Source of the DNA: Prochlorococcus sp. AG-402-K21
GTDB taxonomy: Bacteria; Cyanobacteriota; Cyanobacteriia; PCC-6307; Cyanobiaceae
NCBI GenBank assembly: GCA_003216775.1
Contig: QCII01000005.1
Span: 62,001-126,000 of the forward strand
Length of the DNA: 64,000 nucleotides
Reading direction: 5' to 3'
Part shown: positions 1 through 64,000 of the stretch, in pieces
Layout: each line of letters opens with the position of its first letter
How positions within the stretch are numbered: position 1 is the first letter of the stretch
Translations under genes and position numbers: made by a program
Notes under the pieces: model-generated
What the model saw: the letters and a program-made list of their open reading frames with translations, nothing else
The model's database searches: none
What the model was told of the DNA's origin: nothing

Positions 1-1
1 A

Positions 2-748
2 AAAAAGGATCCAAATAGTTTTGTTTTTAACAGTGAAAATAATATGGTGCCTAATGAAAAAATTTTTGATGGAGTTACACATATTCTTAGTTGTATACCT
101 CCAGACAAAACTGGTTACGATCCAGTTCTAAAAACTCTTCAAAATAAACTAAAAAGTTTATCCCTTGAATGGATTGGATACTTATCAACAACAGGAGTAT
201 ATGGAAATACGGAAGGTGATTGGGTTTCTGAAATAGATCAACCTAATCCCTCTCAAAAAAGAAGCCAACATAGATTAAATTGCGAGAAACAATGGATTGA
301 ATCTGGTTTGCCCGTACAAATTTTTAGGTTACCAGGTATTTATGGACCTGGAAGATCCACTTTTGAAGCAATCAGAAATCAAAAAATTCGGATTATAACT
401 AAAAAAGATCAAGTATTTTCAAGAATCCATGTAGCTGATATTACACATGCCATTATTTATATATTACAAAATAAAGATTGTTTAAAATTTCACCAAATTA
501 TAAATATTGCTGATGATGAACCCTGCTCTCAATTAGAAGTAATTCAATATTGCTACGATTTACTTAATCTAAAAATGCCTGAGCCAATATTATTTGAAAA
601 TGCAAAAAAAGAATTGTCACCTATCGCTCAGTCTTTTTGGATGGAAAACAGAAGAGTTTCTAATAAATTATTATGCGAAAAACTTGGATATAAACTAACT
701 TATAAAAGCTATAAAGTAGGTTTAAAAAACTGTTTTTTAAATAGTTGA
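2..748 (+). CDS. NAD(P)-dependent SDR / epimerase-like protein, YeeZ type, 5' partial
   Basis: The reading frame is open from base 2 with no stop, so the true start and the N-terminal dinucleotide-binding glycine motif lie left of the window; the ATG at 44 is internal. The visible part has extended-SDR landmarks: STTGVYG, then FRLPGIYGPGR, a conserved pair in sugar-nucleotide epimerase-like proteins. The classical YxxxK catalytic pair is not obvious after the TGVYG strand, which fits the YeeZ-like branch, whose substrate is unknown. The stop overlaps a possible TTG start of pdxA, so the two genes are probably co-transcribed. Family assignment is fairly safe; a specific reaction cannot be given. 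Confidence 0.75.
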   Translation, partial: KKDPNSFVFNSENNMVPNEKIFDGVTHILSCIPPDKTGYDPVLKTLQNKLKSLSLEWIGYLSTTGVYGNTEGDWVSEIDQPNPSQKRSQHRLNCEKQWIESGLPVQIFRLPGIYGPGRSTFEAIRNQKIRIITKKDQVFSRIHVADITHAIIYILQNKDCLKFHQIINIADDEPCSQLEVIQYCYDLLNLKMPEPILFENAKKELSPIAQSFWMENRRVSNKLLCEKLGYKLTYKSYKVGLKNCFLNS

Positions 749-756
749 TAAATTTT

Positions 757-1791
757 ATGAATATTAAAAATACTGATAATAAATTAAAAATTATATTGAG
801 CGTGGGAGATGAGTCTGGAATTGGACCTGAAATAATTTTAAAAGCTCTTTATTCAAATCAGGTGCCAAAAGATATTGAAATCATATTAGTTGGTTCAAAA
901 AAACATCTTCAAAACACATACACACAGCTTAAAACTCTAGGATTAGACAACATTGCAAATCCTAATAATTTACAAATTCATGATCTTGGAAGTTCCTCTT
1001 CTAAAAATGAATCTAAATCAAGTTATGGCGATTCAAGTTTTAATTACTTGATAAAAGCAATTGAAATTGTAAAAAAATATCCTAATTCCGCACTTGTGAC
1101 TGGACCAATTTGCAAAAAATCATGGTCTTTAGCAGGTCATTATTTCTCAGGACAAACTGAAGTATTAGCAAAATCATGTGGAGTAAAAAATATTGGAATG
1201 TTATTTACTGCCAAATCACCAATAACAGGGTGGAGATTCAATACCTTACTAGCTACAACTCACATACCACTTTGTGAAGTGCCAAAAAAGCTAAATACAA
1301 AGTTAATCCACGCTAAATTAGATCTTTTCAAAGAGTTTTGTAATACATATACTAATAAACCTATATTCAAAGTTGCTGGATTAAATCCTCATGCTGGCGA
1401 GGAAGGTATATTGGGGAATGAAGAAATAGATTGGCTCAAGGATGCATTAATTTCTTGGAATAAAAAAAATAAAGATATTAAATTATTTGGCCCTTTATCA
1501 CCAGATAGTTGCTGGAATTCTTCCTCCAAAGCTTGGAGAGACAAAGATGGCGAAAAACATGATGGCATTCTTGCTATGTATCATGATCAAGGTTTAATCC
1601 CAATGAAAGTTATAGCTCTTAATTTCTCAGTCAATACAACTATTGGTTTACCTTTTATAAGAACATCTCCAGATCATGGAACGGGTTTTGATATTGCTGG
1701 AAAAGGAAAAGCTCAATGTCAAAGCATGATTGAAGCAATAAAAACTGCCATAGAAATGACTAAATATTCAAGACTGTTTAATACGCATTAA
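757..1791 (+). CDS. pdxA: 4-hydroxythreonine-4-phosphate dehydrogenase
   Basis: PdxA oxidises 4-phosphohydroxy-L-threonine with NAD in the DXP-dependent pathway to pyridoxal phosphate; it is a cytosolic, metal-dependent dimer. The three metal-binding histidines of the family are visible: H169 in TTHIPL, H212 in NPHAGE and H276 in YHDQGL. The N-terminus carries GDESGIGPEI, typical of the family. I chose ATG at 757 (344 residues) over the in-frame TTG at 745, which sits on the stop of the upstream gene. The 3' end runs convergently into accB by 24 bases. Length is normal (about 330-350). Confidence 0.95.
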   Translation: MNIKNTDNKLKIILSVGDESGIGPEIILKALYSNQVPKDIEIILVGSKKHLQNTYTQLKTLGLDNIANPNNLQIHDLGSSSSKNESKSSYGDSSFNYLIKAIEIVKKYPNSALVTGPICKKSWSLAGHYFSGQTEVLAKSCGVKNIGMLFTAKSPITGWRFNTLLATTHIPLCEVPKKLNTKLIHAKLDLFKEFCNTYTNKPIFKVAGLNPHAGEEGILGNEEIDWLKDALISWNKKNKDIKLFGPLSPDSCWNSSSKAWRDKDGEKHDGILAMYHDQGLIPMKVIALNFSVNTTIGLPFIRTSPDHGTGFDIAGKGKAQCQSMIEAIKTAIEMTKYSRLFNTH

Positions 1792-2274
1792 AACTTGACC
1801 AAATTCAACTGGCGTCCCATTTTCAACAAGAATCTCTACTATTTCAGCGTTATATTCAGATTCAATTTCATTCATTAATTTCATGGCTTCCAAAATACAA
1901 ATGGTTTGACCTACCTTAATGTTGCTTCCTACTTCAACAAATGGTTCCTCACCAGGCGCTGAAGCCCTATAAAACGTCCCAACCATAGGAGAAGTTATAT
2001 CAGTAAGATCAGAACGTCCAGGAGGGGCTACCTGAGCTTCCTCAGGCTCGTTAACTTTAGGTACACTATCGTTTAAGGATTTTTGATTAGCAAATATTTG
2101 CCTATCAACTGAATTATTAGAATTTAAGTTATGAGTAAATTGGTTCTGATCAAATAAATTCCGTTTTATTTCGAGTTTAAAATCTTCTCCCTCAAGTGAG
2201 AATTCTTGAATATCACTTTTTGTGATTTTCTCTATTAAGCGATTTAAGTCTTCGTGATCTAATTTCATAGCCAT
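1768..2274 (-). CDS. accB: Biotin carboxyl carrier protein of acetyl-CoA carboxylase
   Basis: AccB carries the biotin that is carboxylated by AccC and delivers CO2 to acetyl-CoA through AccAD, the first committed step of fatty acid synthesis. The C-terminal biotinyl domain has the EAMKLMNE motif with the target lysine at about residue 132. Before it lies a flexible Pro/Ala/acidic linker (roughly residues 55-90), and the N-terminal helix region starts with DHEDLNRLIEKI. The start ATG overlaps the efp stop by one base (TAATG), so efp and accB are translationally coupled, an arrangement common in cyanobacteria. A second ATG two codons in is an alternative start. Confidence 0.96.
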   Translation of the reverse strand: MAMKLDHEDLNRLIEKITKSDIQEFSLEGEDFKLEIKRNLFDQNQFTHNLNSNNSVDRQIFANQKSLNDSVPKVNEPEEAQVAPPGRSDLTDITSPMVGTFYRASAPGEEPFVEVGSNIKVGQTICILEAMKLMNEIESEYNAEIVEILVENGTPVEFGQVLMRIKQS

Positions 2275-2834
2275 TAATTTTCGCGTCCAAGATAACTATC
2301 ATTACGAGTATCAACTTTAATCATTTCTCCCACAGAAATAAATAAAGGAACCATAACTTGAGCACCTGTTTCTAGAATAGCTGGTTTAGTGCCCCCACTA
2401 GCAGTATCACCTTTAACTCCAGGATCAGTCTCTGTAACTTTTAAAGTAATAGAAATTGGAAGTTCAACTTCTAAAACTTTTCCATTATAGAAAATAACGT
2501 TAACCTCCATTCCTTCTTTCAAATACTTTGCACCTTTCCCTATTTGGTCAGCGGAAAGTCTTGTTTCTTCAAAACTTGTCATATCCATAAAAACATAACC
2601 TCCAGACTCCACATAAGTGTGTTGCAGGTTAGACTTCTCAAGGATAGCCTGCTGTACTGATTCTCCGGCTCGAAAAGTTTTTTCAACCACATTGCCGCTT
2701 TGAACTGATTTTAATTTTGTTCGCACAAAAGCAGAACCCTTACCAGGCTTGACATGTAGAAATTCTACAACACGCCAAACTTGTCCATCCAATTCGATGG
2801 TGGTACCTGTGCGAAAATCGTTACTGGAAATCAT
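2274..2834 (-). CDS. efp: Translation elongation factor P
   Basis: EF-P binds between the P and E sites and relieves ribosome stalling at polyproline. The protein begins [10 protein letters not shown], the usual EF-P start, so I place the ATG at 2834 (186 residues) and discard 12 upstream in-frame residues. The loop that reaches the peptidyl-transferase centre reads KPGKG with lysine 32 at the tip, the position modified in many bacteria; whether it is modified here cannot be seen. The KOW-like N-domain and two OB domains fit the full length. It is the first gene of an efp-accB pair and is divergent from the cyclophilin gene, 43 bases away. Confidence 0.96.
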
Positions 2835-2877
2835 TCCTGTATTACATCCCCAAGGATCATAAACCTGCAAGAGTGCT

Positions 2878-3969
2878 ATGCAAAAATTCTTATCAAATCA
2901 GAACAAACTTTTCTTAATTCTATCAATCATTTGTTTACAGGTTTTTCTCTTTAAACCGATTCAAGTTCTAGCTGATTTACCTACTGGAAATGCAGTAAAA
3001 GACCCTAATGCAATCCTCAGAAATGCACTCCCTATCAAGCAAATTGAGTTACAAGAACTTCAACATAAGTTGGAAGAAACTAGTGACCTTGTAAGAGGCG
3101 GAAGATGGCCAGCCTTAATAAAAACTGTTACAAAATGTCAATCTTTACAAAAAAAATACCAAAATCGAATTATCAAAGAATTACCAGACGATAAAAAGAA
3201 CATTGCTGAAATAACATTTTTAGAACTCAAAGAAAATTTTAATAGCCTGCTAGATCATGCTAAATCAAAGGATAAGTATTCATTTATAGCTACTCGAAAA
3301 GAGGCATTAGATAAAATAGGTGGATTAGAAGAATATTTTCTACCTGACGAATTTCCTTACTATATCCCAGAAGAATTTGATAATCTACCAAGATTATTAG
3401 GCAGAGCAAAAGTAAATATAAAAACTTCTAAAGGAGATATGAAAGCCATAATAGATGGGTTTAACGCCCCACTTACAGCAGGAGCATTTATAGATTTATC
3501 TTCAAAAAATTTCTATAAAGATTTACCAATCAATAGAGCAGAAGAATTTTTTGTTCTTCAAACAGGAGATCCACTTGGTGAAGAAATTGGTTATGTAGAT
3601 CCTCAAACAAATGAAGAACGTAACGTTCCTCTTGAAATAAGAATTCCTGATGAAAAGGATACTTTTTATAATCAAACTTTTGAAGATGTAGGACTTTACA
3701 CTGAAACACCAACATTACCTTTCGCAACACTTGGAACTTTAGGATGGTCCCACTCAAATAAAGCAGTTGATGATGGCTCGTCGCAATTCTTCTTCTTCTT
3801 ATATGAAGCAGAATTAAATCCAGCAGGTCGGAATTTAATTGATGGAAGGAATGCTGCGTTTGGTTATGTTGTAGATGGTTTTGATGTCTTAGAAGAGCTA
3901 ACGAAAGATGACACAATTAATTCAATTGATGTTATGGAAGGACTTGAAAACCTCAAATTAAATGCATAA
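2878..3969 (+). CDS. Cyclophilin-type peptidyl-prolyl isomerase, thylakoid-lumen or periplasmic (TLP40-like)
   Basis: The first 32 residues form a signal peptide (lysines, then a hydrophobic stretch [15 protein letters not shown], ending QVLA). Residues about 45-170 are a helical region like the N-terminal part of plant lumenal TLP40 and its cyanobacterial relatives. Residues about 175-355 are a divergent cyclophilin domain with [32 protein letters not shown] and [15 protein letters not shown]. The family catalyses proline isomerisation in secreted proteins; plant TLP40 is linked to photosystem II phosphatase control, but that role here is inference. The stop overlaps the thiL start by 8 bases, so the two are likely translated from one message. 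Confidence 0.88.
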
Positions 3970-4948
3970 AGAAATATTAAAAGATATTGGCGAAAAAGAA
4001 TTAATAAATAGGCTTGGAAAATTTATGCCTAAAAATCAAGTTTTAGATGATTGCGCTTTAATCAAAACTAAAAATGATTCCTTGCTTGTTAATAATGATT
4101 CTTTGGTAGAGAATATTCATTTCAATGATATTACTATTTCTCCTCAAGATCTTGGATGGAAAGCAGTTGTCAGCAACATCTCTGACTTAGTATCAAGTGG
4201 TAGTAAAAGAACTATAGGAATTACAATAAGCCTAATATTACCTCCTGAAACTGAGTGGGTTTGGGTTGAGGAATTATATAGAGGAATAAATAAAGCTTTA
4301 AAAAAGTATGGTGGGATAATTCTTGGAGGAGATTGTTCAAGTGGGAAACAAAAAACAATATCAATTACAGCTCTTGGTATTCAAGGAGAACTAAAGTTGC
4401 TAAGAAACGCATGTAAACCAGGAGAAATTATCTTAACCACAGGAATTCATGGTCTTAGCAAACTGGGATTTATGGTACAAAATCAAATTACTTTTGGCAA
4501 TGATATTTTTCTCAGCAAAAAAATAATAAGTAAGTCAATTGAACATTTTTGTCGCCCAAAAATTACACAAAATTTTCTAAAAAATCTTATTAAAAGTCGC
4601 TCCAATAAAAAAATTAAAAGAATTGGATGCACTGATAGCAGTGATGGTCTATTTCAAGCCTTACAAGATTTAGCAATAGCTAGCGACTGTAAAGCAATCA
4701 TCAATTATGAGAAAATACCCAAAGATAAGGATTGGCCAGAGGGAGATAAATGGGATGAATATTATTTTTTTGGAGGTGAAGATTACCAATTAGTTTTCTC
4801 ATTACCCAAAAAATGGGCCAATAAACTTTCTAAGCTAGACAAGAATATTAAGGAAATTGGTTTTTTTACGAAAGGTAAAGGTTCAATAGAATTTAAAGAT
4901 CATAAGAAAAATAATATATTGAACAATTCACCTTTTAAACACTTTTAA
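3962..4948 (+). CDS. thiL: Thiamine-monophosphate kinase
   Basis: ThiL phosphorylates thiamine monophosphate to the cofactor thiamine diphosphate with ATP. Family motifs present are NNDSLVENIHF (metal/substrate-binding region, near residue 45), GWKAVVSNISDL, GGDCSSG (residues near 120), DSSDGL (near 225) and FFGGEDYQL (near 270). The length of 328 matches the family. The ATG lies inside the end of the cyclophilin gene, giving an 8-base overlap. Its 3' end is only 8 bases from the convergent gap2 stop, with no room for a separate terminator for either gene. Confidence 0.95.
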   Translation: MHKEILKDIGEKELINRLGKFMPKNQVLDDCALIKTKNDSLLVNNDSLVENIHFNDITISPQDLGWKAVVSNISDLVSSGSKRTIGITISLILPPETEWVWVEELYRGINKALKKYGGIILGGDCSSGKQKTISITALGIQGELKLLRNACKPGEIILTTGIHGLSKLGFMVQNQITFGNDIFLSKKIISKSIEHFCRPKITQNFLKNLIKSRSNKKIKRIGCTDSSDGLFQALQDLAIASDCKAIINYEKIPKDKDWPEGDKWDEYYFFGGEDYQLVFSLPKKWANKLSKLDKNIKEIGFFTKGKGSIEFKDHKKNNILNNSPFKHF

Positions 4949-4956
4949 TTATTTAA

Positions 4957-5979
4957 TTATTCCCAGTTTTTAGCAACAATCTCTGCCAAGTCTACAACCC
5001 TCTGGCTATAGCCCCACTCATTGTCATACCATGCAAGAACCTTAACAAGATTATCACCGATACACATAGTAAGATCACTATCTACAATTGATGATTCATT
5101 AGTTCCTGCATAATCGCTTGACACTAATGGTTCATCTCCGTACTTAATAATTCCCTTCATTGAACCTAATGAAGCTTCTTTAAGAGCATTATTAACATCC
5201 TCGCTTGTCACAGATTTAGAAGATTCGAAAACAAAGTCCACTGCTGAAACATTTGGTGTTGGCACTCTCATTGCGATACCCGTTAATTTGCCTTTCATTT
5301 CTGGATAAACTAATGCTACCGCCTTAGCTGCACCCGTAGAAGTAGGAACAATATTAGTTGCAGCGGCTCTAGCCCTCCTAAGATCTCTATGACTATTATC
5401 TAAAATCCTTTGATCGCCTGTATAGCTATGAATTGTAGTCATCAAACCTTTATTAATCCCAAAAGTTTGGTCTAAAACTTTAACTACTGGAGCTAAGCAG
5501 TTTGTAGTACAACTAGCATTACTCAAAATATCATAATCTTTATGGTTATATTTATCAGCATTTACTCCAACTACGTAAGTACCAACACCAGCACCTTTAC
5601 CAGGCGCAGTTAAAATTACTTTTTTTGCTCCTACTTCCAAGTGCTTACTTGCACCTACATCTGTATTAAAAACTCCAGTTGATTCAATCACTAAATCTAC
5701 ACCCCAGTCTTTCCAAGGAAGATTCATTGGGTTTCTATCAGAAAAGCATTTAATTGTTTTGTTATTAATTACAAAAGTGTTATCAGTATATTGAATATCA
5801 ACACCATCAAGTTGACCAAGGACTGAATCGTATTTTAGAAGATGAGCATTGGTCTTAGGATCTGAAGTAACATTAATACCAACCACCTCAATATTGGTAT
5901 AAGCGCCTCTACTAAGCCAACAGCGCATAAAGTTTCTACCGATTCTGCCAAACCCGTTAATTGCAACACGCAAAGTCAT
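4957..5979 (-). CDS. gap2: Glyceraldehyde-3-phosphate dehydrogenase, Calvin-cycle type
   Basis: The catalytic cysteine is C157 in SNASCTTNC, and the partner histidine lies in TIHSYTGDQ about 27 residues later. The N-terminal [12 protein letters not shown] binds the dinucleotide. After the second strand the sequence reads VGINVTSD rather than the Asp-containing motif of strictly NAD-specific enzymes, which is the mark of the NADP-accepting Gap2 form that cyanobacteria use for photosynthetic carbon fixation. At 340 residues it is full length and shows no CP12-like tail. It is transcribed alone, with a 193-base region separating it from the divergent murC. Confidence 0.96.
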
Positions 5980-6015
5980 AACTAAAAATTTCTAAATGAT
6001 TAACCTAAGTTGCTG

Positions 6016-6021
6016 ATCATA
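6016..6021 (-). promoter_or_regulatory. Possible -10 element of gap2
   Basis: On the minus strand this reads TATGAT, one mismatch from TATAAT, and lies about 36 bases before the gap2 ATG. No convincing -35 box is visible, which is common for Prochlorococcus promoters. Supported by position and sequence only. Confidence 0.35.
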
Positions 6022-6124
6022 CAGAATTTTGTGCAATAACGTAAGGTTTTTTTGATTTATTAAGCAAATAAGTCTAGTTTTGTATTAATTCCAGGAAAAA
6101 AAACATTTTTTTTTAAGAAAAAAT

Positions 6125-6154
6125 ACCAAAATTTTGCCAACAAGTTATTTTGGT
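6125..6154. repeat. Inverted repeat upstream of murC
   Basis: Perfect 8-base arms ACCAAAAT (6125-6132) and ATTTTGGT (6147-6154) separated by 14 bases, ending 18 bases before the murC TTG start. It could be a hairpin in the murC leader or an operator. No T-tract follows it, so it does not look like a terminator. Confidence 0.5.
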
Positions 6155-6172
6155 CTTAGCAAAAGATAAACA

Positions 6173-7582
6173 TTGGATAAAGAATTTCTGCCTAAGTATC
6201 ATTTTCATTTTATTGGGATTGGAGGCATTGGAATGTCAGCAATTGCAATGGGTTTGCTTAAAAAAGGTTATTCGGTTTCGGGATCTGATTTGGTTAAAAA
6301 CAATGAAACTAATAAATTAGAGCAACTAGGGGCAATAATTTTTTATTCTCAACTAAGACAAAATATTGAATTTGTAACTTCAAAATTTAACAACAAATTG
6401 ATTAATTTTGTTGTAAGCTCAGCAATTAAACCAGAAAATGAAGAATTTTCGTACTGTAGAAAAAAAAATTTACCAATAAAACATCGTTCAGAGATACTTG
6501 CGAAGTTAATGCAAACTTATACTGCATTGGCAGTGGCAGGCAGCCATGGAAAAACATCAACCAGTACATTTCTCTCAACACTTCTTGAATTATGTACACA
6601 TAATTCTTCTTCAATAACAGGAGGAATAATTCCTATTTACAACTCTAATTGTCATTTGGAAAATACAAAATTCTTAGTAGCTGAAGTTGATGAATCAGAT
6701 GGGACAATAGGTGAATACAAATCTGATATTGGAATAATTAATAACATTGATTTTGATCATTGCGATCACTTTTCTAATTTAAGCGACGTTATATCTACTT
6801 TTAAAAAGTTTGCTGCAAATTCTAAAAAATTATTATTTAATTTTGATTGCGAAAATACGAGAAATAATTTTTGTTCCGATAGCAAGTGGTCGAACACTAC
6901 AACAAACAACGTAGCTTATGCATTAATCCCTACTGAAATTAATGAAAATCATACGATTGGGGAATATTATGAAAATGAAAATTTTATTAGTAGTTTAAAT
7001 ATTCCAATTCCAGGATTACATAACTTATCAAATGTCACCGCTGCAATAGCAGCTTCAAGAATGATCGGTATAGACTTTTTAGAAATTAAAAAAAATATTA
7101 AATACCTAAAACTGCCAAAAAAAAGATTTGAATTCAGAGGTCAAATTGCTAAAAGAAAATTATATGATGATTATGCACATCACCCAAACGAAATAAAAGA
7201 AACTATTAAATTAGGAAGATTATTTATTAGAAATATACATAATAATCAATCTCAAAAAAGTAGATTAGTAGCTGTATTTCAGCCTCATAGATACTCTAGA
7301 GTAAAGCAATTCGCGAAAGAATTCGCAAATGAGTTATCAAAAGCAGATGTTATTTATGTAACTAGTATTTATGCAGCAGGGGAAAAAAATGAAGATAAAA
7401 TTAATTCAAGAATTATTACTGATTTGATTTATAAACAAAACAAAAATGTTAGTTACATAACCAATTATTATGAAATTACAAAGAACTTTGAAGAATTAAC
7501 TCAAAAAGGGGATTTAATTTTGAATATGGGGGCTGGTGACTGTCATAATTTCTGGTCAATTTTAAATGGGAAAAAAGATTGA
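6173..7582 (+). CDS. murC: UDP-N-acetylmuramate--L-alanine ligase
   Basis: MurC adds the first amino acid, L-alanine, to UDP-MurNAc in peptidoglycan synthesis in the cytosol. The N-terminal domain begins HFIGIGGIGMSAIA, which binds the UDP-substrate; the ATP loop is AGSHGKTST near residue 120; the central domain has EVDESDGT and NNIDFDHCDH; the C-terminal domain has DDYAHHPNEI and FQPHRYSR. The only good start is TTG at 6173, since no ATG precedes the UDP-binding motif. murB follows 15 bases downstream, and ybaB 17 bases after that, suggesting one operon. Confidence 0.95.
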   Translation: MDKEFLPKYHFHFIGIGGIGMSAIAMGLLKKGYSVSGSDLVKNNETNKLEQLGAIIFYSQLRQNIEFVTSKFNNKLINFVVSSAIKPENEEFSYCRKKNLPIKHRSEILAKLMQTYTALAVAGSHGKTSTSTFLSTLLELCTHNSSSITGGIIPIYNSNCHLENTKFLVAEVDESDGTIGEYKSDIGIINNIDFDHCDHFSNLSDVISTFKKFAANSKKLLFNFDCENTRNNFCSDSKWSNTTTNNVAYALIPTEINENHTIGEYYENENFISSLNIPIPGLHNLSNVTAAIAASRMIGIDFLEIKKNIKYLKLPKKRFEFRGQIAKRKLYDDYAHHPNEIKETIKLGRLFIRNIHNNQSQKSRLVAVFQPHRYSRVKQFAKEFANELSKADVIYVTSIYAAGEKNEDKINSRIITDLIYKQNKNVSYITNYYEITKNFEELTQKGDLILNMGAGDCHNFWSILNGKKD

Positions 7583-7597
7583 ATACTTCACTAATTT

Positions 7598-8491
7598 ATG
7601 AACAAAAAAATTATTTCTGATAACTGTAACCTAAGTAATTATACAACTATAAAAGTTGGAGGTGTAGCTCAATACTTTTCTGAACCAAGAAGTATTGAGG
7701 AATTTTCATATCTAATGAAATGGGCTAATTTAAATGAACAAAGATGCCAAATAATAGGTGCAGGTTCAAATCTTTTAATAAATAATATTTTCATAAAAGG
7801 TTTAGTTATATGTACAAAAAAAATGAAATCATTGAGAATAGAGCCATGTTCGGGAATTGTTGAAGCGGAAGCAGGTGTAATGCTGCCAACATTATCTAAT
7901 TCTCTCGCTAAAAATGGATTACAAGGAGGAGAATGGGCTGTAGGAATTCCAGGAACATTAGGAGGAGCAATTTATATGAATGCTGGTACAGGTAATTTAT
8001 CGCTAGCTAAAAATCTTATTTCTGTGAAAGTAATTAATAATAAAACTCATGAAACACTTGAAATTGAGAAAAAAGATATAAATTTTGAATATAGATTTAG
8101 CTCTTTCCAAAATAATGATTTATCAATTATTAGTGCAAAACTACATTTTGAGCCTAATGGAGATCTCGAAAAATTAATTCAAACAACCAAAAATAACCTT
8201 AAATATAAAACAGATACTCAGCCATATCATCAACCAAGTTTTGGTAGTGTTTTTAAAAATCCTGAAAATAGTTATGCAGCAAAATTAATTGATGATATGG
8301 GTTTAAAAGGATCTAAAATTGGCGGCGCAGAAATTTCTACAATGCATTCAAATTTTATAATTAACAATTCTTCAGCAAGTTCAAAAGATATTTTTGAATT
8401 AATAACTTTAATTCAACAAAAAGTACTACAAAAAAAGGGGATTTATTTGCAACCGGAAGTTAGAATGATTGGTTTTGACTATCCTTATTAA
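7598..8491 (+). CDS. murB: UDP-N-acetylenolpyruvoylglucosamine reductase
   Basis: MurB uses NADPH and FAD to reduce the enolpyruvyl group to give UDP-MurNAc, the substrate of the adjacent MurC. FAD-binding motifs are GAGSNLLI (near residue 50) and [15 protein letters not shown] (near 115). [10 protein letters not shown] (near 210) contains the serine that protonates the intermediate. The C-terminal QPEVRMIG is typical. At 297 residues it is the shorter, Bacillus-like type II MurB. Placed directly after murC. Confidence 0.95.
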
Positions 8492-8508
8492 AGAAACTTT
8501 TTAATAAA

Positions 8509-8859
8509 ATGGCGGGTTTTGGACTTCCTAACTTTGGACAACTTACAGAAGCTTTTAAAAAAGCTAAACAAATTCAGCAAGATGCTCAAAAATTGCAAGA
8601 TGAGCTTGAAAATATGGAGATTGAAGGGAAAAGTGATGATGAAATGGTGAAAGTCTGGATAAGTGGCAACCAACTACCTTTGAAGGTAGAAGTGCAAGAA
8701 AATATTTTAAATTCAGATATAGAAAAAATAGAGCAAAATATTTTACAAGCCATGCAAAAAGCCCATGAATTATCTACTACCACTATGAAAGAAAGAATGA
8801 ATGATCTTACTGGTGGATTAAATCTTAATCTTCCTGGTTTTGATAATAGTGACTCTTAA
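8509..8859 (+). CDS. ybaB: YbaB/EbfC family nucleoid-associated protein
   Basis: The family forms small dimers that bind DNA and affect nucleoid structure. The N-terminus is a long amphipathic helix ([27 protein letters not shown]), followed by a strand region containing [21 protein letters not shown] and a C-terminal helix with [20 protein letters not shown]. All of this is diagnostic, as is the length of 116. It is third in the murC-murB-ybaB row, and its last 35 bases overlap the convergent rsgA gene. The link to cell-wall genes is positional only. Confidence 0.92.
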
Positions 8860-9742
8860 AAGACTCCATCATTTCCTTATAAAAAGAATATCTTTCGAAA
8901 GACTTATTTAAATTGCAACCCTCGTCATTTAAATGTAAGCAATTACGAAATTTACACCTAATTCCTGCATCAATTACTTGTTTATATATTTCAGAATAAA
9001 GGTTTGGTAACAAACTAGGATCAACCTCTAGAGGTTGCATATTAAAACCAGGAGTATCCACAATGTAACTTTGGTTTGAAATAGAAAATAATTCAACATT
9101 TCGAGTAGTGTTTTTCCCTCTCTTGATTTTCCTAGAAACTGGAGCAGTAATGTTATGAAGGCTGGGAATTATCATGTTAAGTAGTGTCGTTTTACCAACA
9201 CCAGAGGGACCCATCAAAATAGAACACTGTTTTTGCTTTAACTCAGCTAAAAAATTTTTAAAATAATCAGATTTCTGTAAATTTAAAGTTATTGCTTGGT
9301 AACCCCATTTTGCAAATTTATCAAGTAATAAAGTCCGTTTTTGATCAGATATTAAATCACACTTTGTCAAAACTAATGAAACTTCAACACCTATCGATTC
9401 TGCTGATATTAAAAACCTATTAACTTGAGATAAATTTAACTCTGGCTCTGCAACGGAAAAAACAATATAAATATTCGAAATATTTGCAACTGATGGTCTG
9501 GTTAACAAATTTTGTCTTGGTATTAGACTTTTTATTACTGCCCGTTTGCTTTCTAGATCGATATTATCAATTACTACCTCATCTCCAACATAAATAAATT
9601 GGTCTTTAAAATTTATGGCCTTCCTCACCTTACACAAAAATCTTTCATTATTTCCAAAGTTTTCGTTGTTTTTTAAGTCAACTAAAAAAAATTCATTAAA
9701 TTTTTTCGTAACTAAACCTAAATGTTTACTTTTATTTTTCAT
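8825..9742 (-). CDS. rsgA: Ribosome small subunit-dependent GTPase A
   Basis: RsgA helps late maturation of the 30S subunit and hydrolyses GTP when bound to it. The GTPase motifs are circularly permuted, the family hallmark: LTKCD (G4) comes before [12 protein letters not shown] (G1) and DTPGF (G3). The OB domain is N-terminal, and a C-terminal zinc region has [14 protein letters not shown]. Length 305 is normal. The start overlaps the end of the TusA-like gene by 11 bases, making it the last gene of grpE-dnaJ-tusA-rsgA. Confidence 0.94.
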
Positions 9743-9962
9743 TCACAATTTTTATTTTTAAAAATTTTTCATTTTTTTTGATTTGTATAAACAAACATCC
9801 CATCACTTTAAGATTATTTAATACCATTTCTTCTGGTTCACCCGTGTCTAATTCAACTATAAGTTGCTCATTTTTCGATAACTTCTCTAAAGCCAATTTA
9901 ATTTTTACTACATTTAAAGGGCATGGAACTGATTTAAGATCCAAATACTTTAAAAGAGGCAT
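9732..9962 (-). CDS. TusA/SirA-like sulfur-carrier family protein
   Basis: A 76-residue protein with the fold signature of TusA: LDLKSVPCPLNVVKIKLALEKL, a short acidic loop, and a second strand-helix-strand ending in basic residues. The single conserved cysteine in PCPLN is the position that carries a persulfide in TusA; the second proline of the classical CPxP motif is replaced by asparagine, so sulfur-carrier activity is not proved. Start and stop overlap dnaJ by one base and rsgA by 11 bases, so it is translated with them. Confidence 0.85.
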   Translation of the reverse strand: MPLLKYLDLKSVPCPLNVVKIKLALEKLSKNEQLIVELDTGEPEEMVLNNLKVMGCLFIQIKKNEKFLKIKIVNEK

Positions 9963-11086
9963 TAAGATTCTTTACCAAATAATTTACTAAAAAGACCACT
10001 ACTAGAATTGATATTTTTATCAGAATATTGAGAAGCTAAACCTTCTAAAAGCTTTCGCTCTTCCTCAGTAATGCGCGTTGGCAATTTTACCTTCACTAAA
10101 ACTTCATGATTTCCTCTTGCAACTGGATTACCAAGTCTAGGTACCCCTTTATTCTCGAGTGAAAGAGTTGTATTTGGTTGAGTACCGCTTGGGATTTTTA
10201 AATTAACGTTTCCATCAACTGTAACAATTTCAACAGTATCACCTAAAATAGCCTGTAGATAACTCACAGCTATTTCTGAATAAATAGTTACACCATCTCT
10301 TTTTAATTTTGAATCATTTTTCACCTTTATAAATACATAAAGATCTCCAGGTGGACCACCTCTCAAGCCTACATTTCCTTCTCCAGAAACTCTTAATTTA
10401 GTACCAGTATCAACTCCGGCAGGAATATTAATTCGTAAATTTTTTCTGACTTGCTTTACTCCATTACCACCGCAACTTGCACATGGATCTGCGATTATTT
10501 GACCAACTCCATTGCATGAGGGACATTCAGCTACTTGTGTAAAATTACCAAATGGTGTTCTAGTAGCTCTTCTAACTTGTCCACTTCCTCCACAAGTTGG
10601 ACAGGTTTTTGGTCCGGTCCCTGGTTTAGCACCCGTTCCACTACAAACTTCACATGTCTCGAGATGAGGAATTTTAATTTCTCTTTGTTGACCAAATATT
10701 GCATCCTTAAAATCAACATTAAGGTCATACCTTAAATCATCGCCTTGTTGAGGTCCTCTTCTTTGAGTTCTTCCTCCCTGTGGATTTTGTCCGCCAAAGC
10801 CATTAAAAAAGGTTTCAAATAAATCTGCAAAGCCACCCATGTCACCCATATCGGGCATTCCAGCTGCACCTCCTAGACCAGCCTCACCAAACTGATCATA
10901 TCTAGCTCTAGTTTCAGGATCGGCTAATGCTTCATAAGCCTTACCAATTTCTTTAAATTTATCTTCAGCGCCAGGTTCTTTATTAACGTCAGGATGATAT
11001 TGTCTTGCTAATTTTCTATAGGCCCTTTTTAAAGTATCCGCATCAGCATCTCTGGAAACTCCAAGTATTTGGTAAAAATCAGCCAT
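9962..11086 (-). CDS. dnaJ: Chaperone DnaJ
   Basis: Type I J-protein that stimulates DnaK ATPase and delivers substrates. Order of domains: J domain (residues 1-70 with the HPD motif in YHPDVN), Gly/Phe-rich linker (about 75-115), a zinc domain with four CxxCxGxG-type repeats ([32 protein letters not shown]), and C-terminal substrate-binding domains. The full set makes it a true DnaJ rather than a short J-protein. It follows grpE by 29 bases. dnaK itself lies about 33 kb away in this window. Confidence 0.96.
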
Positions 11087-11115
11087 TAGATAATGCTCAA
11101 GTAAAAATTTGGAAT

Positions 11116-11832
11116 TTATACATCTTCAGAAGTATTTTCATCTGAATCAATATCCTCTTCAACTTTATCCTTTTCTACTTCATCTTGTGAATCTTGTTTG
11201 CCAGGTCCCATAGAAACTTTAACTAGAGCATGTCTCAAGACCTTGCCTTCTAAATTATATCCTCGCTGTAATTCTTCGATAATAAAATCTTCATTAAGCT
11301 CTTCACTTGGCTCTTTTAATACTGCTTCATGCAAAGTTGGATCAAATTGCTGACCAACCACTCTCATAGGCGCGACTCCTTGTTGTTTTAAAACTTCTAC
11401 TAATTGTTTATACAATCCTTGATAACTTCTATGAAGAGCAAGCGCCTCTTCACTTTCTGGTTTAAGTTGTTGTCTTGCCCTCTCAAAATTATCAACAATA
11501 GGAAGTATTGAGGTTAAAGTCTTAGAAACAAGTTGGATTTTCAAATCATCCTGATCCCTCGACTGTCTTTTCCTAAAATTATCAAAATCTGCAGAAATTC
11601 TTACATATTGATTTTTTAATGTTTCATGCTCTTTTTCTAATTGTTCTAACCTTGCATCATTATTGGAAATAGTATTTTTTAATTCTTCAGTATTTATTTC
11701 GTCTATTTTTTGAGATGATTCATCATTTTTAATTATCGGATCCTCTAAAGGGGCAGCATCTTCGGAAGATTTATCCTGATCAGAAACGTTATTTTCTATA
11801 TTATCAATATTGTCTGATTGGTTTTCAATCAT
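11116..11832 (-). CDS. grpE: Nucleotide exchange factor GrpE
   Basis: GrpE releases ADP from DnaK. The first 50 residues are acidic and low-complexity, followed by a coiled-coil (about 55-90, [28 protein letters not shown]), and then the beta domain with [13 protein letters not shown] and [17 protein letters not shown], which are diagnostic. An acidic tail rich in Asp and Glu follows. It heads the grpE-dnaJ-tusA-rsgA row. No CIRCE element or other clear heat-shock operator is visible upstream. Confidence 0.95.
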
Positions 11833-11907
11833 ATTTCTAAAAAATTAATAAAACTATTCTCTATTAAAATGATGCACAAAACAAGTTGCGGAAGGCCGCA
11901 CAAATTT

Positions 11908-12402
11908 CTAATCAGGAATAAACCTTAATGCTAGGCCATTATTACAGTATCTTTTTCCTGTAGGAGGTGGCCCATCATTAAAGACATGACCTTGATGACC
12001 TCCACATCTAGAACAATGATATTCAGTTCTTGGAACAATTAGTTTGAAATCAATCTTTGTTTCGATTGATCCTTGAATTGAATCCCAAAAGCTTGGCCAT
12101 CCTGTGCCACTATCATATTTTTTATCTGAGAGAAAAAGCGGCAAATCACATCCTGCGCAGTGAAATACCCCTTTTCTTTTTTCATTATTTAATTCACTAC
12201 TGAAAGCTCTTTCAGTACCTTCTTCCCTCAAAATATAATAGGATTCTTTACTAAGCCTCGATTTCCATTCTTCCTTTGATAAATCCCACTCTTCTCTAGA
12301 ATTGTATGAAGAAGCAAACACTTGCATAGGCTTAAAGATTATTTTTAAGAATGACATAATAGGAATTAGAATAAAAATTCTTCTTGTTAGAAATTGATTC
12401 AT
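11908..12402 (-). CDS. msrB: Peptide methionine-R-sulfoxide reductase, probably exported
   Basis: MsrB repairs the R-form of methionine sulfoxide in proteins. The catalytic cysteine is C153 in GKRYCNN; two CxxC zinc pairs are C82/C85 (CAGC) and C130/C133 (CSRC); SGTGWPSFW is the substrate-binding strand. The first 31 residues look like an export signal with a twin-arginine start (LTRRIFIL), a hydrophobic core, and a VFAS cleavage-like end, so the enzyme probably works outside the cytosol, in periplasm or thylakoid lumen. It is divergent from dus. The name is firm, the location is inferred. Confidence 0.9.
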   Translation of the reverse strand: MNQFLTRRIFILIPIMSFLKIIFKPMQVFASSYNSREEWDLSKEEWKSRLSKESYYILREEGTERAFSSELNNEKRKGVFHCAGCDLPLFLSDKKYDSGTGWPSFWDSIQGSIETKIDFKLIVPRTEYHCSRCGGHQGHVFNDGPPPTGKRYCNNGLALRFIPD

Positions 12403-12423
12403 ATTTTTAAATCACATAAAGAA

Positions 12424-13428
12424 ATGAGTTTTAATCAACCTAATTCTACGAAAAATATTCATAAATTAAGTATTGCTCCAATGATGGATTGCACTGATAA
12501 ACATTTCAGAATGATAATGAGAAAAATAAGTTCTAAAGCGCTCCTGTATACGGAGATGATCGTGGCCCAAAGTTTAATTTACACAAATAAAAAAGAAAAT
12601 TTTCTAAATTTTAATAATGAAGAACACCCAATATCTATTCAATTTGGTGGAGACGATCCTTTAATCCTTAAAGAGGCTGCTCGAATGGCACAGGATTGGG
12701 GTTATGACGAAATAAACTTTAATGTTGGCTGTCCAAGTCCAAGAGTATGTTCTGGAAATTTTGGCGCTTCACTTATGAAAGATCCCGAAAAAGTAGCAAA
12801 ATGCATAAACTCTTTAAAAAATAACTGCAATTTACCAGTTACGATTAAACACAGAATCGGTGTAGACAACGATGACAGTTTTATGCATTTGAATAATTTC
12901 GTAAGGTGTATCGCAAATGCTGGTGCAGACAGATTTACAGTTCATGCTAGAAAAGCCATACTAAAAGGTCTAAATCCAAAACAAAACAGGACCATACCTC
13001 CACTTAAGTATGATGTAGTAAAAAAATTAAAAAAAATAAATCCAGACTTATTAATAGAAATCAATGGGGGTTTCACAGATATCGATGAATCATTAGAAGC
13101 TTTAAATGATTTTGATGGTGTCATGATTGGACGATCAGTTTATAAACATCCCTTGAGATGGTCTGATATTGATCAAAAAATTTATAAGATAAAAACAAAA
13201 GCAAAATCTGCTTCACAAATCATCTTCTCTTTAATTCCATACATAGAAAGACATCTAAGTAATGGAGGGGAATCTTGGGATATTTGTAAACATCTTATTA
13301 ACTTAGTAGAAGGTATCCCTAAAGCAAAAATTTGGAGGAGTCAAATCTCAAACAAATCTATAAAAAAAGAATTAGATATTGAATATTTAATTAAATTAAC
13401 GACTAGGCTTGAAGAAATGGGTTACTAA
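12424..13428 (+). CDS. dusA: tRNA-dihydrouridine synthase, DusA-like
   Basis: A flavin enzyme that reduces uridine in tRNA D-loops. It begins LSIAPMMDCTDKHFR, matching the flavin-binding start of DusA; the catalytic cysteine is in NVGCPSPRVCSGNFGASLM; VTIKHRIG, FTVHARKA and IEINGGFTD bind flavin and RNA. I place the start at ATG 12424 (334 residues); an in-frame TTG at 12394 would add 10 residues and overlap the msrB start. DusA rather than DusB/C is favoured by the motif spacing and by the HARKAILKGLNPKQNR segment. Convergent with the RRM protein by 4 bases. Confidence 0.92.
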   Translation: MSFNQPNSTKNIHKLSIAPMMDCTDKHFRMIMRKISSKALLYTEMIVAQSLIYTNKKENFLNFNNEEHPISIQFGGDDPLILKEAARMAQDWGYDEINFNVGCPSPRVCSGNFGASLMKDPEKVAKCINSLKNNCNLPVTIKHRIGVDNDDSFMHLNNFVRCIANAGADRFTVHARKAILKGLNPKQNRTIPPLKYDVVKKLKKINPDLLIEINGGFTDIDESLEALNDFDGVMIGRSVYKHPLRWSDIDQKIYKIKTKAKSASQIIFSLIPYIERHLSNGGESWDICKHLINLVEGIPKAKIWRSQISNKSIKKELDIEYLIKLTTRLEEMGY

Positions 13429-13907
13429 TTTTTCTCGTTTGAAGCATTGCTCTCATTAGAAACTCCCCGTTTTCTCCTACTCCTACCGCTTTCATATTCA
13501 GCATTTTCAGGAGAGTTTCCATAACTTCTATCTTCCCAACCTTCTGCACCAGAAGATTTGTTGGCGTAAGAGTCTTTAGGTTCAGAATTACCACCGCCAC
13601 CGTAGCCACCGCCACCGTAGCCGCCATTATTACCACCTCTTCCTCCTCTACGGGATCCACCAGAGCCTCTTGGTTCTGCCTTATTAATCCTTAATGGCCT
13701 ACCCATAAGCTCTGTACCCTGCAAACCATCAATTGCAGTTAATTCGATTGCTTCATCAGCCATCTCAACGAATGCAAATCCTCTTTTCCTTCCAGTATCT
13801 CTTTCCAGAGGGAGAGAACAATTTAAAACTTCACCGAAAGGGGCAAACAATTGTAAAACATCTTCACGCTCTGCACGGAAAGGCAAGTTGCCAACAAAAA
13901 TACTCAC
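13425..13907 (-). CDS. Cyanobacterial RRM RNA-binding protein, glycine-rich
   Basis: A single RNA-recognition motif covers residues 1-80, with RNP2 IFVGNL (3-8) and RNP1 RGFAFVEM (42-49). Residues about 85-110 are Gly/Arg/Tyr-rich (RRGGRGG and GYGGGG repeats), followed by a charged Ser/Asn/Glu tail. Cyanobacterial Rbp proteins of this type are known for cold induction and mRNA binding; which role applies here is unknown. The tail is longer than in the short Rbp forms (about 80-100 residues). A hairpin lies just upstream (13,936-13,959), with only 28 bases to this start. Confidence 0.92.
   Translation of the reverse strand: MSIFVGNLPFRAEREDVLQLFAPFGEVLNCSLPLERDTGRKRGFAFVEMADEAIELTAIDGLQGTELMGRPLRINKAEPRGSGGSRRGGRGGNNGGYGGGGYGGGGNSEPKDSYANKSSGAEGWEDRSYGNSPENAEYESGRSRRKRGVSNESNASNEKN
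13591..13620. repeat. 15-base tandem repeat in the RRM protein gene
   Basis: Two identical 15-base units (CCACCGCCACCGTAG on the plus strand), followed by a partial third, encode the GYGGG repeats of the glycine-rich linker. In frame, so copy changes would alter linker length without breaking the gene. Confidence 0.85.
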
Positions 13908-13935
13908 TTTAAATTCAACAAAAAAATTACCAATT

Positions 13936-13959
13936 AAAAAAACTACAAAAAGTAGTTTT
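13936..13959 (-). terminator. Rho-independent terminator-like hairpin after argH
   Basis: On the minus strand, an 8-base stem AAAACTAC / GTAGTTTT with a 5-base loop ends in a run of seven T. It lies 61 bases past the argH stop, where a terminator is expected. It also lies only 28 bases before the RRM gene start, so if that gene's promoter is upstream, the hairpin could act as an attenuator. Confidence 0.65.
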
Positions 13960-14019
13960 AAAACATTACTCTTTTATTCTACTTCAAAGCATACCCTAGT
14001 TGTAGAAAATAATTGAGAT

Positions 14020-15399
14020 TTAGAGTAACAATTTTTTTTGCCAATTATTTACCTCTTTTTCAACTTGTGTAAAACCTGTTCCACCTTGACTAGATCTTGA
14101 CTTAACGACATTAAAAGGTTCAAGATCGACAAAAACATCCTCATCAAATTCAGGATGAAATATTTTAAATTCATCAATTGTAAGATTTTTAAATAAAATT
14201 TTTCTCTCTAAGCAATACTTAACAATTTCACCAACAACTTGATAAGCGGTCCTAAAAGGAACCTTTTTACCAACTAAATAATCTGCTAAGTCAGTAGCAT
14301 TAGAAAAGTCATTTTCAACTGAATTAGATAAATTTTTAATATTAAATTCTATGCCCTCATTAATTAGAATTGTCATTGCTTTAATGCAAGAAGATATAGT
14401 CTCTGCAGTATCAAATATTGGCTCTTTATCCTCTTGAAAATCTTTATTATATGCTAGCGGTACACCTTTGACCATTGTTAACAACGCTTGAAGATTTCCA
14501 TACACTCTTCCAGTTTTTCCTCTTATCAATTCTGGAACATCTGGATTTTTTTTCTGAGGCATTAAGCTACTGCCGGTAGAACATTTATCTGTTAATTTTG
14601 CGAAAGAAAATTCATCAGTAACCCATAAAATTATTTCCTCAGAAATTTTGCTCAAATGAGACATTGCTAGAGCAGAGGCAGAGACAAACTCAATACAAAA
14701 ATCTCTATCACTCACTGCATCTATACTATTTTTATAAATTTTTTCAAAGCCTAATTCTGTAGCTGTAAAATTCCTATCGATTTTTATTTTTGTGCCAGCT
14801 AATGCTGCAGCTCCTAATGGAGAAATATTTACTCGAGATCTTACTTCTTTAAATCTTTCCCGATCTCTTTGAAACATTTCTAAATAAGCCAATAAATGAT
14901 GAGCTAAAGATAATGGTTGTGCTCTTTGCATATGAGTATATCCAGGAATTAAGGTATAAATGTTAGATTTAGCAAGATTAAAAAAGGATTTTTGCAGGTC
15001 AGTTATTAATATTTCAAGATTGTCAATTTCTTTCCGTAGCCATAATCTTATATCTGTGCCAACCTGATCATTTCTGCTTCTGCCTGTATGTAATTTTTTT
15101 CCAGTTTCGCCAATTAAGCTGATTAACTTTTCTTCAATACAATAGTGAATATCTTCAGATGGGGGACTTGGAGAAAATTTACCCTCCAAATACTCAACTT
15201 TTATTTCCTCTAAACCATTAATAATCTGTAAAGTTTCTGAAGATGATAAAACTTGGGTTTTTCCAAGCATCTTTGCATGAGCAATCGAGCAATCTATATC
15301 TTCCAAAATTAACTTTTTATCAAAACCAATTGAAGCATTAAATTTTTCAATAAAGGAGTTTAATGTATTATCAAATCTTTTACTCCAAACTTTTGCCAT
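14020..15399 (-). CDS. argH: Argininosuccinate lyase
   Basis: Last step of arginine synthesis: argininosuccinate to arginine and fumarate. The superfamily signature [12 protein letters not shown] is present near residue 275; [13 protein letters not shown] (near 105) and [15 protein letters not shown] (near 155) build the active site. Length 459 is typical. It starts 62 bases after the phosphatase gene stop and is followed by a terminator-like hairpin. argG, the preceding enzyme, is in this same window about 26 kb away on the other side of the origin. Confidence 0.97.
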
Positions 15400-15461
15400 A
15401 TCAATTAATAACTTTAGATATCTCTAATAAAGCATTTTTTTATATCGGTGACAAAAAATAT

Positions 15462-16805
15462 CTATTTCAATTGAAAAATTACAATAGATGCATCATCTTC
15501 CAAATGTCCATTTTGTCCTGTAAAGTCGTCTAATTTTTTAAATATCTTATTTAAAATTTCTTGTGATGTATAAGATTGCTTACAAAGTTTCATAAGGGTT
15601 TTGATTAGCCTTTCCTCATCAAATCTTTCGCCTAAAGAATTAGAAGTGTCAATTACACCATCTGTGTAATAAAGGACTAAATCATTTTCATTAAGCTTAA
15701 CTTCTCCACAATGATATTCAGCATTTTTTTGTAGTCCAAGGACAAATCCCTCTGCATCTAATTTTATGATTTTCTGATCTGAACTTTTCCAAAGCAAAGG
15801 AGGATTATGTGCTGCATTAGCAAATCTCAACTTTCTCGTTCTAGGGTCATAATCTGAATAAAACAATGTCACAAATCTATGTGATTGATCTAAATCATTT
15901 ATTGCAAGTTGATTCAAATCATGCAAAATTCTATCTGGCGGCAGCCCTGTAAGAACCTCTGCACGAAGCATTCCCCTTAACATAGTCATTAGAAGACCAG
16001 CAGGAATTCCTTTACCCATAACATCCCCAATCACCAGAGCCCATCTGGCTTTTTCTTTTCTTTTATCTGAGATATTCGTCTTTAAGCACATAAAATCATA
16101 GTAATCTCCTCCCAACTGGAGAGCAGGCCTACAATGAGCAGCAAGATCTACACCATAAATAATTGGACAATACTCTGGGAGTAATTGAGATTGTATTTCA
16201 GCTCCAGTAGAAATTTCTCTATCTATATTCTCATGCTTTTTCTTTATTTTTATAAGACAATGATTTTCTAATCCAACAGCGAGACAACTTTGAATAAAAT
16301 TAAAATTACTATCTTTAGTAATTGCTTGACTAGATAGATCTTTACTAAAAATATATATAAAACCTCTACATTTACCTCTAGATAAAATTTTTTCTGTTTC
16401 AATTTTATATTCTTTAAAATTATTTTTTAGCGCGTCTTCAAAAGAAATAATTTCTTTAATTTTAAAATTTTTAGTAAATTTAAATTTATTAAAAAAATTA
16501 TTAATTTCTTCTTGAATTTTTAAATATCTATTATCGGCAGAAATCCTTATATTTTCATGCCATATATCACCCTCATGATCTAAAGGAATAATAAATATTA
16601 TTTTTTCGTTAAATATATGTTTTAGGATTAAGGATATATAGTCAAGTAATTTATTTACGTTTGAAAAGGATTTTAAATAATATGCCAATGACGATGCAAT
16701 TTCAGCAAATTTATATTTATTTTTTAAAAATTCTGAGGATTCACTTTCTAAAATTTTTTGTATAAATTTGTTTGACAATAATTTTTCTTTTTGATTATTT
16801 GTCAC
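15462..16805 (-). CDS. PP2C/SpoIIE-family serine phosphatase with an N-terminal sensor-like region
   Basis: The C-terminal half (about residues 200-447) is a SpoIIE/RsbU-type PPM phosphatase: GAEIQSQLLPE, AAHCRPALQLGGDYYD, VIGDVMGKGIPAGLLM, RFVTLFYSDYDP, ANAAHNPPLLW, DLVLYYTDGVIDTS and DDASIVIF, with metal-binding aspartates in place. The N-terminal half is Lys/Asn/Ile-rich with weak similarity to a GAF-like sensor fold; this part is inference. The start is GTG at 16805; no nearby ATG exists. Such phosphatases often control anti-sigma antagonists or other regulators, but no partner kinase is next to it here. It sits in the ftsY-to-argH row. Confidence 0.85.
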   Translation of the reverse strand: MTNNQKEKLLSNKFIQKILESESSEFLKNKYKFAEIASSLAYYLKSFSNVNKLLDYISLILKHIFNEKIIFIIPLDHEGDIWHENIRISADNRYLKIQEEINNFFNKFKFTKNFKIKEIISFEDALKNNFKEYKIETEKILSRGKCRGFIYIFSKDLSSQAITKDSNFNFIQSCLAVGLENHCLIKIKKKHENIDREISTGAEIQSQLLPEYCPIIYGVDLAAHCRPALQLGGDYYDFMCLKTNISDKRKEKARWALVIGDVMGKGIPAGLLMTMLRGMLRAEVLTGLPPDRILHDLNQLAINDLDQSHRFVTLFYSDYDPRTRKLRFANAAHNPPLLWKSSDQKIIKLDAEGFVLGLQKNAEYHCGEVKLNENDLVLYYTDGVIDTSNSLGERFDEERLIKTLMKLCKQSYTSQEILNKIFKKLDDFTGQNGHLEDDASIVIFQLK

Positions 16806-16872
16806 AACAAATTGAATAGATAAATATGTTTTAACATTAAATTTAAACTTTTAAAAAAATTTAATTAAATAT

Positions 16873-18090
16873 TTATTTATCTGCAAGCAAAGCCTCCACA
16901 AATTCATAACTATTAAAAGGTCTCAAATCTTTTATGCCTTCCCCAGCCCCAATAAATCTTATGGGCAAATTAACTTCTTCAGAGACAGCTAAAGAGACCC
17001 CTCCTCTCGAAGTTCCATCTAGTTTAGTAATAATTGCTCCACTTAAATTTGCTGATTTAGCAAAACTTTTTGCTTGTTTTAAGCCATTTTGTCCTTGACT
17101 TGCATCTAAAACCAATAATGATTCAACAATTGCATCTGGAACCTTTTTATCAATAATTTTTTTTATTTTTGCCAATTCATCCATCAAATTATTTTTTGTT
17201 TGCAATCTACCGGCTGTATCAACTAGTAATAACTCAACATTTCTTTTTTTTGCAGAATTGATTGCATCAAAAACTACAGCAGCTGGATCAGCATTTTTTG
17301 ATTGATTTGATATAACATCAACATTACTCCTCTCCCCCCATACTTTTAATTGTTCTACTGCCGCTGCTCTAAAAGTATCAGCAGCAGCTATTAAGGTTTT
17401 AAAATTACTCCTTGATGACAAATATGCTAATTTTCCTAATGTAGTGGTTTTACCAACGCCATTTACTCCTACTAATAACCAGACATTTAACTTACCTTTT
17501 TGAGGCACTAAAAGATCAGTACCTGAATTTATTATTGGTTTATCGATAATTAATTTTAATTCCTTCTTTAAGAATTTTATTCCTGCTTCTCCCCCTACGA
17601 CTTCTTCGTTTAATTTTTTTCTGAGAGCACTTATTACTTTATCAGTTGAATCAATCCCAACATCAGCTCTTATTAATAATGTCTCTAAATCATCTAGAGA
17701 TTCAGGAGTAAGAGGATCATCTCCCAATTTGTCCAATAATTCAGTAACAAATCCTTTTCTTGTTTCTTCTAGTCCTTTTCTTAATTTAGTTAACCAATCA
17801 ATTTCATCTATAGATATTTGATTTATTTTTTTTCCTTGAGAAGCTAGAACCATCGCCGACCAAGTAAAATTATCATCAAATTCTCCTAATTCAGTATCTG
17901 CATTAGCTTTAGCAGGAATAAGATTTTCTTTAGCAATCAATTCTTGCTTTTGCTCTTCTTGTAGCTGCAATTCTTGCTTTTGCTCTTCTTGTAGCTGCAA
18001 TTCTTGCTTTTGCTCTTCTTGTCTTTTTTTTAAAAGTGCATAAGCTTGTGCAGCCCACTCTCGTGAATTATCAGAATCAATATTAGTCAT
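16873..18090 (-). CDS. ftsY: Signal recognition particle receptor FtsY
   Basis: FtsY is the membrane-associated GTPase that docks SRP-ribosome complexes to the translocon. The NG domain has GVNGVGKTTTLGKLA (G1), DTFRAAAVEQL, DTAGR (G3), TKLDGTSRGG (G4) and the closing GAGEGIKDLRPF. The N-terminal A-domain (about residues 1-60) is made of a repeated 10-residue unit EEQKQELQLQ from a 30-base tandem repeat and is then acidic. Length 405 depends on repeat number. Downstream of nusB by 59 bases. Confidence 0.96.
   Translation of the reverse strand: MTNIDSDNSREWAAQAYALLKKRQEEQKQELQLQEEQKQELQLQEEQKQELIAKENLIPAKANADTELGEFDDNFTWSAMVLASQGKKINQISIDEIDWLTKLRKGLEETRKGFVTELLDKLGDDPLTPESLDDLETLLIRADVGIDSTDKVISALRKKLNEEVVGGEAGIKFLKKELKLIIDKPIINSGTDLLVPQKGKLNVWLLVGVNGVGKTTTLGKLAYLSSRSNFKTLIAAADTFRAAAVEQLKVWGERSNVDVISNQSKNADPAAVVFDAINSAKKRNVELLLVDTAGRLQTKNNLMDELAKIKKIIDKKVPDAIVESLLVLDASQGQNGLKQAKSFAKSANLSGAIITKLDGTSRGGVSLAVSEEVNLPIRFIGAGEGIKDLRPFNSYEFVEALLADK
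17941..18022. repeat. 30-base tandem repeat in the 5' part of ftsY
   Basis: About 2.7 identical copies of a 30-base unit (starting TTCTTGCTTTTGCTCTTCTT on the plus strand) give EEQKQEL(QLQ) repeats in FtsY. The copies have no differences, which points to recent slippage or recombination. In frame, since 30 is divisible by 3. Confidence 0.95.
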
Positions 18091-18149
18091 TGATATTTTT
18101 GGTCCATATTTAATAAAATTTTAAAATATTATTTATTTAAATCAAAGAA

Positions 18150-18779
18150 TCATTGCAATTTTACTGTTTGTAATCTCCTTAAAACTCCATTAATAAATTT
18201 TCTTCCTTGTATATCACTATATTTATTAGCTAGATTTACTGCTTCATCACAAGCAACAGCAACTGGTGTACTCAAAAAATTGATATCAACATAGGCTAAA
18301 CGCAAAATATCTCTATCAATTCTTGGCAATCTTTTTAATCTCCAACCATCCATTGATTGATCAATATCAGAATCAATAATTTTAAGATTATTAATTATCT
18401 TACTAATCCTATCGCTCACATCATCTCTAATATCGATTTGTCCACTAGAAACTATTAATTTTGGAAAATCTAAAGTAACTGAAAGTGTATTCATCACAGT
18501 TTCAATTTTTTGTAGAGATTTCTTTAAGTCATCTCTAACGTTTGAAAAAGAGGAACCAACACCTTCATGAAGTTCACTATCTAATATTTTTTGTGATGCA
18601 TTTTCTAAATCTGATTCGCAATTGTCTAACTCATCTCTACAGTGGTTTATTAGAGTATCTAAAGCAGCTTCAAAAATTTCCTCTATCTGCAATTTATTCA
18701 ATTTAAAATAACCTTTATCTTTTATCAGACCTAAAGAAATTAAGGATAATTCTCTAGAAAGGGATCTATTATTATGCAT
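18150..18779 (-). CDS. nusB: Transcription antitermination protein NusB
   Basis: NusB acts with NusE (ribosomal protein S10) on boxA RNA to keep polymerase going through rRNA operons. The family's C-terminal signature is present: RLPRIDRDILRLAYVDI, TPVAVACDEAVNLANKY and GRKFINGVLRRL. At 209 residues it is longer than the roughly 140 of E. coli; the extra length is an insertion of about 60 charged residues after the first helices, as seen in other cyanobacteria. I take ATG at 18779 rather than the TTG one codon earlier. It follows the DUF502 gene by three bases. Confidence 0.9.
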   Translation of the reverse strand: MHNNRSLSRELSLISLGLIKDKGYFKLNKLQIEEIFEAALDTLINHCRDELDNCESDLENASQKILDSELHEGVGSSFSNVRDDLKKSLQKIETVMNTLSVTLDFPKLIVSSGQIDIRDDVSDRISKIINNLKIIDSDIDQSMDGWRLKRLPRIDRDILRLAYVDINFLSTPVAVACDEAVNLANKYSDIQGRKFINGVLRRLQTVKLQ

Positions 18780-18782
18780 CAA

Positions 18783-19517
18783 TTAAGAGGATGTATTAGT
18801 AGAAGCACGTAATTGAGAAAATAGTTTTGAAAATGTTGGATTTGTAGTGTTGTTTTTCTCATCTGGATTAACAATACCAGCCGATATTATTGTTCTAAAA
18901 GCATCTTCAACAGAAATATCTAAATCCTTCACAGAAGACTCTGGAACCAATGTATACCAACCAGTAGTTGGGTTAGGTGCTGTAGGTATAAAAACACTTA
19001 GCAATTTTTCTTCCAATTCTGGCTTCAGAGAAGGACCAACATCACCTGTTACAAAACCTACGCTATATAGTCCCTCACGTGGATATTCAACTAAAACAAC
19101 TCTTCTAAATCGATTAGATTTGTTACTTAAAAAAGTTTCGAGCAATTGTTTAAGAGTTTTATAAACTGCACCAGCTATAGGAATTTTTGATAATGTGCCT
19201 TCTCCAAATTCTAATAACCACCTTCCAACAAAATTTCTCGCCATTAAGCCTATAAGCAAAATCGCTAATAAAGGCACAGTTAAACCCAAAGAAAGATTGA
19301 TTAAATCTTGTAATAAAGGATTTAAAGTTATAAATGGATTTAACTGCTTAGGAACAGAAGTTACTAAGGTTAATACAAATTTACTAACTAATGAGGATAA
19401 CCAGATAGTAGTAGCTAATGGTATTACAACCAATAACCCTGCTATAAGATCATTTTTTAGATCCTGTTGAAGCCTAGATCCTAAGTTCGAATCTTGATTT
19501 TGATTAGATTCAACCAA
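18783..19517 (-). CDS. DUF502 family membrane protein
   Basis: Two transmembrane segments are visible (LIAGLLVVIPLATTIWLSSLVSKFVL, residues about 25-50, and LINLSLGLTVPLLAILLIGLMARN, about 72-95). A soluble domain follows with IPIAGAVYKTLKQLLETFL, EYPREGLYSVGFVTG and FIPTAPNPTTGWYTLVPE, the conserved DUF502 strings. Function unknown. Start is TTG at 19517, as no ATG is available. It directly precedes nusB and ftsY. Divergent from queG across a 144-base gap. Confidence 0.88.
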   Translation of the reverse strand: MVESNQNQDSNLGSRLQQDLKNDLIAGLLVVIPLATTIWLSSLVSKFVLTLVTSVPKQLNPFITLNPLLQDLINLSLGLTVPLLAILLIGLMARNFVGRWLLEFGEGTLSKIPIAGAVYKTLKQLLETFLSNKSNRFRRVVLVEYPREGLYSVGFVTGDVGPSLKPELEEKLLSVFIPTAPNPTTGWYTLVPESSVKDLDISVEDAFRTIISAGIVNPDEKNNTTNPTFSKLFSQLRASTNTSS

Positions 19518-19530
19518 AATAATGTTTTTT

Positions 19531-19579
19531 CTATACTAACTTTACTAATAATTTAACTGTTTTGACTAAGTTAGGATAG
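19531..19579. repeat. Imperfect inverted repeat in the DUF502-queG divergent region
   Basis: Arms CTATACTAACTT (19531-19542) and AAGTTAGGATAG (19568-19579) pair with one mismatch around a 25-base spacer. A run of nine T follows on the plus strand. No gene on the plus strand ends nearby, so an operator-type or leader role is more likely than termination. Confidence 0.4.
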
Positions 19580-19661
19580 ATTTTTTTTTAATTAATTTAA
19601 ATTATTTATTAGTTTCTTCTCGAAAATAACCCTCAGAATAAATTTTATACATAATAAAGAT

Positions 19662-20609
19662 ATGATAATTGCTATTCAAAACAAAATAGAAATAAGTAAA
19701 AAATTAAAAGAAAGAGCCATTTTTGAAGGTTTTACAATAGCTGGAATTGCATCGATACCAGGCAGCTCACGAATAAAATTAAGGACTAATGCATTAGAAA
19801 GATGGTTATCAAATAACAACCATGCAGAGATGAAATGGATGGAAGCAGAGAGAAGAAAAAACATAGGATCACTGCTTGAAGATGCAAAAAGTGTACTAAG
19901 TGTTGGATTTAGTTACATAAATTCTAACAACAACAACAACAACTTCTTAAAAGTTGGGAAGTTTAGTCAAGGAGCCGATTATCATAAAGTAATCTACAAA
20001 AAATTAAAGAATATTGGTCACTGGATTAACCTAGAAATCCCAGATTGCAAATGGAAAATATGTGTTGACACGTCACCTCTTCTTGAAAAAGCATGGGCTG
20101 AGGAATCAGGTATAGGTTGGATAGGTAAAAATAGTAATTTAATAAGCAAAAGAAATGGTTCTTGGTTTACTTTAGGTTTTTTGATCCTTACAAAAGATTT
20201 AATTCCAGATAAACCTCATCAATCACTTTGCGGTAAATGTGATAAATGTATTGAACATTGCCCCACTAATGCAATTGTAGAACCCTTTGTAATACAATCA
20301 GACCTTTGTATTGCGTATCACACAATAGAAAGTAGACAAAAGACATTTCCAAAGAAAATAGAAGAAAATTTAAATGGATGGGTTGCTGGATGTGATATTT
20401 GTCAAGATGTATGCCCTTGGAATAAATCAGTGCCAAATAACAACACTTTTGAAACTACTCCGAAAGAATGGATCAAGAATCTAAATGTTGAATCGTTAAA
20501 TTGGGATGACAAAACGTGGGAAGACAATCTTAAAGGAACTACATTAAAAAGAATTAAGCCATGGATGTGGAAGAGAAACATAAAAGCAAATCTAAATATT
20601 AAACAATAA
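19662..20609 (+). CDS. queG: Epoxyqueuosine reductase
   Basis: QueG, a cobalamin-dependent iron-sulfur enzyme, reduces epoxyqueuosine in tRNA to queuosine. Two ferredoxin-like clusters are visible: CGKCDKCIEHCPTNAI (near residue 192) and GCDICQDVCPWN (near 245). Typical N-terminal strings are FTIAGIASIPG and YHKVIYKKL, and the cobalamin-binding region has VDTSPLLEKAWAEESGIGWIGKN. A run of six AAC codons (19926-19943) gives a short poly-Asn loop. queC and queE lie at the other end of the window, consistent with a full queuosine pathway. Confidence 0.93.
   Translation: MIIAIQNKIEISKKLKERAIFEGFTIAGIASIPGSSRIKLRTNALERWLSNNNHAEMKWMEAERRKNIGSLLEDAKSVLSVGFSYINSNNNNNNFLKVGKFSQGADYHKVIYKKLKNIGHWINLEIPDCKWKICVDTSPLLEKAWAEESGIGWIGKNSNLISKRNGSWFTLGFLILTKDLIPDKPHQSLCGKCDKCIEHCPTNAIVEPFVIQSDLCIAYHTIESRQKTFPKKIEENLNGWVAGCDICQDVCPWNKSVPNNNTFETTPKEWIKNLNVESLNWDDKTWEDNLKGTTLKRIKPWMWKRNIKANLNIKQ
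19926..19943 (+). repeat. AAC x6 microsatellite in queG
   Basis: Six in-frame AAC codons encode a poly-asparagine loop in QueG. Likely length-variable between strains. Confidence 0.9.
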
Positions 20610-20613
20610 AAAT

Positions 20614-21477
20614 ATGAAAAAGTTTTTAAACAACATAATATTGATCTCTTTGGTAAGTTTTTACTTTTTTAAAATTGACAAAGTTCAATCAATTGTTCCT
20701 TATTACTATTTACCAACAATAAAGAATTTACAAAAAGAAAGTTTATCTATTGGCAAAAATGCATATCAGCTTCTATATTTTGGACAATATGAGAACAGCC
20801 TTAACTTAGCAAATTTAGCTGTAAAGCTAAATCCAAAAGATGAAAAACTATGGTTAATTTTATCTGAAGCACAGATAGCTAACAATCTATACAAAGAGGC
20901 ATTAATTTCTTTAAATAAAGCACAAACAATAAATTCAAACAATAGCGAAATTTACTTTGCTAAGAGTAATATTTACCTTAAATTTTCAAAACCAAACAAT
21001 GCAAAGATTGCTTTAAAAACAGGATTAAAGATTGAACCAAATAACCCTAAAGCACTTTTTCAATTAGGAAATATTCTTCTTATGGAAAAAAATTTCTCAG
21101 AAGCTATTAAGTTCTATGATAAGTCTGTAAAAATTAAACCTGATTTCTGGCAAGCAATCAATAATAAAGGTTTAGCTTATTACGAGAAAAACAACATAAA
21201 TCTATCTATCAAATTTTTTGAAAAGGCAATCTCAATTGAAGAAAATGCTGAACCATTATTAGGACTTGCCTCATGTTTAAGAGTTAAAGATATTAATTTA
21301 GCAATTCAACTAGCAAAAAAAGCTTTAACTAAAGATCCCAACTATGTAAATTATGATTATAGAAAAGAACAGTTATGGGGAGAAAAATTACAAATTTCAA
21401 CAGAAATCCTTCTACAAAATAAAGCTCTTATCGAAGATGTAGTACTCGCAAAAACCAAAATAAATTCATCTTCTTGA
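20614..21477 (+). CDS. Tetratricopeptide repeat protein with signal peptide
   Basis: Residues 1-26 form an export or anchor signal (MKKFLNNIILISLVSFYFF). From residue 45 to about 255 it is made of TPR units, with recognisable alternation such as AVKLNPKDEKLWLILSEAQ, GLKIEPNNPKALFQLGN and FYDKSVKIKPDFWQAINNKGLAYY; I see five to six. TPR proteins are protein-binding scaffolds; the partner is unknown. It starts four bases after the queG stop and is followed by the gyrA-like gene after 78 bases. Similar lumenal or periplasmic TPR proteins assist photosystem assembly, which is only an analogy here. Confidence 0.85.
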   Translation: MKKFLNNIILISLVSFYFFKIDKVQSIVPYYYLPTIKNLQKESLSIGKNAYQLLYFGQYENSLNLANLAVKLNPKDEKLWLILSEAQIANNLYKEALISLNKAQTINSNNSEIYFAKSNIYLKFSKPNNAKIALKTGLKIEPNNPKALFQLGNILLMEKNFSEAIKFYDKSVKIKPDFWQAINNKGLAYYEKNNINLSIKFFEKAISIEENAEPLLGLASCLRVKDINLAIQLAKKALTKDPNYVNYDYRKEQLWGEKLQISTEILLQNKALIEDVVLAKTKINSSS

Positions 21478-21555
21478 TTTATCAATACTGGAAAATATTT
21501 GTTTACCTATTAGTCTTAATTTAGTTAATTAATACATATTTAATTTTGCCGTCTA

Positions 21556-23997
21556 ATGGATAAGAAAAAATTCACTTCTATCTCACTCCAAGAAGAAATG
21601 CAACGTTCTTATCTGGAGTATGCAATGAGCGTGATAGTTGGACGTGCTTTGCCCGATGCAAGAGACGGCCTTAAGCCTGTGCAACGAAGAATACTATTTG
21701 CTATGTATGAATTAGGTTTAACACCGGATAGGCCATTTAGAAAGTGTGCAAGAGTTGTTGGAGATGTACTTGGAAAATACCACCCGCATGGAGATCAGGC
21801 GGTATATGATGCACTAGTAAGGCAAGTACAAACTTTTTCAACAAAATATCCTACTCTAGACGGTCATGGGAATTTTGGGTCTGTAGATAATGATCCACCT
21901 GCGGCAATGAGATACACTGAAACAAGATTAGCGTCTATAGCCCATCAAGGATTTCTTGAGGAAATTGGATCAGAAACAGTAGATTTTTCGAATAACTTTG
22001 ACGGTTCACAAAAAGAACCGAACGTGCTTCCGGCCCAACTTCCATTTTTATTGCTTAATGGATCATCAGGTATTGCTGTTGGTATGGCAACAAACATTCC
22101 CCCTCATAATCTAGGAGAAATAGTAGACGGTTTGATTGCGTTAGTTAAAAATAAAGAAGAAAATTATAAAAACCTCTCCAAAATTATTAGAGGACCTGAT
22201 TTCCCTACAGGAGGAGAATTAATTTCTAGTAAAGGACTAGAAGAACTTTATGAAACCGGAAAAGGTTCGATAACAATAAGAGGAGTTGTAAATACGGAAG
22301 AAATTAATTTAGGAAAAGGCAAACATAAAAGAAATGCATTAATAATTACAGAACTGCCCTACCAAATAAGCAAAGCAGGTTGGATTGAAAAATTAGCAGA
22401 ACTTGTAAATTCAAACAAAATTATTGGTATCTCTGATATTAGGGACGAAAGCGATAGAGATGGAATGAGAATTGTAATAGAGTTAAAAAAAGATATGAAT
22501 GCTGAAATTGTTATTTCAAATTTATATAAAAAAACAACTCTCCAAACAAACTTTGGTGCAATCTTTTTAGCACTAATAAAAGGACAACCAGTACAACTTA
22601 ACTTAAAACAATACCTTAACTATTTTCTAGAATTTAGAGAAGAAACGATTAGGAAAAGAACTAATTATTTTCTAAAAAACACTCTGGAAAAACTTGAAAT
22701 ATCAGAAGGTTTATCTAAAGCTACAAAAAATATAAAAAAAGTTATAGAGATTATTCAAGACTCTGAGAATTCCACAGCAGCAAAGTCTAAGTTAATTTTG
22801 AGTTTTTTATTGAGTGAAAAACAAGCAAATTCAGTTTTGGATATGCCACTAAAAAAGTTAACAACTCTAGAAAAAAATCAAATAGATGATGATATAAAAA
22901 ACCTGCAAGAAAAAAAGAATTATTTTCAAAAATTATTAAATGAAAGAAGATTATTACTTGAACTTTTAATAGATGAATTATTAGTATTAAAGAAGAAATA
23001 TAATATCAAAAGGAAAACAAAAGTACTAAAAAATATTGATCAAAATGAAGAATTAGAAACAATTAATAATCAAATAATAGAAGAACTCATTAATAAAAAA
23101 ACTAAACTATATATAGATAATAGACTCTATTTAAAAAAGATTTTTTTAAATAATTATAAAAAATTATTCGAGGATATAAATAAATTAATAGACAATAAAA
23201 ATGTTCAAAAATTCATATGTAATATCGAGAAAAATATCAAGTTAATTGGAATTACATTTCAAGGAAAAGTTTGTCATATTGATTGGGAATCTAATATAAA
23301 TAATGACTATAAATTAGATAATAAAAGCCTTGGAAATATCGATCCTAATGAAATAATAAATTTTCATTCACTTAAACATGGAATTAAAAATTATTTATGT
23401 ATTTTGAGTTCAGATGGAAGATTTAAAAAAGTTTTATTTGATGAAGATATGATTAAAAGTAATAGATCTTTTACAATTATAAAATTAAAAAATAACATAG
23501 AAATAATTGATTCATTTATCTCCAATGAAGAAAAAAAATTAATAATATTAACTTCAATAGGGAGGATTTTTAAATTTAATTTATCAAATAAATTTTTAAC
23601 ACCAACTACGAAACAATCTCAAGGATCAATACTTGCAAAACTTTTGCCAAATGAAAAAATAATTTCTTGTTGTACATGTGCAAATGAAGAAAGTATTTAT
23701 ATTATTACTAAGAAAGCAAAATTATTTTGTATAAATAGTAATGAAATATATTGTGCAAATGACTCAAGTTTGGGTTACCTCAATGAAAGAACCCAACTCA
23801 AAGATGATTCCTTTCTTAAAATTTTATCAAGTAATCATTACCTTGATATTGAAACAAATAAAAATAAATCTGCTAGGTTAAGCTTGGAAAAATTAAATTT
23901 TAAATTCAATAAAACAAATTTCTTGATTGACTTTTTACAACTTGAAAAAGATGAATATCTTGAGAATTGTTTTCGACTTGCAAACTTTCTTGACTAG
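21556..23997 (+). CDS. DNA gyrase / topoisomerase IV subunit A family protein
   Basis: The N-terminal 470 residues are a well-conserved breakage-reunion domain: [45 protein letters not shown], and the catalytic tyrosine in MRYTETRLA near residue 120. The C-terminal part (about 530-813) is a degraded beta-pinwheel, very rich in Lys, Asn and Ile. No GyrA box (QRRGGRG-like) is present, which in other bacteria separates DNA-wrapping GyrA from ParC. I therefore do not choose between gyrA and parC; the rest of the genome would tell. Convergent with purF by 4 bases. Confidence 0.88.
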
Positions 23998-25454
23998 GAC
24001 TTATATTCGTTTTCAACCCAATTTAAATACTCTTGATTAACTGTGCCTGTTACATAAGAACCGGTGAAGCAACTCATCTCCAAATCTTTAATAGCAGAGT
24101 CACTTATTATAGATTTGCGTAAATTTTCAACGCTTTGATAAACAAGGTTATCAATTTCTAATTGATTAGCAATTTCACTTATTGTTCTATTATGAGCTAT
24201 TAATTCATCTCTATTAGGCATATTAATTCCATAAACATGAGGAAAACGAACAGGGGGTGCTGCAGATGTAAAAAAAACTTTATTTGCTCCAGCATCTTTA
24301 GCCATCTGGACAATTTCTTTTGAGGTAGTACCTCTAACTATAGAGTCATCAACAATTAATACATTTTTATTTTTAAACTCTGCACTCATAGCATTTAATT
24401 TTTGTCTTACAGATTTCTTACGTTTCTGCTGACCAGGCATTATAAATGTTCTGCCAACATACCTATTTTTAAAAAAACCTTCTCTGTATTCTATGCCTAA
24501 CTGTCTTGCAACTTGCATAGCGGCAGGTCTTGAAGAATCAGGGATAGGCATTACAACATCAACATCTCCAGAGTTTATTGTTTCTTTTATTGTTTCCGCT
24601 AAAAAATCTCCCATTTTTAAACGCGCTTTGTATACAGAAATTCCATTCATAATTGAATCTGGCCTAGCTAAATAAACATATTCAAAAGCACAGGGAAATA
24701 ACATTGGATTTTCGGAACATTGCTTAGAAAAAAACTCGCCATTCATATTTATAAAAATAGCTTCTCCAGGATCTACATCTCTCACGACTTTATAATCATT
24801 ATTTTCAAGCACTAAAGATTCACTAGCAACCATCCACTCTTCTTGATTTGTTTTTGATGAAACTCTTTTGCCTATTACTAAAGGTCTTATACCAAAAGGA
24901 TCTCTAAATGCTAATAAACCATGTCCCGAAATTAATGCTATTGAAGCATATGATCCTTGAATTCTTTTATGTAAAGATTTAACAGCATTAAAAATAATAT
25001 CCGGCTCTAATTCTTGATGATGAATTTGTTCTTGCAATTCTGTAGCAAATACATTTAATAGCATTTCGGTATCACTTGAAGAGTTTGTATGCCGCTTATC
25101 AATATTAAATAATTGTTTTTCTAAATCTCTGGTATTAGTCAAATTTCCATTATGTATTAATACAATTCCATAGGGAGCATTTACGTAAAACGGCTGGGCT
25201 TCCTCAACGCTTTCAGCAGATCCCTTTGTTGCATACCTAACATGACCCAATCCAATTTTACCGATTAAATTCCTCATATCCCTTGTTCTATATGCGGTAT
25301 TAACTTGACCTTTAGCCTTATGCATATGAAAAATAGTATTTTCCATTGTTGCTAAACCTGTTGAATCTTGACCTCTATGCTGTAGAAGCAAAAGACTATC
25401 GTAAATTTGTTGATTTACATCATCTGAAGAAACAATTCCAACTATTCCGCACAT
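23994..25454 (-). CDS. purF: Amidophosphoribosyltransferase
   Basis: First step of purine synthesis: PRPP plus glutamine to phosphoribosylamine. The N-terminal cysteine (C2 in MCGIVGIV) is the glutaminase nucleophile with no propeptide beyond the initiator Met; [15 protein letters not shown] and HNGNL complete that domain. The C-terminal phosphoribosyltransferase has [11 protein letters not shown] (PRPP loop) and [13 protein letters not shown]. Length 486 is normal. It follows purL by 47 bases and shares its direction from dnaN. Confidence 0.97.
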
Positions 25455-25501
25455 AACTTAATTTCTTAAAAAATTTGATAGTTGAAAAAATTTTTTCATT
25501 T

Positions 25502-27841
25502 TTAAAAGTGACTAGAAATACTATTGTTAAATTTTTCGGTTAATTCCTCAACCATAATATTGCAAATATTTTTTTCTTGAATTTTTATTTTAAGACTTTC
25601 ACTAGAAACATGTCCTAATTTTTTTACATATATACTTGTTTGAAAATTAGTTTGAATTTTTTTTAGATAATTAATCCATTCCTGTTGTTTGTTTTTATTT
25701 ATTGAAAAAATTATTCTAGAACCTCCTTCTGCAAACAATAAATTATCATCTCTATTTAATTCTTTATGTAATTCTATAGTTGCACCTTTTGAAGACAATA
25801 TACAACACTCTGCTAATGCTATAGCTAAACCTCCATCACTAATATCGTGAGCAGACACTACAAAACTTTTTAAAATCGCATTTCTTAAAACACTCTGACA
25901 AAACTTTTCGTCGAGCAAATCTATTTTTGGAGGCCTTCCTGTTATTTCTCCATGAAAATATTCCAAATAAGAACTAGCTGCAATTGTTGTTTCTGATTTA
26001 GAGGACCCAATCAACCAAATTTCATCATTTATATTTTTCCAACCACTACTAATAGCATTATCGACATTATCTATTTTTCCAACCATTCCAATCACTGGAG
26101 TTGGATTAATAGGAGTAATTACACTATATTTATTTTTCGATTCATTGTATAAAGAAACATTTCCTCCAGTAACAGGAGTTTCTAGAACGTTACATGCTTC
26201 AGAGATTCCATCGCATGACGAAGAAAGTTGCCAATATCCTATGTCAGTCTCTGGAGAAGAAAAATTCAAATTATTTGTAATTGCTAATGGTTGAGCGCCA
26301 ACACAACTAACATTTCTCGCAGATTCTGCAACTGCAGCAATAGATCCTCTAAAAGGATCAAGAAAAACCCATCTACTATTACAGTCAACTGAAGTAGCAA
26401 CACCAGAAAATACTTTGTTTTTGTTTTTTTCATTTTGTTTTCTGAGTCTTATCACCGCTGCATCTGATTCGCCTGGTTTGAAAACTGTATTTACTTGCAC
26501 TTGAGAGTCATATTGTTTAAAAATCCATCTTTTAGAGGCTATTGAAGGATTAGAAAGAAGTTTTAAAATAATTTGCGAAAAAGAAAAACTCTTTTTTTCA
26601 TTAAGTGAACATATTTTAAACTCATTTATTTCTGGTAAAAAACTTTCTTTCCATTCCCATTTCTCTAACAAATAATCAGGCGGATTCTTAATTACGTCAT
26701 GAACATTCACAGGAGTGTCATCAGATAAAGCTGAAGTAGGTATTTGAGCAACAATTTTACTTTTATGGGAAATAATTACCTCATTAGTCTCTATTACTTG
26801 ACCAATTACATTGGCATATAATCCCCATTTATTAAATTTTTCAATAAGATCATTAACTTTTTCTCCCTTAACGACAAACAACATTCTCTCTTGCGATTCA
26901 GATAATAAATACTGATATGAGGACATATTATCTTCTCTAGATGGAACTAAATCTAAATCAATAGATATGCCTAAATTTCCATTTGCGGCCATTTCTGCAC
27001 TACTACATGTTAGACCTGCTGCACCCATATCTTGAGCTGAGATTACATCTCCTGTCTTAAAAGCATCTAAACAAGCCTCTATAAGACTTTTTTCAATAAA
27101 TGGATCACCTACTTGTACAGCAGGTCTATCATCTAATGAAGTAGTAGTTAATTCTGAACTTGCAAAACTAGCACCACCAACGCCATCTCTACCAGTAGTA
27201 TTGCCAACATATAAAACAGGTGATCCAACTTTTTTAGCCCCAGAGCAAACAATTTCATTAGTTTCTAAAAGTCCTAAAGCCATAACATTGACTAAGGGAT
27301 TTCCAGAATAACTATCATCAAAATTGACTTCTCCTCCAACAGTAGGAACACCTACACAATTTCCATAATGTGCAATACCAGATACAACTCCCCGGAGTAA
27401 ATCCACATTAGATGGTTTATCAATGTTTCCAAATCTCAATGAATTCAATATAGCAATTGGTCTTGCTCCCATTGTAAAAATATCTCTTAGTATTCCTCCT
27501 ACACCTGTTGCCGCTCCTTGAAAAGGTTCAATTGCGGAGGGATGATTATGACTTTCAATTTTAAAAACAAGTTTTTGATTATTTCCAACATCAATCACGC
27601 CAGCGTTTTCTCCAGGACCAACTAAAACATTTTTACCTTTAGTAGGAAACTTTGATAGTAAAGGTTTTGAATTTCTATAACAACAATGTTCGGACCACAT
27701 AACACCAAACATTCCTAATTCCGTCCTATTGGGTGCTCTCTTTAATCTTTTGCAAATTTCTTCGTAATCATCAATTGTTAAATTTTCTACTTTAAGTGCT
27801 TTATTAAGATCATATAGATCATTACTTTCTTGATTTATCAT
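25502..27841 (-). CDS. purL: Phosphoribosylformylglycinamidine synthase subunit PurL
   Basis: Fourth step of purine synthesis. This is the 779-residue short form that works with separate PurQ and PurS, not the 1300-residue single-chain enzyme. Motifs: FGVMWSEHCCYRNSKP, FKIESHNHPSAIEPFQGAATGVGGI, GQDMGAAGL-type SAQDMGAAGLTCSS, and in the second half GVATSVDCNSR and TPVTGGNVSLYNES. purS and purQ are not in this window. Three bases separate it from the PRC-barrel gene; the dnaN-PRC-purL-purF row is probably one operon. Confidence 0.97.
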   Translation of the reverse strand: MINQESNDLYDLNKALKVENLTIDDYEEICKRLKRAPNRTELGMFGVMWSEHCCYRNSKPLLSKFPTKGKNVLVGPGENAGVIDVGNNQKLVFKIESHNHPSAIEPFQGAATGVGGILRDIFTMGARPIAILNSLRFGNIDKPSNVDLLRGVVSGIAHYGNCVGVPTVGGEVNFDDSYSGNPLVNVMALGLLETNEIVCSGAKKVGSPVLYVGNTTGRDGVGGASFASSELTTTSLDDRPAVQVGDPFIEKSLIEACLDAFKTGDVISAQDMGAAGLTCSSAEMAANGNLGISIDLDLVPSREDNMSSYQYLLSESQERMLFVVKGEKVNDLIEKFNKWGLYANVIGQVIETNEVIISHKSKIVAQIPTSALSDDTPVNVHDVIKNPPDYLLEKWEWKESFLPEINEFKICSLNEKKSFSFSQIILKLLSNPSIASKRWIFKQYDSQVQVNTVFKPGESDAAVIRLRKQNEKNKNKVFSGVATSVDCNSRWVFLDPFRGSIAAVAESARNVSCVGAQPLAITNNLNFSSPETDIGYWQLSSSCDGISEACNVLETPVTGGNVSLYNESKNKYSVITPINPTPVIGMVGKIDNVDNAISSGWKNINDEIWLIGSSKSETTIAASSYLEYFHGEITGRPPKIDLLDEKFCQSVLRNAILKSFVVSAHDISDGGLAIALAECCILSSKGATIELHKELNRDDNLLFAEGGSRIIFSINKNKQQEWINYLKKIQTNFQTSIYVKKLGHVSSESLKIKIQEKNICNIMVEELTEKFNNSISSHF

Positions 27842-27844
27842 TCT

Positions 27845-28552
27845 TTAGATCCAAGGGTCATCATCTTTTTTATCACTAAAAGATCTTGATTTTCTATTTT
27901 CATTATAAAAAGTTTTTTGTTTAAAATCTAAGTTTTGGTTTATATCTTCATCTTCTTCCAGCCAATCCTCTAATCTATTGGATGCTATATTTTTCATATC
28001 ATCAAATCTACCAATAATTCTTTTTCCTTTTTGTAAAAATTCATTTTTAATACTTGATTTTATTAAAGATAAATCATCTAAAGAATTACTTTCACAAAAA
28101 ACCAATCCAGGTTGTTGATCCTTAATATTTTCAATATTCAATTTCCACCTGCTAGATCCTGGAATTTTGGGATTTGATCGAGATACTAAATAATATTTAA
28201 TCTCACCCGTTTTTATTTCAAAAATAAAATCTGCAATTACTCCTATTTTTGATCCATTAATATTTATCAAATTAGCTTCTATTAACGTTGGAAACCTATT
28301 TAAAGTTGCTAAATCAGAAATAGCTGGATCACCTTTTACATAAATCTCGCTATCTATTATTTGACTAATTTGATTTAATCGCCAAACATTTCTTTTTAAA
28401 TCAAAATTTGAAGGACGAGAGTACCATCCTAAAATTCTATGAACTGGAGGATGCATCCAAACATTTTCACCATTTCCGTAATTAAGTGATATATCACCCT
28501 TAACGGTATAATTTAGTAATTCACTTAATAAAATTTCTTTAGGTAATTTCAA
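27845..28552 (-). CDS. PRC-barrel domain protein of unknown function
   Basis: Two PRC-barrel-like units are visible: residues about 5-110 (LLSELLNYTVKGDISL ... GWYSRPSNFDLKRN) and about 85-165 (TLIEANLININGSKIGVIADFIFEIKTGEIKYYLVSRSNP). PRC-barrel proteins include the photosynthetic reaction-centre H subunit and RNA-metabolism proteins such as RimM. The tail is charged (DWLEEDEDINQN). I find no catalytic motif. The start is TTG at 28552, two bases after the dnaN stop, so translation is likely coupled. The position between dnaN and purL is shared with other Prochlorococcus as far as I recall. Confidence 0.75.
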   Translation of the reverse strand: MKLPKEILLSELLNYTVKGDISLNYGNGENVWMHPPVHRILGWYSRPSNFDLKRNVWRLNQISQIIDSEIYVKGDPAISDLATLNRFPTLIEANLININGSKIGVIADFIFEIKTGEIKYYLVSRSNPKIPGSSRWKLNIENIKDQQPGLVFCESNSLDDLSLIKSSIKNEFLQKGKRIIGRFDDMKNIASNRLEDWLEEDEDINQNLDFKQKTFYNENRKSRSFSDKKDDDPWI

Positions 28553-28554
28553 GT

Positions 28555-29715
28555 TTAAGAACGAACCTGAACAGGCATAACTAGATAAGTAAAAGAATTA
28601 AGATTATCTTCTGGAACAAAAACAGCTGGAGTAGTTGAAAGATTACATTTTAAAAGCACATTTTCAGACGAAATAACTTTTAACCCTTCTAAAAGATATC
28701 TAACGTTAAATGCAATATCAAAATTTTCTCCAGAATTGGAAACAGGAATGGATTCATTTGCATTTCCAATATCTTGTGCATCTGCACTTATTGAAGCTAA
28801 ATCTGTATTATCCAATTTAATTTTTACAACACTACTTTGTTGATCAGCTAAAACAGCAATTCTTTCTAATGCATCAATTAATTGTTTAGTATTAAAATTA
28901 AAAATCTTAGAAAAAGTATCAGGAATTAATTGTGAATAATTCGGATAATTACCTTCAAGGGTTCTTGTTGTGATTATCTGATTAGAAGAGATAAAAACTA
29001 CCTGACCTTTGTCATAGAAAAGCTTTATTGCATTTTCTGAGCTTCTCAAAGAAACTAATTTTTCAATTTCTCTTAATGATCTAGTTGGAATAGTTACTGA
29101 CAACTCTCCTTCACTTGACGATAGGTTATCTTGATTGGGAAGATGCTCCTCATCGTTACCAATTAGAGCAACTGCCAACCTATGACCATCTGTTGAAGCA
29201 GACTCTAAATAATTTTGTTTAAAAGTAAAATTAACACCTGTGAGTAATTGCTTTGAATCATCATTACTACTAGAAAAAATGGTCAATTTAAGAGCTTTTA
29301 GAAAAGAATTTGGTTCAATATTTAGAGAAGTACCACTTTCAACAAATGGTAAATTAGGATATTCATCAGAAGGTATTCCTTTGAGGTTAAAAGAACCTCT
29401 ATCACTTTGCATCAAAATATTATCAGATTCCTCATCAACTTTTAAAGATACAGGAGTTTCACTAGGTAATTTGTTTACTATTTCAGATAACAGTTTTGAA
29501 GGTATTGTTATAGCTCCACTATTTTTGACAGTTCCATCAAAAGAGGTTTGAATTCCTAAATTAAGATCAAATCCTGTCAAGCTAATCTTATTTGTTCCTT
29601 GGTCAGCTGTTAAAAGTATATTTGCGAGAATTGGATGCGTTGGTCGAGAAGCAACTGCTTTACTGACTAGTTGAATAGCATTATTTAACTCATTTTGATT
29701 ACAAATAATCTCCAT
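28555..29715 (-). CDS. dnaN: DNA polymerase III beta sliding clamp
   Basis: DnaN is the ring clamp that tethers the replicative polymerase. The protein begins MEIICNQNELNNAIQLVSKAVASRPTHPILAN and ends with VMPVQVRS (the family's usual MPxR-like end), with three repeated clamp domains; TGVNF, STDGHRLA and GNYPNY are diagnostic. I start at ATG 29715 (386 residues); the GTG at 29739 would add 8 residues and is unlikely. It lies at the edge of the candidate origin; a perfect DnaA-box match begins 15 bases upstream of its ATG. Confidence 0.97.
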   Translation of the reverse strand: MEIICNQNELNNAIQLVSKAVASRPTHPILANILLTADQGTNKISLTGFDLNLGIQTSFDGTVKNSGAITIPSKLLSEIVNKLPSETPVSLKVDEESDNILMQSDRGSFNLKGIPSDEYPNLPFVESGTSLNIEPNSFLKALKLTIFSSSNDDSKQLLTGVNFTFKQNYLESASTDGHRLAVALIGNDEEHLPNQDNLSSSEGELSVTIPTRSLREIEKLVSLRSSENAIKLFYDKGQVVFISSNQIITTRTLEGNYPNYSQLIPDTFSKIFNFNTKQLIDALERIAVLADQQSSVVKIKLDNTDLASISADAQDIGNANESIPVSNSGENFDIAFNVRYLLEGLKVISSENVLLKCNLSTTPAVFVPEDNLNSFTYLVMPVQVRS

Positions 29716-29729
29716 CGGAATTTGGAACT

Positions 29730-29738
29730 TTATACACA
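29730..29738 (+). promoter_or_regulatory. DnaA box, perfect consensus match
   Basis: TTATACACA fits TTATNCACA exactly. It lies 15 bases upstream of the dnaN ATG and would overlap a transcription start directed by the TATATT at 29742-29747, so DnaA bound here could repress dnaN. Confidence 0.7.
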
Positions 29739-29741
29739 CAC

Positions 29742-29747
29742 AATATA
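29742..29747 (-). promoter_or_regulatory. Possible -10 element of dnaN
   Basis: TATATT on the minus strand, about 26 bases before the dnaN ATG; no clear -35. A TATAAA at 29729-29734 is an alternative but would leave almost no leader. Confidence 0.35.
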
Positions 29748-29826
29748 CTTTTTTCGTAAATTAAATTCAATAAGGCTTTTTTTTATCTCTTTTCTAATAT
29801 TAAAATTAATAAAAAAATAAAATATT

Positions 29827-29844
29827 TAGTAGTAGTAGTTGTTG
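29827..29844 (+). promoter_or_regulatory. DnaA-trio-like repeat (TAG x4, TTG x2)
   Basis: Read 3' to 5' away from the adjacent DnaA boxes, the plus strand is GTT GTT GAT GAT GAT GAT, the orientation and sequence described for DnaA-trio elements that load DnaA onto one strand. It borders the boxes on one side and an AT-rich tract on the other. Confidence 0.6.
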
Positions 29845-29851
29845 TGTAAAC
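29843..29851 (-). promoter_or_regulatory. DnaA-box-like 9-mer
   Basis: Plus-strand TGTGTAAAC (GTTTACACA on the minus strand), one mismatch from TTWTNCACA. It abuts the next box without a gap. Confidence 0.6.
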
Positions 29852-29860
29852 TGTGGAAAT
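29852..29860 (-). promoter_or_regulatory. DnaA-box-like 9-mer
   Basis: Plus-strand TGTGGAAAT (ATTTCCACA on the minus strand), one mismatch from the TTTTCCACA box reported for a Synechococcus origin. Head-to-tail with the previous box. Confidence 0.65.
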
Positions 29861-29905
29861 TTTAATACAAATAAATTGATCACTGTATTTTTCAATATTT
29901 ATTTA

Positions 29906-29914
29906 AGTGGAAAA
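29906..29914 (-). promoter_or_regulatory. Weak DnaA-box-like 9-mer
   Basis: Plus-strand AGTGGAAAA (TTTTCCACT on the minus strand), one mismatch from TTTTCCACA, but at the usually invariant last base, so binding is less certain. Confidence 0.4.
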
Positions 29915-30024
29915 AAAATATTGTTTGTTGAATAAATTAAAAATTTTTCAATAAAAAAAAAATTATTAAACAAATTTAATAAGTTTTTATATATTTTTCA
30001 ACAGATCACCTTAGTTTTTTATTG

Positions 30025-30033
30025 ATTTCCACA
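30025..30033 (+). promoter_or_regulatory. DnaA-box-like 9-mer, opposite orientation
   Basis: ATTTCCACA on the plus strand, the same sequence as the box at 29852-29860 but inverted, near the thrC end of the gap. Confidence 0.6.
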
Positions 30034-30054
30034 GACACTAATTTTTTTGGATTT

Positions 30055-31158
30055 TTAATAACCCAAGATTTTGATAATATCCTTTAATGATGGTTCAATA
30101 TTTTTCCTGAAAATAGCATCATTGTTTTTAATTGCACAATCAGGGTCTTTTAAACCATTTCCAGTAAGAACACAAACAATAGTAGATTCCTTTTGAATTC
30201 TATTTTTGTTTTTAATAAGTCCAGCAACTGACGCTGCACTTGCAGGTTCACAAAAAACTCCTTCTTTTGCAAGTATTTTATAGGCATTAATTATTTCTTC
30301 ATCTGTCACCGACTGAAAGTCTCCTTTACTCTCTTTTTTTACTTTTTTTGCTTTTTCTCTATTTACAGGATTTCCAATTCTTATTGCTGTTGCAATTGTC
30401 TCTGGATTTTTAACTATTATATTTTGCACCAATGGAGCAGAGCCTTCAGATTGAAAACCCATCATTATTGGTAATTTTAAATTCCTTTTTATTTTTGCAT
30501 ACTCTTTAAATCCCATCCAATACGCGGTAATATTTCCTGCATTTCCCATGGGAATGCAAAGCCAATCAGGTGCAATGCCTAAGTCATCAACAATTTCAAA
30601 AGCTGCTGTCTTTTGGCCTTGTATTCGATATGGATTTACAGAATTAACAAGTTCTACTGGATGTTCTGAGGATAAATCTTGAACAATTTCAAGAGCTTTA
30701 TCAAAATTTCCATTAATAGATATGATCTCAGCTCCATACATCAAAGCTTGTGCCAGCTTTCCTTGAGCAACAAATCCTTCTGGAATTAAAACATAAGGCT
30801 TTAACCCTCCTCTGGAAGCATATGCAGCAGCAGCAGCAGAAGTGTTCCCAGTACTTGCACAAATTACTGCTTCACGGCCATCTTCTTTTGCTTTGCTAAT
30901 TGCCATAGTCATTCCACGATCTTTAAAGGATCCTGTTGGATTTAGACCGTCATATTTTAAAAAAACCTTTGTGCCATTTCCAATTATATTGCTGATTGAA
31001 TCACTAAAAATTAGGGGAGTATTTCCCTCATTTAGCGAAATGATAGGAGTTTTTTTTGTAACCGGAAGATATTGCTTATAAGCTTTGATTAGACCTGGCC
31101 ATGTTTTTTTTCTGTAATTAATATGCAGTTTATTTTTGATTTTATTTAATAACGACAT
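30055..31158 (-). CDS. thrC: Threonine synthase
   Basis: PLP enzyme making threonine from phosphohomoserine. The PLP lysine is in LNPTGSFKDRGM (near residue 80), ASTGNTSAAAAAYASR follows, and the phosphate loop is PMGNAGNITAYW. Length 367 matches the short, Bacillus-like class I enzyme. It is last in ABC1K-DUF1400-thrC on the minus strand, 11 bases after the DUF1400 gene, and its 3' end borders the origin candidate, from which it is read towards dnaN. Confidence 0.95.
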   Translation of the reverse strand: MSLLNKIKNKLHINYRKKTWPGLIKAYKQYLPVTKKTPIISLNEGNTPLIFSDSISNIIGNGTKVFLKYDGLNPTGSFKDRGMTMAISKAKEDGREAVICASTGNTSAAAAAYASRGGLKPYVLIPEGFVAQGKLAQALMYGAEIISINGNFDKALEIVQDLSSEHPVELVNSVNPYRIQGQKTAAFEIVDDLGIAPDWLCIPMGNAGNITAYWMGFKEYAKIKRNLKLPIMMGFQSEGSAPLVQNIIVKNPETIATAIRIGNPVNREKAKKVKKESKGDFQSVTDEEIINAYKILAKEGVFCEPASAASVAGLIKNKNRIQKESTIVCVLTGNGLKDPDCAIKNNDAIFRKNIEPSLKDIIKILGY

Positions 31159-31169
31159 AGCTGTTTAAT

Positions 31170-31736
31170 TCATTTTAATTTTTTTAGAGGAGAATTTGTA
31201 AAAAAGTCCAATAACTCTGAAATTGATTCTACTTTATTCATAACTTTGCTCAAAGCGTTGACATCTAAAATAACAGTCTTAGTTGGATATCCTTCAAAAA
31301 AATTTATTAGATTTATTTTCCCATTACCTATATTTATTCCTTGAATTACACTTGCTCTAAGGGCTAACACACCTGTTTTTTCATCATCTGCTCTTGGAGG
31401 GTGAATAATAGACGAAAGCCTTGTTAAAAAAACATTTCCTATTTCAGAATATACTAATTTACTTGCAATGGTAATAGGGACCTCAAAATCTTTATTTAAT
31501 ACTGATCTAATTTCATTATCAGGAGAGCCAGTTGCCTTTAAAATCCGCTTTAATTTTTTTGTTGAATTACCACTTTCTGCAAAAGTTCTTAATGAATTAA
31601 CTTTAATAGTCCTAGAAAATATGCTGTATATAATTTTAATCTCTTCAGCAGCATTAGCTTTTGAAACCTTAAAAATTAATTGAGAACTTATTAAAATAAA
31701 AAATATTTTAATTATAAAAAATTTTTTATAATTCAT
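31170..31736 (-). CDS. DUF1400-like exported protein of unknown function
   Basis: A signal peptide spans residues 1-30 (YKKFFIIKIFFILISSQLIF ... ANA), followed by AAEEIKIIYSIFSRTIKVNSLRTFAESG, a string I recognise from the cyanobacterial DUF1400 family. In larger cyanobacterial proteins this region precedes an alpha/beta-hydrolase; here no hydrolase domain or GxSxG motif exists and the protein ends after 188 residues. The start is ATG at 31736, one base after the ABC1K stop. The long gap-free sharing with ABC1K suggests co-translation. The function is unknown. Confidence 0.7.
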   Translation of the reverse strand: MNYKKFFIIKIFFILISSQLIFKVSKANAAEEIKIIYSIFSRTIKVNSLRTFAESGNSTKKLKRILKATGSPDNEIRSVLNKDFEVPITIASKLVYSEIGNVFLTRLSSIIHPPRADDEKTGVLALRASVIQGINIGNGKINLINFFEGYPTKTVILDVNALSKVMNKVESISELLDFFTNSPLKKLK

Positions 31737-31737
31737 T

Positions 31738-33594
31738 TTAGATGTTTGCACCTGCAGCAATCTTTACGAGTCTAACTACTCCTTTTTCGGTTACTTTTTT
31801 TGCGATTTTTATGCTCATTTCTTTTGTATATGGTTCATTAATAAGTCGAGGAACTTTTTTTAGAAAAATATCAACAGAGTAGCCTGGCACTTTTTGTAAA
31901 ATATCTAAAAAGTTTCTCAGTGGTTCTATATAAATTATGAGGTCACTTAAGTTGCTATCTTCGCTACCCGTATTTAATTTAATTGAATTTGGAAGGTACT
32001 TATTCAAATTTTTTAATATTTTTAAACCTAGTAAATCTATTTGATTTGTTAATCCTTCAATTATTTCTTTTCTAAGAAAACCTCCTTTTGGAGAAAACAG
32101 AAGATTTATTACTTCATCTAAAAGTTTTTCTAAGTCAAGGTCTGTCTGCTTTGCAGCATTTGAAAGTAGATCCTCTAAACGGTCCCATTTGAATTTTTTG
32201 TTATCAAAAAGCATTTCTTTTAAACTTTCTCTTAGTTGGGGATCAGGATCCTCCATTAATCTTCTCGCAAAATATGGATACGCTGCTCCTAATATTTTAA
32301 AGTTTGGATCTACGCTTAAAGCGATTCCTTCTAAAGTCAATAAAGATCTAATAATAAGTGCATAATATGGAGGTAATCTGAAAGGGAACTTATACATAAT
32401 TCCAGACATGTCATCTGTCACGCTTTTGAAATCCATTTTTGAAACTCCTTGTTCAACTGCATCAATAAAAACATCTTGAAATGCTGGAACAATTGGCTCT
32501 AGATTAACTTCTTCTGATAAAAAACCTAGTTTTACGAAATCTTTAGATAATTTATCGAAGTTTTTATTCACTAAATGAACAACTGCTTGTATTAAACCAG
32601 ACCTAGACTCTCTAGATACTTCACTCATCATTCCAAAATCTAGATAACATAACCTGCCATCTTTTAAAGCTAATAGATTTCCAGGGTGTGGGTCAGCGTG
32701 AAAAAAACCATGTTCTAATAGTTGTTCTAAACTACATTGCACTCCTATATCAATCATCCTGTCAGGATCGATTCCTAATTTTTTTACATCTTCTAAATTT
32801 GTTAATTTTGTACCATCTATCCATTCCATTGTTAAAACTCTTCTTGATGTTATTTCTTTGTAAATTTTTGGTACGGCAATCATTTTGTTGTGCTTATGCA
32901 TATTTCTAAATTTTTCTGCATTTTCAGATTCGTTTAAGTAATCCATCTCTTCAAAAACTCTCTTACCTAATTCATCAATCAATGCCACGAGATCGCTTCT
33001 AATAAGTCCAATATTGTTTTTTAGCCAATAGGCAATATTTCTTACTATGTAAAGATCTAAAGTAATTTGTTCTCTTAAACCTGGTCGTTGTACTTTAACT
33101 GCAACAACTTCTTGATTATTTAGTTTGGCTTTATGTACTTGCCCGAGTGAAGCAGCAGAAATTGGCTCCTTATCAATTTCTAAAAATATTTCATTTATTT
33201 TTCTTCCTAAATCTTCTTCTATTAATTCCATCGCTTTATCACCGTCAAATCCTGGTAGTTGATCTTGTAATTCTGATAATTCTTCAAGAAGAATCCCTGG
33301 AATGATATCAGGTCTTGTTGATAAGGCTTGACCTGCTTTAACAAATGCTGGTCCAAGTTCTACTAATAAATTTGTTAATTCCTTTGCCCTCAATCTTGCT
33401 TTCTCTTTATTTTTCAATCTTCCAGTTAGTTTATCCCACCCAACAGAAATGATATAGGCAAAAATAGGTATGAGCGTCTGCCAAAGTCTCTTTAAAAGTC
33501 TTTTTGGGTTTTTTTGGTAAATTTTTGAAATTGTATCTGGATCATAATCCAACAGTCCAGATACCTCAATAAAATCAGTAAAATCTTCTTTCAT
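31738..33594 (-). CDS. ABC1/UbiB family atypical kinase
   Basis: The family's N-terminal KxGQ helix is present (FVKAGQALSTRPDIIP, near residue 85), the ASLGQVHKA phosphate loop (A-rich instead of G-rich), VAVKVQRPG with the ATP lysine, EMDYLNESENA, and the catalytic DPHPGNLL and YLDFGMM. C-terminal residues 480-618 are a hydrophobic/basic extension. ABC1 kinases act in quinone and isoprenoid-lipid metabolism; in cyanobacteria and plastids they influence plastoquinone and tocopherol pools. Substrate here is unknown. First gene of the row with DUF1400 and thrC; divergent from recN. Confidence 0.93.
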   Translation of the reverse strand: MKEDFTDFIEVSGLLDYDPDTISKIYQKNPKRLLKRLWQTLIPIFAYIISVGWDKLTGRLKNKEKARLRAKELTNLLVELGPAFVKAGQALSTRPDIIPGILLEELSELQDQLPGFDGDKAMELIEEDLGRKINEIFLEIDKEPISAASLGQVHKAKLNNQEVVAVKVQRPGLREQITLDLYIVRNIAYWLKNNIGLIRSDLVALIDELGKRVFEEMDYLNESENAEKFRNMHKHNKMIAVPKIYKEITSRRVLTMEWIDGTKLTNLEDVKKLGIDPDRMIDIGVQCSLEQLLEHGFFHADPHPGNLLALKDGRLCYLDFGMMSEVSRESRSGLIQAVVHLVNKNFDKLSKDFVKLGFLSEEVNLEPIVPAFQDVFIDAVEQGVSKMDFKSVTDDMSGIMYKFPFRLPPYYALIIRSLLTLEGIALSVDPNFKILGAAYPYFARRLMEDPDPQLRESLKEMLFDNKKFKWDRLEDLLSNAAKQTDLDLEKLLDEVINLLFSPKGGFLRKEIIEGLTNQIDLLGLKILKNLNKYLPNSIKLNTGSEDSNLSDLIIYIEPLRNFLDILQKVPGYSVDIFLKKVPRLINEPYTKEMSIKIAKKVTEKGVVRLVKIAAGANI

Positions 33595-33662
33595 AACTTT
33601 ATATATTTAAACCCTTTATTTTTTTAAAAAAGAAGTTAATTTTTTTATATAGAAGATTTATC

Positions 33663-35342
33663 ATGCTTATACAACTAAAGATAGAAAATATTGCCTTAAT
33701 AGAGATTATAGAAATTAATTTCGAAAAAGGGTTGAACATCATTACTGGGGATTCTGGTTCAGGCAAATCACTGATTTTAGATTCCTTAAATGTTTTATTT
33801 GGTGGAACTAATATACCTTTAAAGCACTTAATACGTCCAGGAAAAGATCATTGTTCTATTGAGGCAAAATTTGTTCCTTCTTTTCAAATTAATAATTGGT
33901 TGATTAATAAGGGCTTTAAAAGTATCTCTCCAGTATTAAATATCAAAAGAATATCTTTTAGAAAAAATAATAAAGTTTTATCTAAATATAGTCTTAATAA
34001 TTTATCAATTAATAAAAAATCACTAGAAGAACTTGGAAGATTACTAGTAGATTTTGCAGGTCAATCAGATACTTTTATATTTAATTCCCAAGATAAGAGA
34101 AGATTAATTATTGATGATTTATGTTCTCAAGAATTTAGAAACACCAGTGTAAAAATTAAGAATATATGGGGAGAAAGTATGGTTTTAAAAGAATTAATTA
34201 ATGAAAAAATAGAATCTTCTAAGAAGCAGGAAGAAAACAACTTAGTAATAAAACAAATGCTGAAGAGTTTAGAAGAAGCTAACTTAGATTCCAGTGAGGA
34301 AATCTTAGAATTAGAATTATTAGAAAATAAACTCGTAAATAATCTTGAAATAAAAAATTCAATTCAATCATCTTTAGAAAATTTAAATAATTTTAGTCAT
34401 GATGAACCATCAGTTGCGTTTTTGATAAATCAATCAATAAAAAATTTAAACAGAACAGCAGATTATGATTTAAAAATTCAACAGTTTAGAGAAAAGTTAT
34501 TAAACATTCAAACTCCTGTAGAAGATTTAATTTTTGCTTTAAACTCATATTTACAAGATATGGATAATAATGAATCTAATCTTGCAGAAATACAAAAAAG
34601 ATTATTTTTTTTAAAAAACTTGGAAAGAACTTTTTCATTGGATCTACCTCAATTAATTGAAAAACGAAATAAATTAAGGAATTATTTATTAAAAAATGAT
34701 CAAGACAATGAGATTCAGAACATGAAAATTCAAATCAAAAACTTACAAAATAAGTTAGATTCTTTATTTCTTATTCAATCTAGGGAAAGAAAAACAATTG
34801 CTAAACACTTACAAGATTCAGTAATCCGCATTTTAAGAAATCTAGGATTAGAAAATGCAAATTTTTTAATTCAATTTTCTGAATGTAAGCCCTCTGGTGA
34901 TGGAATTGATAATATAAATTTTTTATTTTCTGCTAATCCTGATCAGAAGCTTGCTCCATTATCAAATGTTATTTCTGGAGGAGAAATGTCAAGATTTTTA
35001 TTAGCTATTAAATCAAGTATTTCTAATAAACCAAATACTTTCTTTTTAGATGAAATTGATAATGGTTTAAGTGGTAAATCTTTATTTTCTTTGTTTAAGC
35101 TAATAAAAGCAATTTCTAAAAATCAACAGGTTTTATGTATTACTCATCAGCCTTTATTAGCTGCTGGAGGATTAGCTCATTTCAAAGTTAATAAAAAAGT
35201 AATTGATGGAATAACATATACATCAATATCTAAATTGTCAACAAGAAAACAACGAAAAAATGAATTAATAGAACTTATTGGTGGAGGTTCTAGCGAAGTC
35301 GATGATTATGCTTCTCAACTTCTTGATCGAGCAGCCGCGTAA
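33663..35342 (+). CDS. recN: DNA repair protein RecN
   Basis: An SMC-like ATPase that acts in double-strand break repair. Walker A GDSGSGKSLILDSL lies at residues about 28-41, long coiled coils fill about 165-370, and the C-terminal head has the signature ISGGEMSRFLLAI, Walker B FFLDEIDNGLSG and CITHQPLLAA. Length 559 is typical. No LexA-box-like palindrome is visible upstream. uvrA follows after 53 bases on the same strand but appears to have its own -10 element. Confidence 0.96.
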   Translation: MLIQLKIENIALIEIIEINFEKGLNIITGDSGSGKSLILDSLNVLFGGTNIPLKHLIRPGKDHCSIEAKFVPSFQINNWLINKGFKSISPVLNIKRISFRKNNKVLSKYSLNNLSINKKSLEELGRLLVDFAGQSDTFIFNSQDKRRLIIDDLCSQEFRNTSVKIKNIWGESMVLKELINEKIESSKKQEENNLVIKQMLKSLEEANLDSSEEILELELLENKLVNNLEIKNSIQSSLENLNNFSHDEPSVAFLINQSIKNLNRTADYDLKIQQFREKLLNIQTPVEDLIFALNSYLQDMDNNESNLAEIQKRLFFLKNLERTFSLDLPQLIEKRNKLRNYLLKNDQDNEIQNMKIQIKNLQNKLDSLFLIQSRERKTIAKHLQDSVIRILRNLGLENANFLIQFSECKPSGDGIDNINFLFSANPDQKLAPLSNVISGGEMSRFLLAIKSSISNKPNTFFLDEIDNGLSGKSLFSLFKLIKAISKNQQVLCITHQPLLAAGGLAHFKVNKKVIDGITYTSISKLSTRKQRKNELIELIGGGSSEVDDYASQLLDRAAA

Positions 35343-35359
35343 AATAGAAAAAATTCGAC

Positions 35360-35365
35360 TATAAT
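35360..35365 (+). promoter_or_regulatory. Promoter -10 element of uvrA
   Basis: A perfect TATAAT, 30 bases before the uvrA ATG in the recN-uvrA gap. No -35 match at 16-18 bases upstream. Confidence 0.5.
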
Positions 35366-35395
35366 AGCTTTTTTAAATCATAATTAGATTTAAAC

Positions 35396-38296
35396 ATGGT
35401 TAATAAAATTGATAATGCTTTTGAAAAAGATAACTCAATTAATATTAGGGGAGCTCGTCAGCATAATTTAAAAAATATTGATCTTTCTCTACCTAGAAAT
35501 AAATTTATTGTTTTTACTGGTGTTAGTGGAAGCGGCAAAAGTTCTTTAGCGTTTGATACCATTTTTGCTGAAGGGCAAAGAAGGTATGTTGAGAGTCTTT
35601 CTGCATATGCTAGGCAATTTTTGGGTCAAGTAGATAAACCAGATGTTGACAATATTGAGGGCTTATCACCTGCTATTTCTATTGATCAAAAATCCACAAG
35701 TCATAATCCTCGATCAACAGTTGGAACAGTAACAGAGATACAAGATTATCTAAGATTGTTATTTGGTCGTGCTGGTGAGCCGCATTGTCATCACTGTGGG
35801 ATTCCAATTGCACCTCAAACAATTGATGAAATGGTTGATCACATTGTTCTATTACCAGAAGGAACGAGGTATCAACTGTTGGCTCCTGTTGTAAGAGGCA
35901 AGAAAGGAACACATACAAAATTAATAAGTGGACTAGCTGCTGAAGGCTTCGCTAGGGTAAGAATCAACGGCGAGGTAAGAGAACTTGCAGATAGTATTGA
36001 ATTAGATAAAAATCAAATTCATAACATTGAAGTAGTAGTTGATAGATTAATTGCAAGAGAAGGAATACAAGAAAGATTAAATGATTCTCTACAAACTTGT
36101 CTCAAAAGAGGTGATGGTTTAGCAATAGTAGAAGTAGTTCCAAAAAAAGGAGAAAACTTACCTCCTAACTTAGATAGAGAAAAACTTTACTCAGAAAATT
36201 ATGCATGTCCTGTACATGGTTCTATTGTAGAGGAGCTTTCTCCTAGATTATTCTCCTTTAATAGTCCATATGGGGCTTGTCCAGACTGTCATGGGATTGG
36301 TTATTTAAGAAAATTTACTGCAGATAGAGTCATACCAGATACAACATTACCTGTTTATGCTGCAATAGCGCCTTGGAGTGAAAAGGATAATACTTATTAC
36401 TTCTCATTACTTTATTCAGTAGGTCAAGCTTATGGTTTTGAGTTAAAAACTCCTTGGAAAGATTTAACCGATTTGCAAAAAAAAGTTCTACTTTTGGGAT
36501 CAGATAAACCAATATTGATTCAAGCTGATAGTCGTTTTAAAACTTCTAGTGGTTTTGAAAGACCTTTTGAGGGAATTCTGCCAATATTAGAAAGGCAACT
36601 GAGTGAAGCTAATGGAGAGTCAGTTAAGCAAAAATTAGAAAAGTACCTAGAATTGGTACCTTGTAAGACATGTTCTGGAAAAAGATTAAGACCTGAGGCT
36701 CTAGCAGTTAAACTTGGTCCCTACAATATTACTGATTTAACCTCTACGAGCGTTTCTGACACCCTAACTCACATAGAGCGTATCATGGGATTAGGTAAAA
36801 CAAAGAAGGAAAATATACCTTTATCAGAAAAACAAAAGCAGATAGGTGAATTAGTTCTCAAAGAGATTCGTTTGCGCTTAAAGTTTTTAATTAATGTTGG
36901 TCTAGATTATTTAACTTTAGATAGACCAGCAATGACTTTGTCTGGCGGAGAGGCTCAACGAATTAGATTAGCGACTCAAATAGGTGCCGGCCTTACTGGT
37001 GTTTTATATGTATTAGATGAACCAAGTATTGGTTTACATCAGAGAGATAATGACAGATTATTAGAAACATTAAAAAGCTTAAGAGACCTTGGAAATACTT
37101 TAGTTGTTGTTGAACATGACGAAGATACTATGAAATCTGCAGATTATTTGGTAGATATTGGACCAGGGGCAGGAGTTTATGGTGGGGAAATCATTGCTAA
37201 GGGATCATATCAGGATGTCTTAAAGTCAGAGAGATCATTAACTGGGGCTTATCTTAGTGGGAGGAAGTCGATTCCTACTCCCAAACAACGTAGATCATCT
37301 GTAAAAAAAAGTTTAATTTTAAATAAATGTTCTAAAAATAATTTAAAAAATATATCTGTAGAATTTCCTTTAGGAAGATTAGTTTCTGTAACTGGTGTTA
37401 GCGGTAGTGGAAAAAGTACCTTGATAAATGAATTACTTCACCCAGCTTTGTGTCACTCTCTGGGATTAAAAGTTCCTTTTCCTCAAGGTGTAGAGGAATT
37501 AAAGGGTATCAAGGCAATTGATAAGGTTATAGTTATTGATCAATCTCCAATAGGCAGAACGCCAAGATCAAATCCTGCTACTTATACAGGTGCTTTTGAT
37601 CCCATAAGGCAGATATTTACTGCCACAGTAGAAGCCAAAGCAAGGGGTTATCAGGCTGGCCAGTTTAGTTTTAATGTTAAAGGAGGAAGATGTGAAGCGT
37701 GTAAAGGTCAGGGAGTTAATGTTATCGAAATGAATTTTTTACCTGATGTGTACGTTCAATGTGAAGTATGCAAAGGAGCTCGATTTAATAGGGAAACTCT
37801 TCAGGTTAAATATAAAGGTTTTAATATATCTGATGTTTTAGAGATGACTGTTGAACAAGCTGCAGAAACTTTTTCTGCCATACCTCAAGCTGCTGATAGA
37901 TTATCTACACTCGTAGACGTCGGCTTAGGATATGTCAAATTAGGTCAACCTGCCCCTACATTATCTGGCGGAGAGGCACAAAGAGTTAAGTTAGCTACAG
38001 AATTATCTAAAAGGGCTACTGGAAAAACTCTATATTTGATTGACGAACCAACTACAGGTCTAAGTTTCTATGACGTTCATAAATTAATGGATGTGATACA
38101 GCGTTTGGTAGATAAAGGGAATTCTGTAATTGTTATCGAACATAATTTAGATGTAATTAGATGTTCTGATTGGATTATTGATTTAGGACCTGATGGAGGA
38201 GATAAAGGTGGCCAAATTATAGTAGAAGGAATTCCTGAAGATGTAGCTAAACATCCCACAAGCTACACAGCACAATATTTAAAAAAAGTTCTTTAA
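35396..38296 (+). CDS. uvrA: Excinuclease ABC subunit A
   Basis: UvrA recognises bulky DNA damage in nucleotide excision repair. Two ABC ATPase halves are visible: Walker A GVSGSGKSSLAF (near residue 42) and GVSGSGKSTLIN (near 665); signatures LSGGEAQRIRLA and LSGGEAQRVKLA; zinc motifs CHHCGIP, CPDCHG and CEACKGQG/CEVCKGARF. The full length of 966 is normal. The gene is transcribed with recN but probably also from its own promoter. No uvrB or uvrC is in this window. Confidence 0.97.
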   Translation: MVNKIDNAFEKDNSINIRGARQHNLKNIDLSLPRNKFIVFTGVSGSGKSSLAFDTIFAEGQRRYVESLSAYARQFLGQVDKPDVDNIEGLSPAISIDQKSTSHNPRSTVGTVTEIQDYLRLLFGRAGEPHCHHCGIPIAPQTIDEMVDHIVLLPEGTRYQLLAPVVRGKKGTHTKLISGLAAEGFARVRINGEVRELADSIELDKNQIHNIEVVVDRLIAREGIQERLNDSLQTCLKRGDGLAIVEVVPKKGENLPPNLDREKLYSENYACPVHGSIVEELSPRLFSFNSPYGACPDCHGIGYLRKFTADRVIPDTTLPVYAAIAPWSEKDNTYYFSLLYSVGQAYGFELKTPWKDLTDLQKKVLLLGSDKPILIQADSRFKTSSGFERPFEGILPILERQLSEANGESVKQKLEKYLELVPCKTCSGKRLRPEALAVKLGPYNITDLTSTSVSDTLTHIERIMGLGKTKKENIPLSEKQKQIGELVLKEIRLRLKFLINVGLDYLTLDRPAMTLSGGEAQRIRLATQIGAGLTGVLYVLDEPSIGLHQRDNDRLLETLKSLRDLGNTLVVVEHDEDTMKSADYLVDIGPGAGVYGGEIIAKGSYQDVLKSERSLTGAYLSGRKSIPTPKQRRSSVKKSLILNKCSKNNLKNISVEFPLGRLVSVTGVSGSGKSTLINELLHPALCHSLGLKVPFPQGVEELKGIKAIDKVIVIDQSPIGRTPRSNPATYTGAFDPIRQIFTATVEAKARGYQAGQFSFNVKGGRCEACKGQGVNVIEMNFLPDVYVQCEVCKGARFNRETLQVKYKGFNISDVLEMTVEQAAETFSAIPQAADRLSTLVDVGLGYVKLGQPAPTLSGGEAQRVKLATELSKRATGKTLYLIDEPTTGLSFYDVHKLMDVIQRLVDKGNSVIVIEHNLDVIRCSDWIIDLGPDGGDKGGQIIVEGIPEDVAKHPTSYTAQYLKKVL

Positions 38297-38495
38297 TATT
38301 TTTAGTTGTATTTCTTTGCACTATTAATTATTTGAACGAAACGAAATTTCACTTTAAATGGGTTGAAAGTATGTGTGTAACTGTTTTTTAAAAATTTTTG
38401 GATTCAAAAAATTTAAAATCATAATTCTTTCTTAATATTTCCTCTTTAAATTCAGCTTATTTGTATTAAAGGCGTTTGATCTGAGGCTTTGCTGA

Positions 38496-39905
38496 ATGAG
38501 GTTTAAATTTTTACATTTACATTTACATGGTCTTATACGTTCTGAAAATCTTGAATTAGGTAGGGATGCAGATACAGGAGGGCAAACACAATACGTTTTA
38601 GAGTTAGTTAAAAGTTTGGCTAATACTTCAGATGTTGGCCAAGTAGATTTAGTAACTCGTTTAATCAACGACTCTAAAGTAGATCATGAATATTCACAAG
38701 AAGAAGAATTTGTAGAACCTGGAGTTAGAATTTTAAGATTTAAATTTGGACCTAATAAATATTTAAGAAAGGAATTGCTTTGGCCTTATTTAGATAATTT
38801 AACTGACAGCCTTATATCTTACTATATGAAAAATGATAAGCCTAATTTTATTCATGCGCATTACGCAGATGCCGGATACGTAGGTGTTAAATTAAGTAAA
38901 TCCTTAAATGTGCCACTTATATTTACTGGTCATTCTTTAGGAAGAGAAAAAAAGAGGAAATTGCTTGATACTGGTTTAAAAACTAATCAAATAGAAAAGC
39001 TTTATTTCATAAGTAAAAGAATTGAGGCAGAAGAAAAAGCGTTAAAGTATGCAGATGTTGTTGTAACGAGCACTAAACAAGAGTCGGTTCATCAATATTC
39101 CCAATATTTTTCTTTTTCACCTAAGAAAGCTAAAGTGATTCCGCCTGGTGTTGATCATAATAAATTTCACCATATCCATTCAACAACTGAGACAGCTGAA
39201 ATTGATAATATGATGAAACCTTTTTTAAAGGATTCTACAAAACCATCATTATTAACAATTTCTAGAGCTGTACGAAGAAAAAATATTCCTTCTTTGATTG
39301 AGGCATACGGAAGGTCTGAGAAATTAAAAAGAAAAACTAATTTAATTCTGATTTTGGGTTGTCGAGATAGTACTTCAAAACTTGACCCTCAACAAAAAGA
39401 TGTATTTCATAAAATTTTTGAAATGATTGATAAATATAATTTGTATGGAAAGGTAGCTTATCCAAAAAAACACCTCCCCAGTCAGATACCTTCTTTATAC
39501 AGGTGGGCTGCTAGCAAAGGTGGTGTATTTGTAAATCCAGCTTTAACAGAGCCTTTTGGCTTAACTCTGCTTGAAGCTGCTTCATGTGGCTTGCCAATAA
39601 TATCCACAAATGACGGAGGACCACAAGAAATTCGTTCAAAATGCGATAATGGACTTCTAGTTGATGTTACTGATATTAATAAATTTAAAGCTATTCTTGA
39701 AAAAGCTATTTCCGATAATGATCAGTGGAAATTATGGAGTAGAAATGGAATTGAGGGTGTCAATAGGCACTTTAGTTGGAACACTCATGTACGAAATTAT
39801 TTATCGATACTCATAGAGGAGTTTTCAACGTCAAACAGTTATTCTTCATCTGATATTAAGCAGAGTTGTTTAAAAGGAAGTTCTTCACTTATAAAACCCC
39901 ATTGA
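38496..39905 (+). CDS. spsA: Sucrose-phosphate-synthase-like GT-B glycosyltransferase, no phosphatase domain
   Basis: GT4-type transferase with hallmarks of sucrose-phosphate synthase: LHLHGLIRSENLELGRDADTGGQTQYV at the start, HAHYADAGY, TGHSLGREKKRKL, IPPGVDHNKF and the sugar-nucleotide site PALTEPFGLTLLEAASCGLPI. Such enzymes make sucrose-6-phosphate, a compatible solute precursor. Some cyanobacterial forms have a C-terminal HAD-like phosphatase domain (about 700 residues in total); here translation stops at 469 after a Ser-rich tail. The stop is in the convergent small gene, overlapping it by 67 bases. Family certain, exact product inferred. Confidence 0.85.
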   Translation: MRFKFLHLHLHGLIRSENLELGRDADTGGQTQYVLELVKSLANTSDVGQVDLVTRLINDSKVDHEYSQEEEFVEPGVRILRFKFGPNKYLRKELLWPYLDNLTDSLISYYMKNDKPNFIHAHYADAGYVGVKLSKSLNVPLIFTGHSLGREKKRKLLDTGLKTNQIEKLYFISKRIEAEEKALKYADVVVTSTKQESVHQYSQYFSFSPKKAKVIPPGVDHNKFHHIHSTTETAEIDNMMKPFLKDSTKPSLLTISRAVRRKNIPSLIEAYGRSEKLKRKTNLILILGCRDSTSKLDPQQKDVFHKIFEMIDKYNLYGKVAYPKKHLPSQIPSLYRWAASKGGVFVNPALTEPFGLTLLEAASCGLPIISTNDGGPQEIRSKCDNGLLVDVTDINKFKAILEKAISDNDQWKLWSRNGIEGVNRHFSWNTHVRNYLSILIEEFSTSNSYSSSDIKQSCLKGSSSLIKPH

Positions 39906-40084
39906 TCAAATACTTTTGGATCAGGATGAAGAATTACTTGATTGTTATGCTTTTTCTTCAGTTTAAAGCCTTTTTGAGATAGTTTTTTCATTAATCTGGC
40001 AGTTTCTTCAAATCTTGATGCCATTGCATCAAGACTAGAGCAGTCACTAGTTAATCCGTTATCTTTCCATGTAAAAAAACTCAT
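39839..40084 (-). CDS. Small conserved-looking protein of unknown function
   Basis: 81 residues, no signal peptide or membrane segment. It reads like a real protein: MSFFTWKDNGLTSDCSSLDAMASRFEETARLMKKLSQKGFKLKKK, then ILHPDPKVFDQWGFISEE. I recall similar small proteins in marine picocyanobacteria but cannot name the family. It uses ATG at 40084 and ends inside the 3' part of spsA, a 67-base convergent overlap. It is downstream of mraY by 9 bases, so probably in the mraY transcript. Confidence 0.7.
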   Translation of the reverse strand: MSFFTWKDNGLTSDCSSLDAMASRFEETARLMKKLSQKGFKLKKKHNNQVILHPDPKVFDQWGFISEELPFKQLCLISDEE

Positions 40085-40093
40085 GACAAATTT

Positions 40094-41191
40094 TTATAGA
40101 TTAATTTTTAAAACTATACCTAAAATTACAAGTAAAATGTTGATTTTCCAAAAATTTTCAACTATTTTTTGTTCCTGAACTCCTTTAAGTTCAAAATGAT
40201 GATGCAGTGGTGCCATTAAAAATATGCGTTTCCCAGTATGAAATAATTTTTTTGTAACTTTAAAATATGATACCTGAATTATTACTGACAAAGATTCAAT
40301 AATAAAGATTCCTGAAAAAATAGATAGGGTAAATATGCTATTGGTTAATAATGCTATAGAACCTAAAATTGCACCAATACTTAAAGATCCTGTGTCTCCC
40401 ATAAATATCTTTGCAGGATAACTATTATATTTGAGAAATCCTAAACATATACCTGACATCGAATAACATAGAGTACTGAAGATGAGGATTTCTTGCTGTC
40501 CTTTAATTAATATTTCTGTTCCAAGTCCATAGAAGATAATTGCACTACATCCACTTGCTAGTCCATCTAGTCCATCAGATAAATTTACTGAATTACTTAT
40601 TCCAACTAAAATTAAAAAAGAAATGGGAATTATGAAAATACCTGTATTTATTCCCCATGAGTTAGATATTTCAATGAACGGATTTAGTAAATCTTTTTCA
40701 TATGCTAAAAATATAAAAATTATTGAGATGACGCTTTGTAGGACGAATTTATCTTTTGATTTTAATCCTGTATTTTCTTTTTTTTGAATGCTTAAATAAT
40801 CATCTAAAAAGCCTGTAATGAAGAAACCCAAAACAGTTATTAATAAAAGCATTAATTTCGTAGAACCTAAATTTATATTTATTATTAAAAGAAAAATTAA
40901 AAAAGGTAACACCAAAAAAATCCCACCCATTGTTGGGGTATTACTTTTTTTGTAATGATTAGTTGGACCTTCACTTCTAATATTTTGAACCAGATTCAAT
41001 TGTTTGATTATTTTTAAACCTTTTCTTGTTGTAAATAAAGAAATAATAAAAAAGAATGTGAAAAACCCTATATAAATATAGTTATTAAAAAAGTAGCAGG
41101 TAATTGCAAGAGCAGAAGTATTTAATATTAATAATGATTTAAAGTTAAAATTGTTAATCTTCCCAATCATCTTCTGAAGAATCTTCTTCAT
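40094..41191 (-). CDS. mraY: Phospho-N-acetylmuramoyl-pentapeptide-transferase
   Basis: MraY makes lipid I by transferring phospho-MurNAc-pentapeptide to undecaprenyl phosphate at the inner membrane. About ten transmembrane segments, plus the motifs KSNTPTMGGIF (near residue 82), GFLDDYLSI, LSDGLDGLASG, GDTGSLSIGA and PLHHHFELKG, are present. Two ATG starts compete: 41191 (365 residues) and 41170 (358), both inside the upstream DUF3134 gene; the latter has a smaller overlap. murB and murC are in the window but distant. Confidence 0.94.
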   Translation of the reverse strand: MKKILQKMIGKINNFNFKSLLILNTSALAITCYFFNNYIYIGFFTFFFIISLFTTRKGLKIIKQLNLVQNIRSEGPTNHYKKSNTPTMGGIFLVLPFLIFLLIININLGSTKLMLLLITVLGFFITGFLDDYLSIQKKENTGLKSKDKFVLQSVISIIFIFLAYEKDLLNPFIEISNSWGINTGIFIIPISFLILVGISNSVNLSDGLDGLASGCSAIIFYGLGTEILIKGQQEILIFSTLCYSMSGICLGFLKYNSYPAKIFMGDTGSLSIGAILGSIALLTNSIFTLSIFSGIFIIESLSVIIQVSYFKVTKKLFHTGKRIFLMAPLHHHFELKGVQEQKIVENFWKINILLVILGIVLKINL

Positions 41192-41432
41192 TTTTATAAT
41201 CTTCTTTTTCTCCCATAAGTGCTGAAAGTTCTTCCTCTTCTATTGTACTAATCTCTTGTGAGTCACCCTCTTTTTCAGCAACAAGCCTCCCTGTATTTTC
41301 AAGCCAAGATAGTAGATCAGGTTCATCCCTTAATGGTAAAACGGGGGCTGGATCATCTCTGTGATAGCAAGTTAAAGCAGGGTTAACTTCAGAAATATCA
41401 TCTAACCTAAGTTTTAGTGTATTTGAGTCCAT
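41154..41432 (-). CDS. DUF3134-like small cyanobacterial protein
   Basis: 92 residues from ATG at 41432; an upstream GTG at 41477 would add 15 unlikely residues. The core NPALTCYHRDDPAPVLPLRDEPDLLSWLENTGRLVA is the DUF3134 string, a small cyanobacterial family with unknown function. The tail is strongly acidic (EEEELSALMGEKEDYKNEEDSSEDDWED). It overlaps the start of mraY by 17-38 bases, so the two are probably coupled. Confidence 0.8.
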   Translation of the reverse strand: MDSNTLKLRLDDISEVNPALTCYHRDDPAPVLPLRDEPDLLSWLENTGRLVAEKEGDSQEISTIEEEELSALMGEKEDYKNEEDSSEDDWED

Positions 41433-41485
41433 TAAAAGTTTTGTTCTATATATAGGATAATACATAATGAAGCACACAAAAAACT

Positions 41486-41680
41486 TTGTTTGATAAAGGA
41501 AATTTAAAATTTTTGTTTATTTGGATGATTTCATTATTATTGTCTGGATTATTAAAATTTATTGGATACTTACATTCCAACGTTTTATTAATTAATGACT
41601 TTCTTCTCGTATTACTAGTTTTTGGTCCAGCAATTTTAGTTACAATAATATTAGTTTTTAAAAAGTTTTCACGTTTTTAA
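41486..41680 (+). CDS. Possible small membrane protein, 64 residues
   Basis: Two hydrophobic stretches are visible, residues about 9-28 (FLFIWMISLLLSGLLKFIGY) and 39-57 (FLLVLLVFGPAILVTIILV), ending in KKFSRF. The start is TTG at 41486; an ATG at 41525 would remove part of the first helix. The compact two-helix shape and its fit in the DUF3134-argG gap support a real gene, but no family is recognised and it could be spurious. Confidence 0.5.
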   Translation: MFDKGNLKFLFIWMISLLLSGLLKFIGYLHSNVLLINDFLLVLLVFGPAILVTIILVFKKFSRF

Positions 41681-41716
41681 TTAAATCAAAAATTTAAATT
41701 GATGGAGCAGATTTAA

Positions 41717-42931
41717 ATGCAGAAGATAAAAAAAATTGTACTAGCATATTCTGGTGGGGTTGATACTAGTGTTTGTATTCCATATTTAAAAAATGAATAT
41801 GGGATTTCTGAAGTGGTTACTTTTGTTGCAGATCTTGGTCAGGGCGAGGATTTAGAATTTATCAGACAAAAAGCTTTAAATTCTGGTGCATCTAAATCAA
41901 TTGTTGGCAATTTAGTTAATAGTTTTGTTGAAAGATACGCTTTTCCAGCTATTAGAGCAAATGCTTTGTATTTAGATAAATATCCTTTATCTACAGCTCT
42001 TGCAAGGCCCTTAATTGCTGAAAATCTTGTAAATGTCGCTAGAGAGAATAATGCTGATGCAGTAGCTCATGGATGTACAGGGAAAGGCAATGATCAAGTT
42101 CGATTTGATTTGGCGATCAATGCTCTTGGACCTGATTTAAAGATAATTACTCCTGCAAGGGAGTGGAATATGAGCAGGGAAGAAGCAATATTGTATGGGG
42201 AAAAATTTGGTATTCCTGCACCAGTTTCAAAAAAATCACCATATTCTATAGATGTTAATTTACTCGGTAGAAGTATTGAAGCTGGTATTTTAGAAAACCC
42301 AATGCAAGAAGCGCCTGAAGATATATTTGCAATTACAGCACCAATTAAAAATACTCCAGATTCACCTCAAGATGTAGAAATTGCCTTTAAAAATGGCTTC
42401 CCTGTAGCAATTGACAATGAGAATTTAACTCCAGTGGAAGTTGTTAAAAAGGCTAATCGTCTTGCTGGCGATCATGGTTTTGGCAGAATAGATATGATTG
42501 AAGATCGTGTAGTAGGAATCAAAAGCAGGGAGATATATGAAACGCCTGGTCTTTTACTTTTAATCAAGGCTCACAAGGAACTAGAAAGTATAACATTGAA
42601 TCCAGATGTTATTGATTTTAAAGGAATAGTTGAAAAAAAATGGGGTCAATTAGTTTATCAAGGCTTTTGGTTTGGTCCTCTCAAGGAGAGTTTAGATGCT
42701 TTTATATCATCTACTCAAACTCCAGTTAATGGAAGGGTAAAGATAAGATTATATAAGGGAAATGCAATGGTAATTGGAAGATTTTCTGAAAATAATTCCC
42801 TTTATAGAGAAGATTTGGCAACTTACAGTAAAGATGATGTATTCAATCATTCTTTAGCAGAAGGTTTTATTTATATGTGGGGTATGTCAAATAAAATATG
42901 GGCAGAGTTAAATTCAAAAAGAATTAACTAA
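41717..42931 (+). CDS. argG: Argininosuccinate synthase
   Basis: Joins citrulline and aspartate with ATP, the step before ArgH. The PP-loop is AYSGGVDTS (residues near 10-18), [10 protein letters not shown] follows, [15 protein letters not shown] is near 115, and the C-terminal part forms the usual tetramer helix. Length 404 is standard. A weak GGAG-like ribosome site lies in the 36-base gap upstream. argH is 26 kb away on the other side of the origin. Confidence 0.97.
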
Positions 42932-42940
42932 CATTAAAGA

Positions 42941-43393
42941 TCAAGCATTTTCTTTAGCTTTAATTTCTTCTTTTTCGGGAGATGAAGCCTCTGGTTCAGT
43001 AACTGTTTTTTCTTCAGATTCCTCTTTATTTTGTTTACTATCTTTATCCTTTGATTGAGCGGCACTATTATTTGAAGGTCTCGGGGTTGGTAAAGGCCCT
43101 TCTTGTTTAACGGTCATATATCTAATAACGTCTTCGCTTAATCTCATCGCTTTTTCAATTTTGAAAATATGTTGCCCATCGCCTTGATGACTTAATTGAA
43201 CATAAATACCTTCTCTATGTTTATTAATTTGATACGCTAATCGTCTTTTTCCTCTCATTTGACTATCAAGGATGGTACCGCCAAATTCCTCTAAAAGTTT
43301 ATTGTACTTATCAATGTGATTTGTTACTTCATCTTCCGCAATATCTGGGCGGAGGATATACATGGTTTCGTAATAGGATTGTTGATTGTTCAT
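42941..43393 (-). CDS. rpsF: 30S ribosomal protein S6 with charged tail
   Basis: The core (residues 1-100) is S6: [40 protein letters not shown] and [14 protein letters not shown]. About 50 further residues, rich in Lys/Glu/Ser, extend beyond the usual bacterial end; other cyanobacterial S6 also have such tails. I take ATG at 43393 (150 residues), although TTG at 43405 is in frame. The gene is isolated from rpsR here. A 105-base gap separates it from aroE. Confidence 0.92.
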
Positions 43394-43498
43394 TGTTTCA
43401 GACAAGGACTTTGGCTCATAAATTGATGTGATGAGCGTCTGTACATTATTTACGATACATTACGACGGGCAGTTTCTTAAAAATTAGAATTTATTTTT

Positions 43499-44359
43499 TT
43501 AAAGATATTTTTTTAATGCGTCATTCATAATATGAAAAGGTACTTCTAAACCATTTGTCCAAAATGATAATGATTTCATTCCTTGAGCAACAAGCATTTG
43601 CAAACCATCGATAGTCATACATCCTTTTTTAGCGCAAAATTTTAATAAAGGAGTGGGAGCGGGGTTATAGATTAAATCGTAAACAATTGTTTTAGATTTG
43701 AGCGACCTCCAAAAAGTTTCCCCATATGGCATAACATTTATTTCATATGTGGTTTTTTTCATTCCTACTGGTGTTGTATTTACAATTAAATCTGCGTCTT
43801 CAATTAAATTTTGAGCTTGAAAATCATTACTTAACAAACCTTTAATTTCAATTTGATTGCTAAAATTTTTTATTAATTCATCCAGTGATGATTTATTACG
43901 TGAAACTACTGAAATCATTGTAAAATTTAAATCTATTAATCCCTGGATAACAGATCTTGCTGCTCCACCGGAGCCAAGTACCATAGCTTGTCCCTTTGTA
44001 AAATTTAATGTTCTTAAAGGGTAAATAAATCCCTCTACATCTGTATTAGTTCCGCTCCATTCTTTTTTATGATTTAGTTTGAGGGTATTAATTGCTTTTA
44101 GTTTGTTAGCGATAGGTGAAATTTCTTTACAAAGATCAAATACTTTTTGTTTGTGAGGAATTGTTATATTTAAACCTTTGCAATTAATTTTTTTCAAAGA
44201 ATTGAGAATTAATTCTAGATTTTCATTTTCACAAGGTATTGCAATATAAATTAGATCTAAGCCTAAATACTGAAGGGCAGCATTTTGCATGATTGGTGAT
44301 AAAGAATGGCTTACTGGATTGCCTATTAATGCAATAAAAGATGTCTTGCTTGTAATCAT
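43499..44359 (-). CDS. aroE: Shikimate dehydrogenase
   Basis: NADP-dependent reduction of 3-dehydroshikimate in the aromatic pathway. GNPVSHSLSPIMQNAA (residues 12-27) binds shikimate with serines; NITIPHKQKV has the catalytic lysine; GSGGAARSVIQGL binds NADP; and INTTPVGM and DGLQMLVAQG close the family signature. Length 286 is normal. It is divergent from dnaK with a 117-base gap. Confidence 0.96.
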   Translation of the reverse strand: MITSKTSFIALIGNPVSHSLSPIMQNAALQYLGLDLIYIAIPCENENLELILNSLKKINCKGLNITIPHKQKVFDLCKEISPIANKLKAINTLKLNHKKEWSGTNTDVEGFIYPLRTLNFTKGQAMVLGSGGAARSVIQGLIDLNFTMISVVSRNKSSLDELIKNFSNQIEIKGLLSNDFQAQNLIEDADLIVNTTPVGMKKTTYEINVMPYGETFWRSLKSKTIVYDLIYNPAPTPLLKFCAKKGCMTIDGLQMLVAQGMKSLSFWTNGLEVPFHIMNDALKKYL

Positions 44360-44476
44360 TTTTAGAAATTTTTCATAAGAAAATCACGATCTGTTCGGGA
44401 ACCACACCCAGTATCTGAGTAACAATAATGACGCGAATGACCGATTATGGAGAATAGCAAATATAAGAATTTACCC

Positions 44477-46384
44477 ATGGGTAAGGTTGTAGGAATCGAT
44501 TTAGGAACAACTAATAGTTGTGTCGCTGTAATGGAAGGTGGTAAACCCACTGTAATAGCAAATGCTGAGGGTTTCAGAACTACTCCATCAGTTGTTGCAT
44601 ATACAAAAAATCAAGATCAGCTTGTTGGGCAAATTGCAAAAAGACAAGCTGTTATGAATCCTGAAAATACTTTTTATTCTGCAAAGCGATTTGTTGGCAG
44701 AAGGGTTGATGAGGTTAATGAAGAATCTAAAGAAGTTAGTTATTCTGTTGAAAAATCTGGTTCTAGTGTCAAATTAAAGTGCCCTATTTTGGAAAAGCAG
44801 TTTTCTCCTGAAGAGGTAAGCTCTCAAGTTTTAAGAAAATTAGCAGACGATGCAGGTAAATATCTTGGTGAAAAAGTTTCACAGGCTGTAATCACAGTTC
44901 CAGCTTACTTTAATGATTCTCAAAGACAGGCTACAAAAGATGCAGGAAAGATTGCAGGCTTAGAAGTACTTAGAATTGTCAACGAGCCAACTGCTGCAGC
45001 ATTAGCTTATGGTTTGGATAAAGAAAATGAAAAAATTCTTGTTTTTGATTTGGGTGGAGGAACATTTGATGTCTCGGTTATTGAAGCTGGTGATGGAGTA
45101 ACTGAAGTTCTATCTACATCTGGAGATACCCATCTTGGTGGTGATGATTTTGATAGGTGTATCGTAGATTTTTTGGCTAATACTTTTAAATCAAATGAGG
45201 GAATCGACCTAAGACAAGATAAGCAAGCTTTACAAAGACTTACTGAAGCAGCAGAAAAAGCAAAAATTGAGCTTTCAAATGCTACGCAAAGTGAAATAAA
45301 TTTGCCATTTATTACGGCCACCCCAGAAGGTCCAAAACATTTAGATTTAAACCTAACTAGAGCAAAGTTTGAGGAATTAGCCGCTTCTTTAATTGACAGG
45401 TGTAAGACTCCAGTTGAGAGAGCTATAAGTGACGCAAAAATTTCTACTAGTGAAATTGATGAGGTTGTAATGGTGGGCGGCTCATCAAGAATACCTGCTG
45501 TTTTAGATTTAGTGAAAAAAATAATAGGTAAAGAGCCAAATCAAACTGTTAATCCTGATGAAGTAGTAGCTGTTGGAGCTGCTATTCAGGGGGGAGTTTT
45601 ATCAGGAGAAGTTAAAGATATATTATTGCTTGATGTTACTCCACTTTCTTTAGGTGTAGAGACTTTAGGGGGAGTGATGACAAAAATGATTAATCGTAAT
45701 ACTACAGTGCCTACAAAGAAATCTGAAACATATTCAACTGCAGTAGATGGTCAAACAAACGTAGAAATTCACGTATTGCAAGGTGAAAGAGAAATGGCTT
45801 CTGATAACAAAAGTTTAGGAACTTTTAGATTGGATGGTATACCTTCAGCTCCAAGAGGTGTGCCACAAATTGAAGTTACATTTGATATTGATGCAAACGG
45901 AATTCTTAGTGTTACAGCTAAAGATAAGGGAAGTGGTAAAGAACAAAGTATTTCCATCACTGGCGCTTCTACTTTATCTGATAATGAGGTAGATAAAATG
46001 GTAAAAGATGCTGAATCAAATGCATCTGCAGATAAAGAAAAAAGAGAAAAAATTGATTTAAAAAATCAAGCTGAAACACTTGTATATCAGACAGAAAAGC
46101 AACTTGGTGAATTGGGAGATAAAATTGATGATGCAGCAAAGTCTAAGGTTGAAGAAAAAAGTAATGCTTTAAAAGAAGCAACATCAAAAGAAGATTATGA
46201 AGCAATGAAAAAGCTTCTTGAAGAGCTACAACAAGAACTCTATGCAGTTGGCTCATCCGTTTATCAGCAACCCGGAAATCAGCCTCCTTCACCAGGCGCA
46301 GCAGGCCCTTCTGATCAGAGTGACTCAAATGATAAAGGTGGTGATGATGTAATTGATGCAGACTTTACTGAAACAAAAGATTAA
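44477..46384 (+). CDS. dnaK2: Chaperone DnaK (DnaK2-like)
   Basis: HSP70 with the full ATPase domain ([51 protein letters not shown]), the [14 protein letters not shown] linker and a substrate-binding domain ending in a Gly/Asp-rich tail ([15 protein letters not shown]). I start at ATG 44477 (635 residues), where [10 protein letters not shown] matches other DnaK2 proteins; an ATG at 44447 would add 10 atypical residues. Cyanobacteria have several DnaK; this one fits the DnaK2 type that works with DnaJ and GrpE. The gene is 33 kb from dnaJ-grpE. Confidence 0.94.
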
Positions 46385-47460
46385 GAAAAGTATTTTTCAA
46401 CTTCTTTGGCAATCCATCGAGAGCAGGCTGGTGCAAGTAATATCCCATTTTTATAAAAACCTGAACATATAAATAACCCATCATCCAAATTTTTCATTAT
46501 TGGTGAAGATTCTCCATCAGGTCTTGATCTAATACCTAACCATTTTTTTAAGATTTGTCCTTTCATCAGCCAATTTGGTTTTTTATCAAGAAAATTTGTA
46601 AGTTTTTCAAAGATTTTATCTTCTGGATTTGTACTATATTCGTCAGTTGAGCCAATAATAAGTTTATTTTTTGAAATTGGTATTATATTTTTTCCATTTA
46701 TATTGAATTGTTTTGGAAGTGATAATAAGTTAACTTCTGCATCATTTACTCCAATTTCCATAGCTTGACCAAGAACAGGTTTTAATTTGATTTGAGATAT
46801 GCTGTCGATTAAATCAACTGCTTTTAGTGAATTACACAAAATGACTATGTCAGACTTGATTTCTGCATTGTTTGTTGTTTCAGATATCCATTGATTGTTT
46901 GATTTTTTAATTTTTATTATTTCTTCTTCTAAAAAATTTATTTTTTTATGTTTTAGATATTTATCTAATGTCTCAAGTAACGATTTAGCATTTATTCTTC
47001 CATCTTTAAAGGAAATCATTCCTTTGATTTTTTTTGTTTCGAAGGCTTTAGTTATATTTTTAATAAAAATTGAGTTTTCTTCTAAAATTTTTAAATCTGG
47101 ATCATTAATTTCATTTATGAACTGCTTTAATTTTTGAAACTTTTCTTCATTTGTTGTTAGTTGTATTAATGGCTTTTCAATATTTAATTCATCATTAAAT
47201 TCTCTCAGGAAATTTATCCACTTTGGCCATAATTCAATGCTTTGCTTCCTAAGAGTCCAACTTCTTCCTCTCCTTTTTTGGTACATGTTACCCATTAGCA
47301 GGCCTAAAGCTGCATTACTACTATTTTTATCCTGAGCTGGATCTATTATGGTTACGCAAAAACCTAATTCTGATAATTCTAAGGCGTTAAATTTTCCAAT
47401 AATTCCTGATCCAATAATAACTATGTGTGCTTTTTGAAAATTTTCTTTTATGCTTTTCAT
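46381..47460 (-). CDS. FAD-dependent oxidoreductase of the DAO family
   Basis: An N-terminal FAD site, [29 protein letters not shown] (residues 12-40), is followed by [13 protein letters not shown] and a C-terminal [14 protein letters not shown] and [18 protein letters not shown]. These are typical of glycine/D-amino-acid oxidases such as ThiO, but the substrate is not visible, and no thiamine gene is next to it. Its 3' end overlaps dnaK by 4 bases convergently. Confidence 0.8.
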
Positions 47461-47508
47461 TGATATATTGGATATAATTCTTTAATTGACCTAATAGTTA
47501 AAGACTTT

Positions 47509-48363
47509 TTGGAACATCCTTCAATTATATTCAAAATTGTTTGTCCCGATCGTCCTGGCCTCGTAAGTTTACTTACAAGTTGGATTTCAAATTATGGCGG
47601 GAATATAAAGCATTCTGATCATCATACAGATCAAGATGCAGGTTTGTTTCTTAGTCGAATTGAATGGAAAAATAAGAATGCATCTTTAAATAGAGAGGAA
47701 ATTTATAAAGAATTTGAAAAAATTTCAGCTGAAGTCAATGGCAAATTTAATGTCAATTATTCTGATGAAATTCCAAATGTTGCTATTTTCGTGAGCAAAC
47801 AAAATCATTGTTTGATTGATTTACTTTGGCGAGTAAGAAATGGTGAACTCAACATGAATGTGCCCATAATAATTTCAAATCATTCTGATCTTGAAAATAT
47901 TGCAAATGACTTTAATGCAAAATTTGTCTATATTGATACCTGTAATATTGATAAATCTGATGTAGAAGATCAATTTTTAACTTTACTAAAAGAATATGAA
48001 ATTGATCTTGTTGTATTAGCCAAATATATGCAAATTCTGAGTGACTCTTTTCTAAAAAAGTTTTCTTCAATTATAAATATTCATCACTCTTTCTTACCTG
48101 CATTTAAGGGGGCCCAACCATATCATCGAGCTTGGAAGAGAGGTGTTAAATTAATTGGTGCTACAGCACACTATGTAACTGAAGATCTTGATGAAGGCCC
48201 GATAATAGAACAATGTACAGTTAATGTGAGTCATAGGGACGAAGTTGACGATTTGATTAGAAAAGGAAGAGATATTGAAAGAATAGCCCTAGCAAGAGCG
48301 GTTAGATTACATCTAAATCATCAAGTATTTGTTTATAACAGCAAAACTGCTGTTTTTGATTGA
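47509..48363 (+). CDS. purU: Formyltetrahydrofolate deformylase
   Basis: Hydrolyses 10-formyl-THF to formate and THF, balancing the one-carbon pool. An ACT-like domain occupies residues 1-80 (CPDRPGLVSLLTSWISNYGGNI, DQDAGLFLSR), then a formyl-hydrolase domain with VLAKYMQILS, INIHHSFLPAFKGAQPYHRAWKRGVKLIGATAHYV and LDEGPIIEQ; the asparagine, histidine and aspartate of the catalytic set lie in the last two. The start is TTG at 47509. The gene ends with a built-in terminator hairpin. Confidence 0.94.
   Translation: MEHPSIIFKIVCPDRPGLVSLLTSWISNYGGNIKHSDHHTDQDAGLFLSRIEWKNKNASLNREEIYKEFEKISAEVNGKFNVNYSDEIPNVAIFVSKQNHCLIDLLWRVRNGELNMNVPIIISNHSDLENIANDFNAKFVYIDTCNIDKSDVEDQFLTLLKEYEIDLVVLAKYMQILSDSFLKKFSSIINIHHSFLPAFKGAQPYHRAWKRGVKLIGATAHYVTEDLDEGPIIEQCTVNVSHRDEVDDLIRKGRDIERIALARAVRLHLNHQVFVYNSKTAVFD
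48337..48357 (+). terminator. Rho-independent terminator within the 3' end of purU
   Basis: A 7-base stem AACAGCA / TGCTGTT with loop AAAC is followed directly by TTT, giving a run of five T. It lies over the last codons of purU, just before its stop. The convergent clcA ends 11 bases later. Confidence 0.7.
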
Positions 48364-48373
48364 AAATAATTTC

Positions 48374-49732
48374 TTAGTCTTCTAATTCTATTTGTATTTG
48401 TCTTTCATAAATTGATTCTTCATTAAAAGCTCTTGCTATCAAGAAACTCGCAATGCAGCTTATTAAAACAGGTTTCATTATTAATAAATTTTTTGTTAAA
48501 GCAAAAGCTAAAAACATAGCTGTTATTGGTGTTCTCGAACATCCTGCTACGAAAGCTCCCATTCCGGCAAAAATATATGTACTAGGTGCATGTCCTGTTG
48601 CAATTTCTACCCAGCCCCCCATTATTAGTCCTATTGCTCCTCCTAAAGTAAGCATTGGATAGAACAATCCTCCAGGAGCTCCTGATGCTGCAGCTAAACC
48701 TGTCGTGATAAATAACACTAAAACTGCTAACAAAGCAATTCCAATACTTGTATTTTGCTCAGCTATTATTTTCTGTAATTGATCTAAATTATGAAATGTA
48801 CTGGGCAATAATGAATAGATACTTCCTAAAATAAATCCACAGATACTCATTTTTAAAACAAATTTATTTTTATACCACTTTTTCCCTAGATTTTGCATTA
48901 GCAAAACATATCTGCTGTATAACTCTGCAAATATTCCAATAATTATCCCAAGTAAAACTAGGTAAATAAAATCTATGGGTAAGAAAAAAACTGATGGATC
49001 ATATTCTTTTTGAATCAAAAATCCGAGGTTAAAATCAAATCCTCCTGCTTTAGGATCTAAACCTAAGGCTTGAATAATATCAGCAGAAGAATCTGCGATG
49101 AAAGTTGTAATTACCACTAATAGCAAAATTACTGGTCTAGCAGAGTTTAATAGTTCTTCTATTGCATAAACAAACCCTCCCAATGGAGCGCTAAAAACTG
49201 CAGCTATTCCAGCACCACCACCTGCTGCTACTATTACTCTTCTGAAGGCTGTAGGAGCTTTGAGCCATTTGGCCATTTGCCAAGCAACTGATCCTCCCAT
49301 TTGAACCGATGGACCCTCTGGGCCTAAAGGGAATCCACTACCAATAGCGATAATTCCTGATATGAGCTTTACCAAACCTACTTTTATATTCATTGGTACT
49401 TTTTTATGCCTTAAAAAACCCATGATTTGACTCACACCAGAACCTTTTGCAGCGGGCGCAATATTTTTGATTAAATAACCCGCTATGAATCCTCCTATAG
49501 CTCCAAAAATCGGTAATACTGCAATCGATGGGAATTGGTCTAATAGTGCTAATCTCCAATTATTAATAAAGTAGATTCCAGTTTTAAAAAATATGCTTGT
49601 AATTGAAGCTCCTAAACCTGTTAATAATAGTGAAAATGCAACAATAAGAGATTTTTGTCTTAATAATTTTTTGATGCTATGAGAAGAATTATTACCGGTT
49701 TTTTGAATATTTTGTTTTAATGGGTTTGACAT
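48374..49732 (-). CDS. clcA: CLC-family chloride channel or chloride/proton antiporter
   Basis: About ten hydrophobic segments and the CLC selectivity motifs: KGSGVSQIMG (near residue 95), GFPLGPEGPSVQMGGS with the gating glutamate (near 138) and GAPGGLFYPMLTLGGA (near 350). The central segment is the usual double-inverted topology. Channel or antiporter cannot be told from the sequence. It follows acnB by 9 bases on the same strand, a link with no obvious biochemical logic. Confidence 0.92.
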   Translation of the reverse strand: MSNPLKQNIQKTGNNSSHSIKKLLRQKSLIVAFSLLLTGLGASITSIFFKTGIYFINNWRLALLDQFPSIAVLPIFGAIGGFIAGYLIKNIAPAAKGSGVSQIMGFLRHKKVPMNIKVGLVKLISGIIAIGSGFPLGPEGPSVQMGGSVAWQMAKWLKAPTAFRRVIVAAGGGAGIAAVFSAPLGGFVYAIEELLNSARPVILLLVVITTFIADSSADIIQALGLDPKAGGFDFNLGFLIQKEYDPSVFFLPIDFIYLVLLGIIIGIFAELYSRYVLLMQNLGKKWYKNKFVLKMSICGFILGSIYSLLPSTFHNLDQLQKIIAEQNTSIGIALLAVLVLFITTGLAAASGAPGGLFYPMLTLGGAIGLIMGGWVEIATGHAPSTYIFAGMGAFVAGCSRTPITAMFLAFALTKNLLIMKPVLISCIASFLIARAFNEESIYERQIQIELED

Positions 49733-49741
49733 AATCCATGA

Positions 49742-52315
49742 TCATTTTGACAAACTGAAATTGTTTATTTCATCAAATTGAAGATAACGATAAAGTTCAT
49801 CTGAATATGGATTAATTTTGTTTTTAGTAATATCCTGATATTCTTCTAGTTCAGGGATTTTTCCAAGAAGTGCGCAAACTGCAGCTAATTCGGCACTGCC
49901 TAAAAATACTTGTGCATTTTTTCCAAGTCTATTGTCAAAATTTCTTGTACTAGTAGAAAATACTACAGATCCTTCATCTACTCTGGCTTGATTTCCCATA
50001 CATAAAGAACAGCCTGGCAACTCTAATCTTGCACCACAATTTTCAAATATTTTATAATAACCTTCAGCTTTTAGAGTTTCTTCATCCATTTTTGTAGGTG
50101 GACAAATCCATAATTTAGCTTTTAAATTTTGTACACCTTCAAGAACTTTGGCAGCTGCTCTGTAATGACCAATATTTGTCATGCAAGAACCTATAAAAAC
50201 CTCGTCAATATTTGTATTGGCTACATCTGATATCTCCTTTACGTTATCTGGATCGTTAGGGCAAGCAACAATGGGTTGTGTTACTTGTGCTAAATCAATC
50301 TCAATAATTTCTTCATACTGAGCGTTTTTGTCTGGTTGAATTAATGAGGGTTTTTCTAACCAATTTTTCATATCATTAATTCTTCTTGAAATCGATTTTG
50401 AGTCTTCATAATTGCTCTCGATCATTTTTTCTAGTAAGCAAATATTGCTTCTTAAGTATTCTTGAACAGTTTCTTGGGATAAAAGTATTGTGCTACCGGC
50501 GCATGAGCGTTCTGCAGTAGCGTCCGTGAGTTCAAACGCTTGTTCAAGTTTTAGGTTAGGCAATCCCTCAATTTCCATAATTTTTCCGTTAAAAATATTT
50601 TTCTTATTTGCTTTCTCAACAGTTAAGAGTCCTTTTTTAATTGCGAAGAAAGGGATTGCATTTACTAAATCTCTTAAAGTAATTCCTGGTAATAATTTTC
50701 CTTTAAATCTGACGAGTACAGATTCCGGCATGTTCAATGGCATTGATCCTATTGCAGCGGCAAAGGCAACAATGCCCGATCCTCCAGGAAATGAAATGCC
50801 AAGAGGGAATCTTGTATGACTATCTCCACCTGTGCCGACAGTATCAGGGAGAAGCATTCTGTTAAGCCAGCTATGAATTATGCCGTCTCCAGGTTTAAGA
50901 GCTACACCACCTCTTTGAGATATAAAATCAGGTAATTCTTTATGAGTAGTTAGATCTACTGGCTTGGGATATGCAGCTGTATGACAAAAACTTTGCATAA
51001 CTAAATCTGCGGTGAATCCTAAACAAGCTAGTTCTTTTAGTTCGTCTCTAGTCATTGGCCCAGTAGTGTCTTGACTGCCAACTGTTGTCATAATTGGTTC
51101 ACAGGTCGTTCCTGGCTTAACTCCATCAAGACCGCATGCTTTTCCTACTATTTTTTGAGCTTGAGTAAAGCCAAAATTACTTTCAGATGGATTTTGTGGA
51201 CGGATAAATATTTCACTCGGTTGATAATCTAATTTGTTTCTAATTTTGTCTGTCAGAGATCTTCCAATCATAAGATTTATTCTGCCGCCAGCTTGAATTT
51301 CATCAGTAAGAGTTGATGGATATAAGTCGAATTTGCTTATTAATTCTTCAGTATTTGAATTTTTGTCTATTTTTTTAATAATGCCTTTATAAGGATATAT
51401 TTTGATAATATCTCCTGTTTTCATATGAGATACGTCAGCCTCTATAGGTAAAGCTCCTGAATCTTGTGCAGTATTGAAGAAAATAGGGGCTATTTTGCTA
51501 CCAATTATTATTCCACCTGTTTTTTTGTTTGGAATAAAAGGGATATCCTCGCCTATATGCCAAATTAGTGAATTAATAGCTGATTTTCTAGAACTCCCTG
51601 TCCCAACAACATCTCCAACATAAGCTATTGGTAAATTTTGCTTTTTTAAATCATCTAAAATCTCTAGTCCGTCTGGTTTTTTGAATTCCAACATAGCCAA
51701 TGCATGCATTGGTATATCTGGGCGTGTTGTTGCATGTACAGCCGGAGATAAATCGTCTGTGTTTGTCTCCCCATCAACTTTAAATACTAAACAAGTAATC
51801 TCTTTTTCAAGTACTTTTTTATTTGTGAACCATTCTGCATTTGCCCAACTATTTACTATTTCTTTTGCATAAATATTATTTTGAGATAATTCATAAATTT
51901 CATTAGATGAATCGTAAACAAGAATAATATTTTTTAAAACTTCTGCTGCTTTTTGAGCTAGTACACTATTTTCTCCTTTAAGTATTTCAACTAGTGAATT
52001 TACATTATATCCGCCTATCATCGTTCCTAGTATTTCAATTGCTTTTTCAGGGTTTATTGATGTGCAATATTTTTCGGAATTAATAATAGCTGTAAGCCAG
52101 CTTGCTTTCACATAAGCAGCCTCATCAACTCCTGGTGGGACTCTATTAATTAATAAATCAAGTAAATATGATGTATCGTAATTACTATCTTGTTCCAATA
52201 ATTTTGTAACACAATTTGTTTGCTCAGAATTTAAAGGTAAAGGAGGTATTCCTTTGGCAGCTCTTTCAGCTACGTGATCTGTATAATCTTTTAGCAATGT
52301 TTCCAAATTCTTCAT
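49742..52315 (-). CDS. acnB: Aconitate hydratase B
   Basis: Citrate-isocitrate interconversion with a 4Fe-4S cluster. At 857 residues with an N-terminal HEAT-like domain (about 1-155), followed by the swivel domain, it is AcnB and not AcnA, where the swivel is C-terminal. The cluster cysteines are in GSCMTNIGH and the CSLCMGNQ pair near residues 700-770. In an organism with an incomplete TCA cycle it feeds 2-oxoglutarate and nitrogen assimilation. Confidence 0.95.
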   Translation of the reverse strand: MKNLETLLKDYTDHVAERAAKGIPPLPLNSEQTNCVTKLLEQDSNYDTSYLLDLLINRVPPGVDEAAYVKASWLTAIINSEKYCTSINPEKAIEILGTMIGGYNVNSLVEILKGENSVLAQKAAEVLKNIILVYDSSNEIYELSQNNIYAKEIVNSWANAEWFTNKKVLEKEITCLVFKVDGETNTDDLSPAVHATTRPDIPMHALAMLEFKKPDGLEILDDLKKQNLPIAYVGDVVGTGSSRKSAINSLIWHIGEDIPFIPNKKTGGIIIGSKIAPIFFNTAQDSGALPIEADVSHMKTGDIIKIYPYKGIIKKIDKNSNTEELISKFDLYPSTLTDEIQAGGRINLMIGRSLTDKIRNKLDYQPSEIFIRPQNPSESNFGFTQAQKIVGKACGLDGVKPGTTCEPIMTTVGSQDTTGPMTRDELKELACLGFTADLVMQSFCHTAAYPKPVDLTTHKELPDFISQRGGVALKPGDGIIHSWLNRMLLPDTVGTGGDSHTRFPLGISFPGGSGIVAFAAAIGSMPLNMPESVLVRFKGKLLPGITLRDLVNAIPFFAIKKGLLTVEKANKKNIFNGKIMEIEGLPNLKLEQAFELTDATAERSCAGSTILLSQETVQEYLRSNICLLEKMIESNYEDSKSISRRINDMKNWLEKPSLIQPDKNAQYEEIIEIDLAQVTQPIVACPNDPDNVKEISDVANTNIDEVFIGSCMTNIGHYRAAAKVLEGVQNLKAKLWICPPTKMDEETLKAEGYYKIFENCGARLELPGCSLCMGNQARVDEGSVVFSTSTRNFDNRLGKNAQVFLGSAELAAVCALLGKIPELEEYQDITKNKINPYSDELYRYLQFDEINNFSLSK

Positions 52316-52412
52316 TAGTAAGGTTTAATGCCTAATCTATTGTTATTTTTAATATTGAAAAGGAGAGTATTCATAAATGCTTTTTTAAATATTCAAACTT
52401 CTTAATTAAACA

Positions 52413-53480
52413 ATGAATACAACATCAAATAATTCAGCTTTAGAAAAGACATCAGATTTACATGTTGTTGAAACACGGCCATTAATACCTCCAAGCAGAT
52501 TACATAATGATATACCTTTAGATCACACCTCAGCTAATACAGTATCTAAAACAAGAAGATCGATACAAAATATATTGCATCGTAATGATCAAAAGCTTTT
52601 AGTGATTGTTGGTCCATGTTCAATTCATGATTTAGAGGCTGCAAAGGAATATTCAAAATATATTCAAAACTTTCGAGAAATTTATAAAGAAAAATTAGAA
52701 ATAATCATGAGAGTATATTTTGAGAAACCTAGAACAACTATTGGGTGGAAGGGACTTATAAATGATCCTCATTTGGATGACTCTTATGATATTAATACTG
52801 GTTTAAGAAGGGCAAGAAGTTTGCTTTCACATTTAGCTTCACGTGGAATACCTTCGGCCACAGAATTACTAGATCCAATTGTTCCTCAATATATTGCTGA
52901 TTTGATAAGTTGGACAGCTATAGGTGCTAGGACTACTGAAAGTCAAACGCATAGGGAAATGGCATCAGGATTATCAATGCCCATAGGCTTTAAAAATGGA
53001 ACAGATGGTTCTTTTAATACTGCAATAAATGCAATGCAGTCAGCTTCTAAATCCCATCATTTCTTAGGCGTCAATGCTAATGGAATGGCTTCCATTGTTA
53101 ATACTACAGGAAATCCAGATGGTCATATAGTGTTAAGAGGTGGCTCAAAAGGCCCAAATTTTGAAAGTCAATATGTCCAAAGAATTTCAGCTAAATTAAA
53201 GCAATTTAATCTTCCTCATAAAGTGATGATTGATTGTAGTCATGGAAATTCCAATAAAGATTTTCGAAAACAGTCTGAAGTATTAAAAAACGTAGCTTCT
53301 CAAATTAGTAATGGCGAAAAAAATATCTTAGGAGTTATGCTTGAAAGTCATTTAAAGGAAGGTAATCAAAAACTTTTAAAGAGAGAGGATCTTGAGTTTG
53401 GCAGAAGCATCACTGATGCATGCATAGATATAGAAACAACAAAAGAATTACTTGCTATTTTATACAGCTCAATTAATTAG
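52413..53480 (+). CDS. 3-deoxy-7-phosphoheptulonate (DAHP) synthase, class I alpha
   Basis: First step of the shikimate pathway, from PEP and erythrose-4-phosphate. Motifs LLVIVGPCSIHDLEAAKEYS, MRVYFEKPRTTIGWKGLINDPHLDDS, GARTTESQTHREMASGLSMPIGFKNGTDG, DCSHGNSNKD and MLESHLKEGNQ are those of the AroF/AroG/AroH group. The gene symbol is left open because the feedback type cannot be judged. aroE lies 9 kb away. Its 3' end overlaps the phytol-kinase-like gene by 8 bases. Confidence 0.95.
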   Translation: MNTTSNNSALEKTSDLHVVETRPLIPPSRLHNDIPLDHTSANTVSKTRRSIQNILHRNDQKLLVIVGPCSIHDLEAAKEYSKYIQNFREIYKEKLEIIMRVYFEKPRTTIGWKGLINDPHLDDSYDINTGLRRARSLLSHLASRGIPSATELLDPIVPQYIADLISWTAIGARTTESQTHREMASGLSMPIGFKNGTDGSFNTAINAMQSASKSHHFLGVNANGMASIVNTTGNPDGHIVLRGGSKGPNFESQYVQRISAKLKQFNLPHKVMIDCSHGNSNKDFRKQSEVLKNVASQISNGEKNILGVMLESHLKEGNQKLLKREDLEFGRSITDACIDIETTKELLAILYSSIN

Positions 53481-54114
53481 TTACAAATATTTTAAAAAAT
53501 AATGCTGATGAGATAGGAACAATGAAGTTATCTATTCCTAAAATACTAAATTGTTCAAGTACAGTGGCCAAAAAAGCTATCATAATAAAATTTAAATTAA
53601 AACTATTTTGTTGGGCATATCCTATTGAGCAGAGTATTATCAAGCTTGTAAAAAACATTGTCAAAGTACCAAACAATGATTTTTTTTGTTTAAAAATAAT
53701 CCAATTCTTTGAGTGAAAGCTTTTGCCTATTAAACCAGCTAATCCATCCCCAAAAGTCATTATAAAAAATCCAGCGATTAAAGCATATGGATCTTTAACC
53801 CAGAAGAGCCATATTAAGACAAATAAACTTAGACAATAAAATATTGTTCCATAACTTTTTCTTTCAATATCTTCAATTGTTGGAAATAATTTATAGTTGT
53901 AATTGATTAGAACCATTAATGAAATAAATCCTGTAAAAATTAGAGCAGAATTTTGATCAATTTTTAAAAATTGCGCAATCGGTATTAAAGGTCCTATTCC
54001 AATATGTATTATTTTTCTTACAATTTCTCTACTATCTTCATTAAATTTTTTAAAAACTATTGATATAAAAAAAATTGAAAATAAATATAATAAAATTATC
54101 GCAAATTTTATCAA
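53473..54114 (-). CDS. Phytol kinase / dolichol kinase-like membrane protein
   Basis: 213 residues with about six transmembrane segments. EIVRKIIHIGIGPLIPIAQ, IERKSYGTIFYCL and ADPYALIAGFFIMTFGDGLAGLIGKSFH-type strings (IAGFFIMTFGDGLAGLIG) match the polyprenol/phytol kinase family, in which the conserved GDG and K residues bind CTP. In cyanobacteria it phosphorylates phytol from chlorophyll turnover for tocopherol. The start is TTG at 54114, 5 bases after the sigma factor stop, so probably in the same message. Confidence 0.8.
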   Translation of the reverse strand: MIKFAIILLYLFSIFFISIVFKKFNEDSREIVRKIIHIGIGPLIPIAQFLKIDQNSALIFTGFISLMVLINYNYKLFPTIEDIERKSYGTIFYCLSLFVLIWLFWVKDPYALIAGFFIMTFGDGLAGLIGKSFHSKNWIIFKQKKSLFGTLTMFFTSLIILCSIGYAQQNSFNLNFIMIAFLATVLEQFSILGIDNFIVPISSALFFKIFVTN

Positions 54115-54119
54115 TTTGA

Positions 54120-55139
54120 TTAAGCTGCTTTTTGATGAGTTGTCATTACTCTAAGTTTTAATATTGCTTTAGCTTCTAGTTGTCTTACTCTTTCTCTTGA
54201 AACATTAATTTGTCTTCCAATTTCAGCGAGTGTTAATGGTTCTTCACCATCTAGGCCAAATCTTAGCTTCATGATTTTTTGTTCTCTTTCATTTAATTGA
54301 GAAAGCCAGGTACCTAAATGTTCTTTTTGAATAGTTCTATCCATTCCTTCCATAGGCTCTTCACAATTAGGATCAGGTATAAGTTCCCCAAGAGTACTTC
54401 GGTCTTCTTCTCCTCTTGCATGGGCATCGAGGGAGGCGCAAGGTGCACTTTGAGAAATTAAATCTTCTAAATCTTTTTGATCAATCCCCATCTCTGTTGC
54501 CATTTCTAATCTAGTAGGTTGTCGCCCAAATTTGTGCGATAACTCACGAGATACTCTTCTCATTTTTGAAAGTTTTTCACTAATGTGAATAGGCAAACGA
54601 ATTGTTCTTGCACTGTTATCGATAGCCCTTGTCATACCTTGTCTAATCCACCAATAAGCATAAGTTGAAAACTTATATCCCATAGCAGGATCAAATTTAT
54701 CTACAGCTCTTTCTAATCCAATAGCTCCCTCTTGGACAAGGTCTAACAATTCTAGTCCTTGATTCTGGTATTTCTTTGCAACGGATACTACCAGTCTAAG
54801 ATTAGCGGCCATCATTCTATCTCTAGCTCTTTTTCCTATCTTAATTTGATAACTATCACGTTGCGTTCGATCAGTTTCTGGAGTTTTTAGCAATTTTTTC
54901 ATGTTCTGCACATGATGAGCTAACTCTATTTCCTCTGCTGGTGTAAGAAGAGGAACTCTGCCAATACTGCTCAAATAATAACCAATAGAATCTGAAGCGA
55001 GTCTTCCAGATTTTTTTTGGCTTTGTTTTGATGTTAGGCTGGATTTTGTTTTGCGAGACTTGCCCGCAGTGTTTGGTAATCTTGGCTCATCAAAATTTTT
55101 ATCTGAAGAGCTCTTAGCAGATTCCAGAGGGATCCCCAT
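54120..55139 (-). CDS. RNA polymerase sigma-70 factor, probably group 2
   Basis: 339 residues from ATG 55139. Regions 1.2 (SIGRVPLLTPAEEIELAHHVQ), 2 (LVQEGAIGLERAVDKFDPAMGYKFSTYAYWWIRQGMTRAID), 3 (MRRVSRELSHKFGRQPTRLEMA) and 4.2 (LTLAEIGRQINVSRERVRQLEAKAI) are intact. There is no long N-terminal region 1.1, so it is likely a non-essential group 2 sigma rather than the primary SigA. The 5' part is a Ser/Lys-rich linker. An AGGAGG site sits 8 bases upstream. Confidence 0.88.
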   Translation of the reverse strand: MGIPLESAKSSSDKNFDEPRLPNTAGKSRKTKSSLTSKQSQKKSGRLASDSIGYYLSSIGRVPLLTPAEEIELAHHVQNMKKLLKTPETDRTQRDSYQIKIGKRARDRMMAANLRLVVSVAKKYQNQGLELLDLVQEGAIGLERAVDKFDPAMGYKFSTYAYWWIRQGMTRAIDNSARTIRLPIHISEKLSKMRRVSRELSHKFGRQPTRLEMATEMGIDQKDLEDLISQSAPCASLDAHARGEEDRSTLGELIPDPNCEEPMEGMDRTIQKEHLGTWLSQLNEREQKIMKLRFGLDGEEPLTLAEIGRQINVSRERVRQLEAKAILKLRVMTTHQKAA

Positions 55140-55147
55140 CACCCTGG

Positions 55148-55153
55148 CCTCCT
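55148..55153 (-). promoter_or_regulatory. Strong Shine-Dalgarno of the sigma factor gene
   Basis: AGGAGG on the minus strand, 8 bases before ATG 55139. Such perfect sites are rare among the other genes here and support ATG 55139 (or GTG 55142, at 5 bases). Confidence 0.7.
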
Positions 55154-55347
55154 AAATAATGGATTTTTTAAAAAGCTAGCACTGAAATTGAAATAAAAAC
55201 TACTTTTACTTTGAAACTTTAAAGACAAAAAAAGATTTTTTTAGCTAAATTCCTTGAAATCTCTTGATATGAAAGGTTTTTTAAAAAATTAAAAAAAATT
55301 TAAAATATTAAGTATTTTTGTAAATGTTATAAAAATCAATATTTTTT

Positions 55348-57426
55348 TTATTTTTCTATGAGGTCAATTTGCGAACGATTATCCGCTGAATCTAATGTAT
55401 TCTTTGAGTAAGAACCATTTTCTTTCATTATCCAAGAAAAGTAATCATCTTTAATGTAGGTTTGCAAAAGTGAGTATAGTTGAGACTTCAACTCACAATC
55501 TTCTATTGGAGTAACAGCCTCTATCCTTCTATCAAGGTTTCTTTTCATCCAATCTGCGCTTCCAATAAAAACTTCATGATCATTATTATTACAAAACCAA
55601 AAAATTCTTGAGTGTTCAAGAAAATGTCCAATAATGCTTTTGACCTGAATATTTTCACTTAAATTTTTTCTTTGTGGATATAAACAACAAATACCTCTTA
55701 TGATCAAACTAATTCTTACACCTGCATCAGAAGCTAAATAAAGAAGTTTGATTATTTCAGGGTCTACTAAAGAATTCATTTTTGCAATGATTTCAGCTTT
55801 TTTACCTTCTTCAGCATTTTTAATTTCTCTTTTTATGAGAAATATAAATTTCTCTCTCATTGATAATGGAGATACTAATAATTTTTGATAACGTTTTTGT
55901 TTTGAAAAACCTGATAAATAATTAAATAGCTCAAGTAAATCTGATGCAATATCGGAATCTGTTGAAAGTAATCCTAAATCTGTATAAAACCTTGAAGTAT
56001 TAGAGTTGTAATTTCCTGTTCCAATATGAAAATAATTTCTTAATCGTCCTTTTTCTTTCCTAACTACTAAAGCAATTTTTGTATGTGTTTTAAATCCTAT
56101 TATTCCATACACAACATGAATTCCAGCTTGTTCAAGTTGCTTTGCCCATTGAATATTATTATCTTCATCAAATCTTGCTTTTAGTTCAACAAGCGTCATT
56201 ACTTCTTTCCCATTTTCAGCAGCTTTCATTAAAGCTTCGATAATAGGTGAATCCTTTGAAACTCGATATAAAGTAATTTTTATAGCCATCACAAGTGGAT
56301 CATCAGCGGCTCTGTTTATAAATTCTTCAACGGAAGTTTTAAATAAGTCGTATGGATGATGCAGCAGAATATTTTGTTTCCTGAGTATCTTGAAAATAGA
56401 ATTGAAGTTTTTGTTTGAAGTAGATTCTAAATTTTTTAATTGAGGGTGAGTTTTGCCAATTAGCAGATTTTCTTTTAAATCATCTCTATTAATTTTTGTA
56501 AGCTGATTTAAATCGTCAAGGCCTAATAAACTTTTGCAAAAGTATATGTATTCTTCTGGTATTGAAATACTTTCAATTAGTAATTTTAGGATGTTTGCTG
56601 GTATATCCGATTCCACTTCTAATCTAACTACATCTCCACCTAATCTTCTCTTTTGCAAACTTTGCTCAACTGCCAAAAGAAGATCATCAGCTTCAAGTTC
56701 TTTTAATTCTAAATCTGCATCTCTTGTTACCCTAAAAAAAGAGTAATTTATACATTCCATTCCGTTAAATAAAGCATTTATATTATTTCCAATCAAATCT
56801 TCAACACTTATGAAAAAGTGATAAGTTTTATCACTACTTTGCATAATTTCATTAGGAATTTGTATAAATCGATTGATATTTTTTGTTGGTATTTTTATTC
56901 TGACAAACTGATTTTTAGAATCTTCCCCATCCTTTATTAAAGCTGCTAAATTTAGACTTAAATTACTTATAAATGGAAATGGATGAGCTGGATCAACAAC
57001 TAATGGAGTTAATAAAGGAAATATAGATGAAGTAAAGAAGTTATTACACCAATTTCTTTGATTTTCATTTAGTTCCTTATATTTTTTTAAAATTACGCCT
57101 TGCTTTCTTAGTTCATTATTTAATTCATTATTTACATAGTTTTCTTGCAGATTAGTTAATTCTTTTACTTCTTTGTTTATTTTCGTTAATTGCTCTTTAG
57201 GAGTAAGTCCGTCAATACTTTTTTTAGTGATACCTGCTTCAACTTGGGCTTTTAATGAAGCTACCCTTACCATAAAAAATTCATCAAGATTATTGCTAAA
57301 AATTGAACAAAATTTTACTTTATCTAGTATTTTGTACTCTTTTTCCATACCAGTTAGGAGAACTCTTTTATTGAATTCAATCCAACTTAATTCTCTATTA
57401 ATAAAAACATCAGCCTGGTTTTTCAT
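55348..57426 (-). CDS. ppk: Polyphosphate kinase 1
   Basis: Reversibly makes polyphosphate from ATP. N-terminal FINRELSWIEFNKRVL is the typical start; the phospho-histidine is in YFHIGTGNYN (near residue 470) and the second catalytic histidine in FLEHSRIFWF (near 600). The length of 692 is usual for PPK1. The start codon overlaps the stop of the upstream MFS gene by one base, so the two are co-translated. Confidence 0.96.
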   Translation of the reverse strand: MKNQADVFINRELSWIEFNKRVLLTGMEKEYKILDKVKFCSIFSNNLDEFFMVRVASLKAQVEAGITKKSIDGLTPKEQLTKINKEVKELTNLQENYVNNELNNELRKQGVILKKYKELNENQRNWCNNFFTSSIFPLLTPLVVDPAHPFPFISNLSLNLAALIKDGEDSKNQFVRIKIPTKNINRFIQIPNEIMQSSDKTYHFFISVEDLIGNNINALFNGMECINYSFFRVTRDADLELKELEADDLLLAVEQSLQKRRLGGDVVRLEVESDIPANILKLLIESISIPEEYIYFCKSLLGLDDLNQLTKINRDDLKENLLIGKTHPQLKNLESTSNKNFNSIFKILRKQNILLHHPYDLFKTSVEEFINRAADDPLVMAIKITLYRVSKDSPIIEALMKAAENGKEVMTLVELKARFDEDNNIQWAKQLEQAGIHVVYGIIGFKTHTKIALVVRKEKGRLRNYFHIGTGNYNSNTSRFYTDLGLLSTDSDIASDLLELFNYLSGFSKQKRYQKLLVSPLSMREKFIFLIKREIKNAEEGKKAEIIAKMNSLVDPEIIKLLYLASDAGVRISLIIRGICCLYPQRKNLSENIQVKSIIGHFLEHSRIFWFCNNNDHEVFIGSADWMKRNLDRRIEAVTPIEDCELKSQLYSLLQTYIKDDYFSWIMKENGSYSKNTLDSADNRSQIDLIEK

Positions 57427-58715
57427 TAAAATACTTTTGACTTTCGATCGTTAAAAGAATTATTATTTTTACCCTCTGCAATTAGGTATATCATGAAAAT
57501 TAAGATAATGGAACCAGCTATAAATGGTGATTTAGGGCCAAAACTATCATAAACCCTCCCAGCCATTGCAATCCCTAAAACCCCTCCTAGACTTTGTAGA
57601 CCCTGAAGGTTGCTTAGAATTGATCCTTGTTTATCATCGTCTAATTTTTTTGATATTAGTGCTCTTAAGGTGGGCGTAATTAACCCTGCTCCAATGGCTA
57701 AAAATGAGACAGCTGAATAAATATTAATTGCCGCATTTTCTTTTGGAGCAGTTATTAACAGTGAACATGCTACAAGAATGAAGCCTGATCCTATAAGTGT
57801 TAATCTCATTTCGCCAAATTGCTTTACTAGAGGTCCAATAAGTCCTCCCTGAACAATAATTGCAATAATTCCTACTACCACCAGAGTTCCACTTGATGCT
57901 TTGGTTGTCCAGTTTAAAGATTCTTGAAGGAAAAATATTAGTATATTGGTCAATCCAGTAAAAGCAATAAAGTAAATAAAAAAAGCTAATGATAATTTTT
58001 TAATCTTTTCTTCTTTGAAAACTGTAAATAGCGCTTTTAAAGGATTTTTTAAAATAGTGTTTGATTTATTTGAGGCTTTATTAGGCTTCGTTTCTGGTAA
58101 GTAAAAAAATACAAGGAGAAAATTTATTATTGGAATGATTGAGGCTATCAATACTGGAATAATGATGGCATCATCAGTATTTGTATTTTTTGCAAAAATT
58201 ACAACAAAAATATTACCCAAGAAAAAACTTAAACCAAAAGCTACTCCAATAAGCCCAAACGTTTTTGCTCTTTTTTCAGGGCTTGAAATATCTGCAAGAA
58301 TAGTTGTTGCTGTGGCTGCTGTGCCACCACTTAAACCGTCAATCAGTCTTGCTAAAAATAATAAAAATAAAGGGATAGCAGCTATAGAATTTGACCAATT
58401 AAAAAGAACAGTAAAGGATAATATTGAAATTCCTATTATTGAGCCAGTAATACAAAAAAGAGTGACAGGTCTTCTGCCGTATCTATCACTCATAATTCCT
58501 ATAAAAGGAGAAGCTGTAAATTGGGCTAATTGGTAAGTACATGATAATAATCCATATGTACTGGCTTTAGAATCAAAAAGTAAAACAAAAGAGGGTAAAA
58601 TGGGTAGAAGGATACTTTCACTTAATCGATCATTTAAAAGAGTTATAAAAGCACTAAGAAGAGTAAATTTTTTATTTGGTTTCAATAAATTTTCTTTCAC
58701 AATATATACCTTCAT
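57426..58715 (-). CDS. Major facilitator superfamily transporter, drug-efflux-like
   Basis: Twelve predicted transmembrane segments in 429 residues, with the MFS motif A as GIMSDRYGRRPV (residues about 73-84) between segments 2 and 3. The N-terminus begins LSAFITLLNDRLSESILLPILP, typical of TetA-like DHA1 exporters. The substrate is unknown. It precedes ppk with a one-base overlap, and is divergent from cobA. Confidence 0.85.
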   Translation of the reverse strand: MKVYIVKENLLKPNKKFTLLSAFITLLNDRLSESILLPILPSFVLLFDSKASTYGLLSCTYQLAQFTASPFIGIMSDRYGRRPVTLFCITGSIIGISILSFTVLFNWSNSIAAIPLFLLFLARLIDGLSGGTAATATTILADISSPEKRAKTFGLIGVAFGLSFFLGNIFVVIFAKNTNTDDAIIIPVLIASIIPIINFLLVFFYLPETKPNKASNKSNTILKNPLKALFTVFKEEKIKKLSLAFFIYFIAFTGLTNILIFFLQESLNWTTKASSGTLVVVGIIAIIVQGGLIGPLVKQFGEMRLTLIGSGFILVACSLLITAPKENAAINIYSAVSFLAIGAGLITPTLRALISKKLDDDKQGSILSNLQGLQSLGGVLGIAMAGRVYDSFGPKSPFIAGSIILIFMIYLIAEGKNNNSFNDRKSKVF

Positions 58716-58745
58716 TCCAATTTACTTCTATTACCATACTTGTTA

Positions 58746-59561
58746 ATGGAGATTAATGTGCCCGGTATTGTTTATTTAGTTGGAGCAGGTCCTGGTGATC
58801 CTGAACTTTTAACTCTAAAAGCTTTGCGTTTAATAAAAAATTGTGATGCATTGGTCCATGATGCATTAATCCCAGATGAAATAACAAAAGAAACCAGAAA
58901 AAATACAGAAATTTATCATGTCGGTAAAAGAGCTGGGAAGTGTTCTGTACCTCAGGTTGAAACTAATGATCTTATTTTGAAATTGGCAAAAGAAGGTAAA
59001 AATGTTGTGAGGCTTAAAGGGGGAGATCCGTTTGTTTTTTCAAGGGGTGGTGAAGAAGTATCTTTTTTAGAAAAAAATGGAGTATCAGTTGAAATAGTCC
59101 CTGGTATAACTTCTGGCATAGCGGCACCTACCTATTTTGGTATTCCACTTACTCATAGAGATGCTGCGAGTTCTGTAACTTTTGTGACAGGGCATGAAAA
59201 TGTAGCTAAAGAAAAAAAAAGCGTTAATTGGCGAGATTTAGCTAAATCTTCAGATAGCTTAGTAATTTTTATGGGTATAAAAAATATTGAATTTATTGTT
59301 AAAGAATTAATTTTAGGAGGTTTAAGTAAGAATACTAAATGCGCCGTAATTCAAGAAGCTACTTTGAAAAATCAAAAATGTTTTATAGAGAAATTAGAGC
59401 ATCTTCCTTATGCAATAAAAGAAAAAGAATTTTTATCTCCATCAATTATCATTATTGGAAAAATCGTAGAATTTAAGGTTAATAACAATATAACTAAAGT
59501 GTCTGAAGTCTATTTATCGGACATTAATAACGTTCAACTATATAATAAATCCCAAAAGTAA
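58746..59561 (+). CDS. cobA: Uroporphyrinogen-III C-methyltransferase
   Basis: SAM-dependent methylation to precorrin-2, the branch to siroheme and cobalamin. Motifs: VYLVGAGPGDPELLTLKALRLI, VRLKGGDPFVFSRGGEE (near residue 90), GITSGIAAPTYFGIPLTHRD and VTFVTGH. It is the single-domain form (271 residues), not the CysG fusion. I prefer ATG 58746 over TTG 58740. Its 3' end overlaps the aminotransferase by 28 bases convergently. Confidence 0.95.
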   Translation: MEINVPGIVYLVGAGPGDPELLTLKALRLIKNCDALVHDALIPDEITKETRKNTEIYHVGKRAGKCSVPQVETNDLILKLAKEGKNVVRLKGGDPFVFSRGGEEVSFLEKNGVSVEIVPGITSGIAAPTYFGIPLTHRDAASSVTFVTGHENVAKEKKSVNWRDLAKSSDSLVIFMGIKNIEFIVKELILGGLSKNTKCAVIQEATLKNQKCFIEKLEHLPYAIKEKEFLSPSIIIIGKIVEFKVNNNITKVSEVYLSDINNVQLYNKSQK

Positions 59562-60361
59562 ATTGGATCGAATTTAGTTCTAAGCTTTAAATCATTAACT
59601 TGATTAATTTGTCTGCAAGACAAGCTATTAATTGCAACAATTATGTCATCTGTTTGAAATTCTGGGGAAATTAATTCTTCTTTTACAATTTTTAATTTTA
59701 AAGCCTTAGCAACCATAATCCCCTCTAAACAGCCGCTCTCTTTTCTAGGTGTTATCCATTGCTTATTTCTTTTAATTAGAAGATTAAATGTGCTTCCACA
59801 ACAAAGTTCACCTGAAGTATTCAAAATAATAGAATCATCAAATGATTTTTCATTAGCCTCTTTCAAAACTTGTATTGCTTGAATATATGAAAATGTTTTG
59901 CATTTACTTATAAGACTGAATTCATTTATTTTTTCAGTTTGACTAATAAAAACACTTATGGGATTCAACTTTGGTTTTATTCTGTAGAACTCAAGCCATA
60001 AATTATCTAAATCTTTTGTCTCTAAAGTGCTATTAATTTTTAGCGTTCTCCCTTCATTATTTCCTCGACTATAGTTTATCCTGACTGAAGCAAATTGATC
60101 ATTATTAAGAGATAACTTTCTAATTCCATCATTAATAATTTGTCTTAAATTTAATTTATTTATTTTGAGATTAATATTCAAAATTTTGCTACTTTTTTCT
60201 AACCTTTGCAGATGTTCATCAAGCAGAACAGGTTTGTTTTCTTTTATTAAAATGGTTTCAAATATACCATCAGCAAATTTTAATCCTCTATTATTCGCAG
60301 TAATTAATATTCTATCAATATCTAACCATTGATTTTTATACCATCCTAATGATGCTCTCAT
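59534..60361 (-). CDS. pabC: Class IV aminotransferase, probable aminodeoxychorismate lyase
   Basis: PLP fold-type IV enzyme. FADGIFETILIKENKPVLLDEHLQRLEKS is the usual N-terminus; the PLP lysine is in SKCKTFSYIQAI; NTSGELCCGSTFNLLI and the GCLEGIMVAKAL strand bind the cofactor phosphate. Adjacent to, and overlapping by 4 bases (ATGA) with, the pabB-like gene, so 4-aminobenzoate formation is the best-supported role; branched-chain or D-amino-acid transaminases share the fold. Confidence 0.85.
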   Translation of the reverse strand: MRASLGWYKNQWLDIDRILITANNRGLKFADGIFETILIKENKPVLLDEHLQRLEKSSKILNINLKINKLNLRQIINDGIRKLSLNNDQFASVRINYSRGNNEGRTLKINSTLETKDLDNLWLEFYRIKPKLNPISVFISQTEKINEFSLISKCKTFSYIQAIQVLKEANEKSFDDSIILNTSGELCCGSTFNLLIKRNKQWITPRKESGCLEGIMVAKALKLKIVKEELISPEFQTDDIIVAINSLSCRQINQVNDLKLRTKFDPIYFWDLLYS

Positions 60362-61677
60362 TTTAATGAATCAATTAATGGTAAAAGTTTCCACTTTAGT
60401 TCATTAGTTTCCTCTTCAGGATCAGAGTCAATCACTATTCCGCAACCAGCATATATATTGATTTTTTTGTCTTTAATTAAAAATGATCTGATTAGTATAT
60501 TACTGTCAAACTCTCCATTCCAATCAAGTTTGATAAATGAGCCACAGTATGGTCCGCGTTCACATTCTTCTAATTCAAAAAGTCTTTGACATGATCTTAA
60601 TTTAGGTGCTCCAGTTATAGACCCCCCAGGCCAACAAGCTTTTAGTAAATCAATCCAGTTCTTGCCTTTTTTTAATTTACCTCTGATTACTGAAGTTAGA
60701 TGATGAACTTTTAAGTAACTTTCAAGTTTTAATACTTCAGGCACAATAATACTTCCTGTTTCACAAACTTTACTTAAATCATTCCTTATTAGGTCGACAA
60801 TCATAATATTTTCAGCTCTATCTTTTTCGTTTGTTATTAAATCGATAGCATTCAGTGCGTCTTGATTTAAATCCTTATCTCTGGATCTAGTTCCTTTGAT
60901 TGGTCTTGATTCTACAAAATTTTTATTATCTATTTTTATAAATCTTTCTGGAGAGGTAGATAATACCGCCTCTTTATAATTATCATTATTATTTACTATT
61001 ATTCCTCCAAAGGGAGCTCTTAATTTGCTTCTTATTTTTAAATATATATCAAGAGGATTATAGAGTTCTATAGATTCAATCTCGCATTTAGTTGTAAGGT
61101 TAGCTTGAAATAAATCTCCTATTGAAATTAATTTTTTTAATTTTAAAACATTTTTTTGAAATTTTTTAGTCATTTCGTTCAAATTAATTTTTGAAAAATC
61201 GAAATTCAAATTTGTTTTAATAACATTTTTTTCCTCAATAATATTTATATTGTTGAAAATATTTTGATAATTCATAACTTCATATTGATTTGTGCCTTCA
61301 ATAATTATTTCTTTTTTAATGAGATTGCATTTAATAATTGGATCATATGATGCAATCCATAAAGTTGCCATATCAGATTGTCGCCATGGGTTTTTTGGTT
61401 CTATGTATACTCCAGCTTCATAACTTAACCATCCAATCCAAAAACCTTCTTCAATACTTTTTAAAGTGTTAAAGGGATTATTATTTTTTTCTAAGTTATT
61501 TATATCTCTTGATTCGATAATTTTTTTAGGTTTAACGCCTATAATTGACCATTCCCCATTTTCTTTACCATCACTGTCTAGCCAAGCTAATCCTCTGTCT
61601 CCAAATTGTTTTGTTAGGTGATGCGTAATCAATGCAGGATCTATCCATTTATTAAGAGTTATTTTTTTTATTTTCAT
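60358..61677 (-). CDS. pabB: Para-aminobenzoate synthase component I
   Basis: Chorismate-using enzyme of folate synthesis. The C-terminal half has SIGDLFQANLTTKCE, VESRPIKGTRSRD, IMIVDLIRNDLSKVCETGSI and WPGGSITGAPKLRSCQ, shared with TrpE; adjacency with pabC makes PabB more likely than anthranilate synthase. The ATG at 61677 overlaps the queC stop (ATGA), giving 439 residues; ATG 61701 would add 8. pabA is not visible in the window. Confidence 0.88.
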   Translation of the reverse strand: MKIKKITLNKWIDPALITHHLTKQFGDRGLAWLDSDGKENGEWSIIGVKPKKIIESRDINNLEKNNNPFNTLKSIEEGFWIGWLSYEAGVYIEPKNPWRQSDMATLWIASYDPIIKCNLIKKEIIIEGTNQYEVMNYQNIFNNINIIEEKNVIKTNLNFDFSKINLNEMTKKFQKNVLKLKKLISIGDLFQANLTTKCEIESIELYNPLDIYLKIRSKLRAPFGGIIVNNNDNYKEAVLSTSPERFIKIDNKNFVESRPIKGTRSRDKDLNQDALNAIDLITNEKDRAENIMIVDLIRNDLSKVCETGSIIVPEVLKLESYLKVHHLTSVIRGKLKKGKNWIDLLKACWPGGSITGAPKLRSCQRLFELEECERGPYCGSFIKLDWNGEFDSNILIRSFLIKDKKINIYAGCGIVIDSDPEEETNELKWKLLPLIDSLK

Positions 61678-62348
61678 TTTGTATTTTTGTTGTTGAGCCA
61701 TTTTTCATAAGCGGTATTTCTAATTCTGCAACTATCACACTTTCCGCATGGTTTTGAATTACCTGAATAACAACTCCATGTTTTATCTAAAGGGACATGA
61801 TGATCGAAAGCTAATTGAATAATTTCTTCTTTATTTAAATCTATTAAAGGAGTCCAAAGTTTTATTGGATTATTTTCTCTTCCTCTCTTGTTGGCAAGAT
61901 TTGCTAGCTCTTGAAATTTTTTAATGTAGTCAGGTCTGCAATCTGGATATCCAGAATAATCTAGTGCATTAACTCCTAATCCTATAAAATCAGCATTTAT
62001 TGCTTCGGCGTAACTTAGTGCGACAGAAATGAATATAGTATTTCTCCCAGGGACATATGTATTAGGAATTTTATTAGTTTGAACTCCCTCTTTCGGAATA
62101 TTTTGTTGAATATCAGTTAATGAAGAGCCTCCCCATAAAGATAAGTTAAGCTTAATGATTTTAAATTCTTGGATATCAAAATGTTTTGCAATTATTGATG
62201 CTGAATTTATTTCTTTTTTATGACGTTGACCGTAATTAAATGAAAGGCCAAAAATTTTAGCTTTGGATTTTTTTGCAATACCAGTAACAGTTGAAGAATC
62301 TAATCCTCCAGATAACAAAACTACTATTGATTTATTTTTAAGATTCAT
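61674..62348 (-). CDS. queC: 7-cyano-7-deazaguanine (preQ0) synthase
   Basis: Converts 7-carboxy-7-deazaguanine to preQ0 with ammonia and ATP. PP-loop LLSGGLDSSTV lies at residues about 11-21; four zinc cysteines close the protein in CYSGNSKPCGKCDSC. Length 224 is standard. Preceded by queE by 6 bases, and coupled by a 4-base overlap to pabB. queG, for a later step, is at 19.6-20.6 kb. Confidence 0.96.
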   Translation of the reverse strand: MNLKNKSIVVLLSGGLDSSTVTGIAKKSKAKIFGLSFNYGQRHKKEINSASIIAKHFDIQEFKIIKLNLSLWGGSSLTDIQQNIPKEGVQTNKIPNTYVPGRNTIFISVALSYAEAINADFIGLGVNALDYSGYPDCRPDYIKKFQELANLANKRGRENNPIKLWTPLIDLNKEEIIQLAFDHHVPLDKTWSCYSGNSKPCGKCDSCRIRNTAYEKWLNNKNTK

Positions 62349-62354
62349 ATAGTT

Positions 62355-63035
62355 TCATTTAATTTTTAAGTATTTTTGAGTTTGAAGGCTCAATTTCCAA
62401 TCTGGGTTATTTTTTACGAAATCAATAGCAAGAGAAAACCCATCCTTATTGTTCCAGGCTGGTTGTAAATAAAAAATTTTATCTTCTTTTTTTAAGCTAT
62501 CTTCAACTTTTGAGATTTGACACTGTTTAAAAATTTCTTTTTTTATTTGGATAGCAAATTTAATATCTGCTAATTCATTTATGATTATTTTAATTTCATT
62601 ACAGTTTTTTAAAAAATAATTTCTTGGAGGTGAGTGCCTTTTTGGAGATAAGGTAATCCAGTCATATCTTCCTGATAACGAATCAACTCCACTTGTCTCA
62701 ATATGAATTTTCATGGAGTTTTGTTTTTCTCCTATCTTTATTTGTTTTATGGCGTTGCATAAATTATCTAAGTTATGTTGTAAAGGTTCGCCCCCTGTAA
62801 TAACGCAAAAGGTAGCTCCTTTATCTCTGGCAATTATTATGTGGTCTATTATTTTTTCAATTGATATAGAGGGGTATTTTTTCTCATCCCATGAATGCTT
62901 GGTATCGCACCATGAACAGCCAACTTTACAACCAGCTAATCTAATAAAAAAAGCACTTTTTCCAGCATGATAGCCTTCACCTTGTAAGGAATGAAATTGT
63001 TCGACTAAGGGTAAAAAATTTGTCATTTTTTTCAT
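62355..63035 (-). CDS. queE: 7-carboxy-7-deazaguanine synthase
   Basis: Radical SAM enzyme making the 7-deazaguanine ring in the queuosine pathway. The cluster motif is C36-x3-C40-x2-C43 in AGCKVGCSWCDTKH, and FHSLQGEGYHAGKSAFFIRL precedes it. VITGGEPLQHN is the SAM-binding GGE. The length of 226 is normal. ATG 63035 is used; ATG 63026 is possible. It starts 18 bases after the pyrG stop, so is probably in a pyrG-queE-queC-pabB-pabC operon. Confidence 0.95.
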   Translation of the reverse strand: MKKMTNFLPLVEQFHSLQGEGYHAGKSAFFIRLAGCKVGCSWCDTKHSWDEKKYPSISIEKIIDHIIIARDKGATFCVITGGEPLQHNLDNLCNAIKQIKIGEKQNSMKIHIETSGVDSLSGRYDWITLSPKRHSPPRNYFLKNCNEIKIIINELADIKFAIQIKKEIFKQCQISKVEDSLKKEDKIFYLQPAWNNKDGFSLAIDFVKNNPDWKLSLQTQKYLKIK

Positions 63036-63053
63036 TCAAAAAAATAAGGAATA

Positions 63054-64000
63054 TTAATTTGATTGATCTAACTTCTCTTGAGAGGCTTTTATTAAACCTT
63101 TGAATAAAGGATGAGGTTTGCCAGGTCTTGATAAAAACTCAGGATGGTATTGACATGCTAAGAAGTAAGGATGATTTTCTAATTCAATTAACTCAACTAA
63201 TCTCCCATCTGGAGATGTACCACTAATTTTGTATCCAGAATTTAAGAAACTTTGTTTGTAGTAATTATTAAATTCGTATCTATGTCGATGTCTCTCATAA
63301 ATAACATCTTCATCATACAAGTTTTTCCCAATTGTATTATTTGTCAATCTACATGGATAAACTCCAAGTCTCATGGTCCCACCTAAATCAACTACATCTT
63401 CCTGTTCTGGTAATAAATGTATCACTGGATTAGTAGTTTCTGGGTCCAGTTCTGAACTTGATGCATCTGGAAAATTAGCTACGTTCCTAGCCCATTCTAT
63501 AACTGCACATTGCATGCCAAGACACAGGCCTAAAAATGGAATTTTATTTTCTCTTGCGAATTTTATAGCCGAAATTTTGCCATTGACTCCTCTATTTCCG
63601 AATCCTCCAGGTACAACAATTGCATCAACTTCATTTAGGTAAGTTTCTGCTGAATCTTTTTCTATCATTTCAGCACTTACCCACCGTAAATCTAATAAAG
63701 CCTTTTGTTCAATGCATGCATGTCTTAAAGCTTCAACAACGGATAAATATGCATCTCCAAGTTCAATATATTTACCTACGAGTGCAACTTTTATTGGAGC
63801 TCCTGGATTTCTTAGATTATGAATTAGCTTTTCCCAATTTTTTAAATCACATTCTTTATCTTCAAGTTCTAGATACTTAAGGGTTTCTTTGCATAAACCT
63901 TCTTTTTTTAAAGAAAGAGGTACAGAATAAATACTATCTGCATCTAATGCTTCAATAACAGAGTTAATATTAACTCCACAAAACCCACTAAGCTTATTTT
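63054..64000 (-). CDS. pyrG: CTP synthase, 5' partial
   Basis: UTP to CTP with glutamine as amino donor. The visible 314 residues are the end of the synthetase domain ([16 protein letters not shown] ... [13 protein letters not shown]) and the complete glutaminase domain: [28 protein letters not shown] with the nucleophilic cysteine, and [16 protein letters not shown] with the catalytic His-Glu. The frame is open to the window edge, so the start lies beyond base 64,000. The full protein is normally about 540 residues. Confidence 0.96.

Follow-up and report, generated by a model that had tools for sequence, protein, structure and literature searches.

A candidate basal unwinding module between dnaN and thrC of Prochlorococcus and the drift of its DnaA-trios in GC-rich relatives

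Architecture of the dnaN-thrC gap

The gap between dnaN and thrC in the 64-kb stretch of DNA analyzed here (the window) is very probably the replication origin (oriC) of this Prochlorococcus strain, opened by a basal unwinding system (BUS). The gap (29716..30054) spans 339 bp with a G+C content of 18.3%, as against 31.2% for the window. It is bounded by dnaN, for the sliding clamp (28555..29715, minus strand, ATG at 29715), and by thrC, for threonine synthase (30055..31158, minus strand, ending at 30055), both named from their sequences and from the literature on the locus. A search of positions 29000-31000 gave no Rfam match, so no RNA family was found in the gap, and a search of the gap for a terminator found none.

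Read on the minus strand, the core of the gap consists of two abutting, co-oriented DnaA boxes, ATTTCCACA (box 1, 29852..29860) and GTTTACACA (box 2, 29843..29851), a 4-nt spacer, ACAA (29839..29842), of nearly fixed length and free sequence, then CTACTACTACTA, and finally AT-rich DNA toward dnaN. The plus strand reads TAGTAGTAGTAGTTGTTG at 29827-29844 and TGTGTAAACTGTGGAAAT at 29843-29860. With the cyanobacterial DnaA box TTTTCCACA as the reference for mismatches, boxes 1 and 2 carry one and two mismatches respectively, confirming the original prediction of two exactly abutting DnaA-box-like 9-mers at 29843-29860. The four DnaA-trios (29827..29838, plus strand) read TAG four times 5' to 3', that is, four 3'-GAT-5' units running away from the boxes. 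A longer run, TAGx4 followed by TTGx2 over 29827-29844, had been proposed; the TAG trios stand, while TTGTTG falls away as two further trios, since it comprises the 4-nt spacer and, next to it, the first two bases of box 2. The spacer is also less conserved than the trios (82% column identity versus 98%). Past the trios lies an AT-rich tract (29761..29826), the probable unwinding region, in which a recount found the 7 G/C in 60 bases reported for 29761-29820. Such a tract was rejected as evidence in its own right, since it is not rare: 495 of the 63,941 sixty-base segments of the window are equally G/C-poor.

Three further box-like 9-mers, each with one mismatch, lie on the thrC side: TTTTCCACT (29906..29914, minus strand), for which the consensus of relatives differs from the version in the window strain, and, in the opposite orientation, TTTTCAACA (29995..30003, plus strand) and another copy of ATTTCCACA (30025..30033, plus strand). 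Their column identities among close relatives are 91.3%, 98.9% and 98.6% respectively. No exact TTTTCCACA occurs in the gap (29716-30054); boxes with at most one mismatch number four, as against 0.16 expected from their density in the window. On the dnaN side there is a promoter-like stretch (29716..29770, minus strand) with the consensus match TTGAAT-17-TATATT; matches of this kind number 5 versus 4.0 expected from shuffles. The part of it at 29716-29760 is 95.8% conserved over 78 sequences (the window and 77 of the best 80 of 155 dnaN relatives), versus a gap mean of 88%.

The published program for finding BUS modules requires a DnaA box that departs from the motif by no more than 2 bases and, no further than 16 b from it, three or more 3'-NAN-5' trios; a second tandem box is optional (PMC8287927). 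The gap presents each of these elements: box 1 lies within the two mismatches to the species motif that are allowed, box 2 within the four allowed for a tandem box, at a gap of 0 (0-3 allowed), and the four trios are on the right strand, separated by 4 b from box 2 and by 13 b from box 1. The last distance is the commonest published spacing between the better box and the trios (PMC8287927). The order known from the Bacillus system, which had been recognized from the sequence, is thus borne out by both the layout and the 13-bp spacing. BUS modules have been reported in 1755 of 2070 origins, and that of Synechococcus elongatus was tested in vitro (PMC8287927).

The same genome encodes a 464-aa DnaA whose trio-reading residues are those of B. 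subtilis, save for an Asp in place of Asn196. It is the only match to the DnaA family in the assembly, a draft of 20 contigs, and lies on another contig than the gap. In an alignment of 31 cyanobacterial DnaAs (its own and 30 others; B. subtilis numbering), Glu183, Asn187, Ile190, Ile193, Arg202, Lys222, Glu223, Glu228 and Arg264 are kept in all 31. In B. subtilis, Asn187 and Glu183 contact the middle base of a trio and Arg202 and Glu228 the first, and Ile190 and Ile193 flank the third (PMC10721633, PMC8287927). At position 196, where B. subtilis has an Asn that touches the third trio base, 30 of the 31 have Asp and one has Gly; the third base drifts from T to C on the trio strand. The DnaAs of two genomes whose DNA upstream of dnaN has no module (G439 and G311) keep the trio-reading residues as well; the residues are therefore not specific evidence and by themselves do not prove use of the module. 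One contig (G134:C1) has weak DnaA-like matches at six places, all equal and covering DnaA residues 159-266 at 27% identity; these are perhaps helper ATPases of an insertion sequence.

Conservation of the module and the middle base of its trios

A scan of named genomes gave 155 dnaN relatives, of which the best 80 were kept (77 titled Prochlorococcus and 3 uncultured Synechococcaceae). In 77 of these thrC lies upstream on the same contig; in L007, L049 and L073 the contig ends before thrC, and they were left out of the alignment. The resulting 78 gaps (the window, 74 Prochlorococcus-titled and 3 Synechococcaceae-titled loci) are close relatives, all 333-347 b long. All 78 contain the box pair followed by at least three CTA in register. 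The first trio is CTA in each of them, with four CTA in 63 and three in 15, and the exceptions all concern the first base (13 TTA, 2 ATA). The middle T is invariant in 312 of 312 trio cells, 78 of which, those of trio 1, helped in placing the unit. Placement assumed a spacer of 4 and a box gap of 0 or -1; a free scan gave a solution for 71 of the gaps, and in all 71 the best solutions include gap 0 with spacer 4. Column identity among these 78 sequences (the window and 77 of the best 80 of 155) is 97.9% for box 1, 92.3% for box 2, 82% for the spacer and 98.4% for the trios, versus 86% for the DNA upstream of the box pair and 88% for the gap as a whole, so that the boxes and trios are more conserved than the DNA upstream of them. 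Box 2 of the window strain is degenerate; 44 of the 78 sequences have GTTCCCACA instead. An alignment across related strains had been proposed as a check on the TAG run and box pair, and both are conserved in all 78 gaps as well as in many other families of the class.

To follow the trios further afield we compared 121 regions upstream of dnaN: that of the window strain, 80 from genomes of the same class and 40 more from the same family (f1), which we infer to comprise Prochlorococcus and Synechococcus-like picocyanobacteria. Trios were counted in 114 of these, leaving out six in which boxes and trios were not found (G392, G439, G298, G311, G267 and G438) and G181, whose box 1 is cut off by the start of the record (the sequence there is CTACTACGGCTA). 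The finder used for the 114 regions fixed the spacer at 4 and the box gap at 0 or -1 and favored a trio 1 beginning with C and T; the unit was thus located from the boxes and the first trio, and trios 2-4 played no part in its placement. A free scan left 15 of the 114 regions without a solution; spacer 4 was among the best in 98 of the other 99 and gap 0 in 86 of the 99 (the rest -1 or 1). GC classes were defined by the last 250 b before dnaN, with the cut at 36%.

In the 40 members of the family below 36% GC the middle base on the box strand is T in every cell of trios 1-3, and G in 7 of 40 for trio 4. The 16 genomes of other families likewise have a middle T in all cells of trios 1-3 (trio 4 has G in one and C in one), and one of them, with 66% GC just before dnaN, keeps CTAx4. 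In the 58 family members at or above 36% GC, the box-strand middle base of trios 2-4 is T in 85 cells, G in 80, A in 6 and C in 3; on the trio strand this corresponds to A85, C80, T6 and G3. In the same 58 genomes, a box-strand C stands first in 166 of the 174 cells of trios 2-4 and an A or G stands third in 172 of them, and trio 1 is CTA or CTT in 56 of 58.

The direction of these changes was reconstructed by parsimony over all four trios on a FastTree phylogeny of DnaA proteins, 85 of whose 87 tips have a counted module; DnaA was sought for the tree in 60 genomes, of which G137, G020 and G066 gave no match and G012 a fragment only, and all four are off the tree. On the box strand about 19 changes from T go to G, 1.5 to A and 0.9 to C, and 11.5 changes from G go back to T, 2.1 to C and 1.5 to A. 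On the trio strand, then, about 19 of 21 changes away from A lead to C, versus 23% at control sites: at 48 fourfold-degenerate sites of dnaA, which are saturated and were also treated by parsimony, T-to-G changes make up 78 of 339 (Fisher p 5e-10 on rounded counts). In 60 flanking columns, placed by distance from the unit alone and with 9 of them inside box 1, they make up 108 of 502, or 21.5% (28% upstream, 18% downstream).

The middle trio base has been published as a conserved adenine, and cytosine, which carries the same amino group, can replace it in Bacillus (PMC10721633). In B. subtilis in vitro, cytosine in the first trio gives a rate like that of adenine and guanine and thymine do not; in vivo, strains with cytosine in trios 1-3 grow better and initiate more than those with guanine or thymine (PMC10721633). 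The reason proposed for this tolerance is that the amino group is contacted by Asn187, and the authors noted that homologs might therefore recognize a range of sequences (PMC10721633). The pattern in the GC-rich relatives, where drift away from A leads almost exclusively to the base that B. subtilis tolerates best, is what this amino-group rule predicts, and the trios of the family drift mostly within the tolerance of the B. subtilis pocket: first G (sometimes A in AT-rich genomes), middle A or C, third mostly T or C.

A competing explanation is that GC pressure is simply eroding the altered trios of the GC-rich relatives and that DnaA does not read them. It could draw on the confinement of the changes in trios 1-3 to genomes of a single family with GC-richer upstream DNA, on the near constancy of trio 1 and on the roughly 3.6 changes in which a trio-strand C, once acquired, was replaced by G or T. 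However, under GC pressure T to C on the box strand is also to be expected, yet it accounts for about 1 of 21 changes versus about 19, and the control sites and flanking columns do not share this preference for G. Simple decay also sits poorly with the retention of the first-base C and with the unaltered CTAx4 in the genome with 66% GC before dnaN. We regard decay as unlikely and think it probable that picocyanobacteria read their trios by the amino rule, as 3'-(G, sometimes A)-(A or C)-(mostly T or C)-5', with the middle A and C having been swapped to and fro many times in GC-rich lineages in front of an unchanged Asn187 pocket of DnaA. If this reading of the alignments is correct, natural variation would bear out the base-capture mechanism deduced from B. 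subtilis.

The effect on searches was gauged with a simplified version of the published criteria, applied to one strand: a single box no more than 2 mismatches away from TTTTCCACA, a distance of 0-16 b and at least three trios with a middle adenine. In most of the GC-rich relatives this adenine-only version does not recover three or more in-register 3'-NAN-5' trios beside the box: its hits start at trio 1 in 6 of the 58 genomes, and any candidate at all is seen in 36. Admitting A or C raises the hits starting at trio 1 to 51 of 58. Both versions succeed in 39 of the 40 AT-rich members and in all 16 genomes of other families. Thus, if the amino rule holds, a search limited to adenine would, for most of the family's GC-rich origins, overlook the unwinding site or put it in the wrong place, and origin-finding programs would need one letter changed.

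Probable origin position and genomes without the module

The Prochlorococcus origin was placed between dnaN and thrC in 2010 from skew, neighboring genes and DnaA boxes, at the same locus as the present gap; a trio or unwinding module is not mentioned in the accessible text of that paper (PMC2836286). Ocean metagenomes show V-shaped coverage with one high-coverage origin in Prochlorococcus, the locus going unnamed in the accessible text (PMC9589681). GC skew in the window is -0.088 to the left of the gap and +0.001 to the right, a weak difference (rank test p 0.013 on non-independent 1-kb bins). The original prediction had named a skew minimum elsewhere as a refuting result: a weak switch does occur near the gap; against the gap, the best single break of the window falls at 33.5 kb, about 3.7 kb away. 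In a genome of the same genus (G136), for which 20 regions were sampled and region 1-20000 lies outside the half-genome compared, skew is -0.034 to the left of dnaN (n=12) and +0.019 to the right (n=7; one-sided p 0.014), although individual regions differ in sign. The clearest signal comes from G009, a relative with a complete genome, GC-richer DNA upstream and dnaA at the start of its record. Over 20 sampled 20-kb regions its best break among 20-kb steps is at dnaN, with a skew difference of 0.063 that was equaled in 0 of 20,000 permutations; at dnaA the difference is -0.024, so that there is no switch there; on the circle, dnaA and the skew switch are about 0.9 Mb apart. The convention that equates dnaA with the origin would thus misplace the origin in G009, where skew points to dnaN. 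One-contig records of G009, G023, G205, G092, G039, G161, G003, G031 and G058 all begin at or near dnaA, with dnaN more than 0.5 Mb away. Conservation, the weak skew switch nearby and the published locus prediction together support the gap as the candidate oriC it had been taken for.

With no more than 1 mismatch allowed, a strict pattern of the unit matches 161 of 242 genomes of the class, in one copy each save for one genome with two; its reversed control gives 4 matches. The figure of 161 is a lower bound because, among 20 upstream regions of genomes missed by the pattern, five carry trios behind diverged boxes (G261, G306, G390, G370 and G287). Part of the absence is real: eight of the 20 keep tandem boxes with no trio run after them (G349, G357, G363, G356, G403, G426, G338 and G295; L320, L321, L334, L324-L328), six have neither (G340, G433, G410, G374, G421 and G331) and one is doubtful (G450). 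Looser patterns were discarded. One applied over the family proved too permissive, the reversed control being equal or higher in many genomes, and the upstream DNA was therefore compared directly; a relaxed pattern run on 72 missed genomes (81 less 9 of the own family) matched 16, exactly as many as its reversed control, and is uninformative. Some of the relaxed-pattern matches look right by eye.

In the set of 121, boxes and trios were not found within 1 kb upstream of dnaN in the six genomes named above; the absence of the module from several genomes indicates that cyanobacteria can do without it. In one of the six, G267, a strict unit lies near dnaA instead (unit at C1:1861-1888, dnaA at C1:1108-1314, dnaN at C1:3080759), and the module can thus sit apart from dnaN. 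The trio slot of G356, G403 and G426 and of G438, which is of the same genus, is occupied by a common GTACAATAGTAC. A dnaA gene (PF08299) was found in 237 of the 242 class genomes. Three genomes of 99% completeness gave no dnaA match (G380, G386 and G392), and all three are without a strict unit, G380 having one match to the uninformative relaxed pattern; two incomplete genomes also gave none, G336 with a strict unit and G348 without.

Rather than marking an origin, the boxes and trio run could be imagined to be a site through which DnaA regulates dnaN or thrC, given the conserved promoter-like stretch directly before dnaN and the regulation of genes by DnaA in other bacteria (PMC11317965). 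This is very improbable: the trio strand and spacer are kept over many families in which box 1 and dnaN are anything between about 120 and 660 b apart, there is a skew switch at or near dnaN (weakly in the window and G136, and in G009), and in G267 the strict pattern sits by dnaA, 3 Mb in coordinates from dnaN. We give equally little credence to the proposal that the gap is the origin but no longer depends on DnaA for initiation and retains the module as a relic, the situation reported for Synechocystis 6803 and Nostoc 7120. DnaA-independent replication is indeed known in some cyanobacteria (PMC7198777), and the genomes that keep boxes without trios might be read in the same sense, as origins that possibly left the DnaA-trio mechanism. 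However, a relic is expected to decay, yet the middle T is unchanged throughout the trio cells of the 78 closely related gaps (the window and 77 of the best 80 of 155), and the reading residues of DnaA are intact, though equally so where the module is missing. Chance assembly of low-complexity sequence, for which the 82% A+T of the gap and its unexceptional 60-base tract might speak, is negligible given that 5,000 dinucleotide shuffles of the gap yielded (CTA)4 in 0, an abutting box pair in 7 and the full unit in 0, and is contradicted by conservation across relatives and class; moreover, the abutting box pair occurs once in the window and the strict pattern once in the whole genome of the strain.

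Proposed mechanism and comparison with known origins

DnaA binding, filament growth and unwinding at the gap can be envisaged by analogy with B. subtilis and S. elongatus. Two DnaA molecules would dock on the abutting boxes (29843-29860), and their AAA+ domains would form the first base-capturing pocket. More DnaA would then extend along the plus strand over the four trios (29827-29838), each pocket capturing the first two bases of a trio and thereby pulling the strands apart into the AT-rich tract toward dnaN; this tract would open, with helicase loading to follow. The boxes on the thrC side probably hold extra DnaA, perhaps by looping; a loop has been proposed in B. subtilis (PMC6669920), and this is a possible role for the upstream boxes that face the opposite way.

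The position of the origin, the box motif and the general module are already known, the first published in 2010, and the caution on novelty in the original prediction was right. Our literature search found no paper combining the DnaA-trio with Prochlorococcus; the supplementary BUS table of PMC8287927 may list the genus. Natural variation of the middle base of the A/C kind is not described in the accessible text of PMC8287927, PMC6323995, PMC10225481 and PMC10721633. The nearly fixed 4-nt cyanobacterial spacer and the A/C drift in GC-rich relatives appear to be unreported in the literature searched. The window offers a compact, clearly bounded candidate for the unwinding module of a photosynthetic organism that ranks among the most abundant, and the variation among its relatives addresses a question left open by the 2023 Bacillus structure paper, namely whether the trio code is wider than a middle adenine. 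If the amino rule holds, the loss of trios from origins that retain their boxes may also come to serve as a recognizable sign of departure from DnaA control. The position of the origin also bears on growth estimates from metagenomes: one such method places dnaA-bearing fragments at the origin (PMC7852909), which would be wrong for genomes such as G009.

The closest mechanistic model is the BUS of B. subtilis oriC, formed by DnaA-boxes 6 and 7 and the DnaA-trios (PMC6669920, PMC8287927, PMC10721633). The Prochlorococcus module shares with it two co-oriented boxes beside a 3'-GAT-5' run followed by AT-rich DNA, the placement of the better box 13 bp from the trios and a DnaA with the same trio-reading residues. 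The B. subtilis origin is inactive after reversal of box 6, or of boxes 6 and 7 together (PMC6669920); the box pair in the window likewise points toward its trios. The Prochlorococcus module differs from that of B. subtilis in having four trios instead of six, in its location between dnaN and thrC with dnaA elsewhere, and in the spacer, which is nearly always 4 nt, and the boxes, which are mostly abutting, in the cyanobacteria compared. Within the class, two genomes of another family (f11) have TTTTCCACA twice, GCCC and then CTA(C/T)TACTACTG upstream of dnaN. The nearest studied relative is the oriC of Synechococcus elongatus, with the box TTTTCCACA and BUS unwinding in vitro (PMC8287927), which resembles the Prochlorococcus module in class, dnaN as neighbor, boxes, spacer and trios; in comparison, the Prochlorococcus boxes are weaker and the spacer is AT-rich.
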